Part shown: positions 1-64,000 of the stretch, piece by piece
How the letters are laid out: the number at the start of each line of letters is the position of its first letter
How positions within the stretch are numbered: position 1 is the first letter of the stretch
Assembly (NCBI GenBank): GCA_012839295.1
Contig: DUNO01000041.1
Coordinates: 62,001-126,000, forward strand
Source: Clostridiales bacterium
GTDB taxonomy: Bacteria > Bacillota > Clostridia > Lachnospirales > Lachnospiraceae
Length of the DNA: 64,000 bases
Direction: 5' to 3'
Notes under the pieces: generated by a model
Told to the model about the DNA's origin: nothing
Databases searched by the model: none
What the model saw: only the letters and a program-made list of their open reading frames with translations
Program-made: the position numbers and the translations under genes

Positions 1-1
1 A

Positions 2-946
2 CGCTGCCGTGATATTATTAATATCCAGGCCATGGGCTTAAAGACAAGGCTTTCCCATACGGGAATTAAAAATGTGGTTGTCGGAATATCGGGAGGCCTG
101 GATTCCACCCTTGCATTGCTGGTAACGGTGAAAGCCTTTGAAATGCTGGGACATGATAAGAAGGGAATCCGTGCAGTCACCATGCCCTGCTTTGGTACAA
201 CGGACAGGACCTATAATAATGCAATTTTAATGGCAGAAAGCCTTGGGGTAACGCTTATGGAGGTGCCCATAAAGGAAGCGGTGGAGCTGCATTTTAGGGA
301 TATCGGCCATGATAAGAATATCCACGACCTGACCTTTGAGAACAGCCAGGCGAGGGAGCGTACCCAGGTGCTGATGGATATTGCAGGTAAATACGACGGA
401 TTTGTAGTCGGTACCGGGGATATGTCGGAATTGGCTTTAGGGTGGGCTACCTATAACGGTGACCATATGTCCATGTATGGGGTGAATGCCTCCGTTCCGA
501 AGACGCTGGTCCGCTACCTGGTATCTTATTTTGCCGATACAACAGGGGACCAGAAGCTTAAGGAGGTGCTGATGGATGTCCTTGATACTCCTGTAAGCCC
601 GGAGCTTCTGCCGCCGAAGGATGGAGAGATTGCGCAGAAAACCGAGGATATCGTGGGACCCTATGAGCTCCATGATTTCTTCCTATATTATGTCCTGCGC
701 TTTGGTTTTGAACCGTCAAAGGTATACCGGTTGGCTAAGCAAGCCTTTGGGGGCAGCTATGGGGAAGAGGAAATCTTAAAATGGTTAAAGACCTTTTACC
801 GGAGATTCTTTACCCAGCAGTTTAAACGCTCCTGCCTGCCGGACGGGCCCAAGGTGGGCAGTGTATCTGTTTCACCGAGAGGGGATCTTAGGATGCCCAG
901 TGACGCTTCAGCTGCGCTATGGATGAAGGAACTTGACCAGCTATAA
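2..946 (+). CDS. nadE: NAD+ synthetase, C-terminal part (partial at window edge)
   Basis: Amidates nicotinic acid adenine dinucleotide to NAD+ in the cytosol, the last step of NAD synthesis. The reading frame is open from base 2 and no start is visible, so this is the 3' part of a longer gene. The visible part holds the ATP-pyrophosphatase P-loop SGGLDST near the beginning, followed by conserved stretches such as [12 protein letters not shown] and the C-terminal [12 protein letters not shown], all typical of the synthetase domain of the long, glutamine-dependent enzyme. The N-terminal nitrilase-type glutaminase domain should lie just outside the window; that is inferred from family architecture. 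The degV gene follows 28 bases later on the same strand. Confidence 0.93.
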
Positions 947-974
947 GCTATAAAGGATAACGAAAGGAGATGCT

Positions 975-1856
975 ATGGCACTAAAGATTGTTACAGATTC
1001 TGCATCAGATACCCCGAAATGGGTGACCCGGAGGTTTGGGCTGCATGTAATTCCGACACCGGTAGTAATCGATGAGAAGGATTATTTTGATGGCCAGACA
1101 CTTATGCCGGAGGAGTTTTATAAAATCCTCAGCAGTGGGGTGAATATAAAGACCTACCATATTAACGCCCATATGTTTTACAATCATTTTAAACCCTATG
1201 CGGAGCGTGGGGATGAGGTGATTTATATCTGCTTTTCCACAGGGATTGCAGGTACCTTTAATGCGGCTAATATTGCAAAAACGGAATTGCTGGAGCAGTA
1301 CCCGGATTTTGAGCTTACGATTATTGATTCGAAATGTGCCTCCCTGGGCTTTGGCCTTGCTACTTATTATGCATTGCTCATGCAGGAAAAGGGGGCATCA
1401 AAAGAGGATATCATAGAGGGGATCCGGTGGCATTGTGAGCATATGGAGATGGTATTTACGGTCAATACCCTGGAATACCTCTTTAAAGGAGGACGTCTTA
1501 GCAGGACCTCTGCCATAGCCGGAGGGCTTCTGGATATCAAACCCATCATCCAGGTGAATGATGAGGGGGCGTTGGAATCTATTGAAAAAGTCAGGGGAAG
1601 GAATAAGGCATTAAAGAGATTGGTCGAGCTGCTGGGCGAGCGTGGAGGCGGCCTGTCACAGCAGAGGATCGCCATAGCCCATGGGGATGATGCGAGAACC
1701 ATGGAGCTGGTGAAGGAACAGATAACCTCCGCTTACGGCGAGGTTAAATTTATCGATAATTATGTGGGATGTGCCATTGGAGCCCATACGGGACCGGGCA
1801 TTATTGGTGTCATATTTTTAAATGAAGTCTCACCGTACCGGGAGTATTTTGAATAG
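975..1856 (+). CDS. DegV family fatty-acid-binding protein
   Basis: 293 aa, full length for DegV proteins. It begins with the family signature KIVTDSASD, where the TDS motif contacts the fatty-acid carboxylate, and keeps the C-terminal HTGPGIIGV segment. DegV/FakB proteins bind acyl chains; FakB types present fatty acids to the kinase FakA for acyl-phosphate formation. No FakA is in this window, so a direct role in fatty-acid incorporation is inference. The start is fixed by GAAAGGAGA seven bases upstream. It is probably co-transcribed with nadE and followed by a large hairpin. Confidence 0.9.
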   Translation: MALKIVTDSASDTPKWVTRRFGLHVIPTPVVIDEKDYFDGQTLMPEEFYKILSSGVNIKTYHINAHMFYNHFKPYAERGDEVIYICFSTGIAGTFNAANIAKTELLEQYPDFELTIIDSKCASLGFGLATYYALLMQEKGASKEDIIEGIRWHCEHMEMVFTVNTLEYLFKGGRLSRTSAIAGGLLDIKPIIQVNDEGALESIEKVRGRNKALKRLVELLGERGGGLSQQRIAIAHGDDARTMELVKEQITSAYGEVKFIDNYVGCAIGAHTGPGIIGVIFLNEVSPYREYFE

Positions 1857-1867
1857 CTTAAAAAGAA

Positions 1868-1952
1868 AATGCTGTAAGGCTTTCCAAAGCCAATTATAAT
1901 CGGCTTTAAACCAGCCATAATTGACTTAGAATAAGAAAAGCGTTACAGCATT
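1868..1952. terminator. Long composite hairpin between convergent genes
   Basis: Outer arms AATGCTGTAAGGC (1868-1880) and GCGTTACAGCATT (1940-1952) pair with one mismatch. Between them are nested complementary segments CAATTAT/ATAATTG and AAAGCC/GGCTTT, which could form alternative inner stems. It sits between degV and the convergent minus-strand gene ending at 1968. Neither side has a clean T tract, so it is a probable bidirectional 3'-end structure rather than a textbook terminator. Confidence 0.5.
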
Positions 1953-1967
1953 CTGTGCTATGTATTA

Positions 1968-2405
1968 TTACTTGGCTACTGTGGCTTTCTCCAGGGTGGT
2001 TTGGATTGCTTCAACGAGAAGCTGCTGCGTGTATTTGCTGTCCTCCATGAATTCGACTTCATTGATAGGGACATCATTGTATAGCTGCAGGGCAATTGCT
2101 TCGAGTGAGGGCTGAATGAGAGGGAACATCGTAGTAACAGCCTCATCAAGGTTTTCAATGCTTACGTGATTGATGTGATCCTTGTCAACTACAACGACCA
2201 TGTTCAGCGCCATGTCATTCAAAGTAAATGTGGAGGAATATGTACCTGCAGTATAAAGATTAGTTTCGTTGGATGCCTCTTCCTCATCCTTGCCTCCCTT
2301 GAACATAAAGATCAAAAGCAGGATCAACAGAATGCCTAATGCCGCGAAAATCACAGTATATATGATTTCTTTTAATTGGATGACGACTATTTTTGTCTTT
2401 GCCAT
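1968..2405 (-). CDS. Membrane-anchored protein of unknown function
   Basis: 145 aa, not recognised. The chosen start is the ATG at 2405, preceded by GGAGGATAGAT; an ATG ten codons further upstream lacks a good ribosome site. After a short basic N-terminus there is one hydrophobic segment (about residues 12-36), then an acidic linker and a roughly 100-residue domain predicted to lie outside the membrane. That domain starts with a GTYSSTFTL-like strand and loosely resembles small FMN-binding or lipid-associated extracytoplasmic domains, but no diagnostic motif is present. It is divergent from addB and convergent with degV. Confidence 0.7.
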   Translation of the reverse strand: MAKTKIVVIQLKEIIYTVIFAALGILLILLLIFMFKGGKDEEEASNETNLYTAGTYSSTFTLNDMALNMVVVVDKDHINHVSIENLDEAVTTMFPLIQPSLEAIALQLYNDVPINEVEFMEDSKYTQQLLVEAIQTTLEKATVAK

Positions 2406-2511
2406 ATCTATCCTCCAGAGCATGAGTTGCTTCATGTCTTATTTCTTATTATATATTATTAAGCTACACTATAAATTATGCAGATAAATTCAAATGATGG
2501 AGGGAGATTTT

Positions 2512-5500
2512 ATGTCCTTGCAGCTCTTTCTGGGAAGTGCCGGTTCGGGTAAGTCCTATCAGCTTTACCGCGAAGTAATTGAAGAATCAAGGAAAAACCC
2601 AGGTACCAATTACCTTGTGATTGTGCCTGAGCAGTTTACCCTGCAGACCCAAAAGGATATTGTCACGATGCACCCGGAGCATGGGGTGATGAACGTGGAT
2701 ATCCTTAGCTTTTTGCGCTTTGCTTACCGTATTTTTGAAGAGGTGGGCGGAGATGATTATCCTATTTTGGAGGATACGGGAAAAAGCATGGTGCTCCGTA
2801 AGGTGGTAGCGGAAAAAAGGAAGGATTTAATCCTATTTGGCACAAATGTTAAAAAAACAGGATTTATTAATGAATTAAAATCCCTGCTCTCAGAGCTGTA
2901 CCAATACAACATCAGTGAGGAAGATTTTGAAAAGATGCAGGAGGTCGCCGGGAAAAAGCCGGTGCTTAAGGCAAAGCTTGCGGACCTGCATACGGTGTAT
3001 GAAGGCTTCCGGGGATTTATGAAGGAACGCTATATCACTGCAGAGGAGATTTTCCTGGTGCTAAACCGGGTGATAGACCGCTCCGAGTGGATTAAGGGAA
3101 CCGTAATCTGCCTGGATGGGTTTACAGGCTTTACGCCCAGCCAGTACCAGCTGCTTTCCAAAATGTTAAAATACGCGAAGAAGGTTATGGTAACCGTTAC
3201 GCTGGATCCGAGGGAAATGATCGGCCAGGAGGGCAAGGAGCATCAGCTCTTTGGGTTAAGCCATAAGACGATTAAAAAGCTGTATCAGCTGGCGGAGGAT
3301 TCAAAGACCGTAATAGAGGAACCTGTTTATGCGGAAAGCAGGAGTGGGACCAAAGTACCTTACCGTTTCCGTAAATCAGAAGCGCTGGCAGCCCTGGAGC
3401 AGAATTTGTTCCGCTATCCCTATGAAACCTATGGAAAGGAGCAGTGGGATATCAGGATCCATAGTACCAGGGACAGGAGCTGTGAGGTTGCATTTGTAGC
3501 CAGGGAGATTAAGCGGCTGGTGCGTGAGGAGGGACTGCGTTACCGGGACATTGCGGTGGTTACCGGGGATGTGAAGGAATACGGAAGAATTGCAAAGCGA
3601 TTGTTTTTACAGTCGGGGATTCCCTGCTTTATTGATTATAAGAAGGATATCCTAAGCAATCCCTTTGTGGAATTGCTGCGTGCGGCGGTGGTTGTAGTGA
3701 GTGAGGATTTCAGCTATGAGGGCGTATTCCGCTATCTGAGGTCCGGCATGACCGGATGCACGAAGGAAGAGATTGATATCCTGGAGAATTATGTGCTGGC
3801 TACGGGCATCCGGGGTCATAAAAGATGGGCGGAGCCCTTTGTCAGGAGATACCGGAGCAGGCAGCCGTTGCAATTGGATGCCATCAATGAGATCCGGGCG
3901 AAATTCATGGAGGAGATCGAGCCACTTTATGTGGTTTTAAAGGACAGGGAAAAGACATTGCGGGATTATACTATGGCTTTATATGAGCTCGGGGTGAATT
4001 TAAAGCTGGAGCAGAAGCTGGAGGAATACCGGAGGGGCTTTATAGAGGCAGGCCAGCCCCTGGTTGCAAAGGAATTCGAGCAGGTGTACCGGATTGTTAT
4101 GGATTTATATGACCAGATGGTATTGCTCTTGGGGGATGAGCATTGCAGCTTAAAGGAATTTAGCGAAATACTGGATACTGGTTTTGTGGAGGTAAAGGTT
4201 GGCTTAATACCGCCGGGAGTGGATGAAGTGGTAGTCGGCGATACACAGAGAACCAGGCTAAAGGATATACGGGCATTGTTTTTTATCGGTGTCAATGAAG
4301 GAATTGTCCCCAAAGCAATCGGAAGCGGTGGAATTCTTTCCGATATTGAGAGGGAGCTGTTGATAAATAACGATATTGAGCTGGCTCCCACGAAACGGCA
4401 GCAGGCCTTTACGGACCAGTTCTATATTTACCTGAATATGACAAAGCCAAAGGAAAAGCTATATATTACATACCATAAGGTGAATGAGGAAGGAAAATCC
4501 GTAAACCCTTCTTTCATTATTAATAAAGTAAAGCAGCTGTTTCCAAAGCTTTCCGTGATCGATGAAAGTGATGCAGGGGAGGATATAGAGCGTGTCCTCC
4601 GTGATGACGGCTTGAATTATTTGGCAGAAGGACTAAGAAGCTATAACCGGAGGGAGACTTCGGACCTGTGGCGGGAGCTGTATTTATATTACCGGGAGGA
4701 TTCCGGCAGGAGAAAAATTTTAGACAGGCTGGTGGAAGGAGCGTTCTTTGTTAATACGGAAAGAGGGATTTCAAAGGCGGCGGCAAAGCTGCTCTATGGC
4801 TCGGAGCTAAAGGGAAGTGTGACCCGTCTGGAGAAATACGCGGGCTGTGCCTTTGCCCATTTCCTTGCCTATGGCTTATCCCTGGAGCAGAGACAGGAGT
4901 ATAAGCTGGCGGTTCCTGACATAGGAACCATATTCCATAATGCCATTGACCATTTTTCAAAGCGGTTGGATACGGGCGATTATACCTGGCATACCATACC
5001 GGAGGATATCAGGGAGCAGTGGGCGATTGAGAGCGTGGCCTATGCGGTGGAGCAGTATGAAAGCTCTGTACTGCGCAGCTCTGCGAGAAATGAATACATG
5101 ATTAAGCGCATGGAGCGGATCACGGTCCGTACCCTTTGGGCTTTGTGCAACCAGATTAAGCAGGGGGCTTTTGAGCCCTGGGGCTATGAAAAACAATTTA
5201 ATCATGTGCCGGATGTTATGCTGAGTCTGACCGGGCGGATTGACCGGCTTGATATCTATGAGGAGGCGGACCGGGTCTATGTCAGGGTAATTGATTATAA
5301 ATCAGGCAACACCTATTTTGATTTAAGCAGTGTTTATTACGGATTGCAGCAGCAGCTGTCCGTTTATTTAAGTGCGGCCCTTGATTACCTGAACAGGGAA
5401 TATGGGGGGAAGGAGATTGTCCCTGCGGGCATCTTCTATTACCATATTGATGATCCGATTGTCGCAAAATCAGATCAGGCGGAGGAGGATATCTATAAGA

Positions 5501-5919
5501 GCCTCCGCATGAATGGCCTGGTCAATGAGGATAAAAGGGTAATTGGATTAATGGACAGCAAGCTGGCCGGGGAGGAGGGCAGGCTCCGGGCTTCGGCAAA
5601 ATCAGATATCATCCCTGTTGAGACCAACAAGGAGGGAGAGCTGGGGAAGAGGTCCATAGTTGCTACAGAAAAACAGCTAAAGGCCCTGATTGATTATGTG
5701 AACGCTAAATTAGCGGAGGACAGTAAACAGATCCTCCAGGGAGCCTCGGGGCTCAACCCTTACCGGATGGGGGAGGAGATGGCCTGTACCTATTGTGAAT
5801 ACCGGGGTGCCTGCGGCTTTGACAGCCGGCTGCCAGGCTATTCCTACCGTAATCTTTCAAAGAAACCGGCGGATGAAATCAAAGCAGAGATATGGGGTGA
5901 GTGTGAAGAGAATTTCTAA
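2512..5919 (+). CDS. addB: ATP-dependent nuclease subunit AddB
   Basis: 1135 aa, the usual AddB length. With AddA it forms the helicase-nuclease that resects double-strand breaks up to Chi and loads RecA. The start at 2512 is set by GGAGGGAGA; the six codons upstream of it lack a site. The N-terminus has a Walker A-like GSAGSGKS (residues 8-15). The C-terminal RecB-family nuclease domain shows VIDYKSG, and the iron-sulfur staple cysteines are visible as KYAGC before the nuclease domain and CTYCEYRGAC near the end. addA follows 141 bases later. The stop codon lies inside a hairpin arm. A possible promoter, TTGCTT-17-TATATA, lies in the divergent gap near 2430. Confidence 0.96.
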   Translation: MSLQLFLGSAGSGKSYQLYREVIEESRKNPGTNYLVIVPEQFTLQTQKDIVTMHPEHGVMNVDILSFLRFAYRIFEEVGGDDYPILEDTGKSMVLRKVVAEKRKDLILFGTNVKKTGFINELKSLLSELYQYNISEEDFEKMQEVAGKKPVLKAKLADLHTVYEGFRGFMKERYITAEEIFLVLNRVIDRSEWIKGTVICLDGFTGFTPSQYQLLSKMLKYAKKVMVTVTLDPREMIGQEGKEHQLFGLSHKTIKKLYQLAEDSKTVIEEPVYAESRSGTKVPYRFRKSEALAALEQNLFRYPYETYGKEQWDIRIHSTRDRSCEVAFVAREIKRLVREEGLRYRDIAVVTGDVKEYGRIAKRLFLQSGIPCFIDYKKDILSNPFVELLRAAVVVVSEDFSYEGVFRYLRSGMTGCTKEEIDILENYVLATGIRGHKRWAEPFVRRYRSRQPLQLDAINEIRAKFMEEIEPLYVVLKDREKTLRDYTMALYELGVNLKLEQKLEEYRRGFIEAGQPLVAKEFEQVYRIVMDLYDQMVLLLGDEHCSLKEFSEILDTGFVEVKVGLIPPGVDEVVVGDTQRTRLKDIRALFFIGVNEGIVPKAIGSGGILSDIERELLINNDIELAPTKRQQAFTDQFYIYLNMTKPKEKLYITYHKVNEEGKSVNPSFIINKVKQLFPKLSVIDESDAGEDIERVLRDDGLNYLAEGLRSYNRRETSDLWRELYLYYREDSGRRKILDRLVEGAFFVNTERGISKAAAKLLYGSELKGSVTRLEKYAGCAFAHFLAYGLSLEQRQEYKLAVPDIGTIFHNAIDHFSKRLDTGDYTWHTIPEDIREQWAIESVAYAVEQYESSVLRSSARNEYMIKRMERITVRTLWALCNQIKQGAFEPWGYEKQFNHVPDVMLSLTGRIDRLDIYEEADRVYVRVIDYKSGNTYFDLSSVYYGLQQQLSVYLSAALDYLNREYGGKEIVPAGIFYYHIDDPIVAKSDQAEEDIYKSLRMNGLVNEDKRVIGLMDSKLAGEEGRLRASAKSDIIPVETNKEGELGKRSIVATEKQLKALIDYVNAKLAEDSKQILQGASGLNPYRMGEEMACTYCEYRGACGFDSRLPGYSYRNLSKKPADEIKAEIWGECEENF

Positions 5920-6042
5920 GGTGTCAAAGGACGCCACCTAAGAAATTCTAGAACTTCATAAATGGGATACTATGTATTCCATCGGGAAGAACCTAGGAAC
6001 AGCGTTCTTCATACTTTTATGTTTGTGCTGCCTACGGCAGCA
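5909..6042 (+). other. Three successive hairpins between addB and addA
   Basis: Hairpin one pairs 5909-5923 with 5935-5949 (15 bp, one mismatch) and includes the addB stop codon. Hairpin two pairs GAAGAAC (5986-5992) with GTTCTTC (6004-6010). Hairpin three pairs TGCTGCC (6026-6032) with GGCAGCA (6036-6042) around a TAC loop and ends 10 bases before the AAGGAG of addA. There is no T tract after any of them, so they look like mRNA stability or translation-control structures within the addBA transcript. Function is inferred only. Confidence 0.5.
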
Positions 6043-6060
6043 TATTGGGAAGGAGCATAC

Positions 6061-9000
6061 ATGGCCTGGACAATAGCACAGCAAAAAGTAATTGATGCAA
6101 GGAATAAGAATTTATTAGTTTCCGCGGCAGCAGGCTCAGGTAAAACTGCCGTATTAGTTGAGCGTATCATCCAGATGATAACGGAGGGGGAGCATCCCCT
6201 GGATATTGACCGCCTTTTGGTCGTAACCTTTACCAACGCGGCAGCGGCGGAGATGCGGGAGCGTATTGGCAAAGCCATTGACCAGAAGCTGAAGGATAAC
6301 CCGGATAATGAGCATTTACAAAAGCAGAATTCGCTGCTCCAGAGTGCAAATATCACTACCATACATAGCTTCTGCCTCAATGTGATCCGTAATTATTTTC
6401 ACCGGATTGACCTGGATCCTTCCTTTAAAATTGCGGAGGAATCCGAAATCACGCTGATGAAGTCGGATGTGATGGCGGATGTCCTGGAGCGCTGGTATGA
6501 GGAGGGCAGGGAGGATTTTCATGCGTTTATTGAAAGTTATTCCTATTCCAAGTCTGATACGCCCATTGAGGAGCTGGTCCTCCAATTATATAATTTCTCC
6601 ATGAGCGATCCCTGGCCAAAGACTTGGATTGCCGATAAAAAGGGCATGTTTGCATTGGAGAACCTGGAGGATATGCTGTTGGCGCCCTGGATGGAGGAGC
6701 TTTTAGGGTATGTGGCTTCCGTACTGGGAGATTTATCAGGGAAGAACCGGGAGGCGATGGATCTGTGCAATGAAGCCGGCGGGCCGGCGGCGTATTTGCC
6801 GGCATTGCTGTCGGACCATCGGCTGCTGTCCGAATTGATGGAAGCCCGTACCTATGAGGAAAGTGCGGCTTTGTTCCAAGGTATAGCCTTTGAACGGTTA
6901 TCCAATAAAAAAGAAGAGACGGAGCCTTGGAAGAAGGAAAAGGTAAAGGCGCTCCGTGAGGAGGTAAAGAAGGGGCTTAAGGATCTATCGAACCAGTTCT
7001 TTTTCCAGTCACCGGAAGAAATGTTTGAGGATATGCGGGCTGTAGATCAGGTGATGCAGGTGCTGTTTGACCTGACCCTTGAGTTTATGGAGGAGTTTGC
7101 GAAGAAGAAGGAAGAGAAAAATCTCATTGATTTTAATGACATAGAGCATCTGGCCCTTAAGATACTGATCCAGGATGAGGAGAAAGAAGTACTGAAAGAG
7201 ACAGAGGAAAGCAAAAAGGATCGCCTGCCAGTTAATATGAAAGCCAGCGCGGCAAGGAAGGTGCCGACACAGGCGGCTTTGGAGCTGAGTGAGCAATTTG
7301 AAGAAATCCTGATTGATGAGTATCAGGACAGCAATATGGTCCAGGAGACAATTCTGCGCAGTATATCAAAGGAAGATATGGGGGCACCGAACCGGTTTAT
7401 GGTTGGTGACGTGAAGCAGAGTATTTACAAGTTCCGCTTGGCAATGCCTGAGATATTCATGGAGAAGTACGGGAAGTATTCCATGGAGGAGGATGATCCG
7501 GAAGGAAATAGAAATCTTTATCAGAGGATTGACCTGGATAGGAATTTCCGCAGCCGTGCCACGGTCCTTGATTATGTAAATAAGATTTTTGAACAGATTA
7601 TGCAGGAGTCTGTCGGCGGAATTGTCTATGATGAGGCAGCCGCCTTAAAGTATGGCGGATTATATGACGGTGAAGCCCAGTTTGACCCGGGGATAGACGG
7701 TGAGAGGGGCATACTGGAAGCTCGTCTGCCGGGTGGGGTAGAGCTGCTCTTAGTAACGGATGAAGAATTGGAGACAGAAGACGGGGCAACACTTGGCTCC
7801 GATGGTGCCGGAAAAGACAAGGACCTGGCGGACAGTGGAGCTGGTCCTACGTCGGCTAAAGCCGGATCTGAAGCCGGCTTGGACGGGGAGACAGAGGAAG
7901 AAGGGGCATATACCAAGAAGGAGCTGGAGGCCAGGGCAATCGCAAAGAAAATAAGGGAGCTTACCGACCCGGTGGATGGAATGCTGGTGCTGGACAAGGA
8001 GAAAAAGGTATACCGCCCGGCGCAGTGCAGGGATATTGTTATCCTGCTGCGGAGCATGTCAGCCTGGTCGGAAGTATTTGTTAATACCTTAATGCAGGAA
8101 GGGATCGCTGCCTATGCAGATACGGGGACAGGGTATTTTCAGACCTTGGAAATTAGGACCTTGCTAAACCTGCTGCGGATTATTGATAATCCCCGCCAGG
8201 ATATCCCTTTGGTGGGGGTGCTATATTCGCCGATTGTAGGACTTACCTCAACAGGGCTGGCTACCCTTCGCGCGGCCAACCGGGGTGTTGGCATGTATCA
8301 GGCATTGCTGGCTTATGGGGAGGAAGGAAGCGACGGGGAACTAAAGGACAAGGTAAGGGATTTCCTCTCCCTGCTTGAAAAATATCGTTCCATGGTGAAC
8401 TATAAGCCGATCCATGAGCTGATACAATTGGTTCTGGATGAAACGGGCTATTACTATTATATCAGTGCCATGCCCGGTGGTGACCGCAGGAAAGCAAATG
8501 TGGACATGCTGGTATCACAGGCGGTACGGTTTGAAAAGGGCAGCTATAGCGGCTTATTCCATTTTATCCGCTATATGGAGAAGCTGCATAAATACGAAAT
8601 TGATTTTGGGGAGGCCTCTACTTCCGGGGAACAGGACAATACCATCCGTATTATGAGCATTCACAAAAGTAAGGGCTTGGAGTTTCCCATTGTTATCGTG
8701 GCCGGTATGAGCAAGTCCTTTAATACCCAGGATTTGAGAAGCAGCATTGTATTGCACAGTGAGCTCGGAGCCGGGCCGGAATGTATCGATAGCAAGCTTC
8801 GGACAAAGATACCGACCCTCCTTAAGAAGGTAATCCAGAAGAAGATCCAGATAGAAAACCTTGGGGAAGAGCTAAGGGTGTTGTATGTGGCTATGACGAG
8901 GGCTAAGGAAAAGCTGATTTTGACAGGATTTATTAAATCAGTGGAGGCCTTGAAGGGGAAGGAATTCTCCTTCTTTGAATTGCTGTCCGCTAAGAGCTAT

Positions 9001-10041
9001 ATGGACTGGGTATTGCCTGCCATGGTAAACCGTATGGGAAAGCAGCCGGAGATCCTGGACCCGCCCTATGAATGGAAAAGGGAGGATATGGCCATAAGTG
9101 TCCACCCGCTGTCAGAGATCCTAAGGCAGGAGGTGGCCAAACAGATCTTTTTAAATAAGGATAGAGAAGACTTGATAAGGATCAATGCCAAAGAGCCCGG
9201 TGATCCTGGCCTTAGGGATGAAATCAGGAGAAGGTTCGATTATAGCTATCCATATTTAAATGAGGCTGGTTTAAAGATAAAAATGACGGTTTCTGAGCTT
9301 AAAAAATTAGGACAGAACCTGGATGAGGAGCATAGCTTGCAGTTGTATCCGGAGCAAGGCCGGCAACCATATCTGGAACAAGGCCAGCAACCATACCTGA
9401 AACAAGGCCGGCAACCATACCTGGAACAAGATTTGCAGCCATATCCTGGGCAAAGGCCTGTATTGCGGACGGAGCCGGAAGCTGTAACTGTGCCAAGCTT
9501 TATCAAGCAGGAAGAAAAGGTGGTTTCAGGAACGGACAGGGGTACTCTTTACCACAAGGTGCTGGAGCTGCTGGAGCTTTCCGAGGTGCAGGATAAAACC
9601 GCTGTCCGGGCCCAGATTGACCGCATGATTGCCCAGGGGCATATCAAGCAGGAGGATTCGGAAAAAATAAAGCTGAATTACATTTACCTGTTCTCCCAGA
9701 GCAATATAGCAAAACGGATGCAAAAAGCCAGGCTGGAGCAGAAGCTATTCAAGGAGAAGCAATTTGTCATGGGGATTAAGGCCTCCGAGGTAATGAAGGA
9801 TTCCGGCAGTGAGGAGCTGATTTTAATCCAGGGTATCATAGACGTTTACTTTGAAGAGGACGGGGAGCTGGTCGTGGTTGACTATAAATCTGACTGGGTG
9901 GACAGCGAGGAGCAGTTGGTCGGGCGCTATAAGGTACAGCTTGAGTACTACCGGAGGGCGCTGGAACAGATGCAGAAGAAGAGGGTAAAAGAGATGATCA
10001 TTTATTCCCTTCCCCTTGCAAAAGAAATCAGAATAGATTGA
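6061..10041 (+). CDS. addA: ATP-dependent helicase-nuclease subunit AddA
   Basis: 1326 aa UvrD/RecB-type helicase with nuclease, partner of AddB. The start at 6061 follows AAGGAG with proper spacing and gives MAWTIAQQKVID, the normal AddA beginning; the open frame reaching 5962 includes the spacer hairpins and is rejected. Visible motifs are Walker A AAAGSGKT (residues 22-29), motif II DEYQDSN, VGDVKQSIYKFR, motif VI VLYVAMTRAKEKL, and nuclease residues in QGIIDVYF and VVVDYKSDW near the C-terminus. Two poorly conserved inserts stand out: a Gly/Ala/Asp/Glu-rich stretch encoded near 7770-7910, and an 8-residue tandem repeat encoded at 9349-9459. Both lie between conserved blocks, so they are probably surface loops that do not break function. 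Confidence 0.96.
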   Translation: MAWTIAQQKVIDARNKNLLVSAAAGSGKTAVLVERIIQMITEGEHPLDIDRLLVVTFTNAAAAEMRERIGKAIDQKLKDNPDNEHLQKQNSLLQSANITTIHSFCLNVIRNYFHRIDLDPSFKIAEESEITLMKSDVMADVLERWYEEGREDFHAFIESYSYSKSDTPIEELVLQLYNFSMSDPWPKTWIADKKGMFALENLEDMLLAPWMEELLGYVASVLGDLSGKNREAMDLCNEAGGPAAYLPALLSDHRLLSELMEARTYEESAALFQGIAFERLSNKKEETEPWKKEKVKALREEVKKGLKDLSNQFFFQSPEEMFEDMRAVDQVMQVLFDLTLEFMEEFAKKKEEKNLIDFNDIEHLALKILIQDEEKEVLKETEESKKDRLPVNMKASAARKVPTQAALELSEQFEEILIDEYQDSNMVQETILRSISKEDMGAPNRFMVGDVKQSIYKFRLAMPEIFMEKYGKYSMEEDDPEGNRNLYQRIDLDRNFRSRATVLDYVNKIFEQIMQESVGGIVYDEAAALKYGGLYDGEAQFDPGIDGERGILEARLPGGVELLLVTDEELETEDGATLGSDGAGKDKDLADSGAGPTSAKAGSEAGLDGETEEEGAYTKKELEARAIAKKIRELTDPVDGMLVLDKEKKVYRPAQCRDIVILLRSMSAWSEVFVNTLMQEGIAAYADTGTGYFQTLEIRTLLNLLRIIDNPRQDIPLVGVLYSPIVGLTSTGLATLRAANRGVGMYQALLAYGEEGSDGELKDKVRDFLSLLEKYRSMVNYKPIHELIQLVLDETGYYYYISAMPGGDRRKANVDMLVSQAVRFEKGSYSGLFHFIRYMEKLHKYEIDFGEASTSGEQDNTIRIMSIHKSKGLEFPIVIVAGMSKSFNTQDLRSSIVLHSELGAGPECIDSKLRTKIPTLLKKVIQKKIQIENLGEELRVLYVAMTRAKEKLILTGFIKSVEALKGKEFSFFELLSAKSYMDWVLPAMVNRMGKQPEILDPPYEWKREDMAISVHPLSEILRQEVAKQIFLNKDREDLIRINAKEPGDPGLRDEIRRRFDYSYPYLNEAGLKIKMTVSELKKLGQNLDEEHSLQLYPEQGRQPYLEQGQQPYLKQGRQPYLEQDLQPYPGQRPVLRTEPEAVTVPSFIKQEEKVVSGTDRGTLYHKVLELLELSEVQDKTAVRAQIDRMIAQGHIKQEDSEKIKLNYIYLFSQSNIAKRMQKARLEQKLFKEKQFVMGIKASEVMKDSGSEELILIQGIIDVYFEEDGELVVVDYKSDWVDSEEQLVGRYKVQLEYYRRALEQMQKKRVKEMIIYSLPLAKEIRID
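9349..9459 (+). repeat. 24-bp in-frame tandem repeat in addA
   Basis: Four consecutive 24-bp units encode PEQGRQPY, LEQGQQPY, LKQGRQPY and LEQDLQPY, followed by a partial unit PGQRP. Units differ by a few bases, so the array is not brand new. It lies in the linker between the helicase core and the C-terminal nuclease domain. Confidence 0.9.
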
Positions 10042-10121
10042 TATAAGACGGGAATACTCCAAATAAACATTTGATTTGCCCGGCAAATCAAATATGGATA
10101 AACAATGATGGGAGTGTTTCT

Positions 10122-10334
10122 ATGAGTAAGAACAAGGAAAAGGAAATTGATTTAGAGCATATAAAGCCAGAAGAGGCCATCAAATACGAGATAGCGGAGG
10201 AGCTTGGTTATCTGGATAAAGTGAAAACAGGTGGCTGGAAGTCCCTTACCGCAAAAGAATCTGGCAGGATTGGCGGATTAATGGCGAAGAAGAAAAGAGA
10301 AGAGAAGCAAAAGCAAAGTCAAAATGAGGGGTAG
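10122..10334 (+). CDS. Small acid-soluble spore protein, alpha/beta type
   Basis: 70 aa DNA-binding protein that coats spore DNA and protects it in dormancy. The segment KYEIAEELGYLDKV followed by GGWKSLTAKESGRIGG matches the two conserved blocks of the family, and the first block contains the usual germination-protease cleavage region. The start at 10122 follows GATGGGAG; the longer frame from 10071 adds residues with no family match. Expression would be expected in the forespore under sigma-G, but no promoter was confidently identified. The charged Lys/Glu/Gln tail is longer than in many members. Confidence 0.88.
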   Translation: MSKNKEKEIDLEHIKPEEAIKYEIAEELGYLDKVKTGGWKSLTAKESGRIGGLMAKKKREEKQKQSQNEG

Positions 10335-10349
10335 TGCAAGCACTACCCC
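10328..10349. terminator. Perfect hairpin between convergent genes
   Basis: GGGGTAGTGC and GCACTACCCC form a 10-bp perfect stem with a two-base nominal loop. It contains the stop codons of both the spore-protein gene and the convergent ROK gene. No T tract follows on either strand, so termination is plausible but not certain. Confidence 0.55.
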
Positions 10350-11503
10350 CGAATATCGATATGGTTTAATTTAAGAATTTCCACCCCTAAAAAGCCTTTA
10401 ATCGCAACACAGATGCCGCCGAGCAGGATGGAGGTATCCTGGAGAACCGAGGGGACAATGCTGATATAGCTGTTCATCCTGCTGATTAAGGCGGACTGGA
10501 TCCGCTTGGTAATATGGGGAAATTGGATTGTAAAGGCACTGTTGATGATTACAATGTCGGGATTATAAGCATTCAATATATTGTTAATCCCGATGGACAT
10601 ATATTTAATAAAATCCTCCATGATTTTAAGGGCATGGGGGTCATTTGCTTCATAGGCTTTCGTAAACTGCTCGAAGCTTACCTCCTCCAGGTTTTTTAAG
10701 GAGGAAAATTCCTTTAACAGGGAGCGTTCGGAAGCGTATTGTTCAAAGCAGCCTTTGTTGCCGCAGGGGCATTGCCGCCCTTCGATGTCAATAATGGTAT
10801 GCCCGAATTCCCCGGCTCTTCCATTATAACCGGTATAAAGCTGGTGGTTGATGATGATGCCAAGACCGATACCGGAATGCACGCTGATATTTGCGATATT
10901 GGAATAGTCATATTGAAAGGTATTCTCTCCGATGACCGAAAGGTTAGCTTCATTTTCCAGATATACGGGTACGCAAAAATGCTGTTCCAAGTCGCCCGCC
11001 AGGTTGATTCCGGTTAAATTGTAGTAGGGTGCGAAGGAAACCTGGTTATTCGTTATAACACCATGAATTCCAAGGGTAATGCCTACTAATCCATAATCAG
11101 AATCTCCGGGAAGCTTCATGGATTCAATCAGCTCCGTCAATACCTTAATGATATTGGAAGCATTTTTCGGAGTCTTGATCTGCTTTAGGCTGCAGTCCTC
11201 CCCTGCCAGGTCAGATACCAGGGCGGAGATTGTATCAACGCCGATATCTATTCCGATCACATAGCCGGCCTTTTTATGGAGGCTTAATAAAATCGGCTTT
11301 CTTCCCAGGTTTGTATCGTCACTGCCTATTTCAATCACCAATTTTTTATTAATCAGCTCCTGCACGATGGCAGAAATAGTCGCCTTCGTCAAGCCCAGAT
11401 GCTTTGCAATCGCAGCCCTGGAAATGCTGTTATTGCTGATGATTGTCTCAAGCACTAACTTTGTATTGATATCTCTTATGAGTTCCTTGCTTCCTGTTAC
11501 CAT
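10343..11503 (-). CDS. ROK family transcriptional repressor (NagC/XylR type)
   Basis: 386 aa. The N-terminus is a winged helix-turn-helix (residues about 10-65: NTKLVLETIISNNSISRAAI and what follows), then a ROK sugar-kinase fold with GIDIGVDTISALV and the zinc-binding motif CPCGNKGC. The start at 11503 has AAGGA eight bases upstream; in-frame TTG at 11521 and ATG at 11512 are less well placed. Such repressors leave DNA when a sugar binds. It is divergent from the glycan-utilization locus, and a palindrome lies just downstream of its own -10 element, so autorepression is likely. The ligand is unknown; XylR-like xylose sensing is possible because xylB lies at the far end of the locus. Confidence 0.88.
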   Translation of the reverse strand: MVTGSKELIRDINTKLVLETIISNNSISRAAIAKHLGLTKATISAIVQELINKKLVIEIGSDDTNLGRKPILLSLHKKAGYVIGIDIGVDTISALVSDLAGEDCSLKQIKTPKNASNIIKVLTELIESMKLPGDSDYGLVGITLGIHGVITNNQVSFAPYYNLTGINLAGDLEQHFCVPVYLENEANLSVIGENTFQYDYSNIANISVHSGIGLGIIINHQLYTGYNGRAGEFGHTIIDIEGRQCPCGNKGCFEQYASERSLLKEFSSLKNLEEVSFEQFTKAYEANDPHALKIMEDFIKYMSIGINNILNAYNPDIVIINSAFTIQFPHITKRIQSALISRMNSYISIVPSVLQDTSILLGGICVAIKGFLGVEILKLNHIDIRG

Positions 11504-11573
11504 GATAGCCATCCTTTGCAACGTTGGATTTCATTCTGTATTCCTGACGTAGAACATGTCATTGCCTACTTTA

Positions 11574-11623
11574 AAGTTTCAAACTTATGAGTTTATTATA
11601 AGGAGTTTAATTTAGGAAGTCAA
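11574..11623 (-). promoter_or_regulatory. Promoter and probable operator of the ROK gene
   Basis: On the minus strand TTGACT (11623-11618) and TATAAT (11600-11595) are separated by 17 bases, a near-consensus sigma-A promoter. The 13-base palindrome AAGTTTCAAACTT (11574-11586) covers the expected transcription start. Its AGTTT/AAACT half-sites resemble ROK/XylR operators of Firmicutes, which suggests autoregulation. Confidence 0.65.
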
Positions 11624-11749
11624 GGATAGCGTTGCTTCGGTCTGTAAAGATGCATAAAATCTTTAATAAAAACTTGGTGATTTTGCTGAAATCATGTAAA
11701 TCTTAATATTTTGCAATACAGCTTTTAATTTTGAAATACAAAATAATTT

Positions 11750-12066
11750 TTAAATAGTAAAATATATCTGGCAAACCGAATATCAACGGTACACTTTGCA
11801 AAATTCTTTAAAAAGGCCATAGGAAGTAACCTTAATACCGATGTGGACGGTGGAGGTAATCATCATAGCATATTTGATGGAGGATCATTGCCTGGGCTAT
11901 TACTGGATAACGCGGAGGATGGAAAGCCGAAAAGCTATGGGTATGCAGAATACAACGGTGTACGGCTCAAGGTGGAAGATATGGCAGAATGATAGATTGG
12001 CAGAAAGGACATGGTATTGCCCCTTTTGCAGAGCACTTTAAAAAAATGGTATGTCAGGAAGACTAA
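11750..12066 (+). pseudogene. Possible decayed coding fragment of unknown family
   Basis: A frame open from about 11750 to the TGA at 11990-11992 encodes a Gly/Asn-rich peptide including DVDGGGNHHSIFDGG and AEYNGVRLKVEDMAE. It has no start codon or ribosome site. A second frame begins with an ATG overlapping that stop (11989) and continues MIDWQKGHGIAPFAEHFKKM to a TAA at 12064. The two read as one protein after a single frameshift, and a good terminator follows. This suggests the 3' remnant of a lost gene. I do not recognise the family, and chance cannot be excluded. Confidence 0.35.
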
Positions 12067-12099
12067 AATGAAAGCCTCCTGACATGCCATTTTCATTTT
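12048..12099 (+). terminator. Rho-independent terminator
   Basis: GGTATGTCAGGA (12048-12059) pairs with TCCTGACATGCC (12077-12088), with one G-U pair, followed by ATTTTCATTTT. A run of A before the left arm makes it possibly bidirectional. It follows the decayed fragment and insulates the promoter of the rhamnosidase gene. Confidence 0.75.
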
Positions 12100-12144
12100 A
12101 CAGTAAGATATCAAGTTCTAGGTTTTGTCCATAGGATATGCGTG

Positions 12145-12192
12145 AAATCCACATACGGATTTGTTGTTATTTCATGGCTTACAAGCTATAAT
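12145..12192 (+). promoter_or_regulatory. Promoter and palindrome upstream of the GH78 gene
   Basis: TTGTTA (12164-12169) and TATAAT (12187-12192) are 17 bases apart. Immediately upstream is the palindrome AAATCC-ACATAC-GGATTT (12145-12162), placed where an activator or repressor could control the promoter. The transcript would start about 20 bases before the ribosome site of the rhamnosidase gene. Confidence 0.6.
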
Positions 12193-12218
12193 GGGAGCAA
12201 ATTTGAGGAGGAGATGCT

Positions 12219-14942
12219 ATGAACGAACTTAAATTTATCCATATGAAAACAGAATACTTTATAGATCCTATTGGGATAGATGTATTAAATCCGGTATTAA
12301 GCTGGAATGTTTCAACGGATGAAAATTCCTGGGAGCAGGAAGCCTATCAGATACTGGTGGCGGATTCTGAAGATTTTACGGATGAAGCAGCTTTGGCTTG
12401 GGACAGCGGAAAAGTCATGGGACGTGAAATGAAGGCATTTTATCAGGGAGATCAGCTGCGTTCCAATACCAGATATTTCTGGAAGATCCGGGTATGGAAG
12501 GCAGGAGAGAATAAACCAAGTGAATACAGCCGGACGGGATCCTGGCAGATGGGGCTCCTACAGGCTGGGCAGTGGAAGGGGAAATGGATTGGTGTCTTAG
12601 GAGATACCACATCAAATCCGGTCTACCGGCGCAGCTTTTCCCATACAAAAGCGATTAAGCAGGCCTTTGCCTATATCTCCGGCTTGGGACATCATGAATT
12701 GTATATTAATGGGAAAAAGGTCAGCGACCATATACTGGAACCGGGTTGGACCGATTATAAGAAAACCTGTTTCTATTGTACTTATGATATAACAAAGATG
12801 CTTCAAAAGGCAGAGTTACCTCAGGGAATAGAGATGGCTCAGAGAACGGGTATGTCTCAGGGGTCGGAGATGAATCAGAGAACGGACATGCTCAGGAAAA
12901 CGGACATATCCCAGGAAGCAGGCCCACAGCAAAATGACTATCAGCATATATTCGGTGTTATGCTGGGGGATGGTATGTATCATGTGGAGGCCGGCCAGGG
13001 GGGCAGATATGTCTATTACCCCCGCTCCTATGGGAGAATGAAGTTCATATTCCAGGCTGAAATAGAATACGAAGACGGCACCAGGGATACTGTTATAAGC
13101 GATAGGAATTGGATGACGAAGCCCGGCCCCATAACCTTTTCCAGTATGTACGGTGGGGAGGATTATGATGCCAGATTGGAAATCCCGGGCTGGTGTTCAC
13201 CGGAAGGAGAAAAGCTGGAGGGCTGGGAAAAAGCGGAGGAGGTAGCTGCGCCTTCCGGTAAGCTGTGCTCCCAAAAGAATCCCCCTTTAAAGGTAATGAA
13301 AACAATAGAACCGATTTCTGTCATGGAGACAAAGAAGGGTGTTCTGCTATATGATTTAGGGGAAAACTTCTCCGGCTTTATAAAAATAAGGGTGAAAGGA
13401 GAGCCTGGGCAGACCATCCGTATAACTCCCGGTGAACTATTGGATAAGGATAAGGAACCGGACCAGACCGTTACCGGTAAGGATTATTATTGGAAATACA
13501 CCATTGGAAGCAGGGGAGAGGAAATATGGGAACCCAGATTTTCATACTATGGTTTCCGGTATGTGCAGGTTAAGGCGGAAGATGGTGACCTGCCGGAAAT
13601 CCTTGGATTAGAGGGCAGGTATATCTATCCGGACATGGAGCTGGCAGGTGAATTTTCCTGTTCCAATGATTTGTTTAATAAAATCCATAAACTGATCACG
13701 AACGCCATGTTAAGCAACATAAAAAGTGTTTTGACGGACTGTCCCCACAGGGAGAAGTTTGGCTGGCTGGAGCAAAGCCATCTCATCGGTCCTGCATTGT
13801 TAGGTAATTATGACTTGAGGAATATCTACACCAAAATATTGGAGGATATCCGTGATGCCCAGCATGATAACGGGCTGGTCCCGGATATTGCCCCGGAGTA
13901 TGCGGTGTTTGGATACCATAGCGGATATATTGATTCTCCCGAGTGGGGAAGCGCAGCGGTAATTAATCCCTGGTATTTATATAAAAAATATGGTGACAGC
14001 TCATTTATAAAGAATAATTATGATGTCATGAAAAAATACACGGATTATCTGACAAGCCGCACACATCACAGGGTGCTGCATCATGGACTGGGGGACTGGT
14101 GTGACCTTGGGGTCCGGGCACCATTTACCCAAAATACGCCGATCCCCCTGGTAGCTACGCCAATTTATTATATTGATCTGGATATTATGAGCAGGAGCGC
14201 TGCGCTGCTGGGCTTAAAAGAGGATGAAGGCTATTATGGCAATTTGATGGAGGAAGTAAAAAAAGAATTCAACCTGCAGTTTTATGATGACCAGACGGCA
14301 CATTATGGGACAGGAAGCCAGGCAGCACAGGCTCTTGCATTAATGGCAGGGCTGGTGGAAGAAGACCAGACCGGGAGAGTAGCAGAGGAACTGGCCGCCA
14401 ATATCAGGGCAAACCAAAACGGTACTACTGCAGGGGATGTGGGGCATCCCTATGTAATGGCTGCCCTGACAAAGTTTGGCTGCTCTCATGTGGTAAATGA
14501 CATGATGAATGTGACAGACCGGCCTGGATATGGCTATCAGGTCGCCTGCGGTGCCACTACCCTGACGGAAGAGTGGGACGGACCCTTTCCGGAAAAGCCT
14601 CACGGCTCCCAGAACCATTTTATGCTGGGAAGCGGTGACGAATGGTTCTATACGGGACTTGCCGGTATTCGCAGTATCCGAAGTGATTATGGTGCAGATA
14701 CCATTGAAATAATACCCTATTTTGCGGAAGGGGTGGACTGGGTAAAGGCCTGGCAAATGCATCCCTATGGAAGAGTATCCGTGGAGTGGCGCCGGGAAAA
14801 AGAAGGAATTGTGCTGGATATCGTGATTCCCCCTAATGCAAAGTCACAGATAGAATTACCCGCTGAAGATTCCTCTTCCAGAATAAAAGTAGGTAGCGGG
14901 AGACATCATTTTCATATCAAATATAATAACAGAGTATCGTAA
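12219..14942 (+). CDS. Alpha-L-rhamnosidase, GH78
   Basis: 907 aa. Removes terminal alpha-L-rhamnose from oligosaccharides. N-terminal beta-sandwich domains (about residues 1-450) include RRSFSHTKAIKQAFAYISGL and LYINGKKVSDHILEPGWTDY, typical of the family. The (alpha/alpha)6 barrel follows with TDCPHREKFGWLEQSH, GLVPDIAPEY, DSPEWGSA and GDWCDLG, the blocks carrying acidic catalytic residues in GH78. A C-terminal beta-sandwich closes the protein. There is no signal peptide, so it should act in the cytosol. The start follows GAGGAGGAGAT. Residues about 205-240 are an in-frame repeat of two 12-residue units absent from typical members. It is probably transcribed with the next gene. Confidence 0.92.
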   Translation: MNELKFIHMKTEYFIDPIGIDVLNPVLSWNVSTDENSWEQEAYQILVADSEDFTDEAALAWDSGKVMGREMKAFYQGDQLRSNTRYFWKIRVWKAGENKPSEYSRTGSWQMGLLQAGQWKGKWIGVLGDTTSNPVYRRSFSHTKAIKQAFAYISGLGHHELYINGKKVSDHILEPGWTDYKKTCFYCTYDITKMLQKAELPQGIEMAQRTGMSQGSEMNQRTDMLRKTDISQEAGPQQNDYQHIFGVMLGDGMYHVEAGQGGRYVYYPRSYGRMKFIFQAEIEYEDGTRDTVISDRNWMTKPGPITFSSMYGGEDYDARLEIPGWCSPEGEKLEGWEKAEEVAAPSGKLCSQKNPPLKVMKTIEPISVMETKKGVLLYDLGENFSGFIKIRVKGEPGQTIRITPGELLDKDKEPDQTVTGKDYYWKYTIGSRGEEIWEPRFSYYGFRYVQVKAEDGDLPEILGLEGRYIYPDMELAGEFSCSNDLFNKIHKLITNAMLSNIKSVLTDCPHREKFGWLEQSHLIGPALLGNYDLRNIYTKILEDIRDAQHDNGLVPDIAPEYAVFGYHSGYIDSPEWGSAAVINPWYLYKKYGDSSFIKNNYDVMKKYTDYLTSRTHHRVLHHGLGDWCDLGVRAPFTQNTPIPLVATPIYYIDLDIMSRSAALLGLKEDEGYYGNLMEEVKKEFNLQFYDDQTAHYGTGSQAAQALALMAGLVEEDQTGRVAEELAANIRANQNGTTAGDVGHPYVMAALTKFGCSHVVNDMMNVTDRPGYGYQVACGATTLTEEWDGPFPEKPHGSQNHFMLGSGDEWFYTGLAGIRSIRSDYGADTIEIIPYFAEGVDWVKAWQMHPYGRVSVEWRREKEGIVLDIVIPPNAKSQIELPAEDSSSRIKVGSGRHHFHIKYNNRVS
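12831..12914 (+). repeat. 36-bp in-frame tandem repeat in the GH78 gene
   Basis: Two 36-bp units encode EMAQRTGMSQGS and EMNQRTDMLRKT, followed by a partial unit DISQ. They lie within an N-terminal beta domain, probably in a loop. Confidence 0.8.
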
Positions 14943-14952
14943 GGAGGATTTT

Positions 14953-15975
14953 ATGATAAAAAATACTGATCCCAGAATACAGAAATATTTAACACCTTAT
15001 AAATATGGTAAACCTGTGCTGGAAGGTTCCGGCCTGGAGGGAGCCTTTGACTGCTGCGCCGTTGACATTCCTTTTGTATTTTATCATAACAGACAGTTTT
15101 ACATGATGTACAGCGGGTTTAGCGGAAGAGGCTATCAGACCGCCCTGGCGGTTAGCGGCAACCTGTTGGACTGGAAGCATAAAGCGGTTATCTTAGGACC
15201 AGCAGGAGAAGGGCGCTGGGATAGTGTAGGCGCTGCCGGCACCTGGATTATTAAGGAATCGGATGACCTTTTTCAAACCCCGGTGCTCAAAAAGATAGGA
15301 GGAAAATACTGGATGGTATACCATTCCTACCCGGAAAACGGATATGAAGCGGGACCTGCTGAAATTGGCCTGGCCTGGACCGAGGATGAGGAGCTGCTCC
15401 GCTGGAACCGGCTGGATAAACCGGTATTCTCCTGGAGGGACGGGGAATACTGGGAAAGAGGAGGCCTTTATAAGGCTTGTATCGTCCAAAAGGAGGGTAC
15501 TTATTTTATGTATTATAATGCCAAAACCCCGATCAGGAGCTGGATTGAGCAGACAGGTGCGGCTATCTCGAAGGATCTGCTCCATTGGACCAGGTGCGAA
15601 CAAAATCCTCTATTAAAGGTTACGGAGGAAGGCTGGGACACGAAGTTCCTATCGGATCCCTGTGTGGTAAGGGATGGGGAGCTTTGGCTTAATTATTATT
15701 TTGCATATGATATGAACCATGCCCAGGATGGACTTGCCCTATCCACGGACCTGCTCCATTGGGATAAGGTTGAGGATCCCATTGTACCAAATGGAGCTGC
15801 CGGTACCCTTGATGAAACCCATGCCCATAAAGCCTCCATTGTCTATTATGAGGGTAGGCTGTATCATTTTTATTGTGCTGTAAGACCTTTTCGGGAAGGG
15901 GATAAAACGAACATATATAATGAATACAGGACAATCACAGTTGCCTGCTCCCACTCTTTTGAGACAATAGAATAG
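14953..15975 (+). CDS. Five-bladed beta-propeller glycosidase (GH43/GH32-like)
   Basis: 340 aa, start set by AAGGAGG eight bases after the GH78 stop region. Repeating blade motifs such as FYMMYSGF, YWMVYHSY, YFMYYNAK and LWLNYYFA, with alternating LLDWKHK, LLHWTRC and LLHWDKV segments, are typical of the GH32/43/62/68 and GH130 propeller enzymes. It has no signal peptide. Substrate cannot be told from motifs; the neighbours suggest arabinose, galactose or mannose side chains on the same glycan as the rhamnosidase. The family assignment at fold level is firm, at GH-number level it is not. Confidence 0.78.
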   Translation: MIKNTDPRIQKYLTPYKYGKPVLEGSGLEGAFDCCAVDIPFVFYHNRQFYMMYSGFSGRGYQTALAVSGNLLDWKHKAVILGPAGEGRWDSVGAAGTWIIKESDDLFQTPVLKKIGGKYWMVYHSYPENGYEAGPAEIGLAWTEDEELLRWNRLDKPVFSWRDGEYWERGGLYKACIVQKEGTYFMYYNAKTPIRSWIEQTGAAISKDLLHWTRCEQNPLLKVTEEGWDTKFLSDPCVVRDGELWLNYYFAYDMNHAQDGLALSTDLLHWDKVEDPIVPNGAAGTLDETHAHKASIVYYEGRLYHFYCAVRPFREGDKTNIYNEYRTITVACSHSFETIE

Positions 15976-15977
15976 AG

Positions 15978-16038
15978 GAAAACTGCATATCTTATCTGTG
16001 AAAACTGCATTCAAAAAAGAATGGATCGATCTTATACT
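15978..16038 (+). promoter_or_regulatory. Candidate activator-dependent promoter of the importer operon
   Basis: Two identical 11-base direct repeats GAAAACTGCAT occur at 15978-15988 and 16000-16010, 22 bases apart (two helical turns). The second abuts a weak -35 TTCAAA (16010-16015), spaced 17 bases from -10 TATACT (16033-16038). Tandem direct repeats overlapping a poor -35 are the usual layout for AraC-type activators, and an AraC-type response regulator is encoded downstream at 21039. Binding is inferred. Confidence 0.5.
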
Positions 16039-16075
16039 ATACCTGTACTTAAAAATAAAACAGGGAGGAAACATT

Positions 16076-17437
16076 ATGAAACGCTTAAAAAGTATGATAT
16101 CACTTATGCTAGTAATGCTACTGCTGGCGGGAGCTGTATTTACAGGATGCAGTAAGACAGGGAAGCCCGCAGACAACGGGTCAGGAACTGGGACAGGAGG
16201 AAATGGAACTGGCGAAGCCGGAACTGACGAAGGAAGCAATTTAAACTATGAAGGGGTTACATTAAGCCTGGTCATGGCACAGGGCTGGGACACCAAGGGA
16301 CGGGAAGCCCTACTTCAAAAGTATACGGAGAAAACCGGTGTCAAGTTTGATGTCCAGATGCTGCCGGATGATATGGCCTCTGAATTAATTAAAACCAAAT
16401 TTGCAACGGATGAATTGCCGGATATTATCCTGAATTCAGGCTCCGTTCTGGAGCACACCTATATGCTCCCGGAGCAGAAGCTGGTAGATCTCACCCAGGA
16501 GCCTTGGGTAGAGCAGTTAATTAACAAAGAAGGCTTTATGGTAAATGAAAAGATATGGGGTATACCCTTAGGCGGACAGGGCTTCTTTGCATTCGCCGTC
16601 AATAAGAAGGTCTTTGAAGAAAACGGGCTTCCCATACCAAACTCAAAAGCGGAGCTTGAGCAGGCTTTTGAAACCTTAAAGGCAAATGGTATTCAGCCCA
16701 TGTACTTAGGCTCCAGGGATCCATGGCTTGTGGGCAATATGTTAAGCGGCACCATCCAGAAAGCATTGGAGCAGGATCCTGAACTGATTGATAAACTAAA
16801 TACAAACCAGATTAAATATGCGGAAATTCCCGGCTTTATTGCAGCCCTTGATGATTTAAGAAGATGGAATGAAGCAGGTTATCTGGGGAATAATACCATG
16901 GCTGATTCCTGGGACGGTCATTATCAGGCCTTCGCGGAAGGAAAAGCAGGCGTGACCATTGGTTTAACCACCTGGGATGTAACCATTGAAGAAAAATATC
17001 CTGGAACAGCAGATAACATCGCAATGATTCCGTTCTATATCGGAGATAGCGATACCTATTTTGCAGGCACCACAGCTCAGTGGTATATTCCGAAATCAGG
17101 AAAGAATGTGGAGATTGCAAAGGATTTCTTCCGCTTTGCGGCAGAGCAGGAAAATTTAAATGCCTTCTATCAGGCTATGGGTGAAGCTTCAACTCCATGG
17201 AAGGGCGTGGAGGTGGAATGCCTGGCTCCGACCAAACAATTAATAGAGAACTTAAACAGCGGTGAATATTCTTACCATTTCGGTCACAATGTGTTGGCGC
17301 AGGGTCAGGACTTTGACGGGCTTTGCAAACTGGCACAGGAGGTTATCATTGGAAGCTTAACACCGGAGGATGCTGCAAAGGCATATGACGACATGAGGGC
17401 TCAGATTGCAAAGGCTCTTGGTATGCAGGGATTCTAG
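16076..17437 (+). CDS. ABC transporter sugar-binding lipoprotein
   Basis: 453 aa extracellular solute-binding protein of the family 1 type. The start at 16076 follows GGGAGG; the longer frame lacks a site. A signal peptide with the hydrophobic core SLMLVMLLLAGAVF ends at a lipobox with Cys, so it should be lipid-anchored on the outer face. A Gly/Thr/Asn-rich linker follows. Motifs such as LPDIILNSG and WGIPLGGQGFFAF match oligosaccharide-binding proteins. It captures the substrate for the two permeases downstream. A strong hairpin after its stop would raise its expression relative to them. Confidence 0.92.
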   Translation: MKRLKSMISLMLVMLLLAGAVFTGCSKTGKPADNGSGTGTGGNGTGEAGTDEGSNLNYEGVTLSLVMAQGWDTKGREALLQKYTEKTGVKFDVQMLPDDMASELIKTKFATDELPDIILNSGSVLEHTYMLPEQKLVDLTQEPWVEQLINKEGFMVNEKIWGIPLGGQGFFAFAVNKKVFEENGLPIPNSKAELEQAFETLKANGIQPMYLGSRDPWLVGNMLSGTIQKALEQDPELIDKLNTNQIKYAEIPGFIAALDDLRRWNEAGYLGNNTMADSWDGHYQAFAEGKAGVTIGLTTWDVTIEEKYPGTADNIAMIPFYIGDSDTYFAGTTAQWYIPKSGKNVEIAKDFFRFAAEQENLNAFYQAMGEASTPWKGVEVECLAPTKQLIENLNSGEYSYHFGHNVLAQGQDFDGLCKLAQEVIIGSLTPEDAAKAYDDMRAQIAKALGMQGF

Positions 17438-17443
17438 TCAGCA

Positions 17444-17470
17444 GGGGGCTTTTACAAAGCCCCCTTTTTA
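17444..17470 (+). terminator. Intra-operon terminator/attenuator after the binding-protein gene
   Basis: GGGGGCTTT pairs with AAAGCCCCC around a short loop and is followed by TTTTTA. Partial termination here would give more binding protein than permease, a common arrangement. Confidence 0.85.
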
Positions 17471-17512
17471 AAACAATAGACAGCTTATTGCAGATTGATT
17501 GAGGTGAGTGCC

Positions 17513-18385
17513 ATGAATTTGAAAAAGGCATATCCAAATTATTTTTGGATTATTCCATTGGTTATCTATACGGTTATCTTTATTTTGCCAAGTATTATGG
17601 GCTTGTTGTTTTCCTTTACCAACTGGACCATATACTCACCGGTAAAGACATTTAGCGGGTTGGATAATTATAAAAACTTATTAAATGACAATATGTTTAG
17701 GATCGGCATTAAAAATACGATTGCCTTTACGGTTTTTACGACTATTTTAAAGACGGTAGTGGGTTTTGCACTGGCGATCGCTTTAAATGTAAAGCTCAGG
17801 ACCAAGAATTTATTACGTACGGTATTTTACTTACCCACCATTTTCAGCGGCCTGATTATTGGTGTGATTTTTAAATCCATATTGATGCCCAATAACGGGC
17901 TGTTAAATGTGTTCTTAAGCTTTTTTGGCCCAGCCCTGGGTGCCAATGACTGGCTGGGGCAGCCCTCCACAGCAATGTTTTCCGTAATACTGGTGGAAAT
18001 CTGGCGTGGCGCAGGCTTTTGTATGGTCGTTCTCCTGGCAGGCTTACAGGGGATTTCCACGGAGTATTATGAGGCAGCCACCATAGATGGTGCCAATGGC
18101 TGGCAGAAATTCAAGCTAATTACTACGCCCTTAATGCTGCCCACCTTAAACACGGTTATATCTTTAAACGTCATCGGCGGCCTAAAGGTATTCGATATTA
18201 TTATTGCCCTTACCAAAGGAGGACCGGGGTTATCGACGGAGGTATTAAGCACCACGGTTTACAAATATCTCGGTAATGGGGCAATGGGCACCGGCAGCGC
18301 TGCCAATATGTGCCTGACTATCTTTGTTATTCTGGTATTTGCCCTGGTAAACGGCGGATTGGCAAAGCTGGAGGTGGATCAATGA
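17513..18385 (+). CDS. ABC transporter permease, MalF/UgpA type
   Basis: 290 aa with six predicted membrane helices. It carries the cytoplasmic EAA loop as EYYEAATIDGANGWQKF, the contact site for the ATPase. The start at 17513 follows GAGGTGAG. It pairs with the next permease; their coding regions overlap by four bases. No ATPase gene is nearby, so a shared MsmX/MsmK-type ATPase encoded elsewhere probably energises the transporter, as is common in Firmicutes. Confidence 0.93.
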   Translation: MNLKKAYPNYFWIIPLVIYTVIFILPSIMGLLFSFTNWTIYSPVKTFSGLDNYKNLLNDNMFRIGIKNTIAFTVFTTILKTVVGFALAIALNVKLRTKNLLRTVFYLPTIFSGLIIGVIFKSILMPNNGLLNVFLSFFGPALGANDWLGQPSTAMFSVILVEIWRGAGFCMVVLLAGLQGISTEYYEAATIDGANGWQKFKLITTPLMLPTLNTVISLNVIGGLKVFDIIIALTKGGPGLSTEVLSTTVYKYLGNGAMGTGSAANMCLTIFVILVFALVNGGLAKLEVDQ

Positions 18386-19203
18386 AAAAGCAGAAAATTT
18401 ATAAAACCATTTTATTAATCTGTATGTGGGTGTTGAGCCTTTCCGTTATATTTCCCCTCCTTCTGGTCATTGTAAATTCAGTAAAAACCGCGGCTGAATC
18501 CGATATTATGCGGCTGACCCTGCCAAAGGCCTTCCAGTTTACGAACTTTAAGGTGGTAATGGCAGAAGGAAAAGTGCTGCGGTCCTTTTTTAACAGCGTA
18601 TTCATTACAGTCTGCGGTGTGGGGCTATCCTCGATCCTGGGAACCATGGCTGCATTTGTCATGGCGAGGAATCCCAGCAGGTTAAACCGTTCTGTGAGAA
18701 AATACTTTATGCTGGGTTTAATTATTCCCATGCAGGTGATATCATTAATAGAAGTATTAAAAAAGCTCCATCTGTACAATCAATATGTAGGACTGATCCT
18801 GGTATATGTGGCAATTTTCCTGCCCATGACCATGCTGCTGGCTTACAGCGCGGTGAAGGCCTTACCAAAGGAAATGGATGAAGCAGCCATGGTTGACGGC
18901 TGCGGCCCCTTGAGATTGTTTTTCGGTATTATCATCCACTTAATGAAGCCGGTTATTACAACGATCTGCGTAACCCAGTTTATGTTTATCTGGAATGATT
19001 TCCAGTTTCCGCTGTACTTAATATCAGATTCCAATAAATGGACTTTGGTCTTAGGTGTATATGGATTTATCGGAAAATATTCCTCCCAGTGGAATCTGGT
19101 TTGTGCCCATATTTTAATAAGCAGCTTACCGATCGTATTGATTTATTTATTTGGACAAAAATATATTGTGGATGGAATGGTATCCGGTGCAGTAAAAGGA
19201 TAG
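18382..19203 (+). CDS. ABC transporter permease, MalG type
   Basis: 273 aa, six membrane helices. The EAA loop is visible as MDEAAMVDGCGPLRLFF. The start at 18382 forms an ATGA overlap with the previous stop and has GGAGGTG four bases upstream, so translation is coupled. It ends with VDGMVSGAVKG, the usual end of this family. It completes the importer with the binding lipoprotein. Confidence 0.93.
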   Translation: MKKQKIYKTILLICMWVLSLSVIFPLLLVIVNSVKTAAESDIMRLTLPKAFQFTNFKVVMAEGKVLRSFFNSVFITVCGVGLSSILGTMAAFVMARNPSRLNRSVRKYFMLGLIIPMQVISLIEVLKKLHLYNQYVGLILVYVAIFLPMTMLLAYSAVKALPKEMDEAAMVDGCGPLRLFFGIIIHLMKPVITTICVTQFMFIWNDFQFPLYLISDSNKWTLVLGVYGFIGKYSSQWNLVCAHILISSLPIVLIYLFGQKYIVDGMVSGAVKG

Positions 19204-19237
19204 ATAATACAAAATAATATCAGGCAGGGACGATGCA

Positions 19238-21061
19238 ATGTTTAAGAAAAAGAGCTATTTAAAGAAGTCATTAATGATTTATGCCAGCTTTATAACCGTT
19301 ATAATTATGGCTTTTATTGTAGTGTATTGCATGTCCCAGGCTATGAACATAAAAAAAGATACGGACAGTACCATGAGACAGCTAACCTCAAAAGCTGCCT
19401 CCCAATTCGAAAGCATATTAGATGAAATGAGCAATATTTCCCTTGGAATTGCAAGCAACCAATATGTATATGATGCAATGGAGGATACCCTTTCCCTAAA
19501 TTCCACAAAGAACTATTTCCAGGACCATTTGGAAGAAAAGAAGGTGATCCAGAAGGAAATCATCGCTTTGTGCGGCACTCATTTTGCCAATAAGAGCTTT
19601 AATGTAATTTCGGAACAATATGACTGGCTGGAGCTGAACATATATGAATCGGACAGGCTGACAAAGCAGGATATACAGAATATATCCTGGGTCAGGCATG
19701 TATTTGAAAATAAGTTAAGTAAATATATCTCGCCGGTGGGTAAGGATGAGTATGGGAGGACGGAGGAAGGGACTTTTTCCTTTGTACGGGCAATCCAAAA
19801 TGAATTCCATCATTATGGGCTTATCGATATCCAATATGAGAAAAAATTCCTGGACGAAATCTTTATCATGCAGCTGCAGGGTAATGATATGTCCGCCATT
19901 GTTACGGATGACGCAGGGCTGTTTTATGCTACGGACAATGCACCCCTCCATTCCCTTAACCAGTTGGAAGGCCTTGCATTCGGTAAGGCAGATTCCCAGA
20001 CAATAAATGATGTTCTCCTATCCGACGGAAAATATACGGTTTGCACCCAGAAAATAAATAATTACAATATGACGGTATATATTATGATCAGCACGAAGGA
20101 GTATTTAAGGCCGATCTATGATGCCTCCGGCTCCGTCCTCCTCTTTGGGTTTTTTATATTACTGCTGTTATTAGTCGTTGTTTATATCATATCTTATAAT
20201 TTATATAAGCCAATCCGTCAGTTAAGGAATACCATAGACCATATGGATTACTTAAGCCTTTCCCTGGATTTGCAGGTGGATAGCTCCAATAATGAAATCC
20301 TGTTATTAACCAATGCCTTCGATAAAATGTTTGAAGGAATTAAGCGTACCAGAAACGAGCTGGTTGAATCCAGGACAAGGGAGCTAAAGGCTAATTATCA
20401 GGTTTTACAGGAGCAGATCAATCCTCATTTTATGCATAATATATTATCCGTGATTGGCCTTATGGGATATCAGAAGGATGCACCGGAGATTATGGATATC
20501 TGTTCCCAGCTGACCCGGATGCTGCAGTATTCTACCGGAACGGGATCTGCCGTAGTTAAGGTATGTGAAGAATTCGAGCATGTGGAAACCTATTTGAGAC
20601 TAATGAAATACCGGTATTTGGACATGCTCCAGTATACGGTCCGGATGGATAAGGGATTAAAAAATGTGGAGATCCCCAAATTCATATTGCAGCCATTAGC
20701 AGAGAATTGTTTCCAGCATAGCTTTGCGAACCATGTTAAAACAAAATATATAATTTCCATTGAAGGAAGGATAACGGCAAAGGGCTGGGAAATCTCCGTA
20801 GCGGATAATGGTTCCGGTTTTACCCGGGAATCCGTGGAGAAATTAAAGGGTCAGTTCCGTGAGATCGAAAAACGGATACAAAACGGGGAAGCCATGCCGG
20901 ATACGGAAATCGGAGGCCTGGCATTAATTAATACCTATGCAAGGCTCTATCTGTATTCCCACGGACAGATACAGATAAAAATCGAGGAAAGCAGCATGGG
21001 CGGTTCCTGTGTTTCTATCTATATGAAGGAGGGTTTTGATGGTAAACTTGATGGTTGTTGA
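19238..21061 (+). CDS. Sensor histidine kinase, YesM/LytS type
   Basis: 607 aa. One membrane helix near residues 12-32, a large extracellular sensor region, a second helix near 300-325 followed by a HAMP region, then the His_kinase motif LQEQINPHFMHNILSVIG whose PHF histidine is phosphorylated, and a C-terminal ATPase domain with LQPLAENCFQH and VADNGSGF. Such kinases sense extracellular carbohydrate, often with the adjacent binding protein. Its end overlaps the response-regulator start by 23 bases. The ribosome site is modest. Confidence 0.92.
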   Translation: MFKKKSYLKKSLMIYASFITVIIMAFIVVYCMSQAMNIKKDTDSTMRQLTSKAASQFESILDEMSNISLGIASNQYVYDAMEDTLSLNSTKNYFQDHLEEKKVIQKEIIALCGTHFANKSFNVISEQYDWLELNIYESDRLTKQDIQNISWVRHVFENKLSKYISPVGKDEYGRTEEGTFSFVRAIQNEFHHYGLIDIQYEKKFLDEIFIMQLQGNDMSAIVTDDAGLFYATDNAPLHSLNQLEGLAFGKADSQTINDVLLSDGKYTVCTQKINNYNMTVYIMISTKEYLRPIYDASGSVLLFGFFILLLLLVVVYIISYNLYKPIRQLRNTIDHMDYLSLSLDLQVDSSNNEILLLTNAFDKMFEGIKRTRNELVESRTRELKANYQVLQEQINPHFMHNILSVIGLMGYQKDAPEIMDICSQLTRMLQYSTGTGSAVVKVCEEFEHVETYLRLMKYRYLDMLQYTVRMDKGLKNVEIPKFILQPLAENCFQHSFANHVKTKYIISIEGRITAKGWEISVADNGSGFTRESVEKLKGQFREIEKRIQNGEAMPDTEIGGLALINTYARLYLYSHGQIQIKIEESSMGGSCVSIYMKEGFDGKLDGC

Positions 21062-22577
21062 AGATGAACCTGCTATTTTGCTTGGCGTTGTACAGCTCAT
21101 AAAAAACCTTGACCTTCCCATTACGGTTGTGGCCAGCTGTACGAACGGAGCGATGGCTTTAAAGCGGCTGGAGGATGTAAGTGTAGACCTTGTGATTACG
21201 GATATCCGTATGCCTGTCATGAACGGCCTCAAATTAATTGAAGAAGCCAAAAAACAGTATCCGGACATAGAATTTATAGTTTTAAGTGGATACAGTGAAT
21301 TTGAATATGCAAGAACGGCCCTGCGCTTTGGCGTTGGGGATTATATCTTAAAGCCTCCGAAGCAGGAGGAGACCTACTCGGTATTAAAGAAATTGTGTGA
21401 GAAAATCGAAGAGCAGAAAAAGAAAAGGGATTATCAGATTATAGAAAGCATTATTTTTTCCGAGAACTATGATGCCGGTATGGACATTATGGAACGGTTT
21501 AAGGACAAATATTGTTATTTGCTTTTTGCCTGTGCAGGGCCTTATTCCGCCTGGGCAGAAAGCCTGATCCGCCCCGATGGGGCTATCTGGGACAGGGAGC
21601 ATATTGAAAAACAGCTTGGAAGTAAGTTAGGCGGTCATTGTACCTACTACGTGTTTGACGCCAAATTAGGGAATGAAAAGCTCATCTTTTTAGCTTCTGA
21701 GGAAGAGGCAATCATACCGGTGAAGCAGCTGGTAAACCAGCTTGCAAGGTATGAGCGACTGTTAGACCTTCCAATCAGCATCGTTTTAAGTGAGCGTTTT
21801 TCTGATATCAAGGAAGCCAGGAGCGTGTACCGGAAGCTCAGGCTAAGCATGGGCAACAGCGTGATTATAGGAAAAAGCCACATGGTCATGCTGGATGATA
21901 AGAATACAATCGAAAATTATATTGCCATTGATAATAATGAAAGAAGCAACATACAAAAATTCATCGAAAAGGATGATTTTAAAAGCCTGGTACAGGTATT
22001 TAACCAATTGTGCCAGCGGTGGAAAAAGGAAAAAACCTCACAGGCCAACTGTGAGTTCAGTGTGAAATACTTAATTTCTGAAATATACCGGAATTACAAC
22101 GAGTTAAAAAAGGAGTACTCCATTGAGGAGTTATTGGGACGGGTAGAGGAAGTAATAGGAACCTCTGTCAGCTTTGAGCAGTTTAATTTGGGCATTGTTG
22201 AAATTATTGAGGATATTAACCGGAAGGTGCGGGGTATAAAGTCAAATCTAAAAATTGATGATGTGGTGGAGCTTTTCTATGAGCTAATCACCAACAATTA
22301 TGCCCAGGACATATCCATTGAGCAGTTTGCCGGGCAGTTCGGGTACAACCCTACCTATGTGGCAAACATGTTTACCGCAATAAAAAAGATATCCCCGAAT
22401 AAGCTGGTGATACAGTTTAGGATGAATAAAGCGAAGGAATTATTGAAGGAATCGGATTACTTACTAAAGGACATTGCGGCCATGATTGGCTATAATGATG
22501 TATCCTATTTTAGCAGGATATTTAAAGAGGTTACGGGAGAAAGCCCCAAGCAGTTCAGGGAAAAAGAAGCCCCGTAA
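21039..22577 (+). CDS. AraC-type response regulator, YesN type
   Basis: 512 aa. N-terminal receiver domain with acidic pocket VVEDE and phospho-acceptor Asp55 in VITDIRMP, a long linker, and a C-terminal AraC double helix-turn-helix (NKAKELLKESDYLLKDIA; YNDVSYFSRIFKEVTGESP). The start is the ATG at 21039 after AAGGAGGG, inside the kinase gene; an adjacent in-frame TTG is rejected. It probably activates the importer and glycosidase genes, and the direct repeats at 15978-16010 are the best candidate site. Confidence 0.93.
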   Translation: MVNLMVVEDEPAILLGVVQLIKNLDLPITVVASCTNGAMALKRLEDVSVDLVITDIRMPVMNGLKLIEEAKKQYPDIEFIVLSGYSEFEYARTALRFGVGDYILKPPKQEETYSVLKKLCEKIEEQKKKRDYQIIESIIFSENYDAGMDIMERFKDKYCYLLFACAGPYSAWAESLIRPDGAIWDREHIEKQLGSKLGGHCTYYVFDAKLGNEKLIFLASEEEAIIPVKQLVNQLARYERLLDLPISIVLSERFSDIKEARSVYRKLRLSMGNSVIIGKSHMVMLDDKNTIENYIAIDNNERSNIQKFIEKDDFKSLVQVFNQLCQRWKKEKTSQANCEFSVKYLISEIYRNYNELKKEYSIEELLGRVEEVIGTSVSFEQFNLGIVEIIEDINRKVRGIKSNLKIDDVVELFYELITNNYAQDISIEQFAGQFGYNPTYVANMFTAIKKISPNKLVIQFRMNKAKELLKESDYLLKDIAAMIGYNDVSYFSRIFKEVTGESPKQFREKEAP

Positions 22578-22616
22578 AACCGGAAGCAGGGCCGCGATAG
22601 TTGGGAAGGAGTTTAT

Positions 22617-24638
22617 ATGTCAGTATTTTTTGGTGTGGATTATTACCCGGAGCATTGGGCCAGGGACAGATGGGAAACCGATGCAAAGCTGATGCAGGAA
22701 ATGGGATTAAACATTGTGCGCATGGGGGAATTCTCCTGGGCTAAATTTGAGCCCGGGGAGGGGGAATTTCATTTTGAATGGCTTGATGAAGCTATTGCTT
22801 TATTAGCGGGCCATGGCATTAAAACTTTAATTGGCACCCCTACGGCAGCTCCTCCGGCCTGGATTATTGAAAAGGATCCGGATATCCTGCCCGTAGATTC
22901 CCAGGGGCAGCAAAAAGGGTTCGGGGGACGCCACCATGACTGCCAGAGCAATGTGAAATACAGGGAGCATATCAGGCGGCTGGTTACGGCTATGGCAGAG
23001 CATTACAAAGACAATGAAAATGTGGTCGGATGGCAGATCGATAATGAGCTGGGGAACAGCCATGAGGACTTATGTATGTGTGATTCCTGCCGCCACGCTT
23101 TCCAGCAGTGGCTTAAGAAGAAATACGGCAGCATTGAGAATTTAAATAAAGAATGGGGAACTGTCTTTTGGAGCCAGGACTATGATAAATTCAGCCAGAT
23201 ACCTGCACCGAAGGTAACACCCACCATGCACAATCCCTCCCTGCTATTGGACTGGAAACGGTTTTGTTCGGATCTGGTAGTAGATTTCCAGAAGCTCCAG
23301 GTTGATATTATAAAAAGCATCTGCCCCCATCAGCCGGTTACCCATAATCTCATGGGTCTATATGATAAGACGGATTACTTTGATTTGGCTTCCGATCTGG
23401 ACTTTGCCTCTAACGACCAGTATCCTACAGGGTATTATTTTACTCCGCCGGGGCAGCCCTCTTACGAAATCTCAGCCTGCCTTGATTTTATACGGTCCGT
23501 AAAAAAGAAGAATTTCTGGATGATGGAGCTGGAGTCCGGGCCAACGGGAGGAGCCTTTATCGGGCGTATGCCAAGGCCGGGACAGTTAAGGCTTTGGACC
23601 TTACATTGCATTGCCCATGGGTCGGATACCATTGTGTATTTCCGTTGGAGAACCTGTTTATTTGGGACGGAGCAGTTCTGGCATGGAATATTGCCCCACA
23701 ACGGGGTTCCAGGCAGAAGGTACCAGGAATTAAAGGATACTGTGGCAGAGATGGTTCCGGTGCTAAAGGATATCCAGGGAATTGTTCCAAAGGCAGAGGC
23801 GGCAATCCTGTTCTCCTATGACCAGAACAACGCCATCAAAATCCAGCCCCACCATCCTGAGCTGGATTATATAGAACAGGTTAAAAAATATTATGACAGC
23901 TTTTATGAAAGGAATATCCCCCTCGATTTCATCAGTGAAACGGAGGATTTCCAGGATTATAAATTAGTGATAGCCCCCCTGCAGTTTCTAATGGATGCTG
24001 CCCTGGAGGATAAGCTCATGGAGTATGTAAAAAAGGGCGGAAGGCTTGTTCTTACGATGAGGACAGGGGTGAAAAACCGGAATAACGTATGTATGGGCGA
24101 TATGCCCTTACCAGGACGGCTTGGTGGGATGCTGGGAATTAAGATAGAAGATTACGATTGCCCCCTTGGCCTTACGGTAAAGCTGGAATGGACGGGGACA
24201 GGAATAAAAGATCCAGGCCAGGAAGGGGTTGCGGATAAATGGTGCGATATCGTTACCTTAGGGGATGCAAAGCCCCTGGCCTTCTATCGGAGCGAATATT
24301 ATAAGGATACCCCGGCGGTTACTGTAAATAGCTATGGTGCGGGCAAGGCATATTATGTGGCAACGGAGCCGGATAAGCATATTCTTGGCCAGCTGGCGGA
24401 GCTTTTAAGGGAGGAAGCCGGGTTAGAATCCCTGGGGGAATCCCCGAAGGATGTGGAGCTTACCCTCAGGAAGGGAAGAGCCCGGGACTATCTCTTTGCC
24501 ATTAACCATACGGATTGCGGGCAGGAGGTTAGGATCGATAGAATGTGGAAGCGGCTTGACGGCTGCCGGGAGAATGCTTTTGTAGTAGGGGGATATGGTG
24601 TGAATATCTATACCAGGCAAAGCGATGCCGGCCAATAG
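22617..24638 (+). CDS. Beta-galactosidase, GH42
   Basis: 673 aa cytosolic enzyme releasing beta-galactose. The opening GVDYYPEHW is diagnostic. Catalytic acid Glu144 lies in WQIDNELG and the nucleophile Glu304 in WMMELESG. Four Cys (one after GGRHHD and three in CMCDSC) match the zinc site seen in some GH42 enzymes. A trimerisation domain with LFSYDQNNAIKIQP and a small C-terminal domain follow. The start follows AAGGAG. It lies 39 bases after the response-regulator gene, in the same operon. Other GH42 members act on beta-galactans or alpha-L-arabinosides, so the exact linkage is open. Confidence 0.93.
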   Translation: MSVFFGVDYYPEHWARDRWETDAKLMQEMGLNIVRMGEFSWAKFEPGEGEFHFEWLDEAIALLAGHGIKTLIGTPTAAPPAWIIEKDPDILPVDSQGQQKGFGGRHHDCQSNVKYREHIRRLVTAMAEHYKDNENVVGWQIDNELGNSHEDLCMCDSCRHAFQQWLKKKYGSIENLNKEWGTVFWSQDYDKFSQIPAPKVTPTMHNPSLLLDWKRFCSDLVVDFQKLQVDIIKSICPHQPVTHNLMGLYDKTDYFDLASDLDFASNDQYPTGYYFTPPGQPSYEISACLDFIRSVKKKNFWMMELESGPTGGAFIGRMPRPGQLRLWTLHCIAHGSDTIVYFRWRTCLFGTEQFWHGILPHNGVPGRRYQELKDTVAEMVPVLKDIQGIVPKAEAAILFSYDQNNAIKIQPHHPELDYIEQVKKYYDSFYERNIPLDFISETEDFQDYKLVIAPLQFLMDAALEDKLMEYVKKGGRLVLTMRTGVKNRNNVCMGDMPLPGRLGGMLGIKIEDYDCPLGLTVKLEWTGTGIKDPGQEGVADKWCDIVTLGDAKPLAFYRSEYYKDTPAVTVNSYGAGKAYYVATEPDKHILGQLAELLREEAGLESLGESPKDVELTLRKGRARDYLFAINHTDCGQEVRIDRMWKRLDGCRENAFVVGGYGVNIYTRQSDAGQ

Positions 24639-24655
24639 GAAAATAGGAGAATACT

Positions 24656-27268
24656 ATGGGAAACAGGTTTGATGAAGTATATAAGGATCAGTTTGATAAT
24701 TATATTTATCCCTTTTTGTGGATGCATGGGGAAGACCATGCCATATTAGCAGAGGAGCTGGAGCGGATTAAGGAAAGTAATATAAGGGCTATCTGCGTGG
24801 AAGCAAGGCCCCATCCGGATTTTGGCGGGGAACAGTGGTGGAGGGACATGGATGTGGTCATGGACTTTGCCAGGAAAAATGAGATGAAGGTATGGCTCCT
24901 GGATGATGACCGCTTCCCTACGGGACATGCCAATAAGGCGTTTTCTGACGGAAACAATGAATTAGCCAATGAATTTTTGACCAGCTGGAGTACGGATGTG
25001 GTGGGGCCTATCAAGAACAGTGCCATGATCGTCCAGCCGGTTTTAAAGTCCGATAGTAAATTAATCGGTGCCGTTGCCTGCAAAAGAGTGAGTGAAGATA
25101 CCACGGAACTGGATTTAAGCAGCTGTATTGACTTAACAGGCAATATTAAAAATGGGTGGCTCCGTTTTGACGTGCCGGAAGGGTTGTGGCGCATCCTGCT
25201 TTTCTTTACGACCCATCAGGGGGATGGCAAGTTGGACTACTTTAATATTCTTAATTCCAAATCCGTCCGCTTGTTGATTGACCGGGTCTTTGAACCTCAT
25301 TTTGAACGTTATGGGGAGGATTTTGGCAAGACCTTTACCGGGTTCTTTTCCGATGAGCCGGAATTTGCCAATCTGCCGGGATATGATTTCCAGGCGAGGC
25401 TTGGGAAGAATATGAAGTTTATTCCCTGGAGCGGGGAGCTGTATGCCCGTCTGAAAAAAAGATGGGGGGACAGTCTGGTTACCAGGCTTCCGGCACTCTG
25501 GTATGGGGCGATGGAGGAGACGGGTCATATCCGGTTTGAGTATATGGATGAGGTGACAAAGCAGTTAAAGTATGCTTTTTCGGACCAGATCGGGGACTGG
25601 TGCAAGGCGCATGGTGTAATCCATGTGGGACATATTATTGAGGATGATAATTCCCATGGACGGTTGGGCTGCAGTACGGGGCATTATTTCAGGAGCTCCT
25701 CCGGCATGGGGATGGCAGGGATTGATGTGGTGCTGCTCCAGATCATGCCAGGAATGAACCAGGTAATACATCAATGGGTAGCTTCTGACCGGGACGGGGA
25801 GTTTTTCCACTACGGCCTTGGTAAAATGGGGAGCTCCCTGGCACATATTGACAGAGAGAAAAATGGCAATGCCATGTGTGAAATTTTTGGAGCCTTTGGC
25901 TGGCAGGAAGGTATTTCTTTAATGAAGTGGCTGGCCGATCATATGCTGAGCAGGGGGATCAACTACTTTGTACCCCATGCTTTTTCACCAAGAAGCTTTC
26001 CGGATTTAGACTGCCCGCCCCATTTTTATGCAAGGGGGAATCATCCCCAGTTTAAATACTTTGGGCAATTAATGAAATATATGAACAGGGCAGCCCATCT
26101 GCTTACGGGAGGCGATTACCTGGCCCAGATTGCAGTCCTTTACCATGGGGAGGCAGAATGGGCGGGAGAAGCTATGCTGTTCCAGAAGCCGGTGCGGGTT
26201 TTTTTAGAGAACCAGATGGAATGTGATGTGATACCGGCAGATGTGTTTTCAAAAGAGAATCCCTATCATATGACCTTTGACGGTTGTATCCGTATTGGGA
26301 AGCAAAGATATGAAGCCCTGGTAGTGCCCTACAGTGAATATTTACCGGAAGAGGCTGCAGGAGCCGTGGTTGCCCTTATAGAAAAAGGCTTCCCTGTATT
26401 CTTTGTCGGAGGCTATCCTGGGAAAATCTGTGAATCCATACCGGAGGAAAAATCATTGCTAAAAGGTCTTGAGGCGGCAGGGGAAGCAGGCCTTAAGGAT
26501 CTGGCTTCTGCAGTAGCGGGAAGAATTAGTCCAAGAGTGCGGATGAAGCAGGCTTTCCCGGATCTGCGTACCTACACTTACCGTAACGATTATGGCATCG
26601 CACTATATTGCTTTAATGAAAGTACGACGCAGCCCGTTGATTCACAGATTGAGATAAATTTAGAAGAGGGTTGTGAAATGGCAGTCCGCTATGATGTGTG
26701 GAATAATATCCGGTATGCCCTGCCTTCAAAGAGGGAGGGAAACCGGCTCATTGTTCCCGTACAGTTAGAGTGTGGAGAAGCTGCAATTTTACTCTTCCAG
26801 AAAGAAGCAATGGATCTTCCCCTTTATAAACCCTGGCCAAAGGAAGGGGCCAAATTAGATGGGGAATGGAGCATTTCTTATAGCAACATTATCGGTTATC
26901 CTGCTTTTCAGGTGCTGGCAGAGTGTAAGGGTGAAGAGGAATTGCCGGATCTGACGGACTGGGCAGTAGAGCAGAAATTCTGCGGCATGCTGCGGTATGA
27001 AACAAGCATTGCCTCGGAGCAAGACTGTACGGTCTGCTTACGGCTGGGGGACGGGGCAGATGCAGCGGAGATCTATATAAACGGTGCCAGTGCAGGAATG
27101 CTTGCCGGAGCCCCTTATTGTAAGGAAATCCCATTGGCAAAGGGCAGGAATCAATTGATTATTGAGCTTGCTGTGACACCGGTATGGAGTGTAGGGGATG
27201 ATTGGTCATCCCTGACGGTTCTGCCTCCGTTGGGATTAATACAGAAACCATATCTGACATATCTTTAA
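24656..27268 (+). CDS. Large glycoside hydrolase, GH106-like
   Basis: 870 aa, no signal peptide. An N-terminal TIM-barrel-like domain begins FLWMHGEDHAILAEELERI, followed by ICVEARPHPDFGGEQWWRDM and VWLLDDDRFPTGHAN, the pattern of GH106 rhamnosidase-type proteins often annotated only as glycosyl hydrolase. A central region holds FFSDEPEFANLPGY and HVGHIIEDDNSHGRLG, rich in acidic and His residues suited to a catalytic site. A C-terminal beta-sandwich of the GH2 sugar-binding type ends the protein (AEIYINGASAGMLAG). It follows the GH42 gene by 17 bases. Rhamnosidase activity is inferred from distant similarity and from the GH78 neighbour; another activity is possible. Confidence 0.7.
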   Translation: MGNRFDEVYKDQFDNYIYPFLWMHGEDHAILAEELERIKESNIRAICVEARPHPDFGGEQWWRDMDVVMDFARKNEMKVWLLDDDRFPTGHANKAFSDGNNELANEFLTSWSTDVVGPIKNSAMIVQPVLKSDSKLIGAVACKRVSEDTTELDLSSCIDLTGNIKNGWLRFDVPEGLWRILLFFTTHQGDGKLDYFNILNSKSVRLLIDRVFEPHFERYGEDFGKTFTGFFSDEPEFANLPGYDFQARLGKNMKFIPWSGELYARLKKRWGDSLVTRLPALWYGAMEETGHIRFEYMDEVTKQLKYAFSDQIGDWCKAHGVIHVGHIIEDDNSHGRLGCSTGHYFRSSSGMGMAGIDVVLLQIMPGMNQVIHQWVASDRDGEFFHYGLGKMGSSLAHIDREKNGNAMCEIFGAFGWQEGISLMKWLADHMLSRGINYFVPHAFSPRSFPDLDCPPHFYARGNHPQFKYFGQLMKYMNRAAHLLTGGDYLAQIAVLYHGEAEWAGEAMLFQKPVRVFLENQMECDVIPADVFSKENPYHMTFDGCIRIGKQRYEALVVPYSEYLPEEAAGAVVALIEKGFPVFFVGGYPGKICESIPEEKSLLKGLEAAGEAGLKDLASAVAGRISPRVRMKQAFPDLRTYTYRNDYGIALYCFNESTTQPVDSQIEINLEEGCEMAVRYDVWNNIRYALPSKREGNRLIVPVQLECGEAAILLFQKEAMDLPLYKPWPKEGAKLDGEWSISYSNIIGYPAFQVLAECKGEEELPDLTDWAVEQKFCGMLRYETSIASEQDCTVCLRLGDGADAAEIYINGASAGMLAGAPYCKEIPLAKGRNQLIIELAVTPVWSVGDDWSSLTVLPPLGLIQKPYLTYL

Positions 27269-27326
27269 ATATAGTGTAAAAATAGTGTAAAAAACGTTAC
27301 AACTCTTTTAAACTGGAGGAAAGATT

Positions 27327-29774
27327 ATGGAAACAAAACTTTGGTACCGGCAGCCTGCGAAAGGCTTTACGGAAAGCCTGCCAGTGGGAAATGGGAACCT
27401 GGGTGCCATGGTTTACGGCGGTTATGGAGAAGAAAAAATTTCTTTAAATAGTGATACCCTATGGTCTGGGTATCCCAAAAAAGACCGGAATGTAGTCCAT
27501 GTTCCTGAAGAGATCCTGAATAATGTAAGGGAGCTTATCCTTCAGGGAGAATACCACAAAGCGGAGAAGCTGGTGGAAGAAAGGATGCTCGGGACCTGGA
27601 ATGAATCCTATGTGTCCATGGGTACCTTGAAATTAAAATACTTAGATCCCTCTCTCCCGGTCAATTACCGGAGGGAGCTTGATTTAGCCACAGCAATTGC
27701 AGGGACAAATATAGAAACCAGGGAAGGGAAGATAAATAGCGAGGTCTTTATTTCGGCAAAAGCCCAGGCCCTCATTATTAATATTACCAGTGAAGGAAAG
27801 CCCCTATCCCTGGAGGTAACCTTGGAGAGCAGCCTTAGGTTTGAGCTCTCCCAGGGAGAAACGGGGGCTTTATTATTGCAGGGAATTGCTCCAAGCCATG
27901 TGGAGCCAAATTATATACCGGCTGACCATCCAGTCCTCTATGATGAAAAAAACAGGGGTATCCGCTTTTGTATACAGGCAGATGTAAGCGAAACTGACGG
28001 AAAGATTATCAGGAGCCAAGAGGCAGTCACAATACTGGAGGCGACCAGGGTAACTCTTGTTATAACTGCGGAAAATGGCTTCCGGGGTTATAATAAAGCT
28101 TTGGAGGCCTCCTATGAGGCTTTGGAATATAACTGTAATAAGCGGTACCAATTGCTGAAAAACACATTATACCAGCAGCTTAGGGAAGACCAGATAGAAG
28201 AACACGATAGCTTATTTGGAAGAGTAAAGTTTGATTTGTTTGAAGAGGGGATATCTGATGGGCAGCAGCCTATAGATAGGCTATCTGTAGACGAGCTGCC
28301 TGTAGATGAACGACTGGAGCGGATAAAACAGGGAAAGGAAGATAAGGGTCTTATCGAGCTATTATTTCAATATGGAAGATATCTTCTCATCTGTTCCTCC
28401 AGGGATAGCGGGATCCTGACCCAGCCACCCAATTTACAGGGGATCTGGTGCGAAGATGTCCGTTCCGTGTGGAGCAGCAACTGGACCACCAATATTAATC
28501 TGGAAATGAATTACTGGCTGTCCGGCGTCTGCAACTTAAGTGAATGTGATCTTCCGCTGATACGGATGCTGGAGGAATTAAAGGAAGCGGGGGAGGCTAC
28601 AGCCAGGGAAAGCCTTCACAGCAGGGGCTTTGCGGTAAACCATAATGTGGATTTATGGAGGCAGACTGCCCAGGTAGGAGGGGAAGTCAAATATGCGTTC
28701 TGGCCTATGGCAGGGGTATGGCTGTGCTCCCATCTATACCAGCATTTCTTATTTACTGGAGACCTTGAGTTTTTAGAGGAAAAGGCTTTGCCGGTCATGA
28801 AGGCCTCGGCTTATTTTTGCCTGGACTGGCTGAAAGAGGGAAAGGATGGGCTGCTCCATACCTGCCCGTCCACCTCACCGGAAAATACATTTTACGACAA
28901 GGATGGGCGGGAATGCAGTGTAAGCTATTCCTCCACCATGGATATCGCCCTGATCCGGGAATTATTCTGTAACCTGGCGGAGGTGTTGGATATCCTGGAT
29001 GCGGAAGCTGCTTTGGCAAAGCAGTTAATGGCTGCGATTGATAAACTACCAGGATATAAAATTGGTGTGCACGGGCAGCTGCAGGAATGGATTGAGGATT
29101 TTGAGGAATGCGACAGCGGACACAGGCATTTTGCACATTTGGTGGGATTCCATCCCTTTAACCAGATCAATCAAAAGGATACACCAGAATTGGTTGCTGC
29201 AGTTAAGAGCACCATTGAGAGAAGAATTGAGAACAGGAAGATCCATATAGGCTGGAACTGTGCCTGGCTGGTTAATTTTTATGCCAGGCTGGGAGATGGG
29301 AATAAAGCGGAACATTGCCTGAAGCAGCTGTTGGGTTACTCTGTATATGATAACCTGTTTGATTTACACCCGCCTCTCGGGGAAAATGAAGGGGAAAGGG
29401 AGATTTTCCAGATTGACGGAAATTTTGGTGCTACAGCAGGCATAGCGGAGATGCTGCTGCAAAGTCACCTTGGTACAATTTCCCTGCTTCCTGCCCTGCC
29501 CTCAAGCTGGGGAAAAGGTAGGATCACCGGACTGCGGGCAAGGGGCGGAGCGGAAGTGGATCTGGAATGGGAAGAAGGAAAGCTTTCCAAGGCAGTAATT
29601 AAACCGATGGCAAATCAGGAGATCCGCCTGGAGTATGATACAGCTTTTGCTGTTTTCAGCAATGATATTCCCGTAGAATGTTCTTATATAAAAGAAGGCA
29701 GCAGGCAAATAACAAAATTTAATGGTACCAGGAGGGATAGCTTCACAGTCAGGCCTAAGACGATGTCGAAATGA
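27327..29774 (+). CDS. Alpha-L-fucosidase/galactosidase, GH95
   Basis: 815 aa. Starts LWYRQPAKGFTESLPVGNGNLGAM, the GH95 signature, after GGAGG. The (alpha/alpha)6 barrel contains NWTTNINLEMNYW with the Asn pair that assists catalysis, CPSTSPENTF with the probable general acid near Glu519, and QIDGNFGATAGIAEMLLQSH with the conserved Asp. No signal peptide. GH95 enzymes remove alpha-1,2-L-fucose or alpha-L-galactose. A short in-frame repeat of five residues is encoded at 28269-28313. It is the last gene of the glycan-utilization operon. Confidence 0.92.
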   Translation: METKLWYRQPAKGFTESLPVGNGNLGAMVYGGYGEEKISLNSDTLWSGYPKKDRNVVHVPEEILNNVRELILQGEYHKAEKLVEERMLGTWNESYVSMGTLKLKYLDPSLPVNYRRELDLATAIAGTNIETREGKINSEVFISAKAQALIINITSEGKPLSLEVTLESSLRFELSQGETGALLLQGIAPSHVEPNYIPADHPVLYDEKNRGIRFCIQADVSETDGKIIRSQEAVTILEATRVTLVITAENGFRGYNKALEASYEALEYNCNKRYQLLKNTLYQQLREDQIEEHDSLFGRVKFDLFEEGISDGQQPIDRLSVDELPVDERLERIKQGKEDKGLIELLFQYGRYLLICSSRDSGILTQPPNLQGIWCEDVRSVWSSNWTTNINLEMNYWLSGVCNLSECDLPLIRMLEELKEAGEATARESLHSRGFAVNHNVDLWRQTAQVGGEVKYAFWPMAGVWLCSHLYQHFLFTGDLEFLEEKALPVMKASAYFCLDWLKEGKDGLLHTCPSTSPENTFYDKDGRECSVSYSSTMDIALIRELFCNLAEVLDILDAEAALAKQLMAAIDKLPGYKIGVHGQLQEWIEDFEECDSGHRHFAHLVGFHPFNQINQKDTPELVAAVKSTIERRIENRKIHIGWNCAWLVNFYARLGDGNKAEHCLKQLLGYSVYDNLFDLHPPLGENEGEREIFQIDGNFGATAGIAEMLLQSHLGTISLLPALPSSWGKGRITGLRARGGAEVDLEWEEGKLSKAVIKPMANQEIRLEYDTAFAVFSNDIPVECSYIKEGSRQITKFNGTRRDSFTVRPKTMSK
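28269..28313 (+). repeat. 15-bp in-frame repeat in the GH95 gene
   Basis: Three 15-bp units encode PIDRL, SVDEL and PVDER in a hydrophilic loop ahead of the catalytic barrel. Confidence 0.6.
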
Positions 29775-29945
29775 TGAAGGATGAAACGAAGAAGTATTGA
29801 AGAAGTATGAAAAAAAGAAGTTTTAAGTGATGAAGTACCGAAGACACTTTTATGTACTGGTGGGTAAACGTTGTAATTCATAAGGAGTAAATGAATCTAA
29901 CGGTTTGTCTTGATGAAATAATAGAAAGACAAAGACCATTCTCTA

Positions 29946-29974
29946 TTGACAGATAAGGATCTTGTTGATATAGT
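29946..29974 (+). promoter_or_regulatory. Sigma-A promoter for xylB
   Basis: TTGACA (29946-29951) and TATAGT (29969-29974) are separated by exactly 17 bases. It predicts a leader of about 180 bases before xylB. The remainder of the 385-base gap (29775-30159) holds low-complexity GAAGAAGTA-like repeats just after the GH95 gene and the repeat array described separately. Confidence 0.75.
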
Positions 29975-30077
29975 AGAAATATATAGTTTATTCACTGTAC
30001 GAAATGAGCGCTAATTTTAATGCAAAATAATTTATAAGCTAAAAGGATGTGAAACATTCCTTGTGCAATATTGAAGG

Positions 30078-30150
30078 GAAAGGAGAACAAACTCTCCTTT
30101 CTCAAACTTGAAAGGAGAACAAACTCTCCTTTCTCAAACTTGAAAGGAGA
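30078..30150 (+). promoter_or_regulatory. Tandem repeat leader that can mask the xylB ribosome site
   Basis: A 32-base unit is repeated: GAAAGGAGA occurs at 30078-30086, 30110-30118 and 30142-30150, and its exact complement TCTCCTTTC at 30093-30101 and 30125-30133. The third GAAAGGAGA is the ribosome binding site of xylB, nine bases before the ATG. Each complement copy can pair with the GAAAGGAGA on either side, so mutually exclusive hairpins are possible, one of which hides the ribosome site. The repetition is directly visible; regulation is inferred. Confidence 0.7.
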
Positions 30151-30159
30151 GTTAGAAAT

Positions 30160-31629
30160 ATGCTTTACATAGGTGTTGATCTAGGTACTTCCTCCATAAA
30201 GCTCTTATTAATGGATGAGGAAGGTGATATCAAAAATATCGTGACGAGGGAATATCCCTTATATTATCCAAAGCCAGGCTGGTCCGAGCAGAATCCGGAG
30301 GATTGGTATACAGGATTAGTTGATGGCATAAAGGAGCTGACCAGGGACTGTGATAAATCACAGATTGACGGCATCAGCTTTAGCGGACAGATGCATGGTA
30401 TGGTAATTCTGGATGAGAATGATAAGGTGATCCGTCCCGCGATTCTATGGAATGACGGACGTACCCAGGCGGAATGCGATTATCTGAACCATGAGATAGG
30501 CAGGGAGAAGATCTCCAGCTATACTGCAAATATGGCATTGACCGGGTTTACCGCGCCAAAGCTTCTGTGGGTCAGAAAGCATGAGCCGGAGAACTTTGCT
30601 AAGATCAAAAAGGTGATGCTGCCAAAGGATTACGTAGCCTATAAATTATCAGGGGTACACTGTACGGATGTATCGGATGCTTCCGGTATGCTGTTACTTG
30701 ATGTTAAGAATAAATGCTGGTCAAAGGAAATGCTGGAGATCTGCGGCCTTAAGGAAGAGCAGATGGCTAAAATCCATGAGTCCTACCAGGTTGTAGGCAA
30801 CATGACGGAGGCAGCAGCGAAGGAGCTTGGCCTGTCCACAAATATCAAGGTAATTGCCGGTGGCGGTGACCAGGCGGTTGCGGCGGTCGGAACAGGAACC
30901 GTTGGTGAGGGCAAATGTAATGTGTCCCTGGGCACCTCCGGCGTTGTATTTATTTCCGCAAAGGAATTTGCAGTGGATGAAAATAATGCGCTTCATGCGT
31001 TTGCACATGCGGATGGAAGATACCATTTCATGGGGGTAATGCTTTCCGCAGCAGCTTCGAATAAATGGTGGATGGATGACATCCTTGGGACAAAGGAATA
31101 TGGAAAGGAACAAAAGGAAATCAAGGAGCTCGGCAAGAACCAGGTATTCTTCCTGCCTTACCTGATGGGTGAGAGGACACCCCATAATAATCCCAATGCC
31201 AGAGGAACCTTTATCGGCATGACGATGGATACGACCCGTGCGGACATGACCCAGGCAGTATTGGAGGGCGTTGCCTTCGCGCTCCGTGATTCCTTTGAGA
31301 TCACAAAATCCCTGGGAGTAAAGGTGGAACGCATCCGGATTAACGGCGGCGGTTCCAAAAGCCCGTTATGGTGCAAAATTATAGCAGATGTGCTGGACGT
31401 TAAGGTAGATAAGATTAATACGGAGGAAGGACCAGCCTTCGGAGCGGCAATATTGGCAGCTGTTGGCTGTGGCCGGTATGACACGGTTGAGGAAGCGGCG
31501 GATAAGCTGATCAAGGTAATTGAGACGACAGACCAGGATCCGGCTACAGTAGAGCACTATAATAAGAAATATGAAATATTTAAGCAGTTATATCCTACCT
31601 TGAAGGAAACATACGATAAACTAGTATAG
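30160..31629 (+). CDS. xylB: Xylulokinase
   Basis: 489 aa FGGY-family kinase that phosphorylates D-xylulose to xylulose 5-phosphate for the pentose phosphate pathway. It begins YIGVDLGTSSIKLLLMD, has ISFSGQMHGMV and ILWNDGRTQ, the substrate-site motifs of xylulokinases, and the ATP-site GGGSKSPLWCKI. Length is normal. It has its own promoter and a repetitive leader with potential translational control. It closes with a strong terminator, so it is monocistronic. No xylose isomerase is in the window. Confidence 0.93.
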   Translation: MLYIGVDLGTSSIKLLLMDEEGDIKNIVTREYPLYYPKPGWSEQNPEDWYTGLVDGIKELTRDCDKSQIDGISFSGQMHGMVILDENDKVIRPAILWNDGRTQAECDYLNHEIGREKISSYTANMALTGFTAPKLLWVRKHEPENFAKIKKVMLPKDYVAYKLSGVHCTDVSDASGMLLLDVKNKCWSKEMLEICGLKEEQMAKIHESYQVVGNMTEAAAKELGLSTNIKVIAGGGDQAVAAVGTGTVGEGKCNVSLGTSGVVFISAKEFAVDENNALHAFAHADGRYHFMGVMLSAAASNKWWMDDILGTKEYGKEQKEIKELGKNQVFFLPYLMGERTPHNNPNARGTFIGMTMDTTRADMTQAVLEGVAFALRDSFEITKSLGVKVERIRINGGGSKSPLWCKIIADVLDVKVDKINTEEGPAFGAAILAAVGCGRYDTVEEAADKLIKVIETTDQDPATVEHYNKKYEIFKQLYPTLKETYDKLV

Positions 31630-31653
31630 GATAGCTAATAAACCGGCATAAAT

Positions 31654-31695
31654 AAAACGTGGCTGTTGTGATAATCAATCACACAGCCACGTTTT
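31654..31695 (+). terminator. Terminator of xylB
   Basis: AAAACGTGGCTGT (31654-31666) pairs perfectly with ACAGCCACGTTTT (31683-31695), with an inner GTGAT/ATCAC stem. A and T runs flank both sides, so it can work in both directions. Confidence 0.88.
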
Positions 31696-31766
31696 AAATA
31701 CTCATTAATCAATGAAAGTCTGTAAGCGAATGTTAGTTAATAATTCATCTTCTATCTATGCCGTAA

Positions 31767-31940
31767 TTACTGCTTTTTAAAAATATTCCGCATTATATGC
31801 TTTTCTTTCTTTGCGCTTGAATTCATTAAGCTGTAAAAGGAGTCGCAATAAGCATATCTTTCGGAATTAATCCAATTAGGCGATACATTTGTATAATATT
31901 CAGGGCTATAAATGGATGAATTTGTGCTATTGATATACAT
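31767..31940 (-). CDS. Small protein of unknown function, 57 aa
   Basis: The ATG at 31940 is preceded by GGAGGGAATCAT, an excellent ribosome site, which supports a real gene although no family is recognised. The protein is rich in Tyr, Ser and Asn (SSIYSPEYYTNVSPNW) with a basic C-terminus (AKKEKHIMRNIFKKQ). It has no membrane segment. A possible promoter (TATACA-17-TATAAT) lies in the divergent gap with the PucR gene. The longer frame to 31973 lacks a ribosome site. Confidence 0.65.
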   Translation of the reverse strand: MYINSTNSSIYSPEYYTNVSPNWINSERYAYCDSFYSLMNSSAKKEKHIMRNIFKKQ

Positions 31941-32005
31941 ATGATTCCCTCCTTCATCATAGTACATAAGCAATTGGTTTCAAAATATTTCCTTGTTGTA
32001 ACTAT

Positions 32006-32048
32006 ATTATAATCTTAGTTTGACTTTTTGTATATAATCTGATAATCT
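32006..32048. promoter_or_regulatory. Overlapping divergent promoters
   Basis: On the plus strand TTGACT (32020-32025) and TAATCT (32043-32048) are 17 bases apart and would serve the PucR gene. On the minus strand TATACA (32034-32029) and TATAAT (32011-32006) would serve the small 57-aa gene. The AT-rich context weakens both calls. Confidence 0.4.
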
Positions 32049-32127
32049 AAAAATAAATAGAATTACTGTGCTGTTAATACAAAACATATGTTTGATATTT
32101 GCGGGATGTTGCTGGAAAGGTGATGCT

Positions 32128-33345
32128 ATGGCGATTCGGTTTTGGGAAATTTATGAGGAGACAAAGGATACCTTCCACCTGCGGATTATAGCAGGGAAAG
32201 CAGGGATGGATACGGTTGTCAGCTGGGTGCATATGCTGGAGGATGAAGCGATTGTGTCCCGGTTCCATGGGGAAGAGCTGGCAATTACGACCGGTATGAG
32301 GGCAGAACAGCCTGGCTGGCTGCTGGACCTGGTCAAGGAAATGGATAAGAATGAATGCGCGGGAATCGTAATCAACACTGGAATGTACCTGAATGAGATA
32401 CCCCAGGATGTAATTGACTGGTGTGAGGAGCATAAATTCCCCCTGCTTGTGATGCCTTGGGAGATGTCCATTACAAGCCTGATCCAGGACTACTGCATGA
32501 GGATTATTGATCAGATGCAGTCGGAAAAAAAGGTCAGTAATGCCTTCCGGGAGGTATTCCAGGGACGGGGCAATGCACCGGAAGTAAGGCAGATCCTGGA
32601 GCAGAGGTTTGATATGGAAGGGGATTTCCAGGTCTTTTGCATCCATGTGAAGAAGTTTGCGGTTGAAGAGGTGAATTTTAACCATGCGGCCTTTAAGCTG
32701 GAGAACCTGTTCGGCTTTTGGAAGGGTACAATTGCCCGCACAAGCAATATGAAAATTAATATTTCCTATGGCTTAATCCGCATGGAGGATTCCCTGGTTT
32801 TAGTCCTGAATAACCTGCAGGATAAATATGATAAGGATTTGCCGGAATTAATCCTGCAAAGCTTTGCTTATTTTAACGAAAAGCATAGGTTTTTCCTGGG
32901 GATCGGACCCAAGATGCCACGTGCGGACAGCCTCCCCATCTGCTACAAAAGAGCCCGGACGGCAATGAAGATGGCAGTAGGGACGGGAAGGGAAGCTGTG
33001 TATTTTAAGGAAATGGGCTTTTATCAGCTGCTCTTCTCCATTGATGATACTGAAATACTGGCTAACTATGCGGATGAAATTCTGGGAAAGCTGGAACGGT
33101 ATGATGAAGAGCATAATTCAACCTATGTTGAAACCCTGAGAAGCTATATTAAAAATGACCGCAGCCTGCTCCGGGTGGCAGAGGACACCTTTACACACAG
33201 GAATACGGTGAACTACCGCATCCAAAACATCAAAAAAATTCTTGGCTGCGAGTTAAGCGATTCCAGCGAAATGTTCCCGTACCAGGTCGCTTTCTATATC
33301 AGGGATATAGAGAAGAAGGTGCGGATTCAGGAGTATATTATATAG
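32128..33345 (+). CDS. PucR family transcriptional regulator
   Basis: 405 aa. An N-terminal PucR_1 domain (VSWVHMLEDEAIVSRFHGEELAIT type, about residues 1-125), a middle GGDEF-like CdaR region, and a C-terminal helix-turn-helix with RSLLRVAEDTFTHRNTVNYR. Such proteins respond to purine or sugar-acid signals. The start at 32128 follows AAAGGTGAT. Its location 4 kb before purC could suggest purine control, but no target site is visible. The methyltransferase gene follows after 18 bases. Confidence 0.85.
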   Translation: MAIRFWEIYEETKDTFHLRIIAGKAGMDTVVSWVHMLEDEAIVSRFHGEELAITTGMRAEQPGWLLDLVKEMDKNECAGIVINTGMYLNEIPQDVIDWCEEHKFPLLVMPWEMSITSLIQDYCMRIIDQMQSEKKVSNAFREVFQGRGNAPEVRQILEQRFDMEGDFQVFCIHVKKFAVEEVNFNHAAFKLENLFGFWKGTIARTSNMKINISYGLIRMEDSLVLVLNNLQDKYDKDLPELILQSFAYFNEKHRFFLGIGPKMPRADSLPICYKRARTAMKMAVGTGREAVYFKEMGFYQLLFSIDDTEILANYADEILGKLERYDEEHNSTYVETLRSYIKNDRSLLRVAEDTFTHRNTVNYRIQNIKKILGCELSDSSEMFPYQVAFYIRDIEKKVRIQEYII

Positions 33346-33363
33346 GGAAGGGAGCTGTGGCAT

Positions 33364-34179
33364 ATGCAGCCTTATACTGGATTTGCAGCTGTCTACGACA
33401 TGTTTATGGATAATGTCCCTTATGGGGAGTGGGCAGCTTATGTGCAGAAATTATTAAATGATTATGGAATAAACCAAGGTCTGGTGCTGGAGCTTGGCTG
33501 TGGGACTGGCAGCATGGCCAGACAGCTGGCGGCTAAGGGCTATGATATGATAGGAATTGATAATTCCGAGGAAATGCTGCAGATTGCCAGGGATAAAGGA
33601 AGGGAAGGCGGCGACAGCATCCTTTATCTTTGTCAGGATATGAGGGAGTTTGAGCTGTATGGTACCGTGGCAGCAGTCGTCAGTGTCTGTGACAGCATGA
33701 ATTATATCCTGTCGGAGGAGGAGCTGCTGCAAGTATTCAAGCTGGTGAATAATTACCTTGATCCACAGGGAATATTTATCTTTGACCTGGATACCCAATA
33801 CGCTTATGAAGAGGTGCTGGGTGATACTACCATTGCGGAGAACCGGGAAGAGGGCAGCTTTATCTGGGAAAATACCTATTATGAAGAAGAGATGATGAAC
33901 GAGATTAACCTTACCTTATTCATACCGGAGCAGGGAGAAGAGGAGATGGAGGGGGAACAGGGCACCCGGGAACCTCAGCTTTTTCGCAGATATGAAGAAA
34001 CCCATTACCGCAGGGCATACCGGATCGATAGGGTCAAGGCTTTGATTGAGGAGGCCGGTATGGAGTGGGTCGCAGTTTATGAGGCATTAACAAAGGAAAA
34101 GCCAAAAGAGGATTCTGAGAGAGTCTATATCATAGCGAGGGAAAAAAGACAAAAGAATAAATTATATATTAAAGAGTAA
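33364..34179 (+). CDS. SAM-dependent methyltransferase, class I
   Basis: 271 aa. Motif I VLELGCGTGSMARQLA binds S-adenosylmethionine, followed by GIDNSEEML and a motif near VCDSMNYIL. It resembles the YqeM-like small-molecule methyltransferases of Firmicutes; the substrate is unknown. GGGAG lies nine bases before the start. The last codons (NKLYIKE) are part of a degenerate repeat that continues into the spacer, so the C-terminus may have been altered by repeat expansion. Confidence 0.85.
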   Translation: MQPYTGFAAVYDMFMDNVPYGEWAAYVQKLLNDYGINQGLVLELGCGTGSMARQLAAKGYDMIGIDNSEEMLQIARDKGREGGDSILYLCQDMREFELYGTVAAVVSVCDSMNYILSEEELLQVFKLVNNYLDPQGIFIFDLDTQYAYEEVLGDTTIAENREEGSFIWENTYYEEEMMNEINLTLFIPEQGEEEMEGEQGTREPQLFRRYEETHYRRAYRIDRVKALIEEAGMEWVAVYEALTKEKPKEDSERVYIIAREKRQKNKLYIKE

Positions 34180-34283
34180 GGATTTTGTATTTAATATTGT
34201 ATTATAAGGTTAAATTATATATTAAAGCGTAAGAATTAAAGCATAAGAATCCTGCATTTGGTTAAAGCGCAAGGATTCCGTAT
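34158..34283 (+). repeat. Degenerate tandem repeat after the methyltransferase gene
   Basis: The 17-base segment TAAATTATATATTAAAG occurs at 34158 and 34211. A shorter core TTAAAGNGTAAGRAT recurs near 34169, 34222, 34236 and 34262. The first copy is inside the coding region. No function is evident. Confidence 0.65.
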
Positions 34284-34306
34284 CCGATATTATTGTGGAG
34301 GTTTTC

Positions 34307-35185
34307 ATGACTGATTATATTATTCGCGCAAGTGCAGCCGATAACCAAATCCGTGCATTTGCAGCAACGACGAGAGATTTAGTGGAGTATGCAAGGGGTA
34401 TCCATGAAACCAGCCCCGTGGCAACGGCAGCCTTGGGAAGGCTGTTGACGGCTGGTGCAATGATGGGAAGCATGATGAAAGGGGATAAGGATATCCTGAC
34501 CCTTCAGATCAAGGGAAATGGACCCATTGGCGGCATCACGGTAACTGCGGATACCAAAGGGACAGTAAAAGGCTATGCCTATCACCCGGAGGTTCTCCTT
34601 CCGGCCAATGAAAAAGGAAAGCTGGATGTGGGCGGAGCTGTTGGGGAAGGTATTCTTAGCGTAATCAAGGATCTGGGATTAAAGGAGCCATATGTCGGGC
34701 AAACCCATCTGGTATCCGGCGAGATAGCAGAGGATCTGACCTACTATTTTGCAACCAGTGAGCAGGTGCCTTCTGTTGTAGCTTTGGGGGTATTGATGAA
34801 TAAGGACAATACCGTACGGAGGGCGGGAGGCTTTATTATTCAGCTAATGCCCTTTGCTGAGGAATGGGTTATTGATGTGCTGGAGAAAAAGGTGGGCGAA
34901 ATCACCAGCATCACATCCCTTCTCGACCAGGAGATGTCCCCGGAGGCGATCCTTGAGAATATTCTTGGCGATGCAGGGCTGGAGATCACGGACAAGCAGC
35001 TCGCTTCCTTTGAATGCAACTGCACGAAGGAACGGGTAGAAAAAGCTATCGTTTCCATCGGGCAAAAGGACATCCAGGAGATGATTGATGATAATGAGCC
35101 GATTGAGGTAAATTGCCATTTCTGTAATAAGCATTATAATTTTTCTGTGGATGAGCTGAAGGAAATTATAAAAAGAAGCAGATAG
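34307..35185 (+). CDS. hslO: Redox-regulated chaperone Hsp33
   Basis: 292 aa cytosolic holdase activated by oxidation. Starts DYIIRASAADNQIRAFA, contains LLTAGAMMGSMMKGD and GPIGGITVTAD, and ends with the four zinc cysteines as CNC and CHFC. In the reduced state zinc is bound; oxidation releases it and unfolds the domain to expose the binding surface. The start at 34307 follows GGAGG; an in-frame GTG four codons upstream overlaps the ribosome site. Confidence 0.96.
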   Translation: MTDYIIRASAADNQIRAFAATTRDLVEYARGIHETSPVATAALGRLLTAGAMMGSMMKGDKDILTLQIKGNGPIGGITVTADTKGTVKGYAYHPEVLLPANEKGKLDVGGAVGEGILSVIKDLGLKEPYVGQTHLVSGEIAEDLTYYFATSEQVPSVVALGVLMNKDNTVRRAGGFIIQLMPFAEEWVIDVLEKKVGEITSITSLLDQEMSPEAILENILGDAGLEITDKQLASFECNCTKERVEKAIVSIGQKDIQEMIDDNEPIEVNCHFCNKHYNFSVDELKEIIKRSR

Positions 35186-35211
35186 TTGTATCCTGTGGCA
35201 ATTTTTATTCG

Positions 35212-35243
35212 TTGACATATGATACTATATACGGTACTATAAT
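35212..35243 (+). promoter_or_regulatory. Promoter and direct repeats upstream of hicAB
   Basis: TTGACA (35212-35217) is 17 bases from TACTAT (35235-35240), which runs on into an alternative TATAAT. The heptamer TACTATA is repeated at 35223-35229 and 35235-35241, 12 bases apart, covering the spacer and -10. This is a plausible site for HicB autorepression. Confidence 0.6.
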
Positions 35244-35264
35244 ACTGGGAGGAAATGATAATAC

Positions 35265-35486
35265 ATGGCCAGTGTAGATAAACTAATTGAGAAAATGAAA
35301 CGCCAACCAAATAGCATAAGTATGACAGAAGCCGACAAGGTTTTAACTGCCAATGGATACAAGTTTGCAAGGCAAAAAGGTTCTCATTGCCATTATATTA
35401 ACACAAGTGGGGATGTTATCACAATTAAGAAAGACAGCCCGTTAAAAGCTGTGTATGTCAAGGATATACTAAGCCGGATATTATAA
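35265..35486 (+). CDS. hicA: HicA-like mRNA interferase toxin
   Basis: 73 aa with a double-stranded-RNA-binding-like fold. The motif RQKGSHCHYI carries the catalytic His of HicA, and KAVYVKDILSRIL is the usual C-terminus. GGGAGG lies upstream with a rather long spacer. HicA cleaves mRNA when free of HicB, slowing growth. The toxin precedes the antitoxin, the standard order, with a 13-base gap. Confidence 0.9.
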   Translation: MASVDKLIEKMKRQPNSISMTEADKVLTANGYKFARQKGSHCHYINTSGDVITIKKDSPLKAVYVKDILSRIL

Positions 35487-35499
35487 GGAGGTTATCACA

Positions 35500-35844
35500 A
35501 TGAGCGTTCAAGAATATATGAAACTCCCATACAATTATATTATCAAACCCATACAAGACGAAAGCGGATCATACTTTCATGCGTCAGTACTGGAGTTTGA
35601 CGGTTGCCAAAGCACCGGGGAAACTTTTCAGGAAGCCTATGATGGCCTTATGGAAGCTATGGAAGGCTGGATTGAAACCAAACTTGAAAATGGCGTTACC
35701 GTTCCTGTTCCATTGGACAGCGATAAGTTCAGTGGCAAGTTTGTCGTAAGGCTCCCCAAATCCCTGCACGCCCGTCTTTCCATGGAAGCCGAAAAGGAAG
35801 GCGTTTCTCTTAATCAGTACACACTTTATAAGCTAAGCCGTTAG
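35500..35844 (+). CDS. hicB: HicB-like antitoxin
   Basis: 114 aa. The N-terminal partial RNase H-like domain (YNYIIKPIQDESGSYFHASV; TGETFQEAYDGLMEAMEGW) binds and neutralises HicA. The C-terminal ribbon-helix-helix GKFVVRLPKSLHARLSMEAE binds DNA for autoregulation. It starts after AAGGAGG. No terminator is evident after it; the next 415 bases hold non-coding structures. Confidence 0.93.
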   Translation: MSVQEYMKLPYNYIIKPIQDESGSYFHASVLEFDGCQSTGETFQEAYDGLMEAMEGWIETKLENGVTVPVPLDSDKFSGKFVVRLPKSLHARLSMEAEKEGVSLNQYTLYKLSR

Positions 35845-35991
35845 AGACTGGTAGGTGGTTTGCCGGATTACCTGCAAGCCATTCATTTATTAATTGATAT
35901 TAAGACAGGCGAGAAATAAAATACTTTAACTATGAATAATTTTCCATAAAAAATTATTAAAAAATCCACTTATAATTTCTAATAATAAATA

Positions 35992-36048
35992 GCATAAACC
36001 CCAGTAATATATGGGGTTCTAGCGGTTTTGAAGGAACCTGAAATATGT
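35992..36048 (+). ncRNA. Possible variant purine-riboswitch-like three-way junction
   Basis: GCATA (35992-35996) can pair with TATGT (36044-36048) as P1, ACCCC (35998-36002) with GGGGT (36013-36017) as P2, and GGTT (36024-36027) with AACC (36035-36038) as P3. The P2 loop AGTAATATAT and the junction TTCTA recall the purine aptamer. However P3 is short, the loop-loop GG/CC contacts are missing, and the ligand-reading pyrimidine in the last junction is not clear. Its position upstream of purC fits purine control. It may be a decayed or altered aptamer, or chance. Confidence 0.3.
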
Positions 36049-36068
36049 CGTAAAAGGAGATGCTGTCA

Positions 36069-36143
36069 TTGTCTTGTTTTGTGCATTTATACAAAATTAC
36101 ATCTTTCATGTCGGAAACAATGAAATTACTATTGCAGATTTGA
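36069..36143 (+). CDS. Possible 24-codon leader peptide
   Basis: AAAAGGAGA lies nine bases before a TTG that opens a 24-codon frame with Ser, Cys, Leu and Lys residues, ending at TGA 36141-36143. It directly follows the riboswitch-like fold and precedes a perfect hairpin, the layout of a leader-peptide system. There is no homology to judge by and a TTG start is weak evidence. Confidence 0.2.
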   Translation: MSCFVHLYKITSFMSETMKLLLQI

Positions 36144-36163
36144 TAGGTTCATAATAACATAAG

Positions 36164-36193
36164 TTATGGGAAGGTACTTTTACCTTCCCATAA
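36164..36193 (+). repeat. Purine-gene hairpin element, copy A (upstream of purC)
   Basis: TTATGGGAAGGTA and TACCTTCCCATAA form a perfect 13-bp stem with loop CTTT, ending 66 bases before purC. There is no T tract. The stem has the same shape and much of the same sequence as copies B (38477) and C (43028). Confidence 0.7.
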
Positions 36194-36259
36194 AATACAA
36201 TGACGGATTCTCTTAAATCACATATTAAAAATATAGAAAAGGGATAGGTGGCAGTTGCG

Positions 36260-36964
36260 ATGAAAAAGTTAGACATGCTCTATGAGGGAAAAGCGAAGAA
36301 GGTTTATAAGACCGACGTGGAAGACGTTTACATTGTGGACTATAAGGATGATGCAACCGCGTTTAACGGATTAAAGAAGGGAACTATTCTGGGGAAGGGC
36401 GTTGTTAATAACAGAATGTCCAACCATATGATGCGCATCCTTGAGAAGGAAGGGGTTCCTACCCACCTGGTTGAGGAATTAAGCGAGCGTGAAACTGCAG
36501 TGAAGAAGGTTGAGATCGTTCCGCTGGAGGTAATCATCAGAAATGTTTCCGCAGGCAGCTTTGCAAAGAAACTGGGCATGGAAGAAGGCATCCGTCTTAA
36601 GGCTCCGACCCTGGAGTTCTCTTATAAGGATGACGCGCTGGGCGATCCCTTTATTAATGATTATTACGCAATTGCTTTAGATTTGGCAACCAGGGAAGAG
36701 ATTGACCGTATCTCTGAGCTTGCCTTTAAGGTAAATGAGGTTTTGTGTAAATATTTTGCATCCGTAGGAATTGAATTAATCGATTTTAAGATTGAGTTTG
36801 GCAGATATAAGGATCAGATAATCCTCGCAGATGAGATTTCCCCGGACACCTGCAGGCTTTGGGACATTACGACCCATGACAAGCTGGATAAGGATCGCTT
36901 CCGCAGGGATCTGGGAAAAGTGGAAGACGCTTACCAGGAAGTATTTAAGAGGTTAGGAATATAA
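36260..36964 (+). CDS. purC: Phosphoribosylaminoimidazole-succinocarboxamide synthase
   Basis: 234 aa. Joins aspartate to CAIR in step eight of IMP synthesis. The start [16 protein letters not shown], with [13 protein letters not shown] and SPDTCRLWD, is diagnostic. The ATG at 36260 is preferred by homology; a GTG four codons upstream (36248) is also possible because GGGATAGG sits close to both. purF follows 79 bases later, so the two are probably co-transcribed although a hairpin separates them. Confidence 0.95.
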
Positions 36965-36974
36965 TAGGAGATTT

Positions 36975-37000
36975 GAGGCTGTTCGAAGTGGGACAGCCTC
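36975..37000 (+). other. Hairpin between purC and purF
   Basis: GAGGCTGT (36975-36982) and ACAGCCTC (36993-37000) form an 8-bp perfect stem followed by TTGCTGTTGG, not a T run. It may modulate read-through or stability of the purCF transcript. Confidence 0.5.
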
Positions 37001-37043
37001 TTGCTGTTGGAAATGCAGAAGGATTTCAGGAGGACAAAAGCTC

Positions 37044-38480
37044 ATGTTGATGGAAAATAACAGCTATGATCCAGATGAATTGCACGAAGAATGTGGCGTG
37101 TTTGGAGTATACGACCTGGATGGAAATGATGTCGTATCAACAATATACTACGGTTTATTTGCGCTGCAGCACAGGGGGCAGGAAAGCTGCGGTATTGCAG
37201 TCAGTGATACGGGGGGGCCAAAGGGCAAGGTGAAGGCCTGTAAGGGCATGGGCCTGGTAAGTGAAGTATTTACCCCGGAGCAGCTGGAAACCCTGAACGG
37301 AAACATTGGTGTTGGACATGTCCGTTATTCGACGGCAGGAGAAAGCAGTATCAATAATACACAGCCCCTGGTATTAAATTATGTAAAGGGCACCCTCGCC
37401 CTTGCCCATAACGGAAATCTGGTTAATACGCCGATGCTGCGCCGTGAGTTGGAATATACGGGAGCTATTTTCCAGACCACTATCGATTCAGAGGTAATTG
37501 CATACCATATTGCGAGGGAGCGTCTGAACAGCGCTTCCGTGGAAGAGGCCGTGGCAAGGGCAATGAAGAAAATGAGCGGCGCCTACTCCCTGGTAATTAT
37601 GAGCCCCAGGAAGCTGATCGGAGCCAGGGATCCCCTTGGTTTCCATCCCCTGGTTATAGGAAAAAGAGGCAATGCTTATATTATCGCTTCTGAAACAGCG
37701 GCTCTTAGTGCGGCGGATGCTGAATTTGTCCGGGATGTGCTGCCGGGAGAGGTGGTAATGATCGACGGGGATGGCATCCATTCCGATACCTCCCTCTGCG
37801 GATCCAGGACGGCAAAATGCATTTTTGAATATATTTATTTTGCCAGGCCGGATACCCGCTTTGACGGTACCAGTGTCTACGGCGCAAGGATTATGGCCGG
37901 AAGGATCCTGGCACAGAGTAATCCGGTTGAAGCAGATGTTGTAGTCGGTGTTCCGGATTCCGGCAATGCGGCTGCCCTGGGTTATGCCTTGGAGTCCCAG
38001 ATCCCCTTTGGGATGGCCTTTGTGAAAAACAGCTATGTGGGCAGGACCTTCATTAAACCCAAGCAGTCCATGCGTGTCTCCAGCGTCCGGATCAAATTAA
38101 ACGTTCTTCCTGAGGTGGTGGCAGGAAAACGTGTAGTCATGATTGACGATTCCATTGTCAGGGGGACAACCAGTGCAAAGATCGTCAAGATGCTAAAGAA
38201 AGCAGGAGCTACGGAGGTTCATGTAAGGATCAGCTCCCCTCCATTCTTGTATCCCTGCTATTTTGGGACAGACGTCCCGAACGGTGACCAATTGATTGCC
38301 CATAACCATACTGTTGAAGAAATCAGGGAAAAGCTGGGTGCTGATTCCCTGGCCTATCTTGAGGTTGAGCGGTTGAGCGATATGATTGGAGGGGACAAGG
38401 GGTATTGTGATGCCTGCTTTACGGGTAAATATCCAATTGAGCCGCCGGAGGAGGACATCCGTGGGGAATATGAGCTATGA
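37044..38480 (+). CDS. purF: Amidophosphoribosyltransferase
   Basis: 478 aa. Transfers glutamine amide nitrogen to PRPP, the first committed step of purine synthesis. A 16-residue propeptide precedes the catalytic Cys17 (EECGVFGVYD). The Ntn-hydrolase domain is followed by a phosphoribosyltransferase domain with VVMIDDSIVRGTT. Four cysteines (in TAKCIFEYI, LYPCYFG and YCDAC) match the oxygen-sensitive 4Fe-4S type of the Bacillus enzyme. AGGAGG lies ten bases before the chosen ATG. Its stop codon lies inside a repeated hairpin element. Confidence 0.96.
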   Translation: MLMENNSYDPDELHEECGVFGVYDLDGNDVVSTIYYGLFALQHRGQESCGIAVSDTGGPKGKVKACKGMGLVSEVFTPEQLETLNGNIGVGHVRYSTAGESSINNTQPLVLNYVKGTLALAHNGNLVNTPMLRRELEYTGAIFQTTIDSEVIAYHIARERLNSASVEEAVARAMKKMSGAYSLVIMSPRKLIGARDPLGFHPLVIGKRGNAYIIASETAALSAADAEFVRDVLPGEVVMIDGDGIHSDTSLCGSRTAKCIFEYIYFARPDTRFDGTSVYGARIMAGRILAQSNPVEADVVVGVPDSGNAAALGYALESQIPFGMAFVKNSYVGRTFIKPKQSMRVSSVRIKLNVLPEVVAGKRVVMIDDSIVRGTTSAKIVKMLKKAGATEVHVRISSPPFLYPCYFGTDVPNGDQLIAHNHTVEEIREKLGADSLAYLEVERLSDMIGGDKGYCDACFTGKYPIEPPEEDIRGEYEL

Positions 38481-38524
38481 GAAGTTGTATTTTAACTTCC
38501 CATAAAAGGCGTTGCTTTTGCGTC
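38477..38524 (+). repeat. Purine-gene hairpin element, copy B (purF-purB)
   Basis: ATGAGAAGTT (38477-38486) pairs with AACTTCCCAT (38494-38503, one mismatch), then GGCG (38508-38511) with CGTC (38521-38524), then conserved GTGCA. A further hairpin GTGCCC/GGGCGCAC follows at about 38534. The first arm overlaps the purF stop codon. Two-hairpin layout and spacing match copy C. Confidence 0.7.
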
Positions 38525-38657
38525 GTGCAAAATGTGCCCCAGGGCGCACCGATTGCAGGAAGAAGGGTCTACTTCTTAATGAGCGATAAGGGATGAATCA
38601 ACTTTTAAAAGAATAGGTTACTGGAAAAAGAATTGATGACTAAGAGAAGCTGCCGGA

Positions 38658-38716
38658 AGAATAAGTTGATGGTAGAATAAGTTGATAGCAGACTAAGCTG
38701 ATGGTAGAATAGATGG
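38658..38716 (+). repeat. 16-bp tandem repeat upstream of purB
   Basis: Units AGAATAAGTTGATGGT (38658), AGAATAAGTTGATAGC (38674), AGACTAAGCTGATGGT (38690) and a partial AGAATAGATGG (38706). It occupies the middle of the 312-base purF-purB gap; the rest of the gap holds copy B of the hairpin element and no clear promoter. Confidence 0.8.
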
Positions 38717-38792
38717 AGAGAAAAATGATACAATAGAAGAATAATGCAATAGCAAGTAGTGCGATATTCGAGAGAAGAAAGAGGTATGCGGG

Positions 38793-40226
38793 ATGAGCAA
38801 CGATAAATATATGAGCCCTTTATCCGAGCGTTATGCAAGTAAGGAAATGCAATATATTTTTTCGCCGGATATGAAATTCAGGACCTGGAGGAAGCTATGG
38901 GTTGCCCTTGCAGAGACGGAGCGGGAGCTTGGGTTAAATATTACAAAGGAGCAGATAGAGGAATTAAGGGCATTCCAGGAGGATATCAACTATGATGTCG
39001 CTAAGGAGCGGGAAGCCTTGGTGCGCCATGATGTTATGGCTCATGTCTATGCCTATGGGGAGCAATGTCCTAAGGCTAAGGGGATTATCCATCTGGGCGC
39101 AACCTCCTGCTACGTTGGGGATAATACGGATCTTATTGTTATGACCGAAGCATTAAGGCTGGTGAAGAAGAAGCTGGTAAACGTTATGGCGGAGCTTTCC
39201 AAGTTCGCCATGGAATACTGCGGGCTTCCAACCCTTGCCTTCACTCATTTCCAACCGGCACAGCCAACCACTGTTGGTAAAAGGGCGGCTCTGTGGCTGA
39301 TGGAATTAAAGCTGGATTATGATGATTTAAATTATTTGATTGACAGCATGCAGCTTCTGGGCTCCAAGGGTACTACGGGGACGCAGGCCAGCTTCCTTGA
39401 ATTATTTGACGGGGATCACGATAGGATTAAAAAGCTTGACCAGAGGATTGCGGAGAAGATGGGCTTTACAGGCTGCTATCCGGTTTCCGGCCAGACCTAT
39501 TCCAGGAAGATTGATTTAAGGGTGTTGAATGTGCTTTCCGGCATTGCGGCCAGCGCCCATAAATTCTCCAATGATATCCGCCTGCTGCAGCATTTAAAGG
39601 AGATCGAAGAGCCCTTTGAGAAAAACCAGATTGGCTCATCCGCCATGGCATATAAGAGAAACCCCATGAGGAGTGAAAGAATTGCTTCCCTGGCTAACTA
39701 TGTAATGATTGATGCGCTGAATCCGGCGATCACAACTTCAACACAGTGGTTTGAGAGAACCCTGGATGATTCCGCAAATAAGCGTATCAGCATCCCGGAG
39801 GCGTTTCTCGCTGTTGACGGCATCCTGGATCTGTATATGAACGTGGTGGACGGCCTTGTAGTGTACCCGAAGGTCATCGAAAGGCGCCTGATGCAGGAGC
39901 TTCCTTTCATGGCAACGGAGAATATCATGATGGATGCGGTGAAAGCCGGTGGCGACAGGCAGGAATTACATGAGAAGATACGTACCCTTTCCATGGAAGC
40001 AGGCAGGAATGTGAAGGAAAGGGGGCTGGAAAATAACCTGCTCGAACTAATTGCGGCAGACCCAGCCTTTAACATGACCCTGGACGAACTGAAGAAATCC
40101 ATGGAGCCCTCCAGATATACGGGCCGTGCCAAGGAACAGACGGAGGAGTTCCTCCGGGATGTAATCCAGCCTATCCTAGATGAGAATAAGGAGCTGTTGG
40201 GCTTAAAGGCAGATATTAAAGTGTGA
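38793..40226 (+). CDS. purB: Adenylosuccinate lyase
   Basis: 477 aa, the length of the longer (eukaryote-like) PurB group found in Clostridia. Splits SAICAR and adenylosuccinate to release fumarate, serving both IMP and AMP synthesis. The signature loop is SSAMAYKRNPMRSERI with the catalytic Ser, and the base region is GATSCYVGDNTD. The ATG at 38793 follows an AAAGAGGTATGC-like site. Upstream repeats separate it from purF, so independent expression is possible. Confidence 0.95.
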   Translation: MSNDKYMSPLSERYASKEMQYIFSPDMKFRTWRKLWVALAETERELGLNITKEQIEELRAFQEDINYDVAKEREALVRHDVMAHVYAYGEQCPKAKGIIHLGATSCYVGDNTDLIVMTEALRLVKKKLVNVMAELSKFAMEYCGLPTLAFTHFQPAQPTTVGKRAALWLMELKLDYDDLNYLIDSMQLLGSKGTTGTQASFLELFDGDHDRIKKLDQRIAEKMGFTGCYPVSGQTYSRKIDLRVLNVLSGIAASAHKFSNDIRLLQHLKEIEEPFEKNQIGSSAMAYKRNPMRSERIASLANYVMIDALNPAITTSTQWFERTLDDSANKRISIPEAFLAVDGILDLYMNVVDGLVVYPKVIERRLMQELPFMATENIMMDAVKAGGDRQELHEKIRTLSMEAGRNVKERGLENNLLELIAADPAFNMTLDELKKSMEPSRYTGRAKEQTEEFLRDVIQPILDENKELLGLKADIKV

Positions 40227-40319
40227 TATTGGTTGATCTACCAAGCCCTACATGCTCTTTAATAGCCTGAAAGAATAGCTTTTTTTATCTCAACTATAGG
40301 ATATCTCGCTTAGAGTTAA

Positions 40320-40363
40320 GGGCTGCTATATCAATCGTGCCATATCGGTTAGTATAACAGCCC
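40320..40363 (-). terminator. Hairpin between purB and the HMA gene
   Basis: GGGCTGCTATA (40320-40330) pairs with TATAACAGCCC (40353-40363) with one mismatch and a long loop. It lies nine bases beyond the stop of the minus-strand HMA gene and may end both convergent transcripts. T tracts are poor. Confidence 0.45.
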
Positions 40364-40372
40364 ATGTTAAAG

Positions 40373-40588
40373 CTATTGCAGCGTTCCGGTCACCTTGCAT
40401 CCGGTTTGTTCAATACAATGCTTAATTTCCTTTGAATCGGCGGGAGGATTATAGTCAACCTCGACAGTGCTTCTTACCAGATCGATATTAACCTTGCTAA
40501 TCCCATCAAGATCTTCCAGTACATTTTTAATTTCTGTTTTCATAACATTATTGATCAGTCCATTCACGTTATAGTGCACTTTATTCAT
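40373..40588 (-). CDS. HMA-fold small protein lacking the metal-binding CxxC
   Basis: 71 aa with the beta-alpha-beta pattern of heavy-metal-associated domains (KTEIKNVLEDLDGISKVNID; STVEVDYNP; EIKHCIEQTGCKV). The position of the usual MTCxxC reads GLINNV, so both metal-binding Cys are missing; two other Cys occur near the C-terminus. AAAGGA lies upstream of the start. It probably no longer binds copper in the normal way. Similar degenerate HMA proteins occur in Clostridia, role unknown. Confidence 0.75.
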   Translation of the reverse strand: MNKVHYNVNGLINNVMKTEIKNVLEDLDGISKVNIDLVRSTVEVDYNPPADSKEIKHCIEQTGCKVTGTLQ

Positions 40589-40727
40589 GATTTTCTATTC
40601 CTTTCTTAGACGCAGTTTTGATTTAACTATGCGAAGCTTTCTGCAGGTTCATTACAATCACAGCAATAATATTGGCAAACTTAGTTTTTGACGAATTCCA
40701 TTTATTTATTACAAAATTTTTAATTCA

Positions 40728-40756
40728 TTGATATTCTTTCTGGGATAAGCTATAAT
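40728..40756 (+). promoter_or_regulatory. Promoter of the LysR-type gene
   Basis: TTGATA (40728-40733) and TATAAT (40751-40756), 17 bases apart, lie 42 bases before the LysR-type gene start. Confidence 0.7.
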
Positions 40757-40797
40757 GAAAATGTCTCAAAATAGTCCTTTCCATAAGGGGAAGTTAT

Positions 40798-41688
40798 ATG
40801 AATATCGATTTAGAATATTATAAAATATTTTATTTTGTCGCTAAGGCAGGAAGCTTTACTCAGGCGGGGGAAGAACTATGTATCTCACAGCCGGCAGTCA
40901 GCCAGGCAATAAAATTACTGGAAACCAACCTGGGAAGCAAATTATTTATACGTATTCCCAAGGGAGTAAAATTGACCCCCGAGGGAGAAGTGCTTTACAG
41001 CTATGTTAGGAGAGGCTATGAGTATCTCATGATGGGGGAAGAGAAATTCCAAAAGATGCTCGACCTTGAAAATGGTGAGATACGGATCGGGGCTAGTGAT
41101 ATGACGCTTCAGTTTTATCTGCTGCCCTATCTGGAGCGATTTCATGAGAATTTTCCCAAAATTAAAATCATTGTAACCAATGCGCCAACTCCGGATACCC
41201 TGGATTATCTTTATAGCGGAAAGATAGATTTTGGCGTCGTGAGCGAACCCCTTGATGCAAAGCCGGATATTACATCCATACCGGTAAAGGAAATTCAGGA
41301 TATCTTTGTGGCAGGAAGCCGGTTTAACCACCTAAGGGGAAGGCTGCTGCAATACAGGGAATTGGAGGAGCTTCCAATTGTTTGCTTAGAGAAGAACACA
41401 AGCTCCCGGAGGTACATTGATACATTTTTGGAAGGGAACCAGGTGGTCCTAAAGCCTGAGTTTGAGCTTGCAATGAGCGATATTATTGTTAAATTTGCGA
41501 GCCGCAACCTGGGGGTCGGATGTGTCGTGGAGGAATTTGCACGGGATGCAATGGCCGATGGGAGCCTGTTTGAACTGCAATTTGAGGAGAGAATTCCAAA
41601 GAGAAGCTTCTGCATTATTATAAGCAGGAATAATCCAATTTCCAAGGCGGCAAAGGAATTGCTGGATATGATGGAAATTGATCGGTGA
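40798..41688 (+). CDS. LysR family transcriptional regulator
   Basis: 296 aa. N-terminal helix-turn-helix [20 protein letters not shown] followed by [20 protein letters not shown], then the two-lobed effector-binding domain ([20 protein letters not shown]). It resembles the CysL/CbbR-like group. The ligand is unknown. It has its own promoter. dUTPase begins 19 bases after its stop, so the two may be co-transcribed, an odd pairing without known logic. Confidence 0.9.
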
Positions 41689-41707
41689 TCAGAGAAAAGG
41701 AGTCCAT

Positions 41708-42142
41708 ATGAAAAACATCAGAATAAAATATATTAGTAACCAAATAGAAAAATTGCAATTTATTGACGGTAAATCAGACTGGATTGACCTTCGGGCAGCA
41801 GAAAGGGTGGTAATGAAGGCCGGTGAATTTAAGCTGATCCCCCTTGGCATTGCCATGGAATTGCCCGCCGGATATGAAGCCCATGTGGTACCGAGGAGCA
41901 GTACCTTTAAGAACTTCGGCATCATCCAGACAAATTCCATGGGTATCATTGATGAGACCTACTGCGGTGATGGGGACCAATGGTTCTTCCCAGCGCTGGC
42001 AATGCGGGATACTGAGATTAATGTAAATGACAGGATCTGCCAGTTCAGGATTATGGAGCACCAGCCGAAGTTCGAATTTGCTGAAGTGGACAGTCTGGGG
42101 AATGCAGACCGTGGCGGGCATGGCAGCACAGGTAAGAACTAA
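41708..42142 (+). CDS. dut: dUTPase-fold nucleotidohydrolase
   Basis: 144 aa. Hydrolyses dUTP to dUMP, keeping uracil out of DNA. Trimeric-fold motifs are in order: [18 protein letters not shown] (motifs 1-2), [14 protein letters not shown] (motif 3), [10 protein letters not shown] (motif 4) and RGGHGSTG (motif 5, variant of RGxGGFGST). The start at 41708 follows AAAAGGAG. The motif 5 change, lacking the usual Phe that stacks on uracil, makes the related dCTP deaminase or another dNTP substrate worth considering. Confidence 0.88.
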
Positions 42143-42201
42143 AACAGGAAAACCAGTTCAGAGAAGTATATAGCCGGGGATGGATTGTGGATTGATATAA
42201 G

Positions 42202-42275
42202 TGCCTGAGTAACGGGCAAATGCCTGGATAACAGACAAAGCCTAAGCAATGGGCAAATACCTGGTAACAGGCATA
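42202..42275 (+). repeat. Imperfect 18-19-bp tandem repeat after dut
   Basis: Four units begin TGCCTGAGTAACGGGCAAA (42202), TGCCTGGATAACAGACAAA (42221), GCCTAAGCAATGGGCAAA (42240) and TACCTGGTAACAGGCATA (42258). The last ends at the ribosome site of the next gene. Confidence 0.8.
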
Positions 42276-42285
42276 TGGAGGTTTT

Positions 42286-42981
42286 ATGGCAGGCGTAATT
42301 ACACATATGGTTATTGCGAAGGAAATGCTTAAACTCCTTCCAGAGGGAACCATTCAAAATTTAGATTTGTTTTATCTGGGGACTTTGGCTCCGGATGCAG
42401 TACATGCCAGGATCGGATATGAAAGGGCGCATAAAAAGCATACACATTTTCGTGACGGTATACCGGATTCGGACTTTGAACTGCCGGAGAATTATGCCCT
42501 TTACCGGAAAAGACTGAGGGACTTCATCAGCTGCAACCGGGAAAGGACGGACGGGCTGCTGGATCTTTACCGCGGCTATGTGGTCCATATATTAACGGAT
42601 GAATTATTTGTATTATCCATCCGCAAGGAATTTTGCAAAAGGATGGAATGCCTGGAGATCGGACAGGAGGATCGGCGCTTTTTTGAAGCCATCGTTACGG
42701 ATCAGAACCGGAATGATTTATTGCTGGTCTATGGTTACGAGGACATGGAAGAGCTTAGAAAACATATGGAGGAAGCGGCAATTTATCCGGTGGAAGGCAT
42801 GGTTAGCGAACAGGAATTAGAGGATAGCAGGGTCTGGCTGATTGACCATCATTTTATTAAAAAGCATGAACTGTTGCAGCCGGCCTATATCACCTATGAC
42901 AGAACCTTGGATTTTATATATTCTGCGGCAGAACGGATTGTTAACATGATGTCTGGAGAGGAAGACCTGCCAAAGATGTGA
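42286..42981 (+). CDS. Zinc-dependent phospholipase C-like protein
   Basis: 231 aa. The pattern ITHMVIAKEML, LGTLAPDAVHAR, HKKHTHFRD and GYVVHILTDELF places Asp and His residues as in the zinc-dependent phospholipase C/S1-P1 nuclease fold (PF00882). It has no signal peptide, so it is likely cytosolic and its substrate may not be a phospholipid. Such proteins are common and uncharacterised in Clostridia. GGAGGTTTT precedes the start. Confidence 0.8.
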   Translation: MAGVITHMVIAKEMLKLLPEGTIQNLDLFYLGTLAPDAVHARIGYERAHKKHTHFRDGIPDSDFELPENYALYRKRLRDFISCNRERTDGLLDLYRGYVVHILTDELFVLSIRKEFCKRMECLEIGQEDRRFFEAIVTDQNRNDLLLVYGYEDMEELRKHMEEAAIYPVEGMVSEQELEDSRVWLIDHHFIKKHELLQPAYITYDRTLDFIYSAAERIVNMMSGEEDLPKM

Positions 42982-43027
42982 TGCTATATAAACAAATTGA
43001 TATGTCTATGAAAATCTATAATATAAG

Positions 43028-43117
43028 TTATGAGAAGTTGTATTTAACTTCTCATAAAAGGCGCTGAATTTACGCCGTGCATCTCGATTATCGGAACATG
43101 TACCTGGTTCCGATAAT
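43028..43117 (+). repeat. Purine-gene hairpin element, copy C (upstream of purA), plus third hairpin
   Basis: TTATGAGAAGTT (43028-43039) pairs perfectly with AACTTCTCATAA (43046-43057). GGCG (43060-43063) pairs with CGCC (43073-43076), followed by GTGCA. A third hairpin ATTATCGGAAC/GTTCCGATAAT spans 43087-43117. A possible weak promoter TTGATA-16-TATGTT lies near 43180. The remainder of the 282-base gap shows nothing else. Confidence 0.7.
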
Positions 43118-43263
43118 ATAAGGTTATGTTATGCATAATTAAAATTGATTTTACTTAAACCATGGGACAGTTTATACTTGATAAGTAATTGGGTTAAAAT
43201 ATGTTAAGAGGACAGACTGGTGATATACTGGTTTCATCTTATTGATTCAAGGAGGAATTCAAC

Positions 43264-44538
43264 ATGGTTAAGGCAATTGTTGGCGCCAATTGGGGCGATG
43301 AAGGAAAAGGAAAGATAACGGACATGCTGGGGCAGGAGGCGGATATTATTGTAAGATATCAGGGCGGCAGCAACGCAGGTCATACGATAATTAATGAATA
43401 CGGAAAATTCGCCCTGCATCTGCTTCCCTCCGGTGTTTTTTATAAGCATACTACAAGCATTATCGGTAACGGTGTTGCATTGAATATTCCATATCTGGTG
43501 AAGGAGATTAACTCCATCGTAGACAGGGGTGTTCCAAAGCCAAAGGTATTAGTTTCTGACCGGGCACAGATTATGATGCCATACCATATTTTGTTTGACC
43601 AATATGAAGAAGAGAGACTGGGAGGCAAATCCTTTGGTTCTACCAAATCAGGAATTGCACCCTTTTATTCTGATAAATATGCAAAAATCGGATTTCAGGT
43701 TTCTGAATTATTTGATGACGAGGTTTTAAAGGATAAGATGGCCAGGGTGTGTGAGGTAAAGAATGTTATATTAGAGCATCTCTACCACAAGCCGGCAATT
43801 GACCAGGAGGAATTATACCATACCCTGATAGAATACAGGGATATGGTCCGACCCTATGTTTGTGATGTATCGGCTTTCCTTCATGAAGCGATCAAGGAGG
43901 GAAAGAATATCCTGTTGGAGGGACAGCTTGGTGCCCTGAAGGATCCAGACTTTGGGATCTATCCCATGGTTACCTCATCCTCTACGCTGGCGGCCTATGG
44001 GGCGATCGGTGCAGGTATCCCGCCCTATGAGATTAAGTCCGTTGTAACAGTGGTAAAGGCTTATTCCAGTGCCGTGGGCGCGGGCGAATTTGTAAGTGAG
44101 ATTTTTGGTGATGAGGCGGATGAGCTTAGGAAACGTGGCGGTGACGGCGGCGAATATGGAGCCACTACAGGCCGCCCCAGAAGGATGGGATGGTTCGACG
44201 CAGTAGCCTCCCGGTATGGATGCAGAATGCAGGGAGCGACGGAGGTGGCATTTACCGTGCTGGACGTGCTGGGTTATCTGGATGTATTGCCGGTATGCGT
44301 GGGCTATGAAATAGACGGCGTGGTTACAAAGGACTTCCCGACGACTGTGAAGCTTGCAAAGGCAAAGCCGGTATATGAGTATTTACCGGGCTGGAAGCAG
44401 GAGATCAGGGATGTCAAAGCCTATGAGGAATTACCTGAGAACTGCAGAAAATATATTGAATTTATTGAAAAAGAGCTTGAGGTACCCATTACCCTGATTT
44501 CAAATGGTCCGGGAAGGAATGACATTATCCGGAAGTAG
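43264..44538 (+). CDS. purA: Adenylosuccinate synthetase
   Basis: 424 aa. Converts IMP and aspartate to adenylosuccinate with GTP. The P-loop region VGANWGDEGKGKI, IVRYQGGSNAGHT and GATTGRPRRMGWFD are diagnostic. AAGGAGG precedes the start. A strong terminator follows, so it is probably monocistronic. With purC, purF and purB it forms a loosely clustered purine set sharing a hairpin element. Confidence 0.96.
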   Translation: MVKAIVGANWGDEGKGKITDMLGQEADIIVRYQGGSNAGHTIINEYGKFALHLLPSGVFYKHTTSIIGNGVALNIPYLVKEINSIVDRGVPKPKVLVSDRAQIMMPYHILFDQYEEERLGGKSFGSTKSGIAPFYSDKYAKIGFQVSELFDDEVLKDKMARVCEVKNVILEHLYHKPAIDQEELYHTLIEYRDMVRPYVCDVSAFLHEAIKEGKNILLEGQLGALKDPDFGIYPMVTSSSTLAAYGAIGAGIPPYEIKSVVTVVKAYSSAVGAGEFVSEIFGDEADELRKRGGDGGEYGATTGRPRRMGWFDAVASRYGCRMQGATEVAFTVLDVLGYLDVLPVCVGYEIDGVVTKDFPTTVKLAKAKPVYEYLPGWKQEIRDVKAYEELPENCRKYIEFIEKELEVPITLISNGPGRNDIIRK

Positions 44539-44628
44539 AATCGATATAATAAAATGGGAATAATGAAACAGGAAAACTAAATAGAAAAGGTAACAAAAAA
44601 GACATAGAAGAAATAGTGGAAAATAATA

Positions 44629-44679
44629 AAAACACTCCTTAAATCGGGTTGTTATTAAACCGTTTAAGGAGTGTTTTTT
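44629..44679. terminator. Bidirectional terminator after purA
   Basis: AAAACACTCCTTAAA (44629-44643) pairs perfectly with TTTAAGGAGTGTTTT (44663-44677), ending TTTTTTC; the A run on the left gives a T run on the other strand for the convergent gene. Confidence 0.9.
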
Positions 44680-44756
44680 CTCGATTATATCAGATGGGGA
44701 ATCATCATGGAATTGTCATGTTATAATTCTGTCCCTGGTTTTTTATATCAACTATA

Positions 44757-45719
44757 TCAGCCGGAGATTTTGCGCATGAAAGGCTTGATACTCGCATTTT
44801 CGCCCTGGTCAAAGGATGTCTTCTCCACGGAAAGGGAAGCTTCTTCAGGGGCATGCCCTTCCTTTTTCTTGAGATGAGCACCGGATTCTTCGAGAAATCT
44901 GTTCATGATCTCATTCATGCGGGTGGAGAGCTTATCAATGCTCATGCTGTAATCAACCATCCCGTTGTATTTATCTTCCATATTTGAGAGGCTTACACGG
45001 AAGTCGGAGGCCTTAGCCAGGAATTCACGGATCATCTGGTTATATTCTGACTGGCGCTGTTCAATGGCAGCCCGCATCTTCACACTGTTTTCATTGACGA
45101 ATTGGTAATATTCCTTCATCTGCTCCTGCATATATTCCATAACCACGTTACGCAGCCTGGACATCTCATAATAAGCCAGGAAGGATATTCCGGAGGCCTG
45201 ATGTGAGTCGGAGTTTTCCAATTCAGCGGTTACAGCGGTCAATTCCTCCATTCTGCTGTTCAGGGTCTGTTCCAGGGCTCTATATTGCTGTTCGGCTTCC
45301 AGTCGGGAACGAAGGGATTCCAAAGGGGAGGTATCTTCATTATAGTCTTGTCCGGCCAGCTCTGCAAGCTGGTGCTGGAGTTCGGAAAGCTGTTGGCTCA
45401 AGCTCTCGTTTTGCTGGTGTAAATATTCATTTTGGGATCTTAGCTCGTGATTTTGTTCATTTAAAACCCCGGTTTCCTCTGTAAGAGAGGTGATTTGGGA
45501 TATAAATTCATTCTTCTCCTCCTGGAGCTGTCTGATCGTCTCTTCGCGGCTTTTTAAATCCTCCTCTAGAAGATTAGCCTTGGCACTCCCCGTCTCATTA
45601 TTCTTGAGCTGCGTTTTAAGAGAAGTAATTGTCGTGTTCAGGCTTTCGTTTTCCTCACGAAGTGTGTCCACCATTACATCCACTTCGGCAATGTTATAAC
45701 CTAAAAGGCTCTTTTTCAT
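44757..45719 (-). CDS. DivIVA-like coiled-coil protein
   Basis: 320 aa. The N-terminus KKSLLGYNIAEVDVMVDTL resembles the lipid-binding start of DivIVA/GpsB proteins. A long heptad-rich coiled coil (about residues 18-165) with repeated LxxQNxxL patterns follows, then a second helical region (MSRLRNVVMEYMQEQMKEYY) and a basic tail. Such proteins mark curved membranes at poles or septa. A G-rich ribosome site lies ten bases upstream. It is divergent from the polysaccharide locus; a role in placing that machinery would be speculation. Confidence 0.7.
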   Translation of the reverse strand: MKKSLLGYNIAEVDVMVDTLREENESLNTTITSLKTQLKNNETGSAKANLLEEDLKSREETIRQLQEEKNEFISQITSLTEETGVLNEQNHELRSQNEYLHQQNESLSQQLSELQHQLAELAGQDYNEDTSPLESLRSRLEAEQQYRALEQTLNSRMEELTAVTAELENSDSHQASGISFLAYYEMSRLRNVVMEYMQEQMKEYYQFVNENSVKMRAAIEQRQSEYNQMIREFLAKASDFRVSLSNMEDKYNGMVDYSMSIDKLSTRMNEIMNRFLEESGAHLKKKEGHAPEEASLSVEKTSFDQGENASIKPFMRKISG

Positions 45720-45923
45720 AACGCATATCCCCCCACTACTTTATAATATATTTGGTATGGCCTGCAGTGACAGTGTTCCTGTTTTTCATCTTAGACTATG
45801 GGACATTATTTGTCAACCATAGACAGGAAAACCCAAAATATACATTGGGAAGATTATGCTTGAAGCGGGATATGCTTTATATTGGAATAAAATTCAAAGC
45901 ATTGTGAAAGGATAGAATGAGAC

Positions 45924-45952
45924 AACAATTCTTCTAAAAAAGAGGAATTGTT
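45924..45952 (+). promoter_or_regulatory. Leader hairpin before the PelD-like gene
   Basis: AACAATTCTTCT and AGAGGAATTGTT form a 12-bp stem (one G-U) around an AAAAA loop, 22 bases before the start codon. No T tract follows. An exposed A-rich loop in a stable stem is a typical target for an RNA-binding regulator, but this is inference. No convincing promoter was found in the rest of the 255-base gap. Confidence 0.5.
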
Positions 45953-45974
45953 ACATGGGAGTGAAAATATTATT

Positions 45975-48161
45975 ATGGACAGCATCCTGATTGTTGGGAG
46001 TTATGGTACGTTTGTTAATGAGATAATCCAGAAATTTTATAAGGAAAATTGGCGTATTTATACCTTGATAAGCAATAAAAAATGGATAAAGCCGGCTCAT
46101 GTATTCGAACAATATGTATTTCAGTATGACAGTGACAGTATAAAGGAAATTGTCACCAGCTGCCGCCCGGATGTCATCCTGTTTAGCGGAGCTTATGACC
46201 CGCTGTATCAATGGGAGGATAAGACAGCCATAGCGGAGTCCTTAAGATATATTACCGGCCTCAGCAACCTGCTCATGTGCGGGGCTATGGTCGGGACAAG
46301 GCATTTTATCTATGTGTCCTCCGATAGGGTGTACGAGGATGAGTATATTATTGATATCAACGAGGAGGTGCCGGCTACCCCTAACAGCTTTAAAGGCATG
46401 ACCATCTCCCAGGGTGAGAACCTGGCAATGCATTTTGGGCAGACGACACAGCTGGAGGTAACGGTCGCCAGGATTGCCGGCATGTATGGCATACCGGCCA
46501 GCCGGGAAGATTGCACGGATCTTTATTCTGAAATGTGTCTAAAGGCTTTGGTGTCGGGACGTTTGACGGTCAATGCGAAGAAGGTTTTATCCGCCCTATA
46601 CGTAAAGGATGCAGTTGAAGCGCTTTACCTCCTGGCGGCTGCTCCTGAGAGAAAGCATGGGCTTTACCATATTTCCTCCATGGTGGAGGTAACGGAGGAG
46701 GCCGTTGCGAAAATAATTCAGGAGAAATATTCCCAGCAGATCGATATTGTGGATCAGACCATAGGCCTGAGGCACCGGCTTATCCTGTCAAATGAGAGGT
46801 TTTGCAGGGAATTTGATTTTATTGCCAGAAACAGCTACCAGGAGATCATACCTCAGATGATCGCCTATATGAAGGATCATAAGAATCTTTTTCTGCATAG
46901 CGATGAAAAATATGAGGGCAAGGGCTTTGGCCACAGGCTCATCCGCTTGTCCCAAAAGGCCTTTCCCTTTCTGGAATGCCTTCTATTTTTTATTCCATTT
47001 TTCATGCTGAACAACCGCGCGGTGGGCAGCCTTAATTTCGGTGGGATTAATTTCTTCCTATTATATGTGCTGCTATTTGCCGTAGTGCATGGAAGGCAGC
47101 AGGCTATCTTTGCCTCCCTGCTCAGTGTGGTGGGATATTGCTTCCGGCAGATGTATACATCCTCCGGCTTTTCCCTGTTGATAGATATTAATACTTATAT
47201 CTGGATTGCCCAGATCTTTATCGTCGGGCTGACGGTGGGGCATTTAAAGGATAAATTCCGGGAGATGGAGGAGGATAAGAACGACAATATAAGGTTCCTT
47301 TCGGAGCGCCTGAAGGATATCACCGCCATTAATTCCAGCAATACGAGGATCAAGAATTACTTTGCGGAGAAGATTATCAGCAGTACGGAAAGCGTTGGGC
47401 GCATTTATGAGATTACCTCTAAGCTTGATAAGGCCGCCACCGGGGAGGTGCTTTTCGCCGCGCTGGATACGATTTCGGAGATTATGGATTCGAAGGATGT
47501 AGCAATTTATACGGTATCCAATAGGGATTATTGCCGTTTGGCCTCTGCATCCAGCGAAAAGGCGCGCTCCCTGGGGAAATCGGTGCTGATGAAGGACCAT
47601 AGGGTAATATTTGATGTATTAAGGAACAGGCAGGTATATATTAACCGTTCACTGGACAGCAGCCTTCCAATGATGGCGAGCGCACTGTTTGATGAGAAAG
47701 GAAGTATGAGGGTTGTTATCTTTTTATGGTCTGTTCCATATGAACAGATGACCCTGTATCAGGCCAACCTTCTGACCGTCGTTGGAGCCCTGGTTTATTC
47801 CGTCGTTGTAAGGGATGTGGATTACCTGGATGCCCTGGCCTACCGCCGCTACATCGGTGACACGGTCATTTTGCAGGAAGCAGCCTTCCAGGAAATGCTG
47901 GAGATCTACAGACGTGCCGCAGAGAAAGGCTATGCGGAGCTGAGTGTTTTCTATATCCATAGGGGCTTACTGCCCTTGGAGGAAATGAGTGCCAGGCTTA
48001 AATCCCTGCTCCGTGGAACCGACTATGTGGGTGCAATGTCAGATGGAGATTTGGCTGTGTTGCTGACAAATACCAATGGGGACGAATCCGTTCATGTCAG
48101 GAAGCGTCTGGAAGAAAAGGGTATCATGACCTATCAGGAACAGGAAGCTATGACATACTAG
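45975..48161 (+). CDS. pelD: PelD-like c-di-GMP receptor fused to a degenerate SDR domain
   Basis: 728 aa. Residues 1-290 are an extended short-chain dehydrogenase/epimerase fold (ILIVGSYGTF; HFIYVSSDRVY), but the catalytic YxxxK is replaced: Tyr by Lys140 and Lys by Ile144 in FKGMTISQGE. Four membrane helices follow (about 330-425), a short coiled coil, a GAF domain (about 455-600) and a GGDEF-like domain. The active motif is SDGDL (689-693), so it cannot make c-di-GMP, yet the inhibitory-site RGTD (680-683) lies exactly five residues before it, as in c-di-GMP-binding PelD. It should sit in the membrane and switch on polymer synthesis when c-di-GMP binds. The ATG at 45975 follows GGGAGTGA; an in-frame TTG at 45948 lies in the leader hairpin. 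Confidence 0.82.
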   Translation: MDSILIVGSYGTFVNEIIQKFYKENWRIYTLISNKKWIKPAHVFEQYVFQYDSDSIKEIVTSCRPDVILFSGAYDPLYQWEDKTAIAESLRYITGLSNLLMCGAMVGTRHFIYVSSDRVYEDEYIIDINEEVPATPNSFKGMTISQGENLAMHFGQTTQLEVTVARIAGMYGIPASREDCTDLYSEMCLKALVSGRLTVNAKKVLSALYVKDAVEALYLLAAAPERKHGLYHISSMVEVTEEAVAKIIQEKYSQQIDIVDQTIGLRHRLILSNERFCREFDFIARNSYQEIIPQMIAYMKDHKNLFLHSDEKYEGKGFGHRLIRLSQKAFPFLECLLFFIPFFMLNNRAVGSLNFGGINFFLLYVLLFAVVHGRQQAIFASLLSVVGYCFRQMYTSSGFSLLIDINTYIWIAQIFIVGLTVGHLKDKFREMEEDKNDNIRFLSERLKDITAINSSNTRIKNYFAEKIISSTESVGRIYEITSKLDKAATGEVLFAALDTISEIMDSKDVAIYTVSNRDYCRLASASSEKARSLGKSVLMKDHRVIFDVLRNRQVYINRSLDSSLPMMASALFDEKGSMRVVIFLWSVPYEQMTLYQANLLTVVGALVYSVVVRDVDYLDALAYRRYIGDTVILQEAAFQEMLEIYRRAAEKGYAELSVFYIHRGLLPLEEMSARLKSLLRGTDYVGAMSDGDLAVLLTNTNGDESVHVRKRLEEKGIMTYQEQEAMTY

Positions 48162-48247
48162 GAGCAGTCGGCCGCCGCTTACGGACAAGGGATGGACGAA
48201 GGAATGTAAGAATCCGGGGGACTCAGGGTTTTAGAAGGAGAAGGGCT

Positions 48248-49165
48248 ATGGATACAACAGGACTTTGGCCTGTTTTAGCAATATTATTGCTGAATACATT
48301 GGCTGCACTTGCAATATTTATCAGGGCAGTCCTTCAAGGAAAGGGAAAGCGCGCCACATTATTCATGCTGTCCTGGTTCATCTTTATCGTACCGCTTTTC
48401 GGGCTTTTGTATATTCTGCTGGGGCGCTTCATTGGCTTTCTAAACCGGAAAAAGAATGTGGACATGAGTGATGTCAGCTTCAGCCAGGAGAGGGAGAAGC
48501 TCATACTGCCCCCGGACCAGGCGACGGAGATGAATTATGTGCCGATTCAGGATGCCATGGCAGTTTCAGATACCTCCAGCCTGAGGAAGCTGGTTTTGGA
48601 CACCCTGCGTAACAGTGCAAAAAAGACGATTTCCAGCATTGCCGCAGCCATGAACAGCAGGGATACGGAGACCTCCCACTATGCCGCATCGGTGATCCTG
48701 GATGCGCTGTCCCAGTGCCGGACCACGGCGCAGAATATGACAGCCCAGATGCAAAAGCACCCGGAGGATGTGGAAATGAATCTGCTTACCCTTGAGTATC
48801 TCCATGAGATCCTCAGCATGAAGATCATGAATGATATTGAACAGAGGACCTATATCTATATAATGAATGATGCTGCGGAAAATCTCTTTACCCATAATCT
48901 GTGGTACATGAGCGCAACCCATTATCTGTGGATGACGGACTTATTTATTTCTATAAAGGATTATAACATGGCGGACCAATGGGTTACCCGGGCCGGCCAG
49001 TACCGGCCCCAGGCGCTGGATACCTACAAGGCCCGCTTACATCTGTATTTTGAACAGCAGAACCCTGCGGCCTTTTTCGACTGCCTGGAGGAGCTGAGGG
49101 AGGCGGACATCACGGTTGATGATGAGGTTTTGGGTCTGTTCCGCCTTTATGGGAAGAGGCCTTAA
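48248..49165 (+). CDS. pelE: PelE-like membrane-anchored helical-repeat protein
   Basis: 305 aa. Two N-terminal membrane helices (about residues 7-27 and 38-62), a linker, then a soluble helical region with TPR-like pairs (YNMADQWVTRAGQYRPQALD and following). This matches the topology of PelE, which scaffolds the synthase complex. Sequence alone is weak; position between PelD- and PelF-like genes drives the call. AAGGAG precedes the start. It is likely co-transcribed with the PelD gene, 86 bases upstream. Confidence 0.65.
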   Translation: MDTTGLWPVLAILLLNTLAALAIFIRAVLQGKGKRATLFMLSWFIFIVPLFGLLYILLGRFIGFLNRKKNVDMSDVSFSQEREKLILPPDQATEMNYVPIQDAMAVSDTSSLRKLVLDTLRNSAKKTISSIAAAMNSRDTETSHYAASVILDALSQCRTTAQNMTAQMQKHPEDVEMNLLTLEYLHEILSMKIMNDIEQRTYIYIMNDAAENLFTHNLWYMSATHYLWMTDLFISIKDYNMADQWVTRAGQYRPQALDTYKARLHLYFEQQNPAAFFDCLEELREADITVDDEVLGLFRLYGKRP

Positions 49166-49231
49166 GTGGGAAATTATAGGATATAAATTATAACATAATT
49201 ATAACATATATTATAGAAAGAAAAGGGACAA

Positions 49232-51118
49232 ATGGTTTCTATCAGAAATTATTTTACAATTTTCATATTGATGTTAATGGTATTTGTAATGTTCATGTTT
49301 GTGGGCGTATCCTCGAATATTTTATCGGACACCGCCGCCAATAGCCAGGCTCAGGACAGGATTGACGTGGAAGCTAAGGATACCATAACGGCGGATTCCC
49401 TTAACCTGGCCGCGGCTGCGCCCGGAGCCTCCGGGAATGGCAGGAAGGCCTTTTTACCGGAGAAGAAGCAGCGTGTTGCTATCTTGTCGGAAGGCAGGAA
49501 GAGTGGGGTCTCACAATTCCTGGTTGAATGGTGCGTGTATAACAAGTACCTGTACCGGATTTATGGCTCACTGCCGGATGGGGAGGAGATCAGGGACTAT
49601 GCTGTGGTGCTCTTTGGGGATTATACGGTCACGGCAATGGATTTGGGAGTCTTGTATACCTATGCTTCCCTGGGAAAAACCATGATTTTTACCCGGCTTC
49701 CTGATTACCGGGAGATAGCTTCCAACAGGGGACTGGGAGAATTCTTCGGCATCCGGGCAGGAGTTGCCGAGACTGTGACTGCCGACGGCATTAAGGTATT
49801 TTCAGATTTCATGATCAGTAAGGAAAGGATTTATACGAAGGGGGATTATTTTGGTAATGAGGATGACACACAGGTCAGTGTGCCCTATTATTCCCTTGCA
49901 CCGGGCTATGAGGTATATGCAGTGGGAATGCTGGATAACCAGGAGGCTTTGGGGATTGAAAATAAAGATCTCCCTCCCCTTTTATGGAGAACCACCAGGG
50001 GAGAATCCTCTATCTGTGTCATCAACAGCGGACTTTTTGACGGTATGTCCCTGCTGGGGGTATTGACCGGTTTCATGTCCCATCTGGGGGACTATTATGT
50101 GTACCCGGTTGTAAATGCCCAGACCATATCCCTGGTGGATTATCCTTATTTTTCAGATGAAAACGGAGAAACCCTGCAGCAGCTCTACAGCCGGACCTCG
50201 GAGGCTGTGGCAAGGGATCTGCTGTGGCCGAATATCATACAGATCCTGAAAAACTATGGCGGCTCCTACAGCTTTTTCGCGGCTTCCCAGCTGGATTACC
50301 TGGATGGGGTGGGGGCAAAGAAGGATTATATCGGCTTTTATCTGCGTGAGATCCATAAGCTTCCAGGGAATATGGGGCTTTCCCTCGGGCAGGTGTCAGA
50401 TATCAGCCTGGAGGATAAGGTGTCGGAGGATGAGGCCTTTTTTAAGGAATATCTGCCGGACTATGATTTTTCAGCCTTATATACGGCGGATTTTACTGCG
50501 GGTGAGCTTAGGGGCAGCTTAAAAAGCGGGCTCCTTGAGCATATCAGCCTGGTCATGTCGGACTACAGGGAAGGGGACAGGCTGCTGGATTTTTTGGAGG
50601 AGGACATACTTTCAGTAAAATTTAACCTGGACGGATACAAGCATGAGACCAGGGACGACCTGCGTATGGGCAGCATTGAGAATGCCCTTGGCATGTGCAA
50701 TATGAAGGTGGATATCGGACGCGTCTTTTACCCGGAGGGAGACCATGACGAATGGAATTATTTAAGCCTGGAGTGGTCAAAGGGCGACACTTATTTTAAG
50801 GATTATTCCATGCTTGACATGGTGCCGGTTTATGAAATGGAGAAGAGAGCCAGGCGTTTTTTGGCCTTAGATTATGTCTGTGAATATGGACAGAATGAGG
50901 TCAGCATCCGTATCGACCATTTTGATGAGGAAGCATATTTCATCCTTTGCACTAACAACAGGAGCATCGATTCAATTGAAAACGGAACCGCAAAGCCAGT
51001 CTCTGCAACGAAATACCTGATCAAGGCAACGGATGGGGAGGTAAGGATCCATATGATAGAGGAGAATGTTTTGGGGAAGCCTAAGAATGGTAAGACAATC
51101 CCAGGTACACCGCAGTAA
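49232..51118 (+). CDS. PelA-position protein, DUF2194-like, membrane anchored
   Basis: 628 aa. One N-terminal membrane helix (residues about 8-30), then an extracellular region: an early alpha/beta part (VAILSEGRKSGVSQFLVEW; YAVVLFGDYTV) like the amidotransferase-type domain of DUF2194 proteins, a middle domain in the position of a polysaccharide deacetylase, and a C-terminal beta domain. I see no intact NodB TxDD or HxxxH motif, so deacetylation is doubtful. It takes the operon position of PelA, which in Bacillus carries the deacetylase. The ribosome site is weak. Two copies of a structured repeat follow its stop. Confidence 0.65.
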   Translation: MVSIRNYFTIFILMLMVFVMFMFVGVSSNILSDTAANSQAQDRIDVEAKDTITADSLNLAAAAPGASGNGRKAFLPEKKQRVAILSEGRKSGVSQFLVEWCVYNKYLYRIYGSLPDGEEIRDYAVVLFGDYTVTAMDLGVLYTYASLGKTMIFTRLPDYREIASNRGLGEFFGIRAGVAETVTADGIKVFSDFMISKERIYTKGDYFGNEDDTQVSVPYYSLAPGYEVYAVGMLDNQEALGIENKDLPPLLWRTTRGESSICVINSGLFDGMSLLGVLTGFMSHLGDYYVYPVVNAQTISLVDYPYFSDENGETLQQLYSRTSEAVARDLLWPNIIQILKNYGGSYSFFAASQLDYLDGVGAKKDYIGFYLREIHKLPGNMGLSLGQVSDISLEDKVSEDEAFFKEYLPDYDFSALYTADFTAGELRGSLKSGLLEHISLVMSDYREGDRLLDFLEEDILSVKFNLDGYKHETRDDLRMGSIENALGMCNMKVDIGRVFYPEGDHDEWNYLSLEWSKGDTYFKDYSMLDMVPVYEMEKRARRFLALDYVCEYGQNEVSIRIDHFDEEAYFILCTNNRSIDSIENGTAKPVSATKYLIKATDGEVRIHMIEENVLGKPKNGKTIPGTPQ

Positions 51119-51136
51119 GGCGTCCAGCGAGGATAG

Positions 51137-51201
51137 TGTGAAAATAAAGAACAATTTTCACATCCGACATTGAGCGGCTTTACAGCCGAATGATCGTTAG
51201 T
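51137..51201 (+). ncRNA. CGTTAGT intercistronic RNA element, copy 1
   Basis: GTGAAAA (51138-51144) pairs with TTTTCAC (51155-51161), then ATCCGACA (51162-51169), then CGGCT/AGCCG (51175-51179, 51184-51188), then ATGATCGTTAGT (51190-51201). It is followed without gap by copy 2. The element is visible in the sequence; being an RNA element is inference from the paired arms. Confidence 0.7.
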
Positions 51202-51259
51202 GTGAAATACAGAATATTTCACATCCGACAAGTGGCCTGGCGGTCAAGTGATCGTTAGT
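51202..51259 (+). ncRNA. CGTTAGT intercistronic RNA element, copy 2
   Basis: GTGAAATA (51202-51209) pairs perfectly with TATTTCAC (51215-51222), then ATCCGACA (51223-51230), a small GGCC/GGTC stem, and AGTGATCGTTAGT ending at 51259. It lies 84 bases before the chosen PelF start. Confidence 0.75.
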
Positions 51260-51343
51260 ATGGGGGAGTTTTCAGGCTCCACACGCAACGTTGTACCAGG
51301 GAGCAAGAATTTGCAGGCTTTGAAGAAAGGCTGGGTTATTTCC

Positions 51344-52846
51344 ATGAAAGTTTGTATGATAGCGGAAGGCTGTTATCCCTATGTTGTCGGGGGTGTGTCC
51401 AGTTGGATACACAGCATCATTAAATTATTTCCTAATATTGAGTTCAGCCTTATCACGGTTGTATCAGACCGGAGTATCCGCGGCAAATTTGCCTATGAGC
51501 TGCCCATAAACCTGACCCGGATCCATGAGGTTTACCTGCAGGATGTGGATTGGGTAGGACATTATAAAGCAAGGAGAAAGCGGGTGCACCTGAGCAGGAA
51601 GGAGGTAGATGCCCTGCGCAGCCTGATCATCGGTGAAGAGGTGGACTGGATAACGGTGTTTCGGATCTTTCACCGGAAGAATGTCTCCATCAATAATGTC
51701 TTAATGAGCCCGGAGTTCCTGGAGATTACCAAGGAGTACTACTCCCTCCGGTTCTCCGACATTATCTTCTCGGATTTCCTATGGACACTGCGCTCCATCT
51801 ATCTGCCCCTGTTCTTCGCGCTAAAATGCAATCCGCCAAAAGCGGATATATACCACTGTGTGTCCACGGGATATGCAGGGATTATAGGCAGCATGGCCCT
51901 GTCCATCTATCCGGATGCCAGGCTGCTGGTCAGTGAGCATGGAATTTATACCCGTGAGCGTGAGGAGGAGATTATCAAGGCAAAATGGGTCCAGGGCATT
52001 TACAAGACCATATGGATTGAGCAGTTCCGCAAGATGTCTAAGTGCGCCTATTATTTTTCGGATCTGGTAACCTCGCTTTTTGAGCAGGCACAGTCCCTCC
52101 AGATAGAGCTGGGCTGTCCGAAGGAAAAGGCAATTATAACGCCGAACGGGATCAATACGGAGAATTTTGAGAAAATTCCGGGGAAGGAGCCGGAGGATTC
52201 CTACATTAATATAGGTGCTATTGTCCGCGTAACCCCAATCAAGGATGTAAAGACCATGATCAATGCGTTTTACTACGCCCATAAAAAGCAGCCGAGGCTT
52301 AAGCTGTGGATTATGGGGCCGGAGGATGAGGATCCGGAATATGCAGAGGACTGCCGTGAGCTGGTAAGAGCCATGGATGCAAAGAATATAGAGTTCACGG
52401 GCAGGATCCGAACTACGGATTATATCGGAAAAATGGATGTGATGCTCCTTACCAGCATCAGTGAGGGCCAGCCCCTTACGATCCTGGAGGGTTTTGCGGT
52501 AAAAAAGCCCTGCATAGCTACCAATGTAGGAAACTGCCAGGGTCTGATCCATGGGGAAAATGATTCCTTTGGGGATGCGGGAATTGTTGTGCCGGTTATG
52601 AATATCTCTGAGATTTCCAACGCAATTTTAAAGCTGTCAAATAATCCTGGGCTGGCCAGGCAAATGGGTGAGAACGGCTACCGGCGCCTTATGGCCAAGT
52701 ATAAAAGCGTCTATATGGAGGAAAATTATAAGAAAATCTACAAGACCCTGGCAAGAATGAGCGGTATTGCATATACGGAGGAGGCATTCCTTCCTCCGCA
52801 GAAGGGTGGTTCTGTGGAGAAGGAATTCATCAAGACAGAGAGGTGA
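51344..52846 (+). CDS. pelF: PelF family glycosyltransferase (GT4)
   Basis: 500 aa, normal for PelF. The cytosolic polymerase that in Pseudomonas uses UDP-GlcNAc/GalNAc to build Pel. Starts VCMIAEGCYPYVVGGVSSWI, the PelF signature. The GT4 EX7E motif is in SEGQPLTILEGFA, and ITPNGINTENF and VRVTPIKDVKTMI are typical. The start at 51344 is chosen by family; only a weak AAAGG lies 13 bases upstream. The longer frame from 51248 would translate through copy 2 of the RNA element. PelG follows after nine bases. Confidence 0.93.
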   Translation: MKVCMIAEGCYPYVVGGVSSWIHSIIKLFPNIEFSLITVVSDRSIRGKFAYELPINLTRIHEVYLQDVDWVGHYKARRKRVHLSRKEVDALRSLIIGEEVDWITVFRIFHRKNVSINNVLMSPEFLEITKEYYSLRFSDIIFSDFLWTLRSIYLPLFFALKCNPPKADIYHCVSTGYAGIIGSMALSIYPDARLLVSEHGIYTREREEEIIKAKWVQGIYKTIWIEQFRKMSKCAYYFSDLVTSLFEQAQSLQIELGCPKEKAIITPNGINTENFEKIPGKEPEDSYINIGAIVRVTPIKDVKTMINAFYYAHKKQPRLKLWIMGPEDEDPEYAEDCRELVRAMDAKNIEFTGRIRTTDYIGKMDVMLLTSISEGQPLTILEGFAVKKPCIATNVGNCQGLIHGENDSFGDAGIVVPVMNISEISNAILKLSNNPGLARQMGENGYRRLMAKYKSVYMEENYKKIYKTLARMSGIAYTEEAFLPPQKGGSVEKEFIKTER

Positions 52847-52855
52847 GCTTAAAGC

Positions 52856-54298
52856 ATGGCAGGTATCGGTGTCCAGTTAAACAAAATATTTGACAAGCAT
52901 ACGGTGACTTCCTCCCTTTACGGGATTGGTTTTAGCTTCGTGAATACAATTGCGCCGATGCTGGTGGTCATAGGATGCCTTTTGGCTATGTATGGGGTAT
53001 TGGGCTTTGATGAAGTAGGATATCTGGAAAGGGAGACCTTTTCCAGCAGCATTTTGTATGTTTTTATTTTCTCCCTTTTGACCTCCTCGCCCTTTAATTC
53101 GGTGCTTTCAAAATTCCAGACGGACAGGATTTATGAGCAGCGGTATGAGGATATCAGGCCCTGCATCTATGTGGGAACCCTTACAAACCTGACGGTTTCC
53201 TCCCTTCTTGCAATACCCTTCTATAGCTATGAGGTGGTTGTGGGCAAGGTTCCTGTCTACTATGTGTTTACGACCTATCTGGGCTTTTTGGGGCTGACGC
53301 TGACCTTTTCCACCATGGTGTATAATTCCATCCTGAAGCAGTACAAGAAGATTACGATATATTTTATCTTCTCCATGATCGTCTCCTTTTTATTGTCCAT
53401 GGTTTTTTGCTTCCTCTTGGACTTTTCGGTTACCTATAGCATGCTCCTGGCCCTGACAATCGGCTTTCTGCTGATCGCATCCCTGGAGATTGCAAATGTG
53501 CTGCAGTATTTTACCGCCAACAGCCGCAAATATAGGGATGTGCTGCATTATTACCGTATCTACTGGAAGCTGATTGCTTCTAATTTCTTATATACCCTGG
53601 GTCTGTTCATCCACAACTTTGTATACTGGGCACAGCCCTGGCATCTGGTGGTGCGTGACACCTATGTAAGCAACCAGTCCTATGATATGGCTTCCTGCCT
53701 TGCCATGTTTACCAATATTTCTGCCAGTGTATTGTTTATTTCCAGGGTGGAGATGCATTTCCATGAAAGATACCAGGATTATGTCCAGGCTGTGATCGGC
53801 GGTAAGCTGGACAGCATTGAGAAGACGAAGAAAAGAATGTTTAGCGGGCTCTCCTCCCAGCTGCTTTCCCTGACCCATCTCCAGTTTATTGTTTCCGTGG
53901 TAGTCTACCTGGTGGCAATTGTAATCCTGCCGATTACGGGATTTTCCGGTATGATTATGGAGATCTATCCGCAGCTGGCGGTTGGGTACTTTTTGTCCTT
54001 TCTGATGTATTCGGAGATGTTGTTTTTGTATTATTTTGATGACTTTACGGGTGCTGCCGTGAATGGTGTGATTTTCGCCGGAGTTTCCTTTGCAGGATCG
54101 ATTATAGTATCCAGACTGCCTGCTATATGGTATGGATTGGGGTTTACGGCAGCTGCCTTTTTGGCTTTTACCTTTGCATACTTTAGGCTGCGCTGGATTG
54201 AGAAAAACCTGGACAGACATGTTTTTTGCAGGGGGGCGGTTTTAAAGCAGGTTAGCGGGGATATGCCGGAGGCTGATGTGTACAATGTATATAAATAA
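52856..54298 (+). CDS. pelG: PelG family polysaccharide exporter
   Basis: 480 aa Wzx-like membrane protein with about 12 helices. The N-terminus GVQLNKIFDKHTVTSSLYGI and the loop LSKFQTDRIYEQRYEDI are PelG-specific. It should move the polymer across the membrane with PelD and PelE. GAGGTGAG precedes the start. It is adjacent to pelF, completing the pelDEAFG order of Gram-positive Pel loci. Confidence 0.92.
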   Translation: MAGIGVQLNKIFDKHTVTSSLYGIGFSFVNTIAPMLVVIGCLLAMYGVLGFDEVGYLERETFSSSILYVFIFSLLTSSPFNSVLSKFQTDRIYEQRYEDIRPCIYVGTLTNLTVSSLLAIPFYSYEVVVGKVPVYYVFTTYLGFLGLTLTFSTMVYNSILKQYKKITIYFIFSMIVSFLLSMVFCFLLDFSVTYSMLLALTIGFLLIASLEIANVLQYFTANSRKYRDVLHYYRIYWKLIASNFLYTLGLFIHNFVYWAQPWHLVVRDTYVSNQSYDMASCLAMFTNISASVLFISRVEMHFHERYQDYVQAVIGGKLDSIEKTKKRMFSGLSSQLLSLTHLQFIVSVVVYLVAIVILPITGFSGMIMEIYPQLAVGYFLSFLMYSEMLFLYYFDDFTGAAVNGVIFAGVSFAGSIIVSRLPAIWYGLGFTAAAFLAFTFAYFRLRWIEKNLDRHVFCRGAVLKQVSGDMPEADVYNVYK

Positions 54299-54319
54299 GT
54301 CGAGGGTTAGGCTGTGAGA

Positions 54320-54448
54320 TGAATCTGAGTGCAGATATATCCACCTGGGCTTGCCTTTAACATCCCATGATTGCCAAGTGCAGGCAATCATGGGATGCCC
54401 GGTCTGCGCCCAGATGGATATATCTGCACTCAGATTCACCGCGTTAGT
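54320..54448 (+). repeat. 119-bp nested inverted repeat ending near CGTTAGT
   Basis: Outer arms of 31 bases, 54320-54350 and 54408-54438, pair with one mismatch. Inside, CATCCCATGATTGCC (54361-54375) pairs perfectly with GGCAATCATGGGATG (54383-54397). CGCGTTAGT (54440-54448) follows, resembling the tail of the intercistronic element. The remaining 110 bases to the next gene contain AT-rich repeats of AAGTNAGTTTAA-like sequence. No T tract, transposase or clear target duplication is seen. Confidence 0.85.
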
Positions 54449-54565
54449 ATTTGGTATAAAGAAGCATTTGTTGGGGGGATTATATAAGTAAGTTTAATGT
54501 AAGTGAATTTTATATAAGTTAACATAGGAATGGGATTAAGCTCTTGGGAAAAGGAGTGTTGTTGT

Positions 54566-54973
54566 ATGTCGGTTACGCTTCGTGTGTTTATTTGTCTTTC
54601 TGGACTGGTGCTGATTTATATGGCGCGGCGGGCCAGTATTGTCCGTAAGATGACGGAGAGGCAGAGCTTGTTTTGGATTTTGGGCGGGGTTACGATTATT
54701 GCATTTGGGTTGCTGCCGCAGCTGGTTTATTTTATTTCGGACCGGTTTGCAGTTGAATATCCGCCGTCTATTATATTTGCTATTGCGATTATTCTTGCGA
54801 CCTATGGGATTTTTGACTGCTATAAGTCGAATGCGGAATTATCTGCCCGGGTGCAGGAGCTTGCCATGCAGGTGTCGCTGTTGAATGAGGAAAACAGTCA
54901 TCTGGTGGAGCGGCTGATGGCGCTGGCTCCTGGGGATGAAGGCGGGAAGGACGGGGAGAAATCCGACGGATGA
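54566..54973 (+). CDS. DUF2304 membrane protein
   Basis: 135 aa. Three predicted helices (VFICLSGLVLIYMA; FWILGGVTIIAFGLL; IIFAIAIILATYGIF) and a C-terminal coiled coil (LSARVQELAMQVSLLNEENS). DUF2304 proteins accompany DPM1-type GT2 enzymes like the one at 56196 and may anchor or modulate them. The start at 54566 follows AAAGGAG. It overlaps the next gene by four bases. Confidence 0.85.
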   Translation: MSVTLRVFICLSGLVLIYMARRASIVRKMTERQSLFWILGGVTIIAFGLLPQLVYFISDRFAVEYPPSIIFAIAIILATYGIFDCYKSNAELSARVQELAMQVSLLNEENSHLVERLMALAPGDEGGKDGEKSDG

Positions 54974-56199
54974 AAAAGCTTTTATTTATCATTAATACTA
55001 TGGGACAGGCTGGTGCGGAGACGGCTTTGGTCCAGCTGTTAAAGCAGCTGGATGCTATGGGGGAATATGAGCTGTTTTTGTATGCTGTTATTCCTTGTGG
55101 GGAGCTGTTTGGGCGGGTACCTGAAAAGGTGCATATTTTAAACCGGCATGTCAGCAGAAGCGCCCTGCTTTCCAGTGGGGGACGCCTGTGGATTGCAGGG
55201 GCCGTGGCAGCCTCCTTCTTTTATAAGCTGACCGGTTTTAGGCTGCTTGGTTATATGGTGAAAAATCTTAGGGAGCAGAGGGCTTCCCGGGGAAGGCTCC
55301 AGTATGACAAGCTGCTTTGGAGGCTTCTGGCGGATGGCCGTCCGGATATTGGGGGATACTATGACCTGGCGGTAGCTTATATTGAAGGGGCGGCAGCGTA
55401 TGTCCTGGCGGATAAGGTGAGGGCGCACCATAAGGCGGCATTTATCCATATTGATTATAAGGAAGCCGGCTATACGCCCCTGATGGACCAGGATTGTTAT
55501 AGGGTAGCGGAAAGGATATTTGTAGTATCCAGGGAAGTGGGCGAAAGGTTTGGAAGCGTTTATCCCCAGTACCGGGACAGGATAAGGCTGTTCCGCAATC
55601 TGTTGGACAAGGATGGCATCTGCAGGATGGCGGAGGAAGGGGAAGGCTTTACGGATGGCTTCGAGGGGATCCGCCTGCTGACAGTCGGACGCCTGCACTA
55701 CCAGAAGGGCTACGATATTGCCATTAAGGCTCTGGCGAGGCTGAGGAGGGATGGCTATCCTGTTCGCTGGTATGTGATTGGCGAAGGAGCGGAAAGAAGA
55801 AATCTTGAGATTCTGATTAAAAAATATGGCGTGGAGGAATACTTTATCCTGATGGGAGCCAAGGACAATCCCTATCCATACATGAAGCAGGCAGATATCT
55901 ACGTGCAGGCCACCCGCTTTGAGGGAAAGAGCATAGCGGTGGAGGAGGCGCAGATACTGGGGAAGGTGATTGTCGCATCGGACTGTACCGGTAATACGGA
56001 GCAGATCAGGTCAGGCTATGACGGTATCCTGCTGGCACTGGAGGAAGAGAATTTAGCGCATGGGTTGGAGCGGCTGATTGATGAGCCGGAGCTGCAGAAG
56101 GAGTATGCAAGACATGTGCTGGAGAAGAAAATCGGTTTTTTGGAGGATCTGGACTGCATGCTGGAATTGCTGGACGACGGGAAGGATGGGTTGTTATGA
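54970..56199 (+). CDS. GT4 family glycosyltransferase
   Basis: 409 aa. N-terminal INTMGQAGAETALVQLLKQL is the acceptor-side GT4 motif and VGRLHYQKGYDIAIKALARL starts the donor domain; the EX7E region is EGKSIAVEEA. Cytosolic or membrane-associated, donor unknown. ATGA overlaps at both ends couple it to the DUF2304 gene and the GT2 gene. Confidence 0.9.
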   Translation: MKKLLFIINTMGQAGAETALVQLLKQLDAMGEYELFLYAVIPCGELFGRVPEKVHILNRHVSRSALLSSGGRLWIAGAVAASFFYKLTGFRLLGYMVKNLREQRASRGRLQYDKLLWRLLADGRPDIGGYYDLAVAYIEGAAAYVLADKVRAHHKAAFIHIDYKEAGYTPLMDQDCYRVAERIFVVSREVGERFGSVYPQYRDRIRLFRNLLDKDGICRMAEEGEGFTDGFEGIRLLTVGRLHYQKGYDIAIKALARLRRDGYPVRWYVIGEGAERRNLEILIKKYGVEEYFILMGAKDNPYPYMKQADIYVQATRFEGKSIAVEEAQILGKVIVASDCTGNTEQIRSGYDGILLALEEENLAHGLERLIDEPELQKEYARHVLEKKIGFLEDLDCMLELLDDGKDGLL

Positions 56200-56969
56200 A
56201 TAAAGTGCTGGTAATAGTTCCTGCATTTAATGAAGAAGAGAATATGGCACCTTTGTTTGACCAGCTTTGTTCGCCCCGGATCAGGAGATTTGCGGATATC
56301 CTGGTGGTGAATGATGCGTCCACGGACCGGACCGGATTTATTGCTAAGAACTATGGTGTATCTGTAGTCACCCATGTCTTTAATCTGGGCTATGGTTCTG
56401 CCCTCCAGGTGGGTTATAAATATGCGGTCCGCCGTGGCTATGACTACGTCATACAGATGGATGCGGACGGGCAGCATAATATATCCAATATAGCCCATAT
56501 TTATAAATGCCTGACAACGCCGGCCGAAGACGGCAGCCTGCCGGACATTGTCATCGGCTCCCGTTTTGTGAAAGGGAGCCATTCCTTTAAAATATCGGGG
56601 TTAAAGAAGGTTTCCCTTGCCATGTTTTCCGGGATTATTAAGAGAGTAACCGGCAAGACAATTACGGATCCTACCTCAGGACTGCAGGGTTTGAATAAAA
56701 GAGCATTTACATATTACTCAAAATATGGAAATTTCGATTATTTCTACCCGGATGCCAACATGATAATCCAGATGCTGCTGTTAGGCTTCCGCGTTGAGGA
56801 AACGGCATCCGTAATGCACGAACGGACGGCGGGGGTTAGCATGCACACAGGACTGTTCAAGCAGATGGTTTATATGTTAATCATGCCGCTCAGCATCCTG
56901 ACGGTGATAACGCGGGTTAAAAGCGGGCTGCAGAAATCGGATTTACTGCCTCCAAAGAAACATAAATAA
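56196..56969 (+). CDS. GT2 family glycosyltransferase, DPM1-like
   Basis: 257 aa GT-A fold. VIVPAFNEEENMAPL binds the nucleotide, QMDADGQH holds the DxD metal site, and IGSRFVKGS follows. Enzymes of this type charge undecaprenyl or dolichyl phosphate with a hexose. A DUF2304 gene two steps upstream fits that group. The stop codon lies inside the first unit of a 29-base repeat, so the last residues PPKKHK may have been created or altered by repeat expansion. Confidence 0.92.
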   Translation: MNKVLVIVPAFNEEENMAPLFDQLCSPRIRRFADILVVNDASTDRTGFIAKNYGVSVVTHVFNLGYGSALQVGYKYAVRRGYDYVIQMDADGQHNISNIAHIYKCLTTPAEDGSLPDIVIGSRFVKGSHSFKISGLKKVSLAMFSGIIKRVTGKTITDPTSGLQGLNKRAFTYYSKYGNFDYFYPDANMIIQMLLLGFRVEETASVMHERTAGVSMHTGLFKQMVYMLIMPLSILTVITRVKSGLQKSDLLPPKKHK

Positions 56970-57037
56970 CCATTCTGTTTCCAAAGAAATAGAAATAGCC
57001 ATTCTGTTTCCAAAGAAACATAAATAACCATTCTGTT
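56951..57037 (+). repeat. Three 29-bp tandem units spanning a stop codon
   Basis: Units start at 56951, 56980 and 57009, each with TCCAAAGAAA and CATTCTGTT at fixed positions; unit 2 differs at three to four bases. Unit 1 contains the GT2 stop codon. Confidence 0.9.
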
Positions 57038-57068
57038 TCTTGTGAAGCGGTTGAAAGAGGGTTCAGTT

Positions 57069-58433
57069 ATGCCACAAAATAATAGGGTTACTAAAATAAA
57101 ATGGATGCCGCTCCCAAGGACAGAAAAAGCGGAGGCACTGAAGAATCCATATTGCGGGCTATACGTCATCTTTCGTTTTTATGCCGGCAGCGACAGGAGG
57201 TATCCGACCGGGGAAGTGATCGAAAGCATTCTGCCGGATCCGGACCAGCAGCTCTGCCTTATGGAAATAAACCTGCTTCCCTACCGTGAGGAGCCTTTGC
57301 CGGAGGGAGCCTTGCATATTATAAGGCGGGTGATCCGGCATTTCGCATCCCAGGGAAAGCAGCTGATCCTGCGCTTCATGTATGACTGGGAGGGAAAGGG
57401 TGTGCTCAATGAGCCTAAGGATATTGGGATTATTTTAGGCCATATGGGTCAGTTGTCGCCACTGCTTAAGGAGTATACGGAGGCTATCTATATTTTACAG
57501 GGGCTTTTTATCGGCAGCTGGGGAGAGATGCACAGCTCCCGGTATCTTGGCGAGCGCAGCATGGTACGCCTGGCGAAGCAGATATATGGGTGTGCCGGGG
57601 AGAAGACACAGATTGCGCTGCGCTGTCCGAGCTTCTGGCGGATGATATTTAAAACCTACCATCCCCTGGATGGGGCCGAGGCCTTTACCGGCATCCAGAA
57701 GGCAAGGTTCGGCCTGTTCAACGATGGAATCATGGCGTCAGAGGCGGATTTTGGCACCTATGGCAGTATCAGTGCCATGGATGCCAAAGCCTACGGCGAT
57801 AAGTGGCTTCGGGAGGAGGAGCTGGAATTCCAGAATAAATTATGCAGGTATGTTTCCAATGGCGGAGAGGTGATTCATGAATGCCCTTACAATGATGCGG
57901 AGCAGGCAATAGAAACCTTAAGGAGGATGAGGGTATCCTACCTGCACGCAGAATATGACGAGGGGGTGCTTAGCAAATGGAAGGCTGCCAGGCTTGGCTC
58001 CCCATATGCCCCATGGAAGGACAGAACTGCCTTTGAATATATTGAGGCACATCTGGGATACCGTTTTACCCTGGGGGAAGCCAGTCTGTCGCCGGCTCCC
58101 GGTAAGGGCAGTCTAAGGGCGGCGGTGAAGATTACGAACAAGGGCTTTGCACCCTGCTACCATAAATTTGAGATTAAATTTATAGTCCGTACAGCATCCT
58201 TTTCGGAGGTGCATGAGTATGGGGTTGACACAGATACCCGCAGGTGGATGCCGGAGGAGAGGGTAGAGCTGGAGACGGAGATACCTGTCTCAGGTTGGGG
58301 GCAGAAAAGCTATATCCTGGGCTTTAGCATCTATGATCCGCGGTCCGGACAGCCGATCCGGATTGCGAATACCTTTTCGGCGGCTGACCATATGGGCGTG
58401 TATAGCCTTGGTAATTTTATGCTTGGTACTTAA
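57069..58433 (+). CDS. DUF4832-like TIM-barrel protein
   Basis: 454 aa, no signal peptide. NPYCGLYVIFRFYAG, KQLILRFMYDWEGKG, LQGLFIGSWGEMHSSRY and IALRCPSFWR match the DUF4874/DUF4832 pair, a glycoside-hydrolase-like barrel with a C-terminal beta-sandwich (KITNKGFAPCYHKFEIKF). GH activity is plausible because Glu and Asp residues line the barrel, but is not established. AGAGGG precedes the ATG; an in-frame GTG nine codons upstream is less likely. Lack of export signal is odd for an enzyme acting on a secreted polymer. Confidence 0.75.
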   Translation: MPQNNRVTKIKWMPLPRTEKAEALKNPYCGLYVIFRFYAGSDRRYPTGEVIESILPDPDQQLCLMEINLLPYREEPLPEGALHIIRRVIRHFASQGKQLILRFMYDWEGKGVLNEPKDIGIILGHMGQLSPLLKEYTEAIYILQGLFIGSWGEMHSSRYLGERSMVRLAKQIYGCAGEKTQIALRCPSFWRMIFKTYHPLDGAEAFTGIQKARFGLFNDGIMASEADFGTYGSISAMDAKAYGDKWLREEELEFQNKLCRYVSNGGEVIHECPYNDAEQAIETLRRMRVSYLHAEYDEGVLSKWKAARLGSPYAPWKDRTAFEYIEAHLGYRFTLGEASLSPAPGKGSLRAAVKITNKGFAPCYHKFEIKFIVRTASFSEVHEYGVDTDTRRWMPEERVELETEIPVSGWGQKSYILGFSIYDPRSGQPIRIANTFSAADHMGVYSLGNFMLGT

Positions 58434-58470
58434 CAGGCTTAGCAGAAGCTGGCAAAGCGGAGGAATGATG

Positions 58471-60435
58471 ATGGGAAATTCATTGCTAAGTGTGGTCTTG
58501 ATTGCAAGGAGGAATACCTCCCTGAGTATTTTGCGCGCATTAAACAGCATACTTAATCAGATATATTCCCCTATTAAGATAGAGGTTGTGGATGCCAATG
58601 AGCCAAACAGCATGTATAGCCTTGGCCTGCAGGAGGATCTGGCGGCCTATCCGGGAGTGGACTACCTCCAAATGGATCCTCTGCTCTCCATAGCCGAGAT
58701 CCGCAACTATATGCTTCGCCATACGGATGGGGAGTATATTGCATTCTTAAGCAGCAATGATGTATGGGAGCGGAGCATGGCGCTCCTGCAGCTGGAGCAG
58801 CTTAAAGGGGAGCCGGAGGCGGCTGCAGCCTTTTGTAACGGTGTAATAGTTGATAGAAGAAAATCCCATGTGGTAGTGGAGCCGCTGGCGGAGCATCTGA
58901 CCCTGGAGTCTTCAAAGTGGCTTTTGGATAACCCGGCGAAAATGTCTGCGCAGGTCATCTACCGGGCGGAGGCACTTAAGTCAGCAGGTGGCTTTGACGG
59001 GCGGTTTGAAAACTTTTGTGACGGGGATATGCTGGTCAGGCTCAGCAAGGGACATAAAATCCTGGCACTGCCCCTTTCCCTGTGTGAATGCACGGTTACG
59101 CCGGATCATGAGGATTATGATTTAAATAACTTCAGGGATGGACAGAAGATCCTTTATAAATATATGGACTTCTTTTTACTGGATAAGCGTATGACACAGA
59201 GGTTTTATGGGAAGATGCTGTATCTGGCAAAAATCAATTATCTGTGGCTGAATTATTTTGCCTATGCCATCCTTTATTTTATGAAGGCTCCGGGGCGTGC
59301 TGCCCTGGGCCTGCTCGGGAAGCTGGCCCGTCTGTTTGGTTATTTGTTAAAATGGATCCGCAGGGAGCTATCTATAGGAAAGGAAGGGATCCGTATGGAT
59401 ATGCTTCTTATCCGCGGGGGAAGAATTGGGAAGCGAAAGAGCCTGACTGCCATGACCCCGGAAGCGGGGATAGGAAAGGGGGAAAGCAAAAAAGAGACGC
59501 CGGTGGTTTTTTCTTCCGCCCGTTCTTATAATGAGCACAGGTCCCTGGATTTTGTATTTGACCATAAGCTGAAAAGCCTGATTATCCCCGAATATGTCAC
59601 TGTCATTAAGAAGTGTATGTTCTATGGCTGTGACCAGCTGGTTTCCATTGAAATACCAAGCACAGTGCTTGAGATCCAGGATCATGCATTCCAGGGATGC
59701 AGGAGGCTGCGGCATATTGTCATCCGGGAGGGAAGCCGTCTGGGGAAGATCGGCGCCTATGCCTTTGCAGGCTGCAGCGCCCTGGAAACACTGATCCTGC
59801 CCTCCGGCATTGTCCAGCTGGGGAAGGGGGCATTTGCCGGGTGCTGTTCCTTAAAGCGGCTGCTCTTTACCTATACCAGCCGGGAGAAGGAGAAGACCGA
59901 AAGCATCCTTCCGACTGCGATTGTGAAGCTTCCGCGCTATGTCTTTGCAGGCTGCATGAATCTTCTAACTGCTGAATTTGGCGCCGGAAGTATGCTGGAA
60001 ATAGTGGAAGATGGCGCTTTTATGGGCTGCGTAAGGCTGCAGAGGGTTCTTTTGACAGGAAGGGTAAAAAGCTTGGGAAGCTATGCCTTTGCTTATTGCA
60101 GGAAGCTTGAGACGGCGGTCCTTCCCCAGATTGATGCCTTGGAATATATGGGGAAGGGCGCCTTCCTGCAATGTGAGGCATTGACTTATTTCCAGCTTTC
60201 CAATCAGATGGAGCGGATCCATATGCGCACCTTCTATGGCTGCTCCAGCTTAAAGCTGATTAAGGTGCCAAAGAAAGTGCTTTCCATCAACCATCAGGCC
60301 TTTGCAAGATGCAGGGCTCTCGAGAAAGCGATCATAATGACGGGAGATATCGCAATTTCGTCCACAGCTTTTGAAAAGCATACGGAGGTTGAAATACAGG
60401 AAAATCCGCCTACAGAGGTGTTTTTTGGACAATAG
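58471..60435 (+). CDS. GT2 glycosyltransferase fused to BspA-type leucine-rich repeats
   Basis: 654 aa. Residues about 1-235 are a GT-A domain (LLSVVLIARRNTSLSILRAL; IAFLSSNDVWERSM; CNGVIVDRRKSH; GGFDGRFENFCDGDMLVRLS). About 240-300 is hydrophobic or amphipathic helix (NYFAYAILYFMKAPGRAAL), likely membrane associated. A basic linker leads to ten LRR_5 units from about residue 357, each with an AFxGCxxL core (HAFQGCRRL, YAFAGCSAL, GAFMGCVRL). No signal peptide is seen. Of three ATGs in a row the third, at 58471, has best spacing to GGAGG. LRR_5 units usually sit on secreted proteins, so this fusion is unusual. Confidence 0.8.
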   Translation: MGNSLLSVVLIARRNTSLSILRALNSILNQIYSPIKIEVVDANEPNSMYSLGLQEDLAAYPGVDYLQMDPLLSIAEIRNYMLRHTDGEYIAFLSSNDVWERSMALLQLEQLKGEPEAAAAFCNGVIVDRRKSHVVVEPLAEHLTLESSKWLLDNPAKMSAQVIYRAEALKSAGGFDGRFENFCDGDMLVRLSKGHKILALPLSLCECTVTPDHEDYDLNNFRDGQKILYKYMDFFLLDKRMTQRFYGKMLYLAKINYLWLNYFAYAILYFMKAPGRAALGLLGKLARLFGYLLKWIRRELSIGKEGIRMDMLLIRGGRIGKRKSLTAMTPEAGIGKGESKKETPVVFSSARSYNEHRSLDFVFDHKLKSLIIPEYVTVIKKCMFYGCDQLVSIEIPSTVLEIQDHAFQGCRRLRHIVIREGSRLGKIGAYAFAGCSALETLILPSGIVQLGKGAFAGCCSLKRLLFTYTSREKEKTESILPTAIVKLPRYVFAGCMNLLTAEFGAGSMLEIVEDGAFMGCVRLQRVLLTGRVKSLGSYAFAYCRKLETAVLPQIDALEYMGKGAFLQCEALTYFQLSNQMERIHMRTFYGCSSLKLIKVPKKVLSINHQAFARCRALEKAIIMTGDIAISSTAFEKHTEVEIQENPPTEVFFGQ

Positions 60436-60451
60436 GGACAGACGGTTTGCG

Positions 60452-60480
60452 GGTGGCCTAAGGGCCAAATGACCGTTAGT
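60452..60480 (+). ncRNA. CGTTAGT intercistronic RNA element, copy 3 (3' half)
   Basis: GGCC (60455-60458) pairs with GGCC (60463-60466), followed by AAATGACCGTTAGT ending at 60480. The upstream GTGAAAT hairpin is missing. It lies 30 bases before the flippase start. Confidence 0.65.
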
Positions 60481-60509
60481 TTGAAGGACCTGAAAGGGTG
60501 TGGGTATGT

Positions 60510-61955
60510 ATGGGCTCGGATGAGAAGAGAAATTACATTTATAATATCATATACCGCCTGTCCATCTGCATATTGCCGCTGGTGGTCACACCCTACGTAG
60601 CCAGGGTGCTGGGCGCGGAGCAGGTTGGAATTTACACCTTTTCCAGTACCGTTGCCTGCTACTTTATTATGTTTGGCAAGCTGGGGCTGGATAACTACGG
60701 GAACCGGAGCATAGCTGCCTGCAGGGAGGATATGGAGAAGCGGAGCAGGGTATTCTGGGGCATTTACCTTCTGCAGCTGGCCACTGCGGCGCTCTCCATC
60801 CTTGCCTTTATCCTGTTAGTCCTGACTGCTTTCCAGGAAGACCGGAGGGTGTACTGGATGCAGCTGGTCTATGTGGCCTCCGTACTTTTTGATGTCAGCT
60901 GGTTTTTCTATGGTATGGAGAGGTTCCGTATCACCATGGTGCGCAGCCTGGTTTCCAGGGCATTGATTATTGTTTTCGTGTTTGTTTTTGTACATTCCGG
61001 CAGGGATCTCTGGGTTTATACCTGTGTCATGTCGGCTTGCTTTTTGCTGGAGCAGGTGCAGCTGCTGCCCTTTCTGTTTGGACAGGTAAAAAGGGTACCT
61101 CTAAAAAAGGAGGACATCCTCTGCCATATCCTGCCGAATGCCAGGCTGTTCATTCCTCTCTTGGCTCTCAGCATTTACAATTGGCTGGATAAGATAATGC
61201 TTGGAGTTATTGTAAAAAGCACCGCGGTAGTTGCTTTTTATGCCTATGCAGAAAATATCGTCAACCTTCCCAAGGGAATCTTGTCGGCGCTGGATACGGT
61301 CATGCTGCCGCGGATCTCCAATCTGGTGGCGAACAACCGCCTGGAAGAGGGGGTGCGGAAAATGAGGAATTCCATCCGGTTTAACAGCTTTATCTGCTGC
61401 ATGCTCTGCTTTGGCATTGCCGGTGTTTCACCCAGTTTTATACCATGGTTCCTCGGGGAGGAATATACACCGACGGTGCTTTTGACCATGGAGCTTGCCA
61501 TGGTCATGATTCCAATGAGTATCGTTAGTATCGTGCAGACACAGTATCTGATACCGTTCCACCGGGAGGAGGTATATATCCGGTCGGTGGCTTTGGGAGC
61601 GTCAACGGATGTTATTTTAAACCTGGTGCTGATCCCTTTTTATGGTGCATCCGGTGCTGTTATCGGTACCCTGGGGGCGGAGCTTGTGGTATGTGCCTAT
61701 CAGTTGTTCCGGATCAGGGAGGTTTATAGATTCCGGCAGCTGTTTCAAACCCTGTTGCCCTTCATGGCCTGCGGTGCGATAGAATTTGGAGCGGTATATT
61801 TTCTCTGCCGCCTACCCTGGAAGCCTTTACCGCTGCTGCTTTTCCAGGTCTGTGTGGGTGGGGTCGTATATCTGGCGGGCTGCGGCATTTATGTAATATT
61901 TATCAGCAGGGAATACCGTAGTGTTGGGGAGATCATTCGGAGTATGAAGCTATAA
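60510..61955 (+). CDS. Wzx-type polysaccharide flippase
   Basis: 481 aa MOP-superfamily protein with 12-14 helices. The N-terminus NYIYNIIYRLSICILPLVVT then PYVARVLGAEQVGIYTFS is the Firmicutes Wzx signature. It flips lipid-linked repeat units. With PelG this locus holds two exporters, suggesting either two polymers or a decorated one. The start at 60510 follows AAAGGG; a GTG at 60498 overlaps that site. Confidence 0.92.
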   Translation: MGSDEKRNYIYNIIYRLSICILPLVVTPYVARVLGAEQVGIYTFSSTVACYFIMFGKLGLDNYGNRSIAACREDMEKRSRVFWGIYLLQLATAALSILAFILLVLTAFQEDRRVYWMQLVYVASVLFDVSWFFYGMERFRITMVRSLVSRALIIVFVFVFVHSGRDLWVYTCVMSACFLLEQVQLLPFLFGQVKRVPLKKEDILCHILPNARLFIPLLALSIYNWLDKIMLGVIVKSTAVVAFYAYAENIVNLPKGILSALDTVMLPRISNLVANNRLEEGVRKMRNSIRFNSFICCMLCFGIAGVSPSFIPWFLGEEYTPTVLLTMELAMVMIPMSIVSIVQTQYLIPFHREEVYIRSVALGASTDVILNLVLIPFYGASGAVIGTLGAELVVCAYQLFRIREVYRFRQLFQTLLPFMACGAIEFGAVYFLCRLPWKPLPLLLFQVCVGGVVYLAGCGIYVIFISREYRSVGEIIRSMKL

Positions 61956-61983
61956 GTTTCGTAATTACCTATGGGGTTATAGC

Positions 61984-62044
61984 GTGAAATGAAGATCATT
62001 TCACATCCGACACCCGGTAGCCTGGTGGTCAAATGATCGTTAGT
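61984..62044 (+). ncRNA. CGTTAGT intercistronic RNA element, copy 4
   Basis: GTGAAATGA pairs perfectly with TCATTTCAC (61996-62004), then ATCCGACA (62005-62012), a small GCC/GGT stem, and AAATGATCGTTAGT ending at 62044. It lies 24 bases before the last gene and seven before its AAAGGAGG. Confidence 0.78.
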
Positions 62045-62067
62045 ACGGAGAAAGGAGGTGGAAGGTG

Positions 62068-64000
62068 ATGATAGTTGATACAAATGCATATGTGCTGTCC
62101 CTGATAAAGGTATTGCTGTGCTGCCTGATCCGGGATTTTGCGGTTCCGCTCCTGGTGTGGAGAAAGCACTTAAGGAAGAAAGGCTATGGTTACCGGTTCT
62201 GGTTTTGCGTGCTTACCCAAGCCAGCCTCCAGATTAATTTGGTACTGCTTCTGGGGTTCTTCAATATCAGCAACCGTTATACGGTGATTGGAAGCAATGT
62301 GGTAATCTATGCCCTGATTGTCTGGAATTATTCCGACAAGAAGTTCTTCCTCCGCTGTAACCGGTTTTTCCGTGACCTGTGGGAGGTCTATAAGGAAGAA
62401 AAGCTGTCCAGGTATATGCTCCAGGGAATGAAGGACGGGCTGAGGAACTGTTGGAAGATGCTATGCCAGCTGCCGCTTTGGGGATACCTGAAAAGGAACT
62501 GGGTGGAAGCCTCCCTCCTTGCAGCTCTGGTGATTTATAATATCTGGTTTTTGACACATAATGTCATGCTGTACCATTGTTATCAATTTTCTGATATTCC
62601 GGTGCACCAATCCTGGATTTATGACCTGGAGCATGGTACCCTGTTCTCTGATGGGATTTATCCCTTTGGAATGCATGTCATGGTGTATATCATCCGCATC
62701 ATTTTCCGACTGAACCTGCGTGAGATCCTGTTGTACGCCGGTGCCTACCAGACGGTTTTGCTTATGATAGCGCTATTTTTACTGGCAAAGGAGATTTTTC
62801 ATGCAAAATATACTCCGGTCACTGTGGTGATGATTATTAGCTTTATGCTGAACCAGAGCCGTTTTGCAGCCTCGCTTCCCCAGGAGGCTGGGATGTATAC
62901 GGTTGTGGGGCTGGCCTATTTCATGCTCCGGTATCTGCATGGGGACAGGAGGAAATTCGTCATAGAACAGGATTCCGCATTCCGGAGGTTCTTCCGCATC
63001 AATGCCTATATTAACCGGAGATATATCAATTCGGAAGCAATTATGCTGATGCTGTGTGTCGCCCTGGTAATTGCTTATCATTTTTATACGGCCATTGCCG
63101 CTATTTTCCTGGTAATTGCCATTGGGCTGGCTTATTTGCCGAGAATCCTTAAAAGGCAATATTTTATTCCGATCCTGTTCTGTGGGATCATGGGGGCGGT
63201 GATCGCAGTCCTGCCAATGGCGGCCTGCCTGGCAAAGGGAATTCCCTTCCAGGAATCAATGGCTTGGGCTACCAGTGTCATCAATAATGAGGAATGGAAG
63301 GGCAGCGATACGTACTACCAGGATATGCTGGCGGAGAAACAGGGCAAGGGAGGCCAGGCTACGGACTCCACAGACCCGGGTTCGGCAAATACGGATTCAT
63401 CAAATACGAATTCATTAAATCCTGATACGTCAGATCTTGATATGCAGGGAAAGGGAGGAACGGGAAAAGGGACGGCTGTCGATTATTCCACAATGACGCC
63501 GGGGGAGATCCTCAAATATGTCTATGGGGCCATGTTTAGCTTTGGAGTTATGGTCATGTTCGGCGGCAGCGCGACGCTGGTAATGTTTTATTGTATGCTG
63601 CTGGGTCTTATCTGCGCGGTTGTGATGCTGCTATGGAAGAAGAACAGGAACTATGGGCATGATTATATCGCTTTGATCCTTAATATGACTATCCTATGCA
63701 TTATCGGGGCAGCCCAGGCGCTGGGAATTATTGAGCTGATAGCGTCCGCCAGGGCGTCCACCTTTGCAGAGCCCTTTGTCGGGCTGATCTATATGCTGCC
63801 GGTGGATTTCGCCTTCCGTATCTTAGGGGGCTGGAAGAGCCGCCATTACCAGACCCTGCTAAGGCTGCTTTCCCTGGGTGTGTGCGGACTGGCGGCGGTT
63901 CTGATCGTGGAGCTGGGGTGGTACCATGCCTATTTCGATGTCAATCAGGCCTATTACAATGAATCGGAGTATCTCACCCGCCATATCAAGAAAGCATATC
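62068..64000 (+). CDS. Large multi-spanning membrane protein (partial at window edge)
   Basis: At least 644 aa, running off the right edge without a stop. AAAGGAGG precedes the ATG at 62068. About ten or more hydrophobic helices are visible (VLLLGFFNISNRY; AYQTVLLMIALFLLAKEIF; AIMLMLCVALVIAYHFYTA; FCGIMGAVIAVLPMAA). A hydrophilic extracellular loop is interrupted by a 5-residue repeat (63382-63441). The topology fits a GT-C transferase or Wzy-type polymerase, consistent with a flippase just upstream, but I cannot name the family. The loop containing YHCYQFSDIPVHQSWIYD near residue 170 could hold active residues. Confidence 0.75.
   Translation, partial: MIVDTNAYVLSLIKVLLCCLIRDFAVPLLVWRKHLRKKGYGYRFWFCVLTQASLQINLVLLLGFFNISNRYTVIGSNVVIYALIVWNYSDKKFFLRCNRFFRDLWEVYKEEKLSRYMLQGMKDGLRNCWKMLCQLPLWGYLKRNWVEASLLAALVIYNIWFLTHNVMLYHCYQFSDIPVHQSWIYDLEHGTLFSDGIYPFGMHVMVYIIRIIFRLNLREILLYAGAYQTVLLMIALFLLAKEIFHAKYTPVTVVMIISFMLNQSRFAASLPQEAGMYTVVGLAYFMLRYLHGDRRKFVIEQDSAFRRFFRINAYINRRYINSEAIMLMLCVALVIAYHFYTAIAAIFLVIAIGLAYLPRILKRQYFIPILFCGIMGAVIAVLPMAACLAKGIPFQESMAWATSVINNEEWKGSDTYYQDMLAEKQGKGGQATDSTDPGSANTDSSNTNSLNPDTSDLDMQGKGGTGKGTAVDYSTMTPGEILKYVYGAMFSFGVMVMFGGSATLVMFYCMLLGLICAVVMLLWKKNRNYGHDYIALILNMTILCIIGAAQALGIIELIASARASTFAEPFVGLIYMLPVDFAFRILGGWKSRHYQTLLRLLSLGVCGLAAVLIVELGWYHAYFDVNQAYYNESEYLTRHIKKAY
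63382..63441 (+). repeat. 15-bp in-frame repeat in the last gene
   Basis: Four 15-bp units encode SANTD, SSNTN, SLNPD and TSDLD within a predicted extracellular loop. Confidence 0.75.

Follow-up and report, generated by a model that had tools for sequence, protein, structure and literature searches.

The hairpin-bearing unit (type A) that recurs in the spacers of a polysaccharide operon in the window, i.e. the whole 64,000-nucleotide stretch of DNA analysed here, is probably (about 0.7) a non-autonomous, mobile-type dispersed repeat, REP/BIME- or BOX-like in kind and suited to intercistronic gaps. The family, apparently undescribed so far, occurs mostly between codirectional genes and nearly always in sense orientation, whereas the pneumococcal repeats, a well-studied Firmicute set, are enriched where transcription converges. 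Type A units often provide the preceding gene with its stop codon, and the related type B reaches the start codon of the following one. Together they offer a test case for mobile-type DNA living within operons and for whether its insertions retune translation. A word of caution applies as well: repeats seen in one operon are easily misread as operon-specific regulators.

Repeat units in the window

Model R3, trained on 20 type A copies all located outside the window, displayed four matches when the window was searched: 51133-51196 (E 2e-12), 51197-51259 (E 3.4e-20), 60432-60480 (E 4.4e-5) and 61979-62044 (E 1.5e-21). After these, the best remaining match had an E of 0.2. The repeat is genuine, since it was recovered by a model free of window copies, and these matches bear out the four copies of the preliminary description, all on the + strand like the genes. 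The tail 12-mer taken alone, with at most two mismatches, was within chance (5 found against 3.7 expected), but the whole unit exceeded it.

A type A unit measures about 61 bp and contains two hairpins. Full units open at the TAG preceding GTGAAAT, which makes their edges slightly wider than first given. The first unit of a tandem pair (51133-51201, +) is composed of a TAG head, hairpin 1 (GTGAAAAT/ATTTTCAC), hairpin 2 (outer CGACATT..AATGATCG, inner CGGCT/AGCCG) and the tail GTTAGT, and the second (51197-51259, +) has this GTTAGT in common with it, as tandem neighbours do in general. The unit at 60432-60480 (+) is degenerate and, as originally noticed, devoid of hairpin 1; ORF 58333-60435 terminates with the unit's TAG (60433-60435). 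A single full unit (61979-62044, +) lies after ORF 60498-61955 and before the next gene. Scanning 45900-63000 for promoter and terminator consensus revealed no site within the units. A terminator-like site was recorded at 60407-60420, just upstream of the third copy and within the end of the preceding gene. Rfam 15 gave no match in the window at gathering score, and looser Rfam scans of locus L083 and the loci of seven relatives gave none at the elements, by which a known RNA family was ruled out.

Directly after the tandem pair lies a degenerate copy of a related, longer element, type B (51277-51345, +; window search: 36 bits, E 4.4e-10), which had been overlooked previously. It reads CACACGCAACGTTG..TTTGCAGG..GAAGAAAGG..GGTTATT, its match starting at position 20 of the 89 in the model, and runs to the ATG (51344-51346) of a DUF3492 (PelF-like) glycosyltransferase gene. 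Of the 34 genomes in the genus, 25 contained type B. The element adjoins downstream start codons, a relationship judged by the constant place of the start codon and not by a frame count: the frame of the ATG within the type A tail is not informative because the element closes the other two frames, and the type B frame count is equally weak. A type B pseudoknot pairing CAACTTTG/CAAAGTT against CCTGC/GCAGG was discarded, its loop being apparently too short; the two pairings are taken here as putative, unproven alternative hairpins.

Distribution, orientation and empty sites

In G000, the genome carrying the window (a draft of 82 unordered contigs), the copies are scattered genome-wide without operon restriction. 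At a threshold of 43 bits, at least 74 type A units were recorded on 31 of the 82 contigs, only three of them in the window and 71 elsewhere, so that their supposed confinement to this locus does not hold. They compose 56 arrays (42 single, 11 double, two triple and one quadruple), several of which extend to contig ends, and their host loci are unrelated operons, e.g. iscR-nifS and ruvA-ruvB. A strict pattern search of a genome-contig collection and a pattern search of viral contigs, from which this genome was possibly left out, each gave 0 matches.

No G000 array lies inside a called gene, and only one of 44 does so in G228, the relative richest in units. In codirectional gaps, sense and antisense copies numbered 35:3 in G000 and 30:2 in G228 (65:5 in total). 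Convergent gaps accounted for 5 of the 50 classified G000 arrays, which is no enrichment (Fisher p 0.59) over a pneumococcal background excerpted from PMC3049150 that is not G000's own. Contig C10 speaks against attributing the sense excess to replication strand: in this draft of unordered contigs, two copies about 6 kb apart on C10 have opposite orientations, and each follows its upstream gene.

The left edge of the arrays is sharp (T in 49, A in 56 and G in 51 of 56), and the base preceding the TAG head is not conserved (A 26, T 18, G 7 and C 5 among the 56). This head carries stops in three frames; many copies start precisely at the upstream gene's stop, and a frame of at least 100 codons is closed by the head in 15 of 56 arrays. 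Beyond GTTAG, the head of a following unit persists at right ends, in eroded form, over about 6 bases. Terminal repeats are direct, TAGTGTGAA-like at both ends; when compared by eye, the left end GTGTGAAAT and the reverse complement of the right end TAACGATCAT did not match as terminal inverted repeats.

Among 33 congeners searched, only G228 possessed such a set, a diverged one of 67 units; 26 were without match at E 1e-3 and six had just one or two. The three unit-bearing spacers of the operon were without unit in the compared relatives (8 of 8, 4 of 4 and 2 of 2), R3 finding no type A unit in 15 of 15 operon stretches, and the units are therefore lineage-specific insertions. With the same model, a unit was found at 2 of 30 iscR loci (G000 and G228) and at one of 30 ruvA loci (G000). 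Empty-site spacers were additionally inspected by eye. In the iscR-nifS spacer, the right junction (CGTTA followed by ATATTATT) corresponds to TA followed by ATATTATT at the empty site, which is compatible with a TA duplication; this is the only exact right junction, the other right ends being eroded. The ruvA stop is TAG in G000 versus TAA in G228, and that of the second operon spacer is TAA in relatives versus TAG in G000. In the first operon spacer, the TAG need not derive from the element because G228, which lacks the unit there, already has TAG at the insertion point. Only five sites are common to the G000 arrays and the 44 compared G228 arrays. Such presence and absence between species would support transposition, short of direct proof.

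Probable mobile spacer element versus selected RNA

If the units are mobile, insertion would occur at TA, typically that of a TAA stop, with the inserted copy starting G-TGTGAAAT and finishing CGTTA. A sense copy would be harmless in an operon: its three-frame stops would end the upstream gene at once, the window copies bring no terminator-like site, and the downstream gene would keep or gain a ribosome binding site. Loss of antisense copies would then generate the sense bias, and arrays would lengthen or shorten as units recombine with one another. As a secondary consequence, copies that are transcribed may alter how mRNA decays or is processed between cistrons. Several observations go against mobility. 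No mobilising gene was identified: PF01797 (Y1 transposase) had 0 matches in the G000 draft, while a control set of 14 genomes gave matches in five, and across the genus the presence of Y1 transposase does not follow the number of repeats. Nor was a clean target duplication observed, and copies are not enriched between convergent genes, unlike the parasitic BOX, RUP and SPRITE (PMC3049150). A broader proposal is tentative, the odds leaning against it: types A and B may form a superfamily of mobile intercistronic cassettes that enter operons with both genes intact, owing to three-frame stops on the left and, for type B, a ribosome binding site on the right at fixed distance from the start codon, thereby rewriting the translation start regions of tens of genes per genome.

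Stem sequences had been said to vary with pairing kept, and this covariation, clearest in a relative, was recovered: it is strong in three helices (99 cells altered in both partners; none of 500 shuffles). Together with the 65:5 sense orientation and the position of type B next to start codons, it speaks for a genome-wide cis-acting RNA element under selection, whose hairpins would act between cistrons, for instance as RNase sites, barriers to decay or a means of translational coupling, and whose conserved ATCCGACA and tail may bind a trans factor. To this the outer helix adds more G.U than A.C cells, at 19:6 in G000 and 16:6 in G228, an excess which could reflect selection on RNA or strand-biased mutation. 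Yet little such excess was seen in hairpin 1 and the inner helix (9:10 and 10:7 in G000; 20:17 together in G228). This explanation appears rather improbable, given just five sites in common with the nearest repeat-rich relative, the units present or absent within otherwise conserved operons, flanking genes without evident common function, and the scarcity of matches in 32 of the 33 congeners.

An origin as IS200/IS605-type (HUH, RAYT) miniature elements, moved by a Y1 transposase since lost or unassembled, appears quite unlikely. Such an origin agrees with a hairpin close to each end, TAG/TTAG at the two termini as putative TTAG-like cleavage sites, insertion next to a short fixed sequence, tandem units and a unit of locus L087 directly adjoining another repeat ending GTTAGT. 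However, it was set aside on the lack of PF01797 matches in G000 and of any tracking in the genus: the type-B-rich G204, G229, G217 and G231 are without PF01797, and G203 has six matches yet neither type A nor type B. The GTAG tag of REPs is also absent.

A motif specific to this operon, acting in antitermination, processing or regulator binding on one long transcript as the preliminary description proposed, is very improbable: three spacers of one operon do bear units, all in sense, but it was rejected after the whole genome had been searched and the empty sites compared, 71 further strong units lying elsewhere, relatives having the operon unit-free, and Rfam giving no match at gathering score. 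What stands is a structured, covarying element along the direction of transcription, and a general role of the transcribed hairpins is conceivable. An ordinary intergenic repeat had been expected to be scattered in unrelated contexts on both strands, or to lack covariation; the units do lie in unrelated contexts, but they favour one strand relative to the genes and they covary.

Comparison with known systems

EAR (eps-associated RNA), linked with LoaP-type antitermination, is an RNA element of exopolysaccharide operons. Type A resembles it in occurring within a polysaccharide operon, as first suspected, but it is genome-wide, without Rfam match in the window, and neither confined to the operon nor conserved there in the relatives compared.

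MITEs, including Correia/NEMIS and ERIC, are likewise non-autonomous, mostly intergenic and transcribable with their neighbours (PMC10969869), whereas type A ends are direct repeats without terminal inverted repeats. REP/RAYT elements of the GTAG- and CGTC-tagged families (PMC3733652) resemble type A: they are short palindromes outside genes, bear a brief conserved tag on one side and lie mainly downstream of genes, in gaps flanked by unidirectional or convergent pairs. In contrast, the type A head is a TAG after an unconserved base, without GTAG or CGTC tetranucleotide, and there are two hairpins per unit, head-to-tail tandems and a genome that yields no match to Y1 transposase.

BOX, RUP and SPRITE (PMC3049150) are small interspersed intergenic Firmicute repeats with predicted hairpins, many copies and no gene of their own, features that liken type A to them. 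They lie about 61-63% on the leading strand and are enriched between convergent genes, whereas type A is in sense in 65 of 70 codirectional copies and shows no excess in convergent gaps (5 of 50). The modular tandem boxB part of BOX recalls the variable tandem of type A, and type A has in common with BOX-like repeats many intergenic copies, predicted hairpins, a variable tandem module and no gene of its own.

Type A units in the operon and across the genome

The type A repeat unit measures about 61 bp (66 columns when the shared ends are counted) and is laid out as TAG, a first hairpin (GTGAAAT..ATTTCAC), ATCCGACA, a second hairpin and the tail ATGATCGTTAGT. The window contained three full units and a partial one, all on the forward strand. 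They were recovered by R3, a covariance model trained on 20 copies, all from outside the window, at 61979-62044 (79.9 bits, E 1.5e-21), 51197-51259 (E 3.4e-20), 51133-51196 (E 2e-12) and 60432-60480 (E 4.4e-5), and the best window match after these four was at E 0.2. The partial third copy (60432-60480) indeed lacks hairpin 1, as the preliminary description had stated, and its TAG is the stop codon of the open reading frame 58333-60435.

The Pfam content of the host operon comprises a PelG exporter, a DUF3492 glycosyltransferase (a domain that we take to be the N-part of PelF), a flippase and others. By its PelG and DUF3492 matches, this operon (45948-62200) resembles the Gram-positive Pel polysaccharide cluster. 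A third repeat class is also present in the operon: at 54303-54484 lies a long palindromic element, roughly 150-180 bp in length, which shares 86-94% identity with seven other places in the genome, occurs in congener G228 as well and ends in GTTAGT; at locus L087, a type A unit directly adjoins such an element.

Restriction of type A to this polysaccharide operon, as initially proposed, was not borne out. In the 6.36-Mb genome, an exact-pattern search returned seven places, five of them on other contigs, and R1, a covariance model built from 12 copies (three from the window), yielded at least 84 matches with E values up to 1. At least 74 units reached 43 bits; they are spread over 31 of the 82 contigs, and 71 units lie outside the window. 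These counts are lower bounds because just 150 of the 4146 first-look candidates were scored. The 74 units formed 56 arrays, of which 42 had one unit, 11 had two, 2 had three and 1 had four; several arrays reached contig ends, as expected for assembly-breaking repeats. Neighbouring genes, recognised from sequence, presumably encode an IscR-like regulator with nifS, ruvA with ruvB, flagellar proteins, an acyl-CoA dehydrogenase with ETF, and two ATP synthase c subunits; we can see no common function among the part of the flanking genes examined. The four-unit array (L083, contig C33, 355343-355591) lies between two adjacent genes that both resemble ATP synthase c subunits.

Structure, edges and orientation of type A

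Stems were said to vary while pairing is kept, and an alignment of 47 G228 units to R1 confirmed it: 86.4% of the cells paired and 15 of the 21 pairs changed on both sides (99 such cells). The fit of this alignment to the first hairpin and to the inner part of the second biases the pairing count. None of 500 shuffles reached any of five pairing measures, and slid controls paired in at most 38.2%. The outer helix CGA-CATT/AATG-A-TCG, which is not in the R1 model, still displayed three states (CGA/TCG, CGG/CCG and CTG/CAG). Both hairpin 1 and the outer helix often failed to pair at their two innermost positions. Among the 53 of 74 source-genome units with 66 bases, G.U and A.C cells stood at 9:10 in hairpin 1, 10:7 in the inner helix and 19:6 in the outer helix; in G228, hairpin 1 less its two innermost pairs and the inner helix together gave 20:17, and the first five outer-helix pairs gave 16:6. 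The outer helix thus leans towards G.U in both genomes, the other helices showing no lean.

The left edge was sharp at TAG (T in 49, A in 56 and G in 51 of 56 arrays), with weak conservation before it, and the right edge was GTTAG followed by an eroded next-unit head fading within about six bases. In this head, TTAGTGTGAAATGA, each of the three frames contains a stop codon. Of the 44 source-genome arrays whose upstream gene runs in sense, 14 have that gene ending at a head stop according to the gene caller (TAG in 8 cases, the first TGA in 3 and the second TGA in 3), and an open-frame count found frames of at least 100 codons closed by the head in 15 of 56 arrays. Stop offsets in G228 were six at TAG and one at the first TGA.

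Gene calls came from a small script based on a codon model. No source-genome array fell within a called gene; 35 were sense and 3 antisense in codirectional gaps, 7 lay in divergent and 5 in convergent gaps, and 6 had no called gene on one side. Of the 44 arrays of G228, a set without its weakest matches, 30 were sense and 2 antisense, divergent and convergent gaps had 3 each, 1 array lay within a called gene and 5 were unassigned. Together, sense and antisense stood at 65:5 (binomial p 2e-14), the few sites common to both species not being independent. Contig C10 has two copies, separated by about 6 kb, that are oppositely oriented, each running with its own upstream gene.

The related type B element

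Type B, a longer element (TAGTGTGAAAAAT..ATTTTTCACACGCAACTTTGAGCCTGCGGCCCAAAGTTTGCAGG..GAAGAAAGGCATGGTTATTA), has its left hairpin in common with type A. The window copy (51277-51345, forward strand) directly follows the tandem type A pair and ends at the ATG 51344-51346. When genome contigs were scanned for the type B core, it turned up in 10 stretches, which came from Herbinix, Lachnoclostridium, Roseburia, Anaerocolumna sedimenticola and other Lachnospiraceae. A sequence-only model placed type B in 25 of the 34 genomes of the genus, with up to 92 per genome; the source genome had 12, and 15 of 250 family genomes, the source included, carried it at E 1e-6.

Fifty-nine loci gave 57 classified hits (two secondary hits were dropped and two loci had no hit at 1e-5). 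All 50 hits with a callable downstream gene were in sense orientation. A start codon stood exactly at model positions 87-89 in 36 of the 40 hits reaching the model end, 34 of these opening a frame of at least 50 codons, in loci that are best matches rather than a random draw and with a model that itself contains the start-codon end. Type B may be a class of mobile leaders or regulatory RNAs. In L117-L126, its core can form alternative hairpins (CAACTTTG/CAAAGTT or CCTGC/GCAGG), and some copies have a ribosome binding site able to pair with CTTT; a translational switch is conceivable.

Empty sites, turnover and the nature of type A

The operon is also present in relatives. Type A was absent from its first spacer in all 8 relatives read, from the second in 4 of 4 and from the third in 2 of 2 (G223 and G227), the last count leaving out G229, where the flippase gene is absent, and G228, whose contig ends earlier; likewise, R3 detected no type A in 15 operon stretches of relatives. 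The first spacer measures 22 nt in G228 versus 225 nt in the source genome, and a TAG stands in G228 where the source unit starts. Ends of this spacer in G229 and G223 resemble the type B right end, within chance (E 0.19 and 0.62).

Two further sites were each obtained as 30 loci from the 34 genomes. R3 found type A between iscR and nifS in the source genome and G228, and between ruvA and ruvB in the source genome alone; its weakest matches (E 0.02 to 0.42) were the reverse strand of a source-genome array or single chance-level places. Visual inspection showed short unit-free iscR-nifS spacers in 13 genomes (15 of 24 loci parsed) and, among 23 of 30 loci examined, a 25-nt ruvA-ruvB spacer in G228. 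The ruvA-ruvB gap held distant type B matches in L144 (G217, E 1.2e-5) and, more weakly, in L134 (G229, E 0.0094). The elements at both loci are short hairpins whose stem resembles GTGAAT../..TTCACAC, G217 also having AGAAGAAAGGCATGATTA ahead of the ruvB start; they are probably further subtypes of the superfamily. The ruvA stop is TAG in the source genome versus TAA in G228, and the stop upstream of the second operon spacer is TAG versus TAA in 4 of 4 relatives read. As a single model, insertion at TA of an element spanning GTGTGAAAT to CGTTA fits the junctions best; the right junction at iscR-nifS is the only exact one.

Type A was abundant in two of the 34 genomes of the genus, the source (75 at E 1e-3) and G228 (67). 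Six other congeners had one or two matches (the best, in G230, at 59 bits), three of these single matches (G206, G223 and G229) being type B left halves, and 26 had none. Among 200 family genomes, under stricter filters and with 26 candidates scored per genome, it was found in the source genome only. The source arrays and the 44 G228 arrays had only five sites in common. At four of them, the source units were closer to their own genome's median unit than to their counterpart, L041/L200 being the exception; the G228 side of this comparison, using 19 of 47 units, was less clear.

Our preferred reading of type A, with a probability of about 0.7, is a non-autonomous repeat of the mobile type. The main rival, a genome-wide RNA element under selection, appears unlikely. 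The outer-helix G.U lean fits either selection on RNA or strand-biased mutation; covariation is by itself no proof of RNA, since a DNA hairpin required for movement would give an equal signal. As for the mobility of such a repeat, our searches found no mobilising enzyme: Y1 transposase had no match in the source genome, and its presence across the genus does not track repeat number.

The accessible literature on dispersed and palindromic repeats in Lachnospiraceae and Clostridia, a scope mostly without subscription papers, gave no account of the type A family; for small repeats, MITEs and REPs, we drew on PMC3049150, PMC10969869 and PMC3733652. Multi-copy motifs are sorted as mobile or repeat candidates in PMC11109978, especially if their gene orientation is inconsistent; type A, in contrast, is consistently oriented relative to genes.
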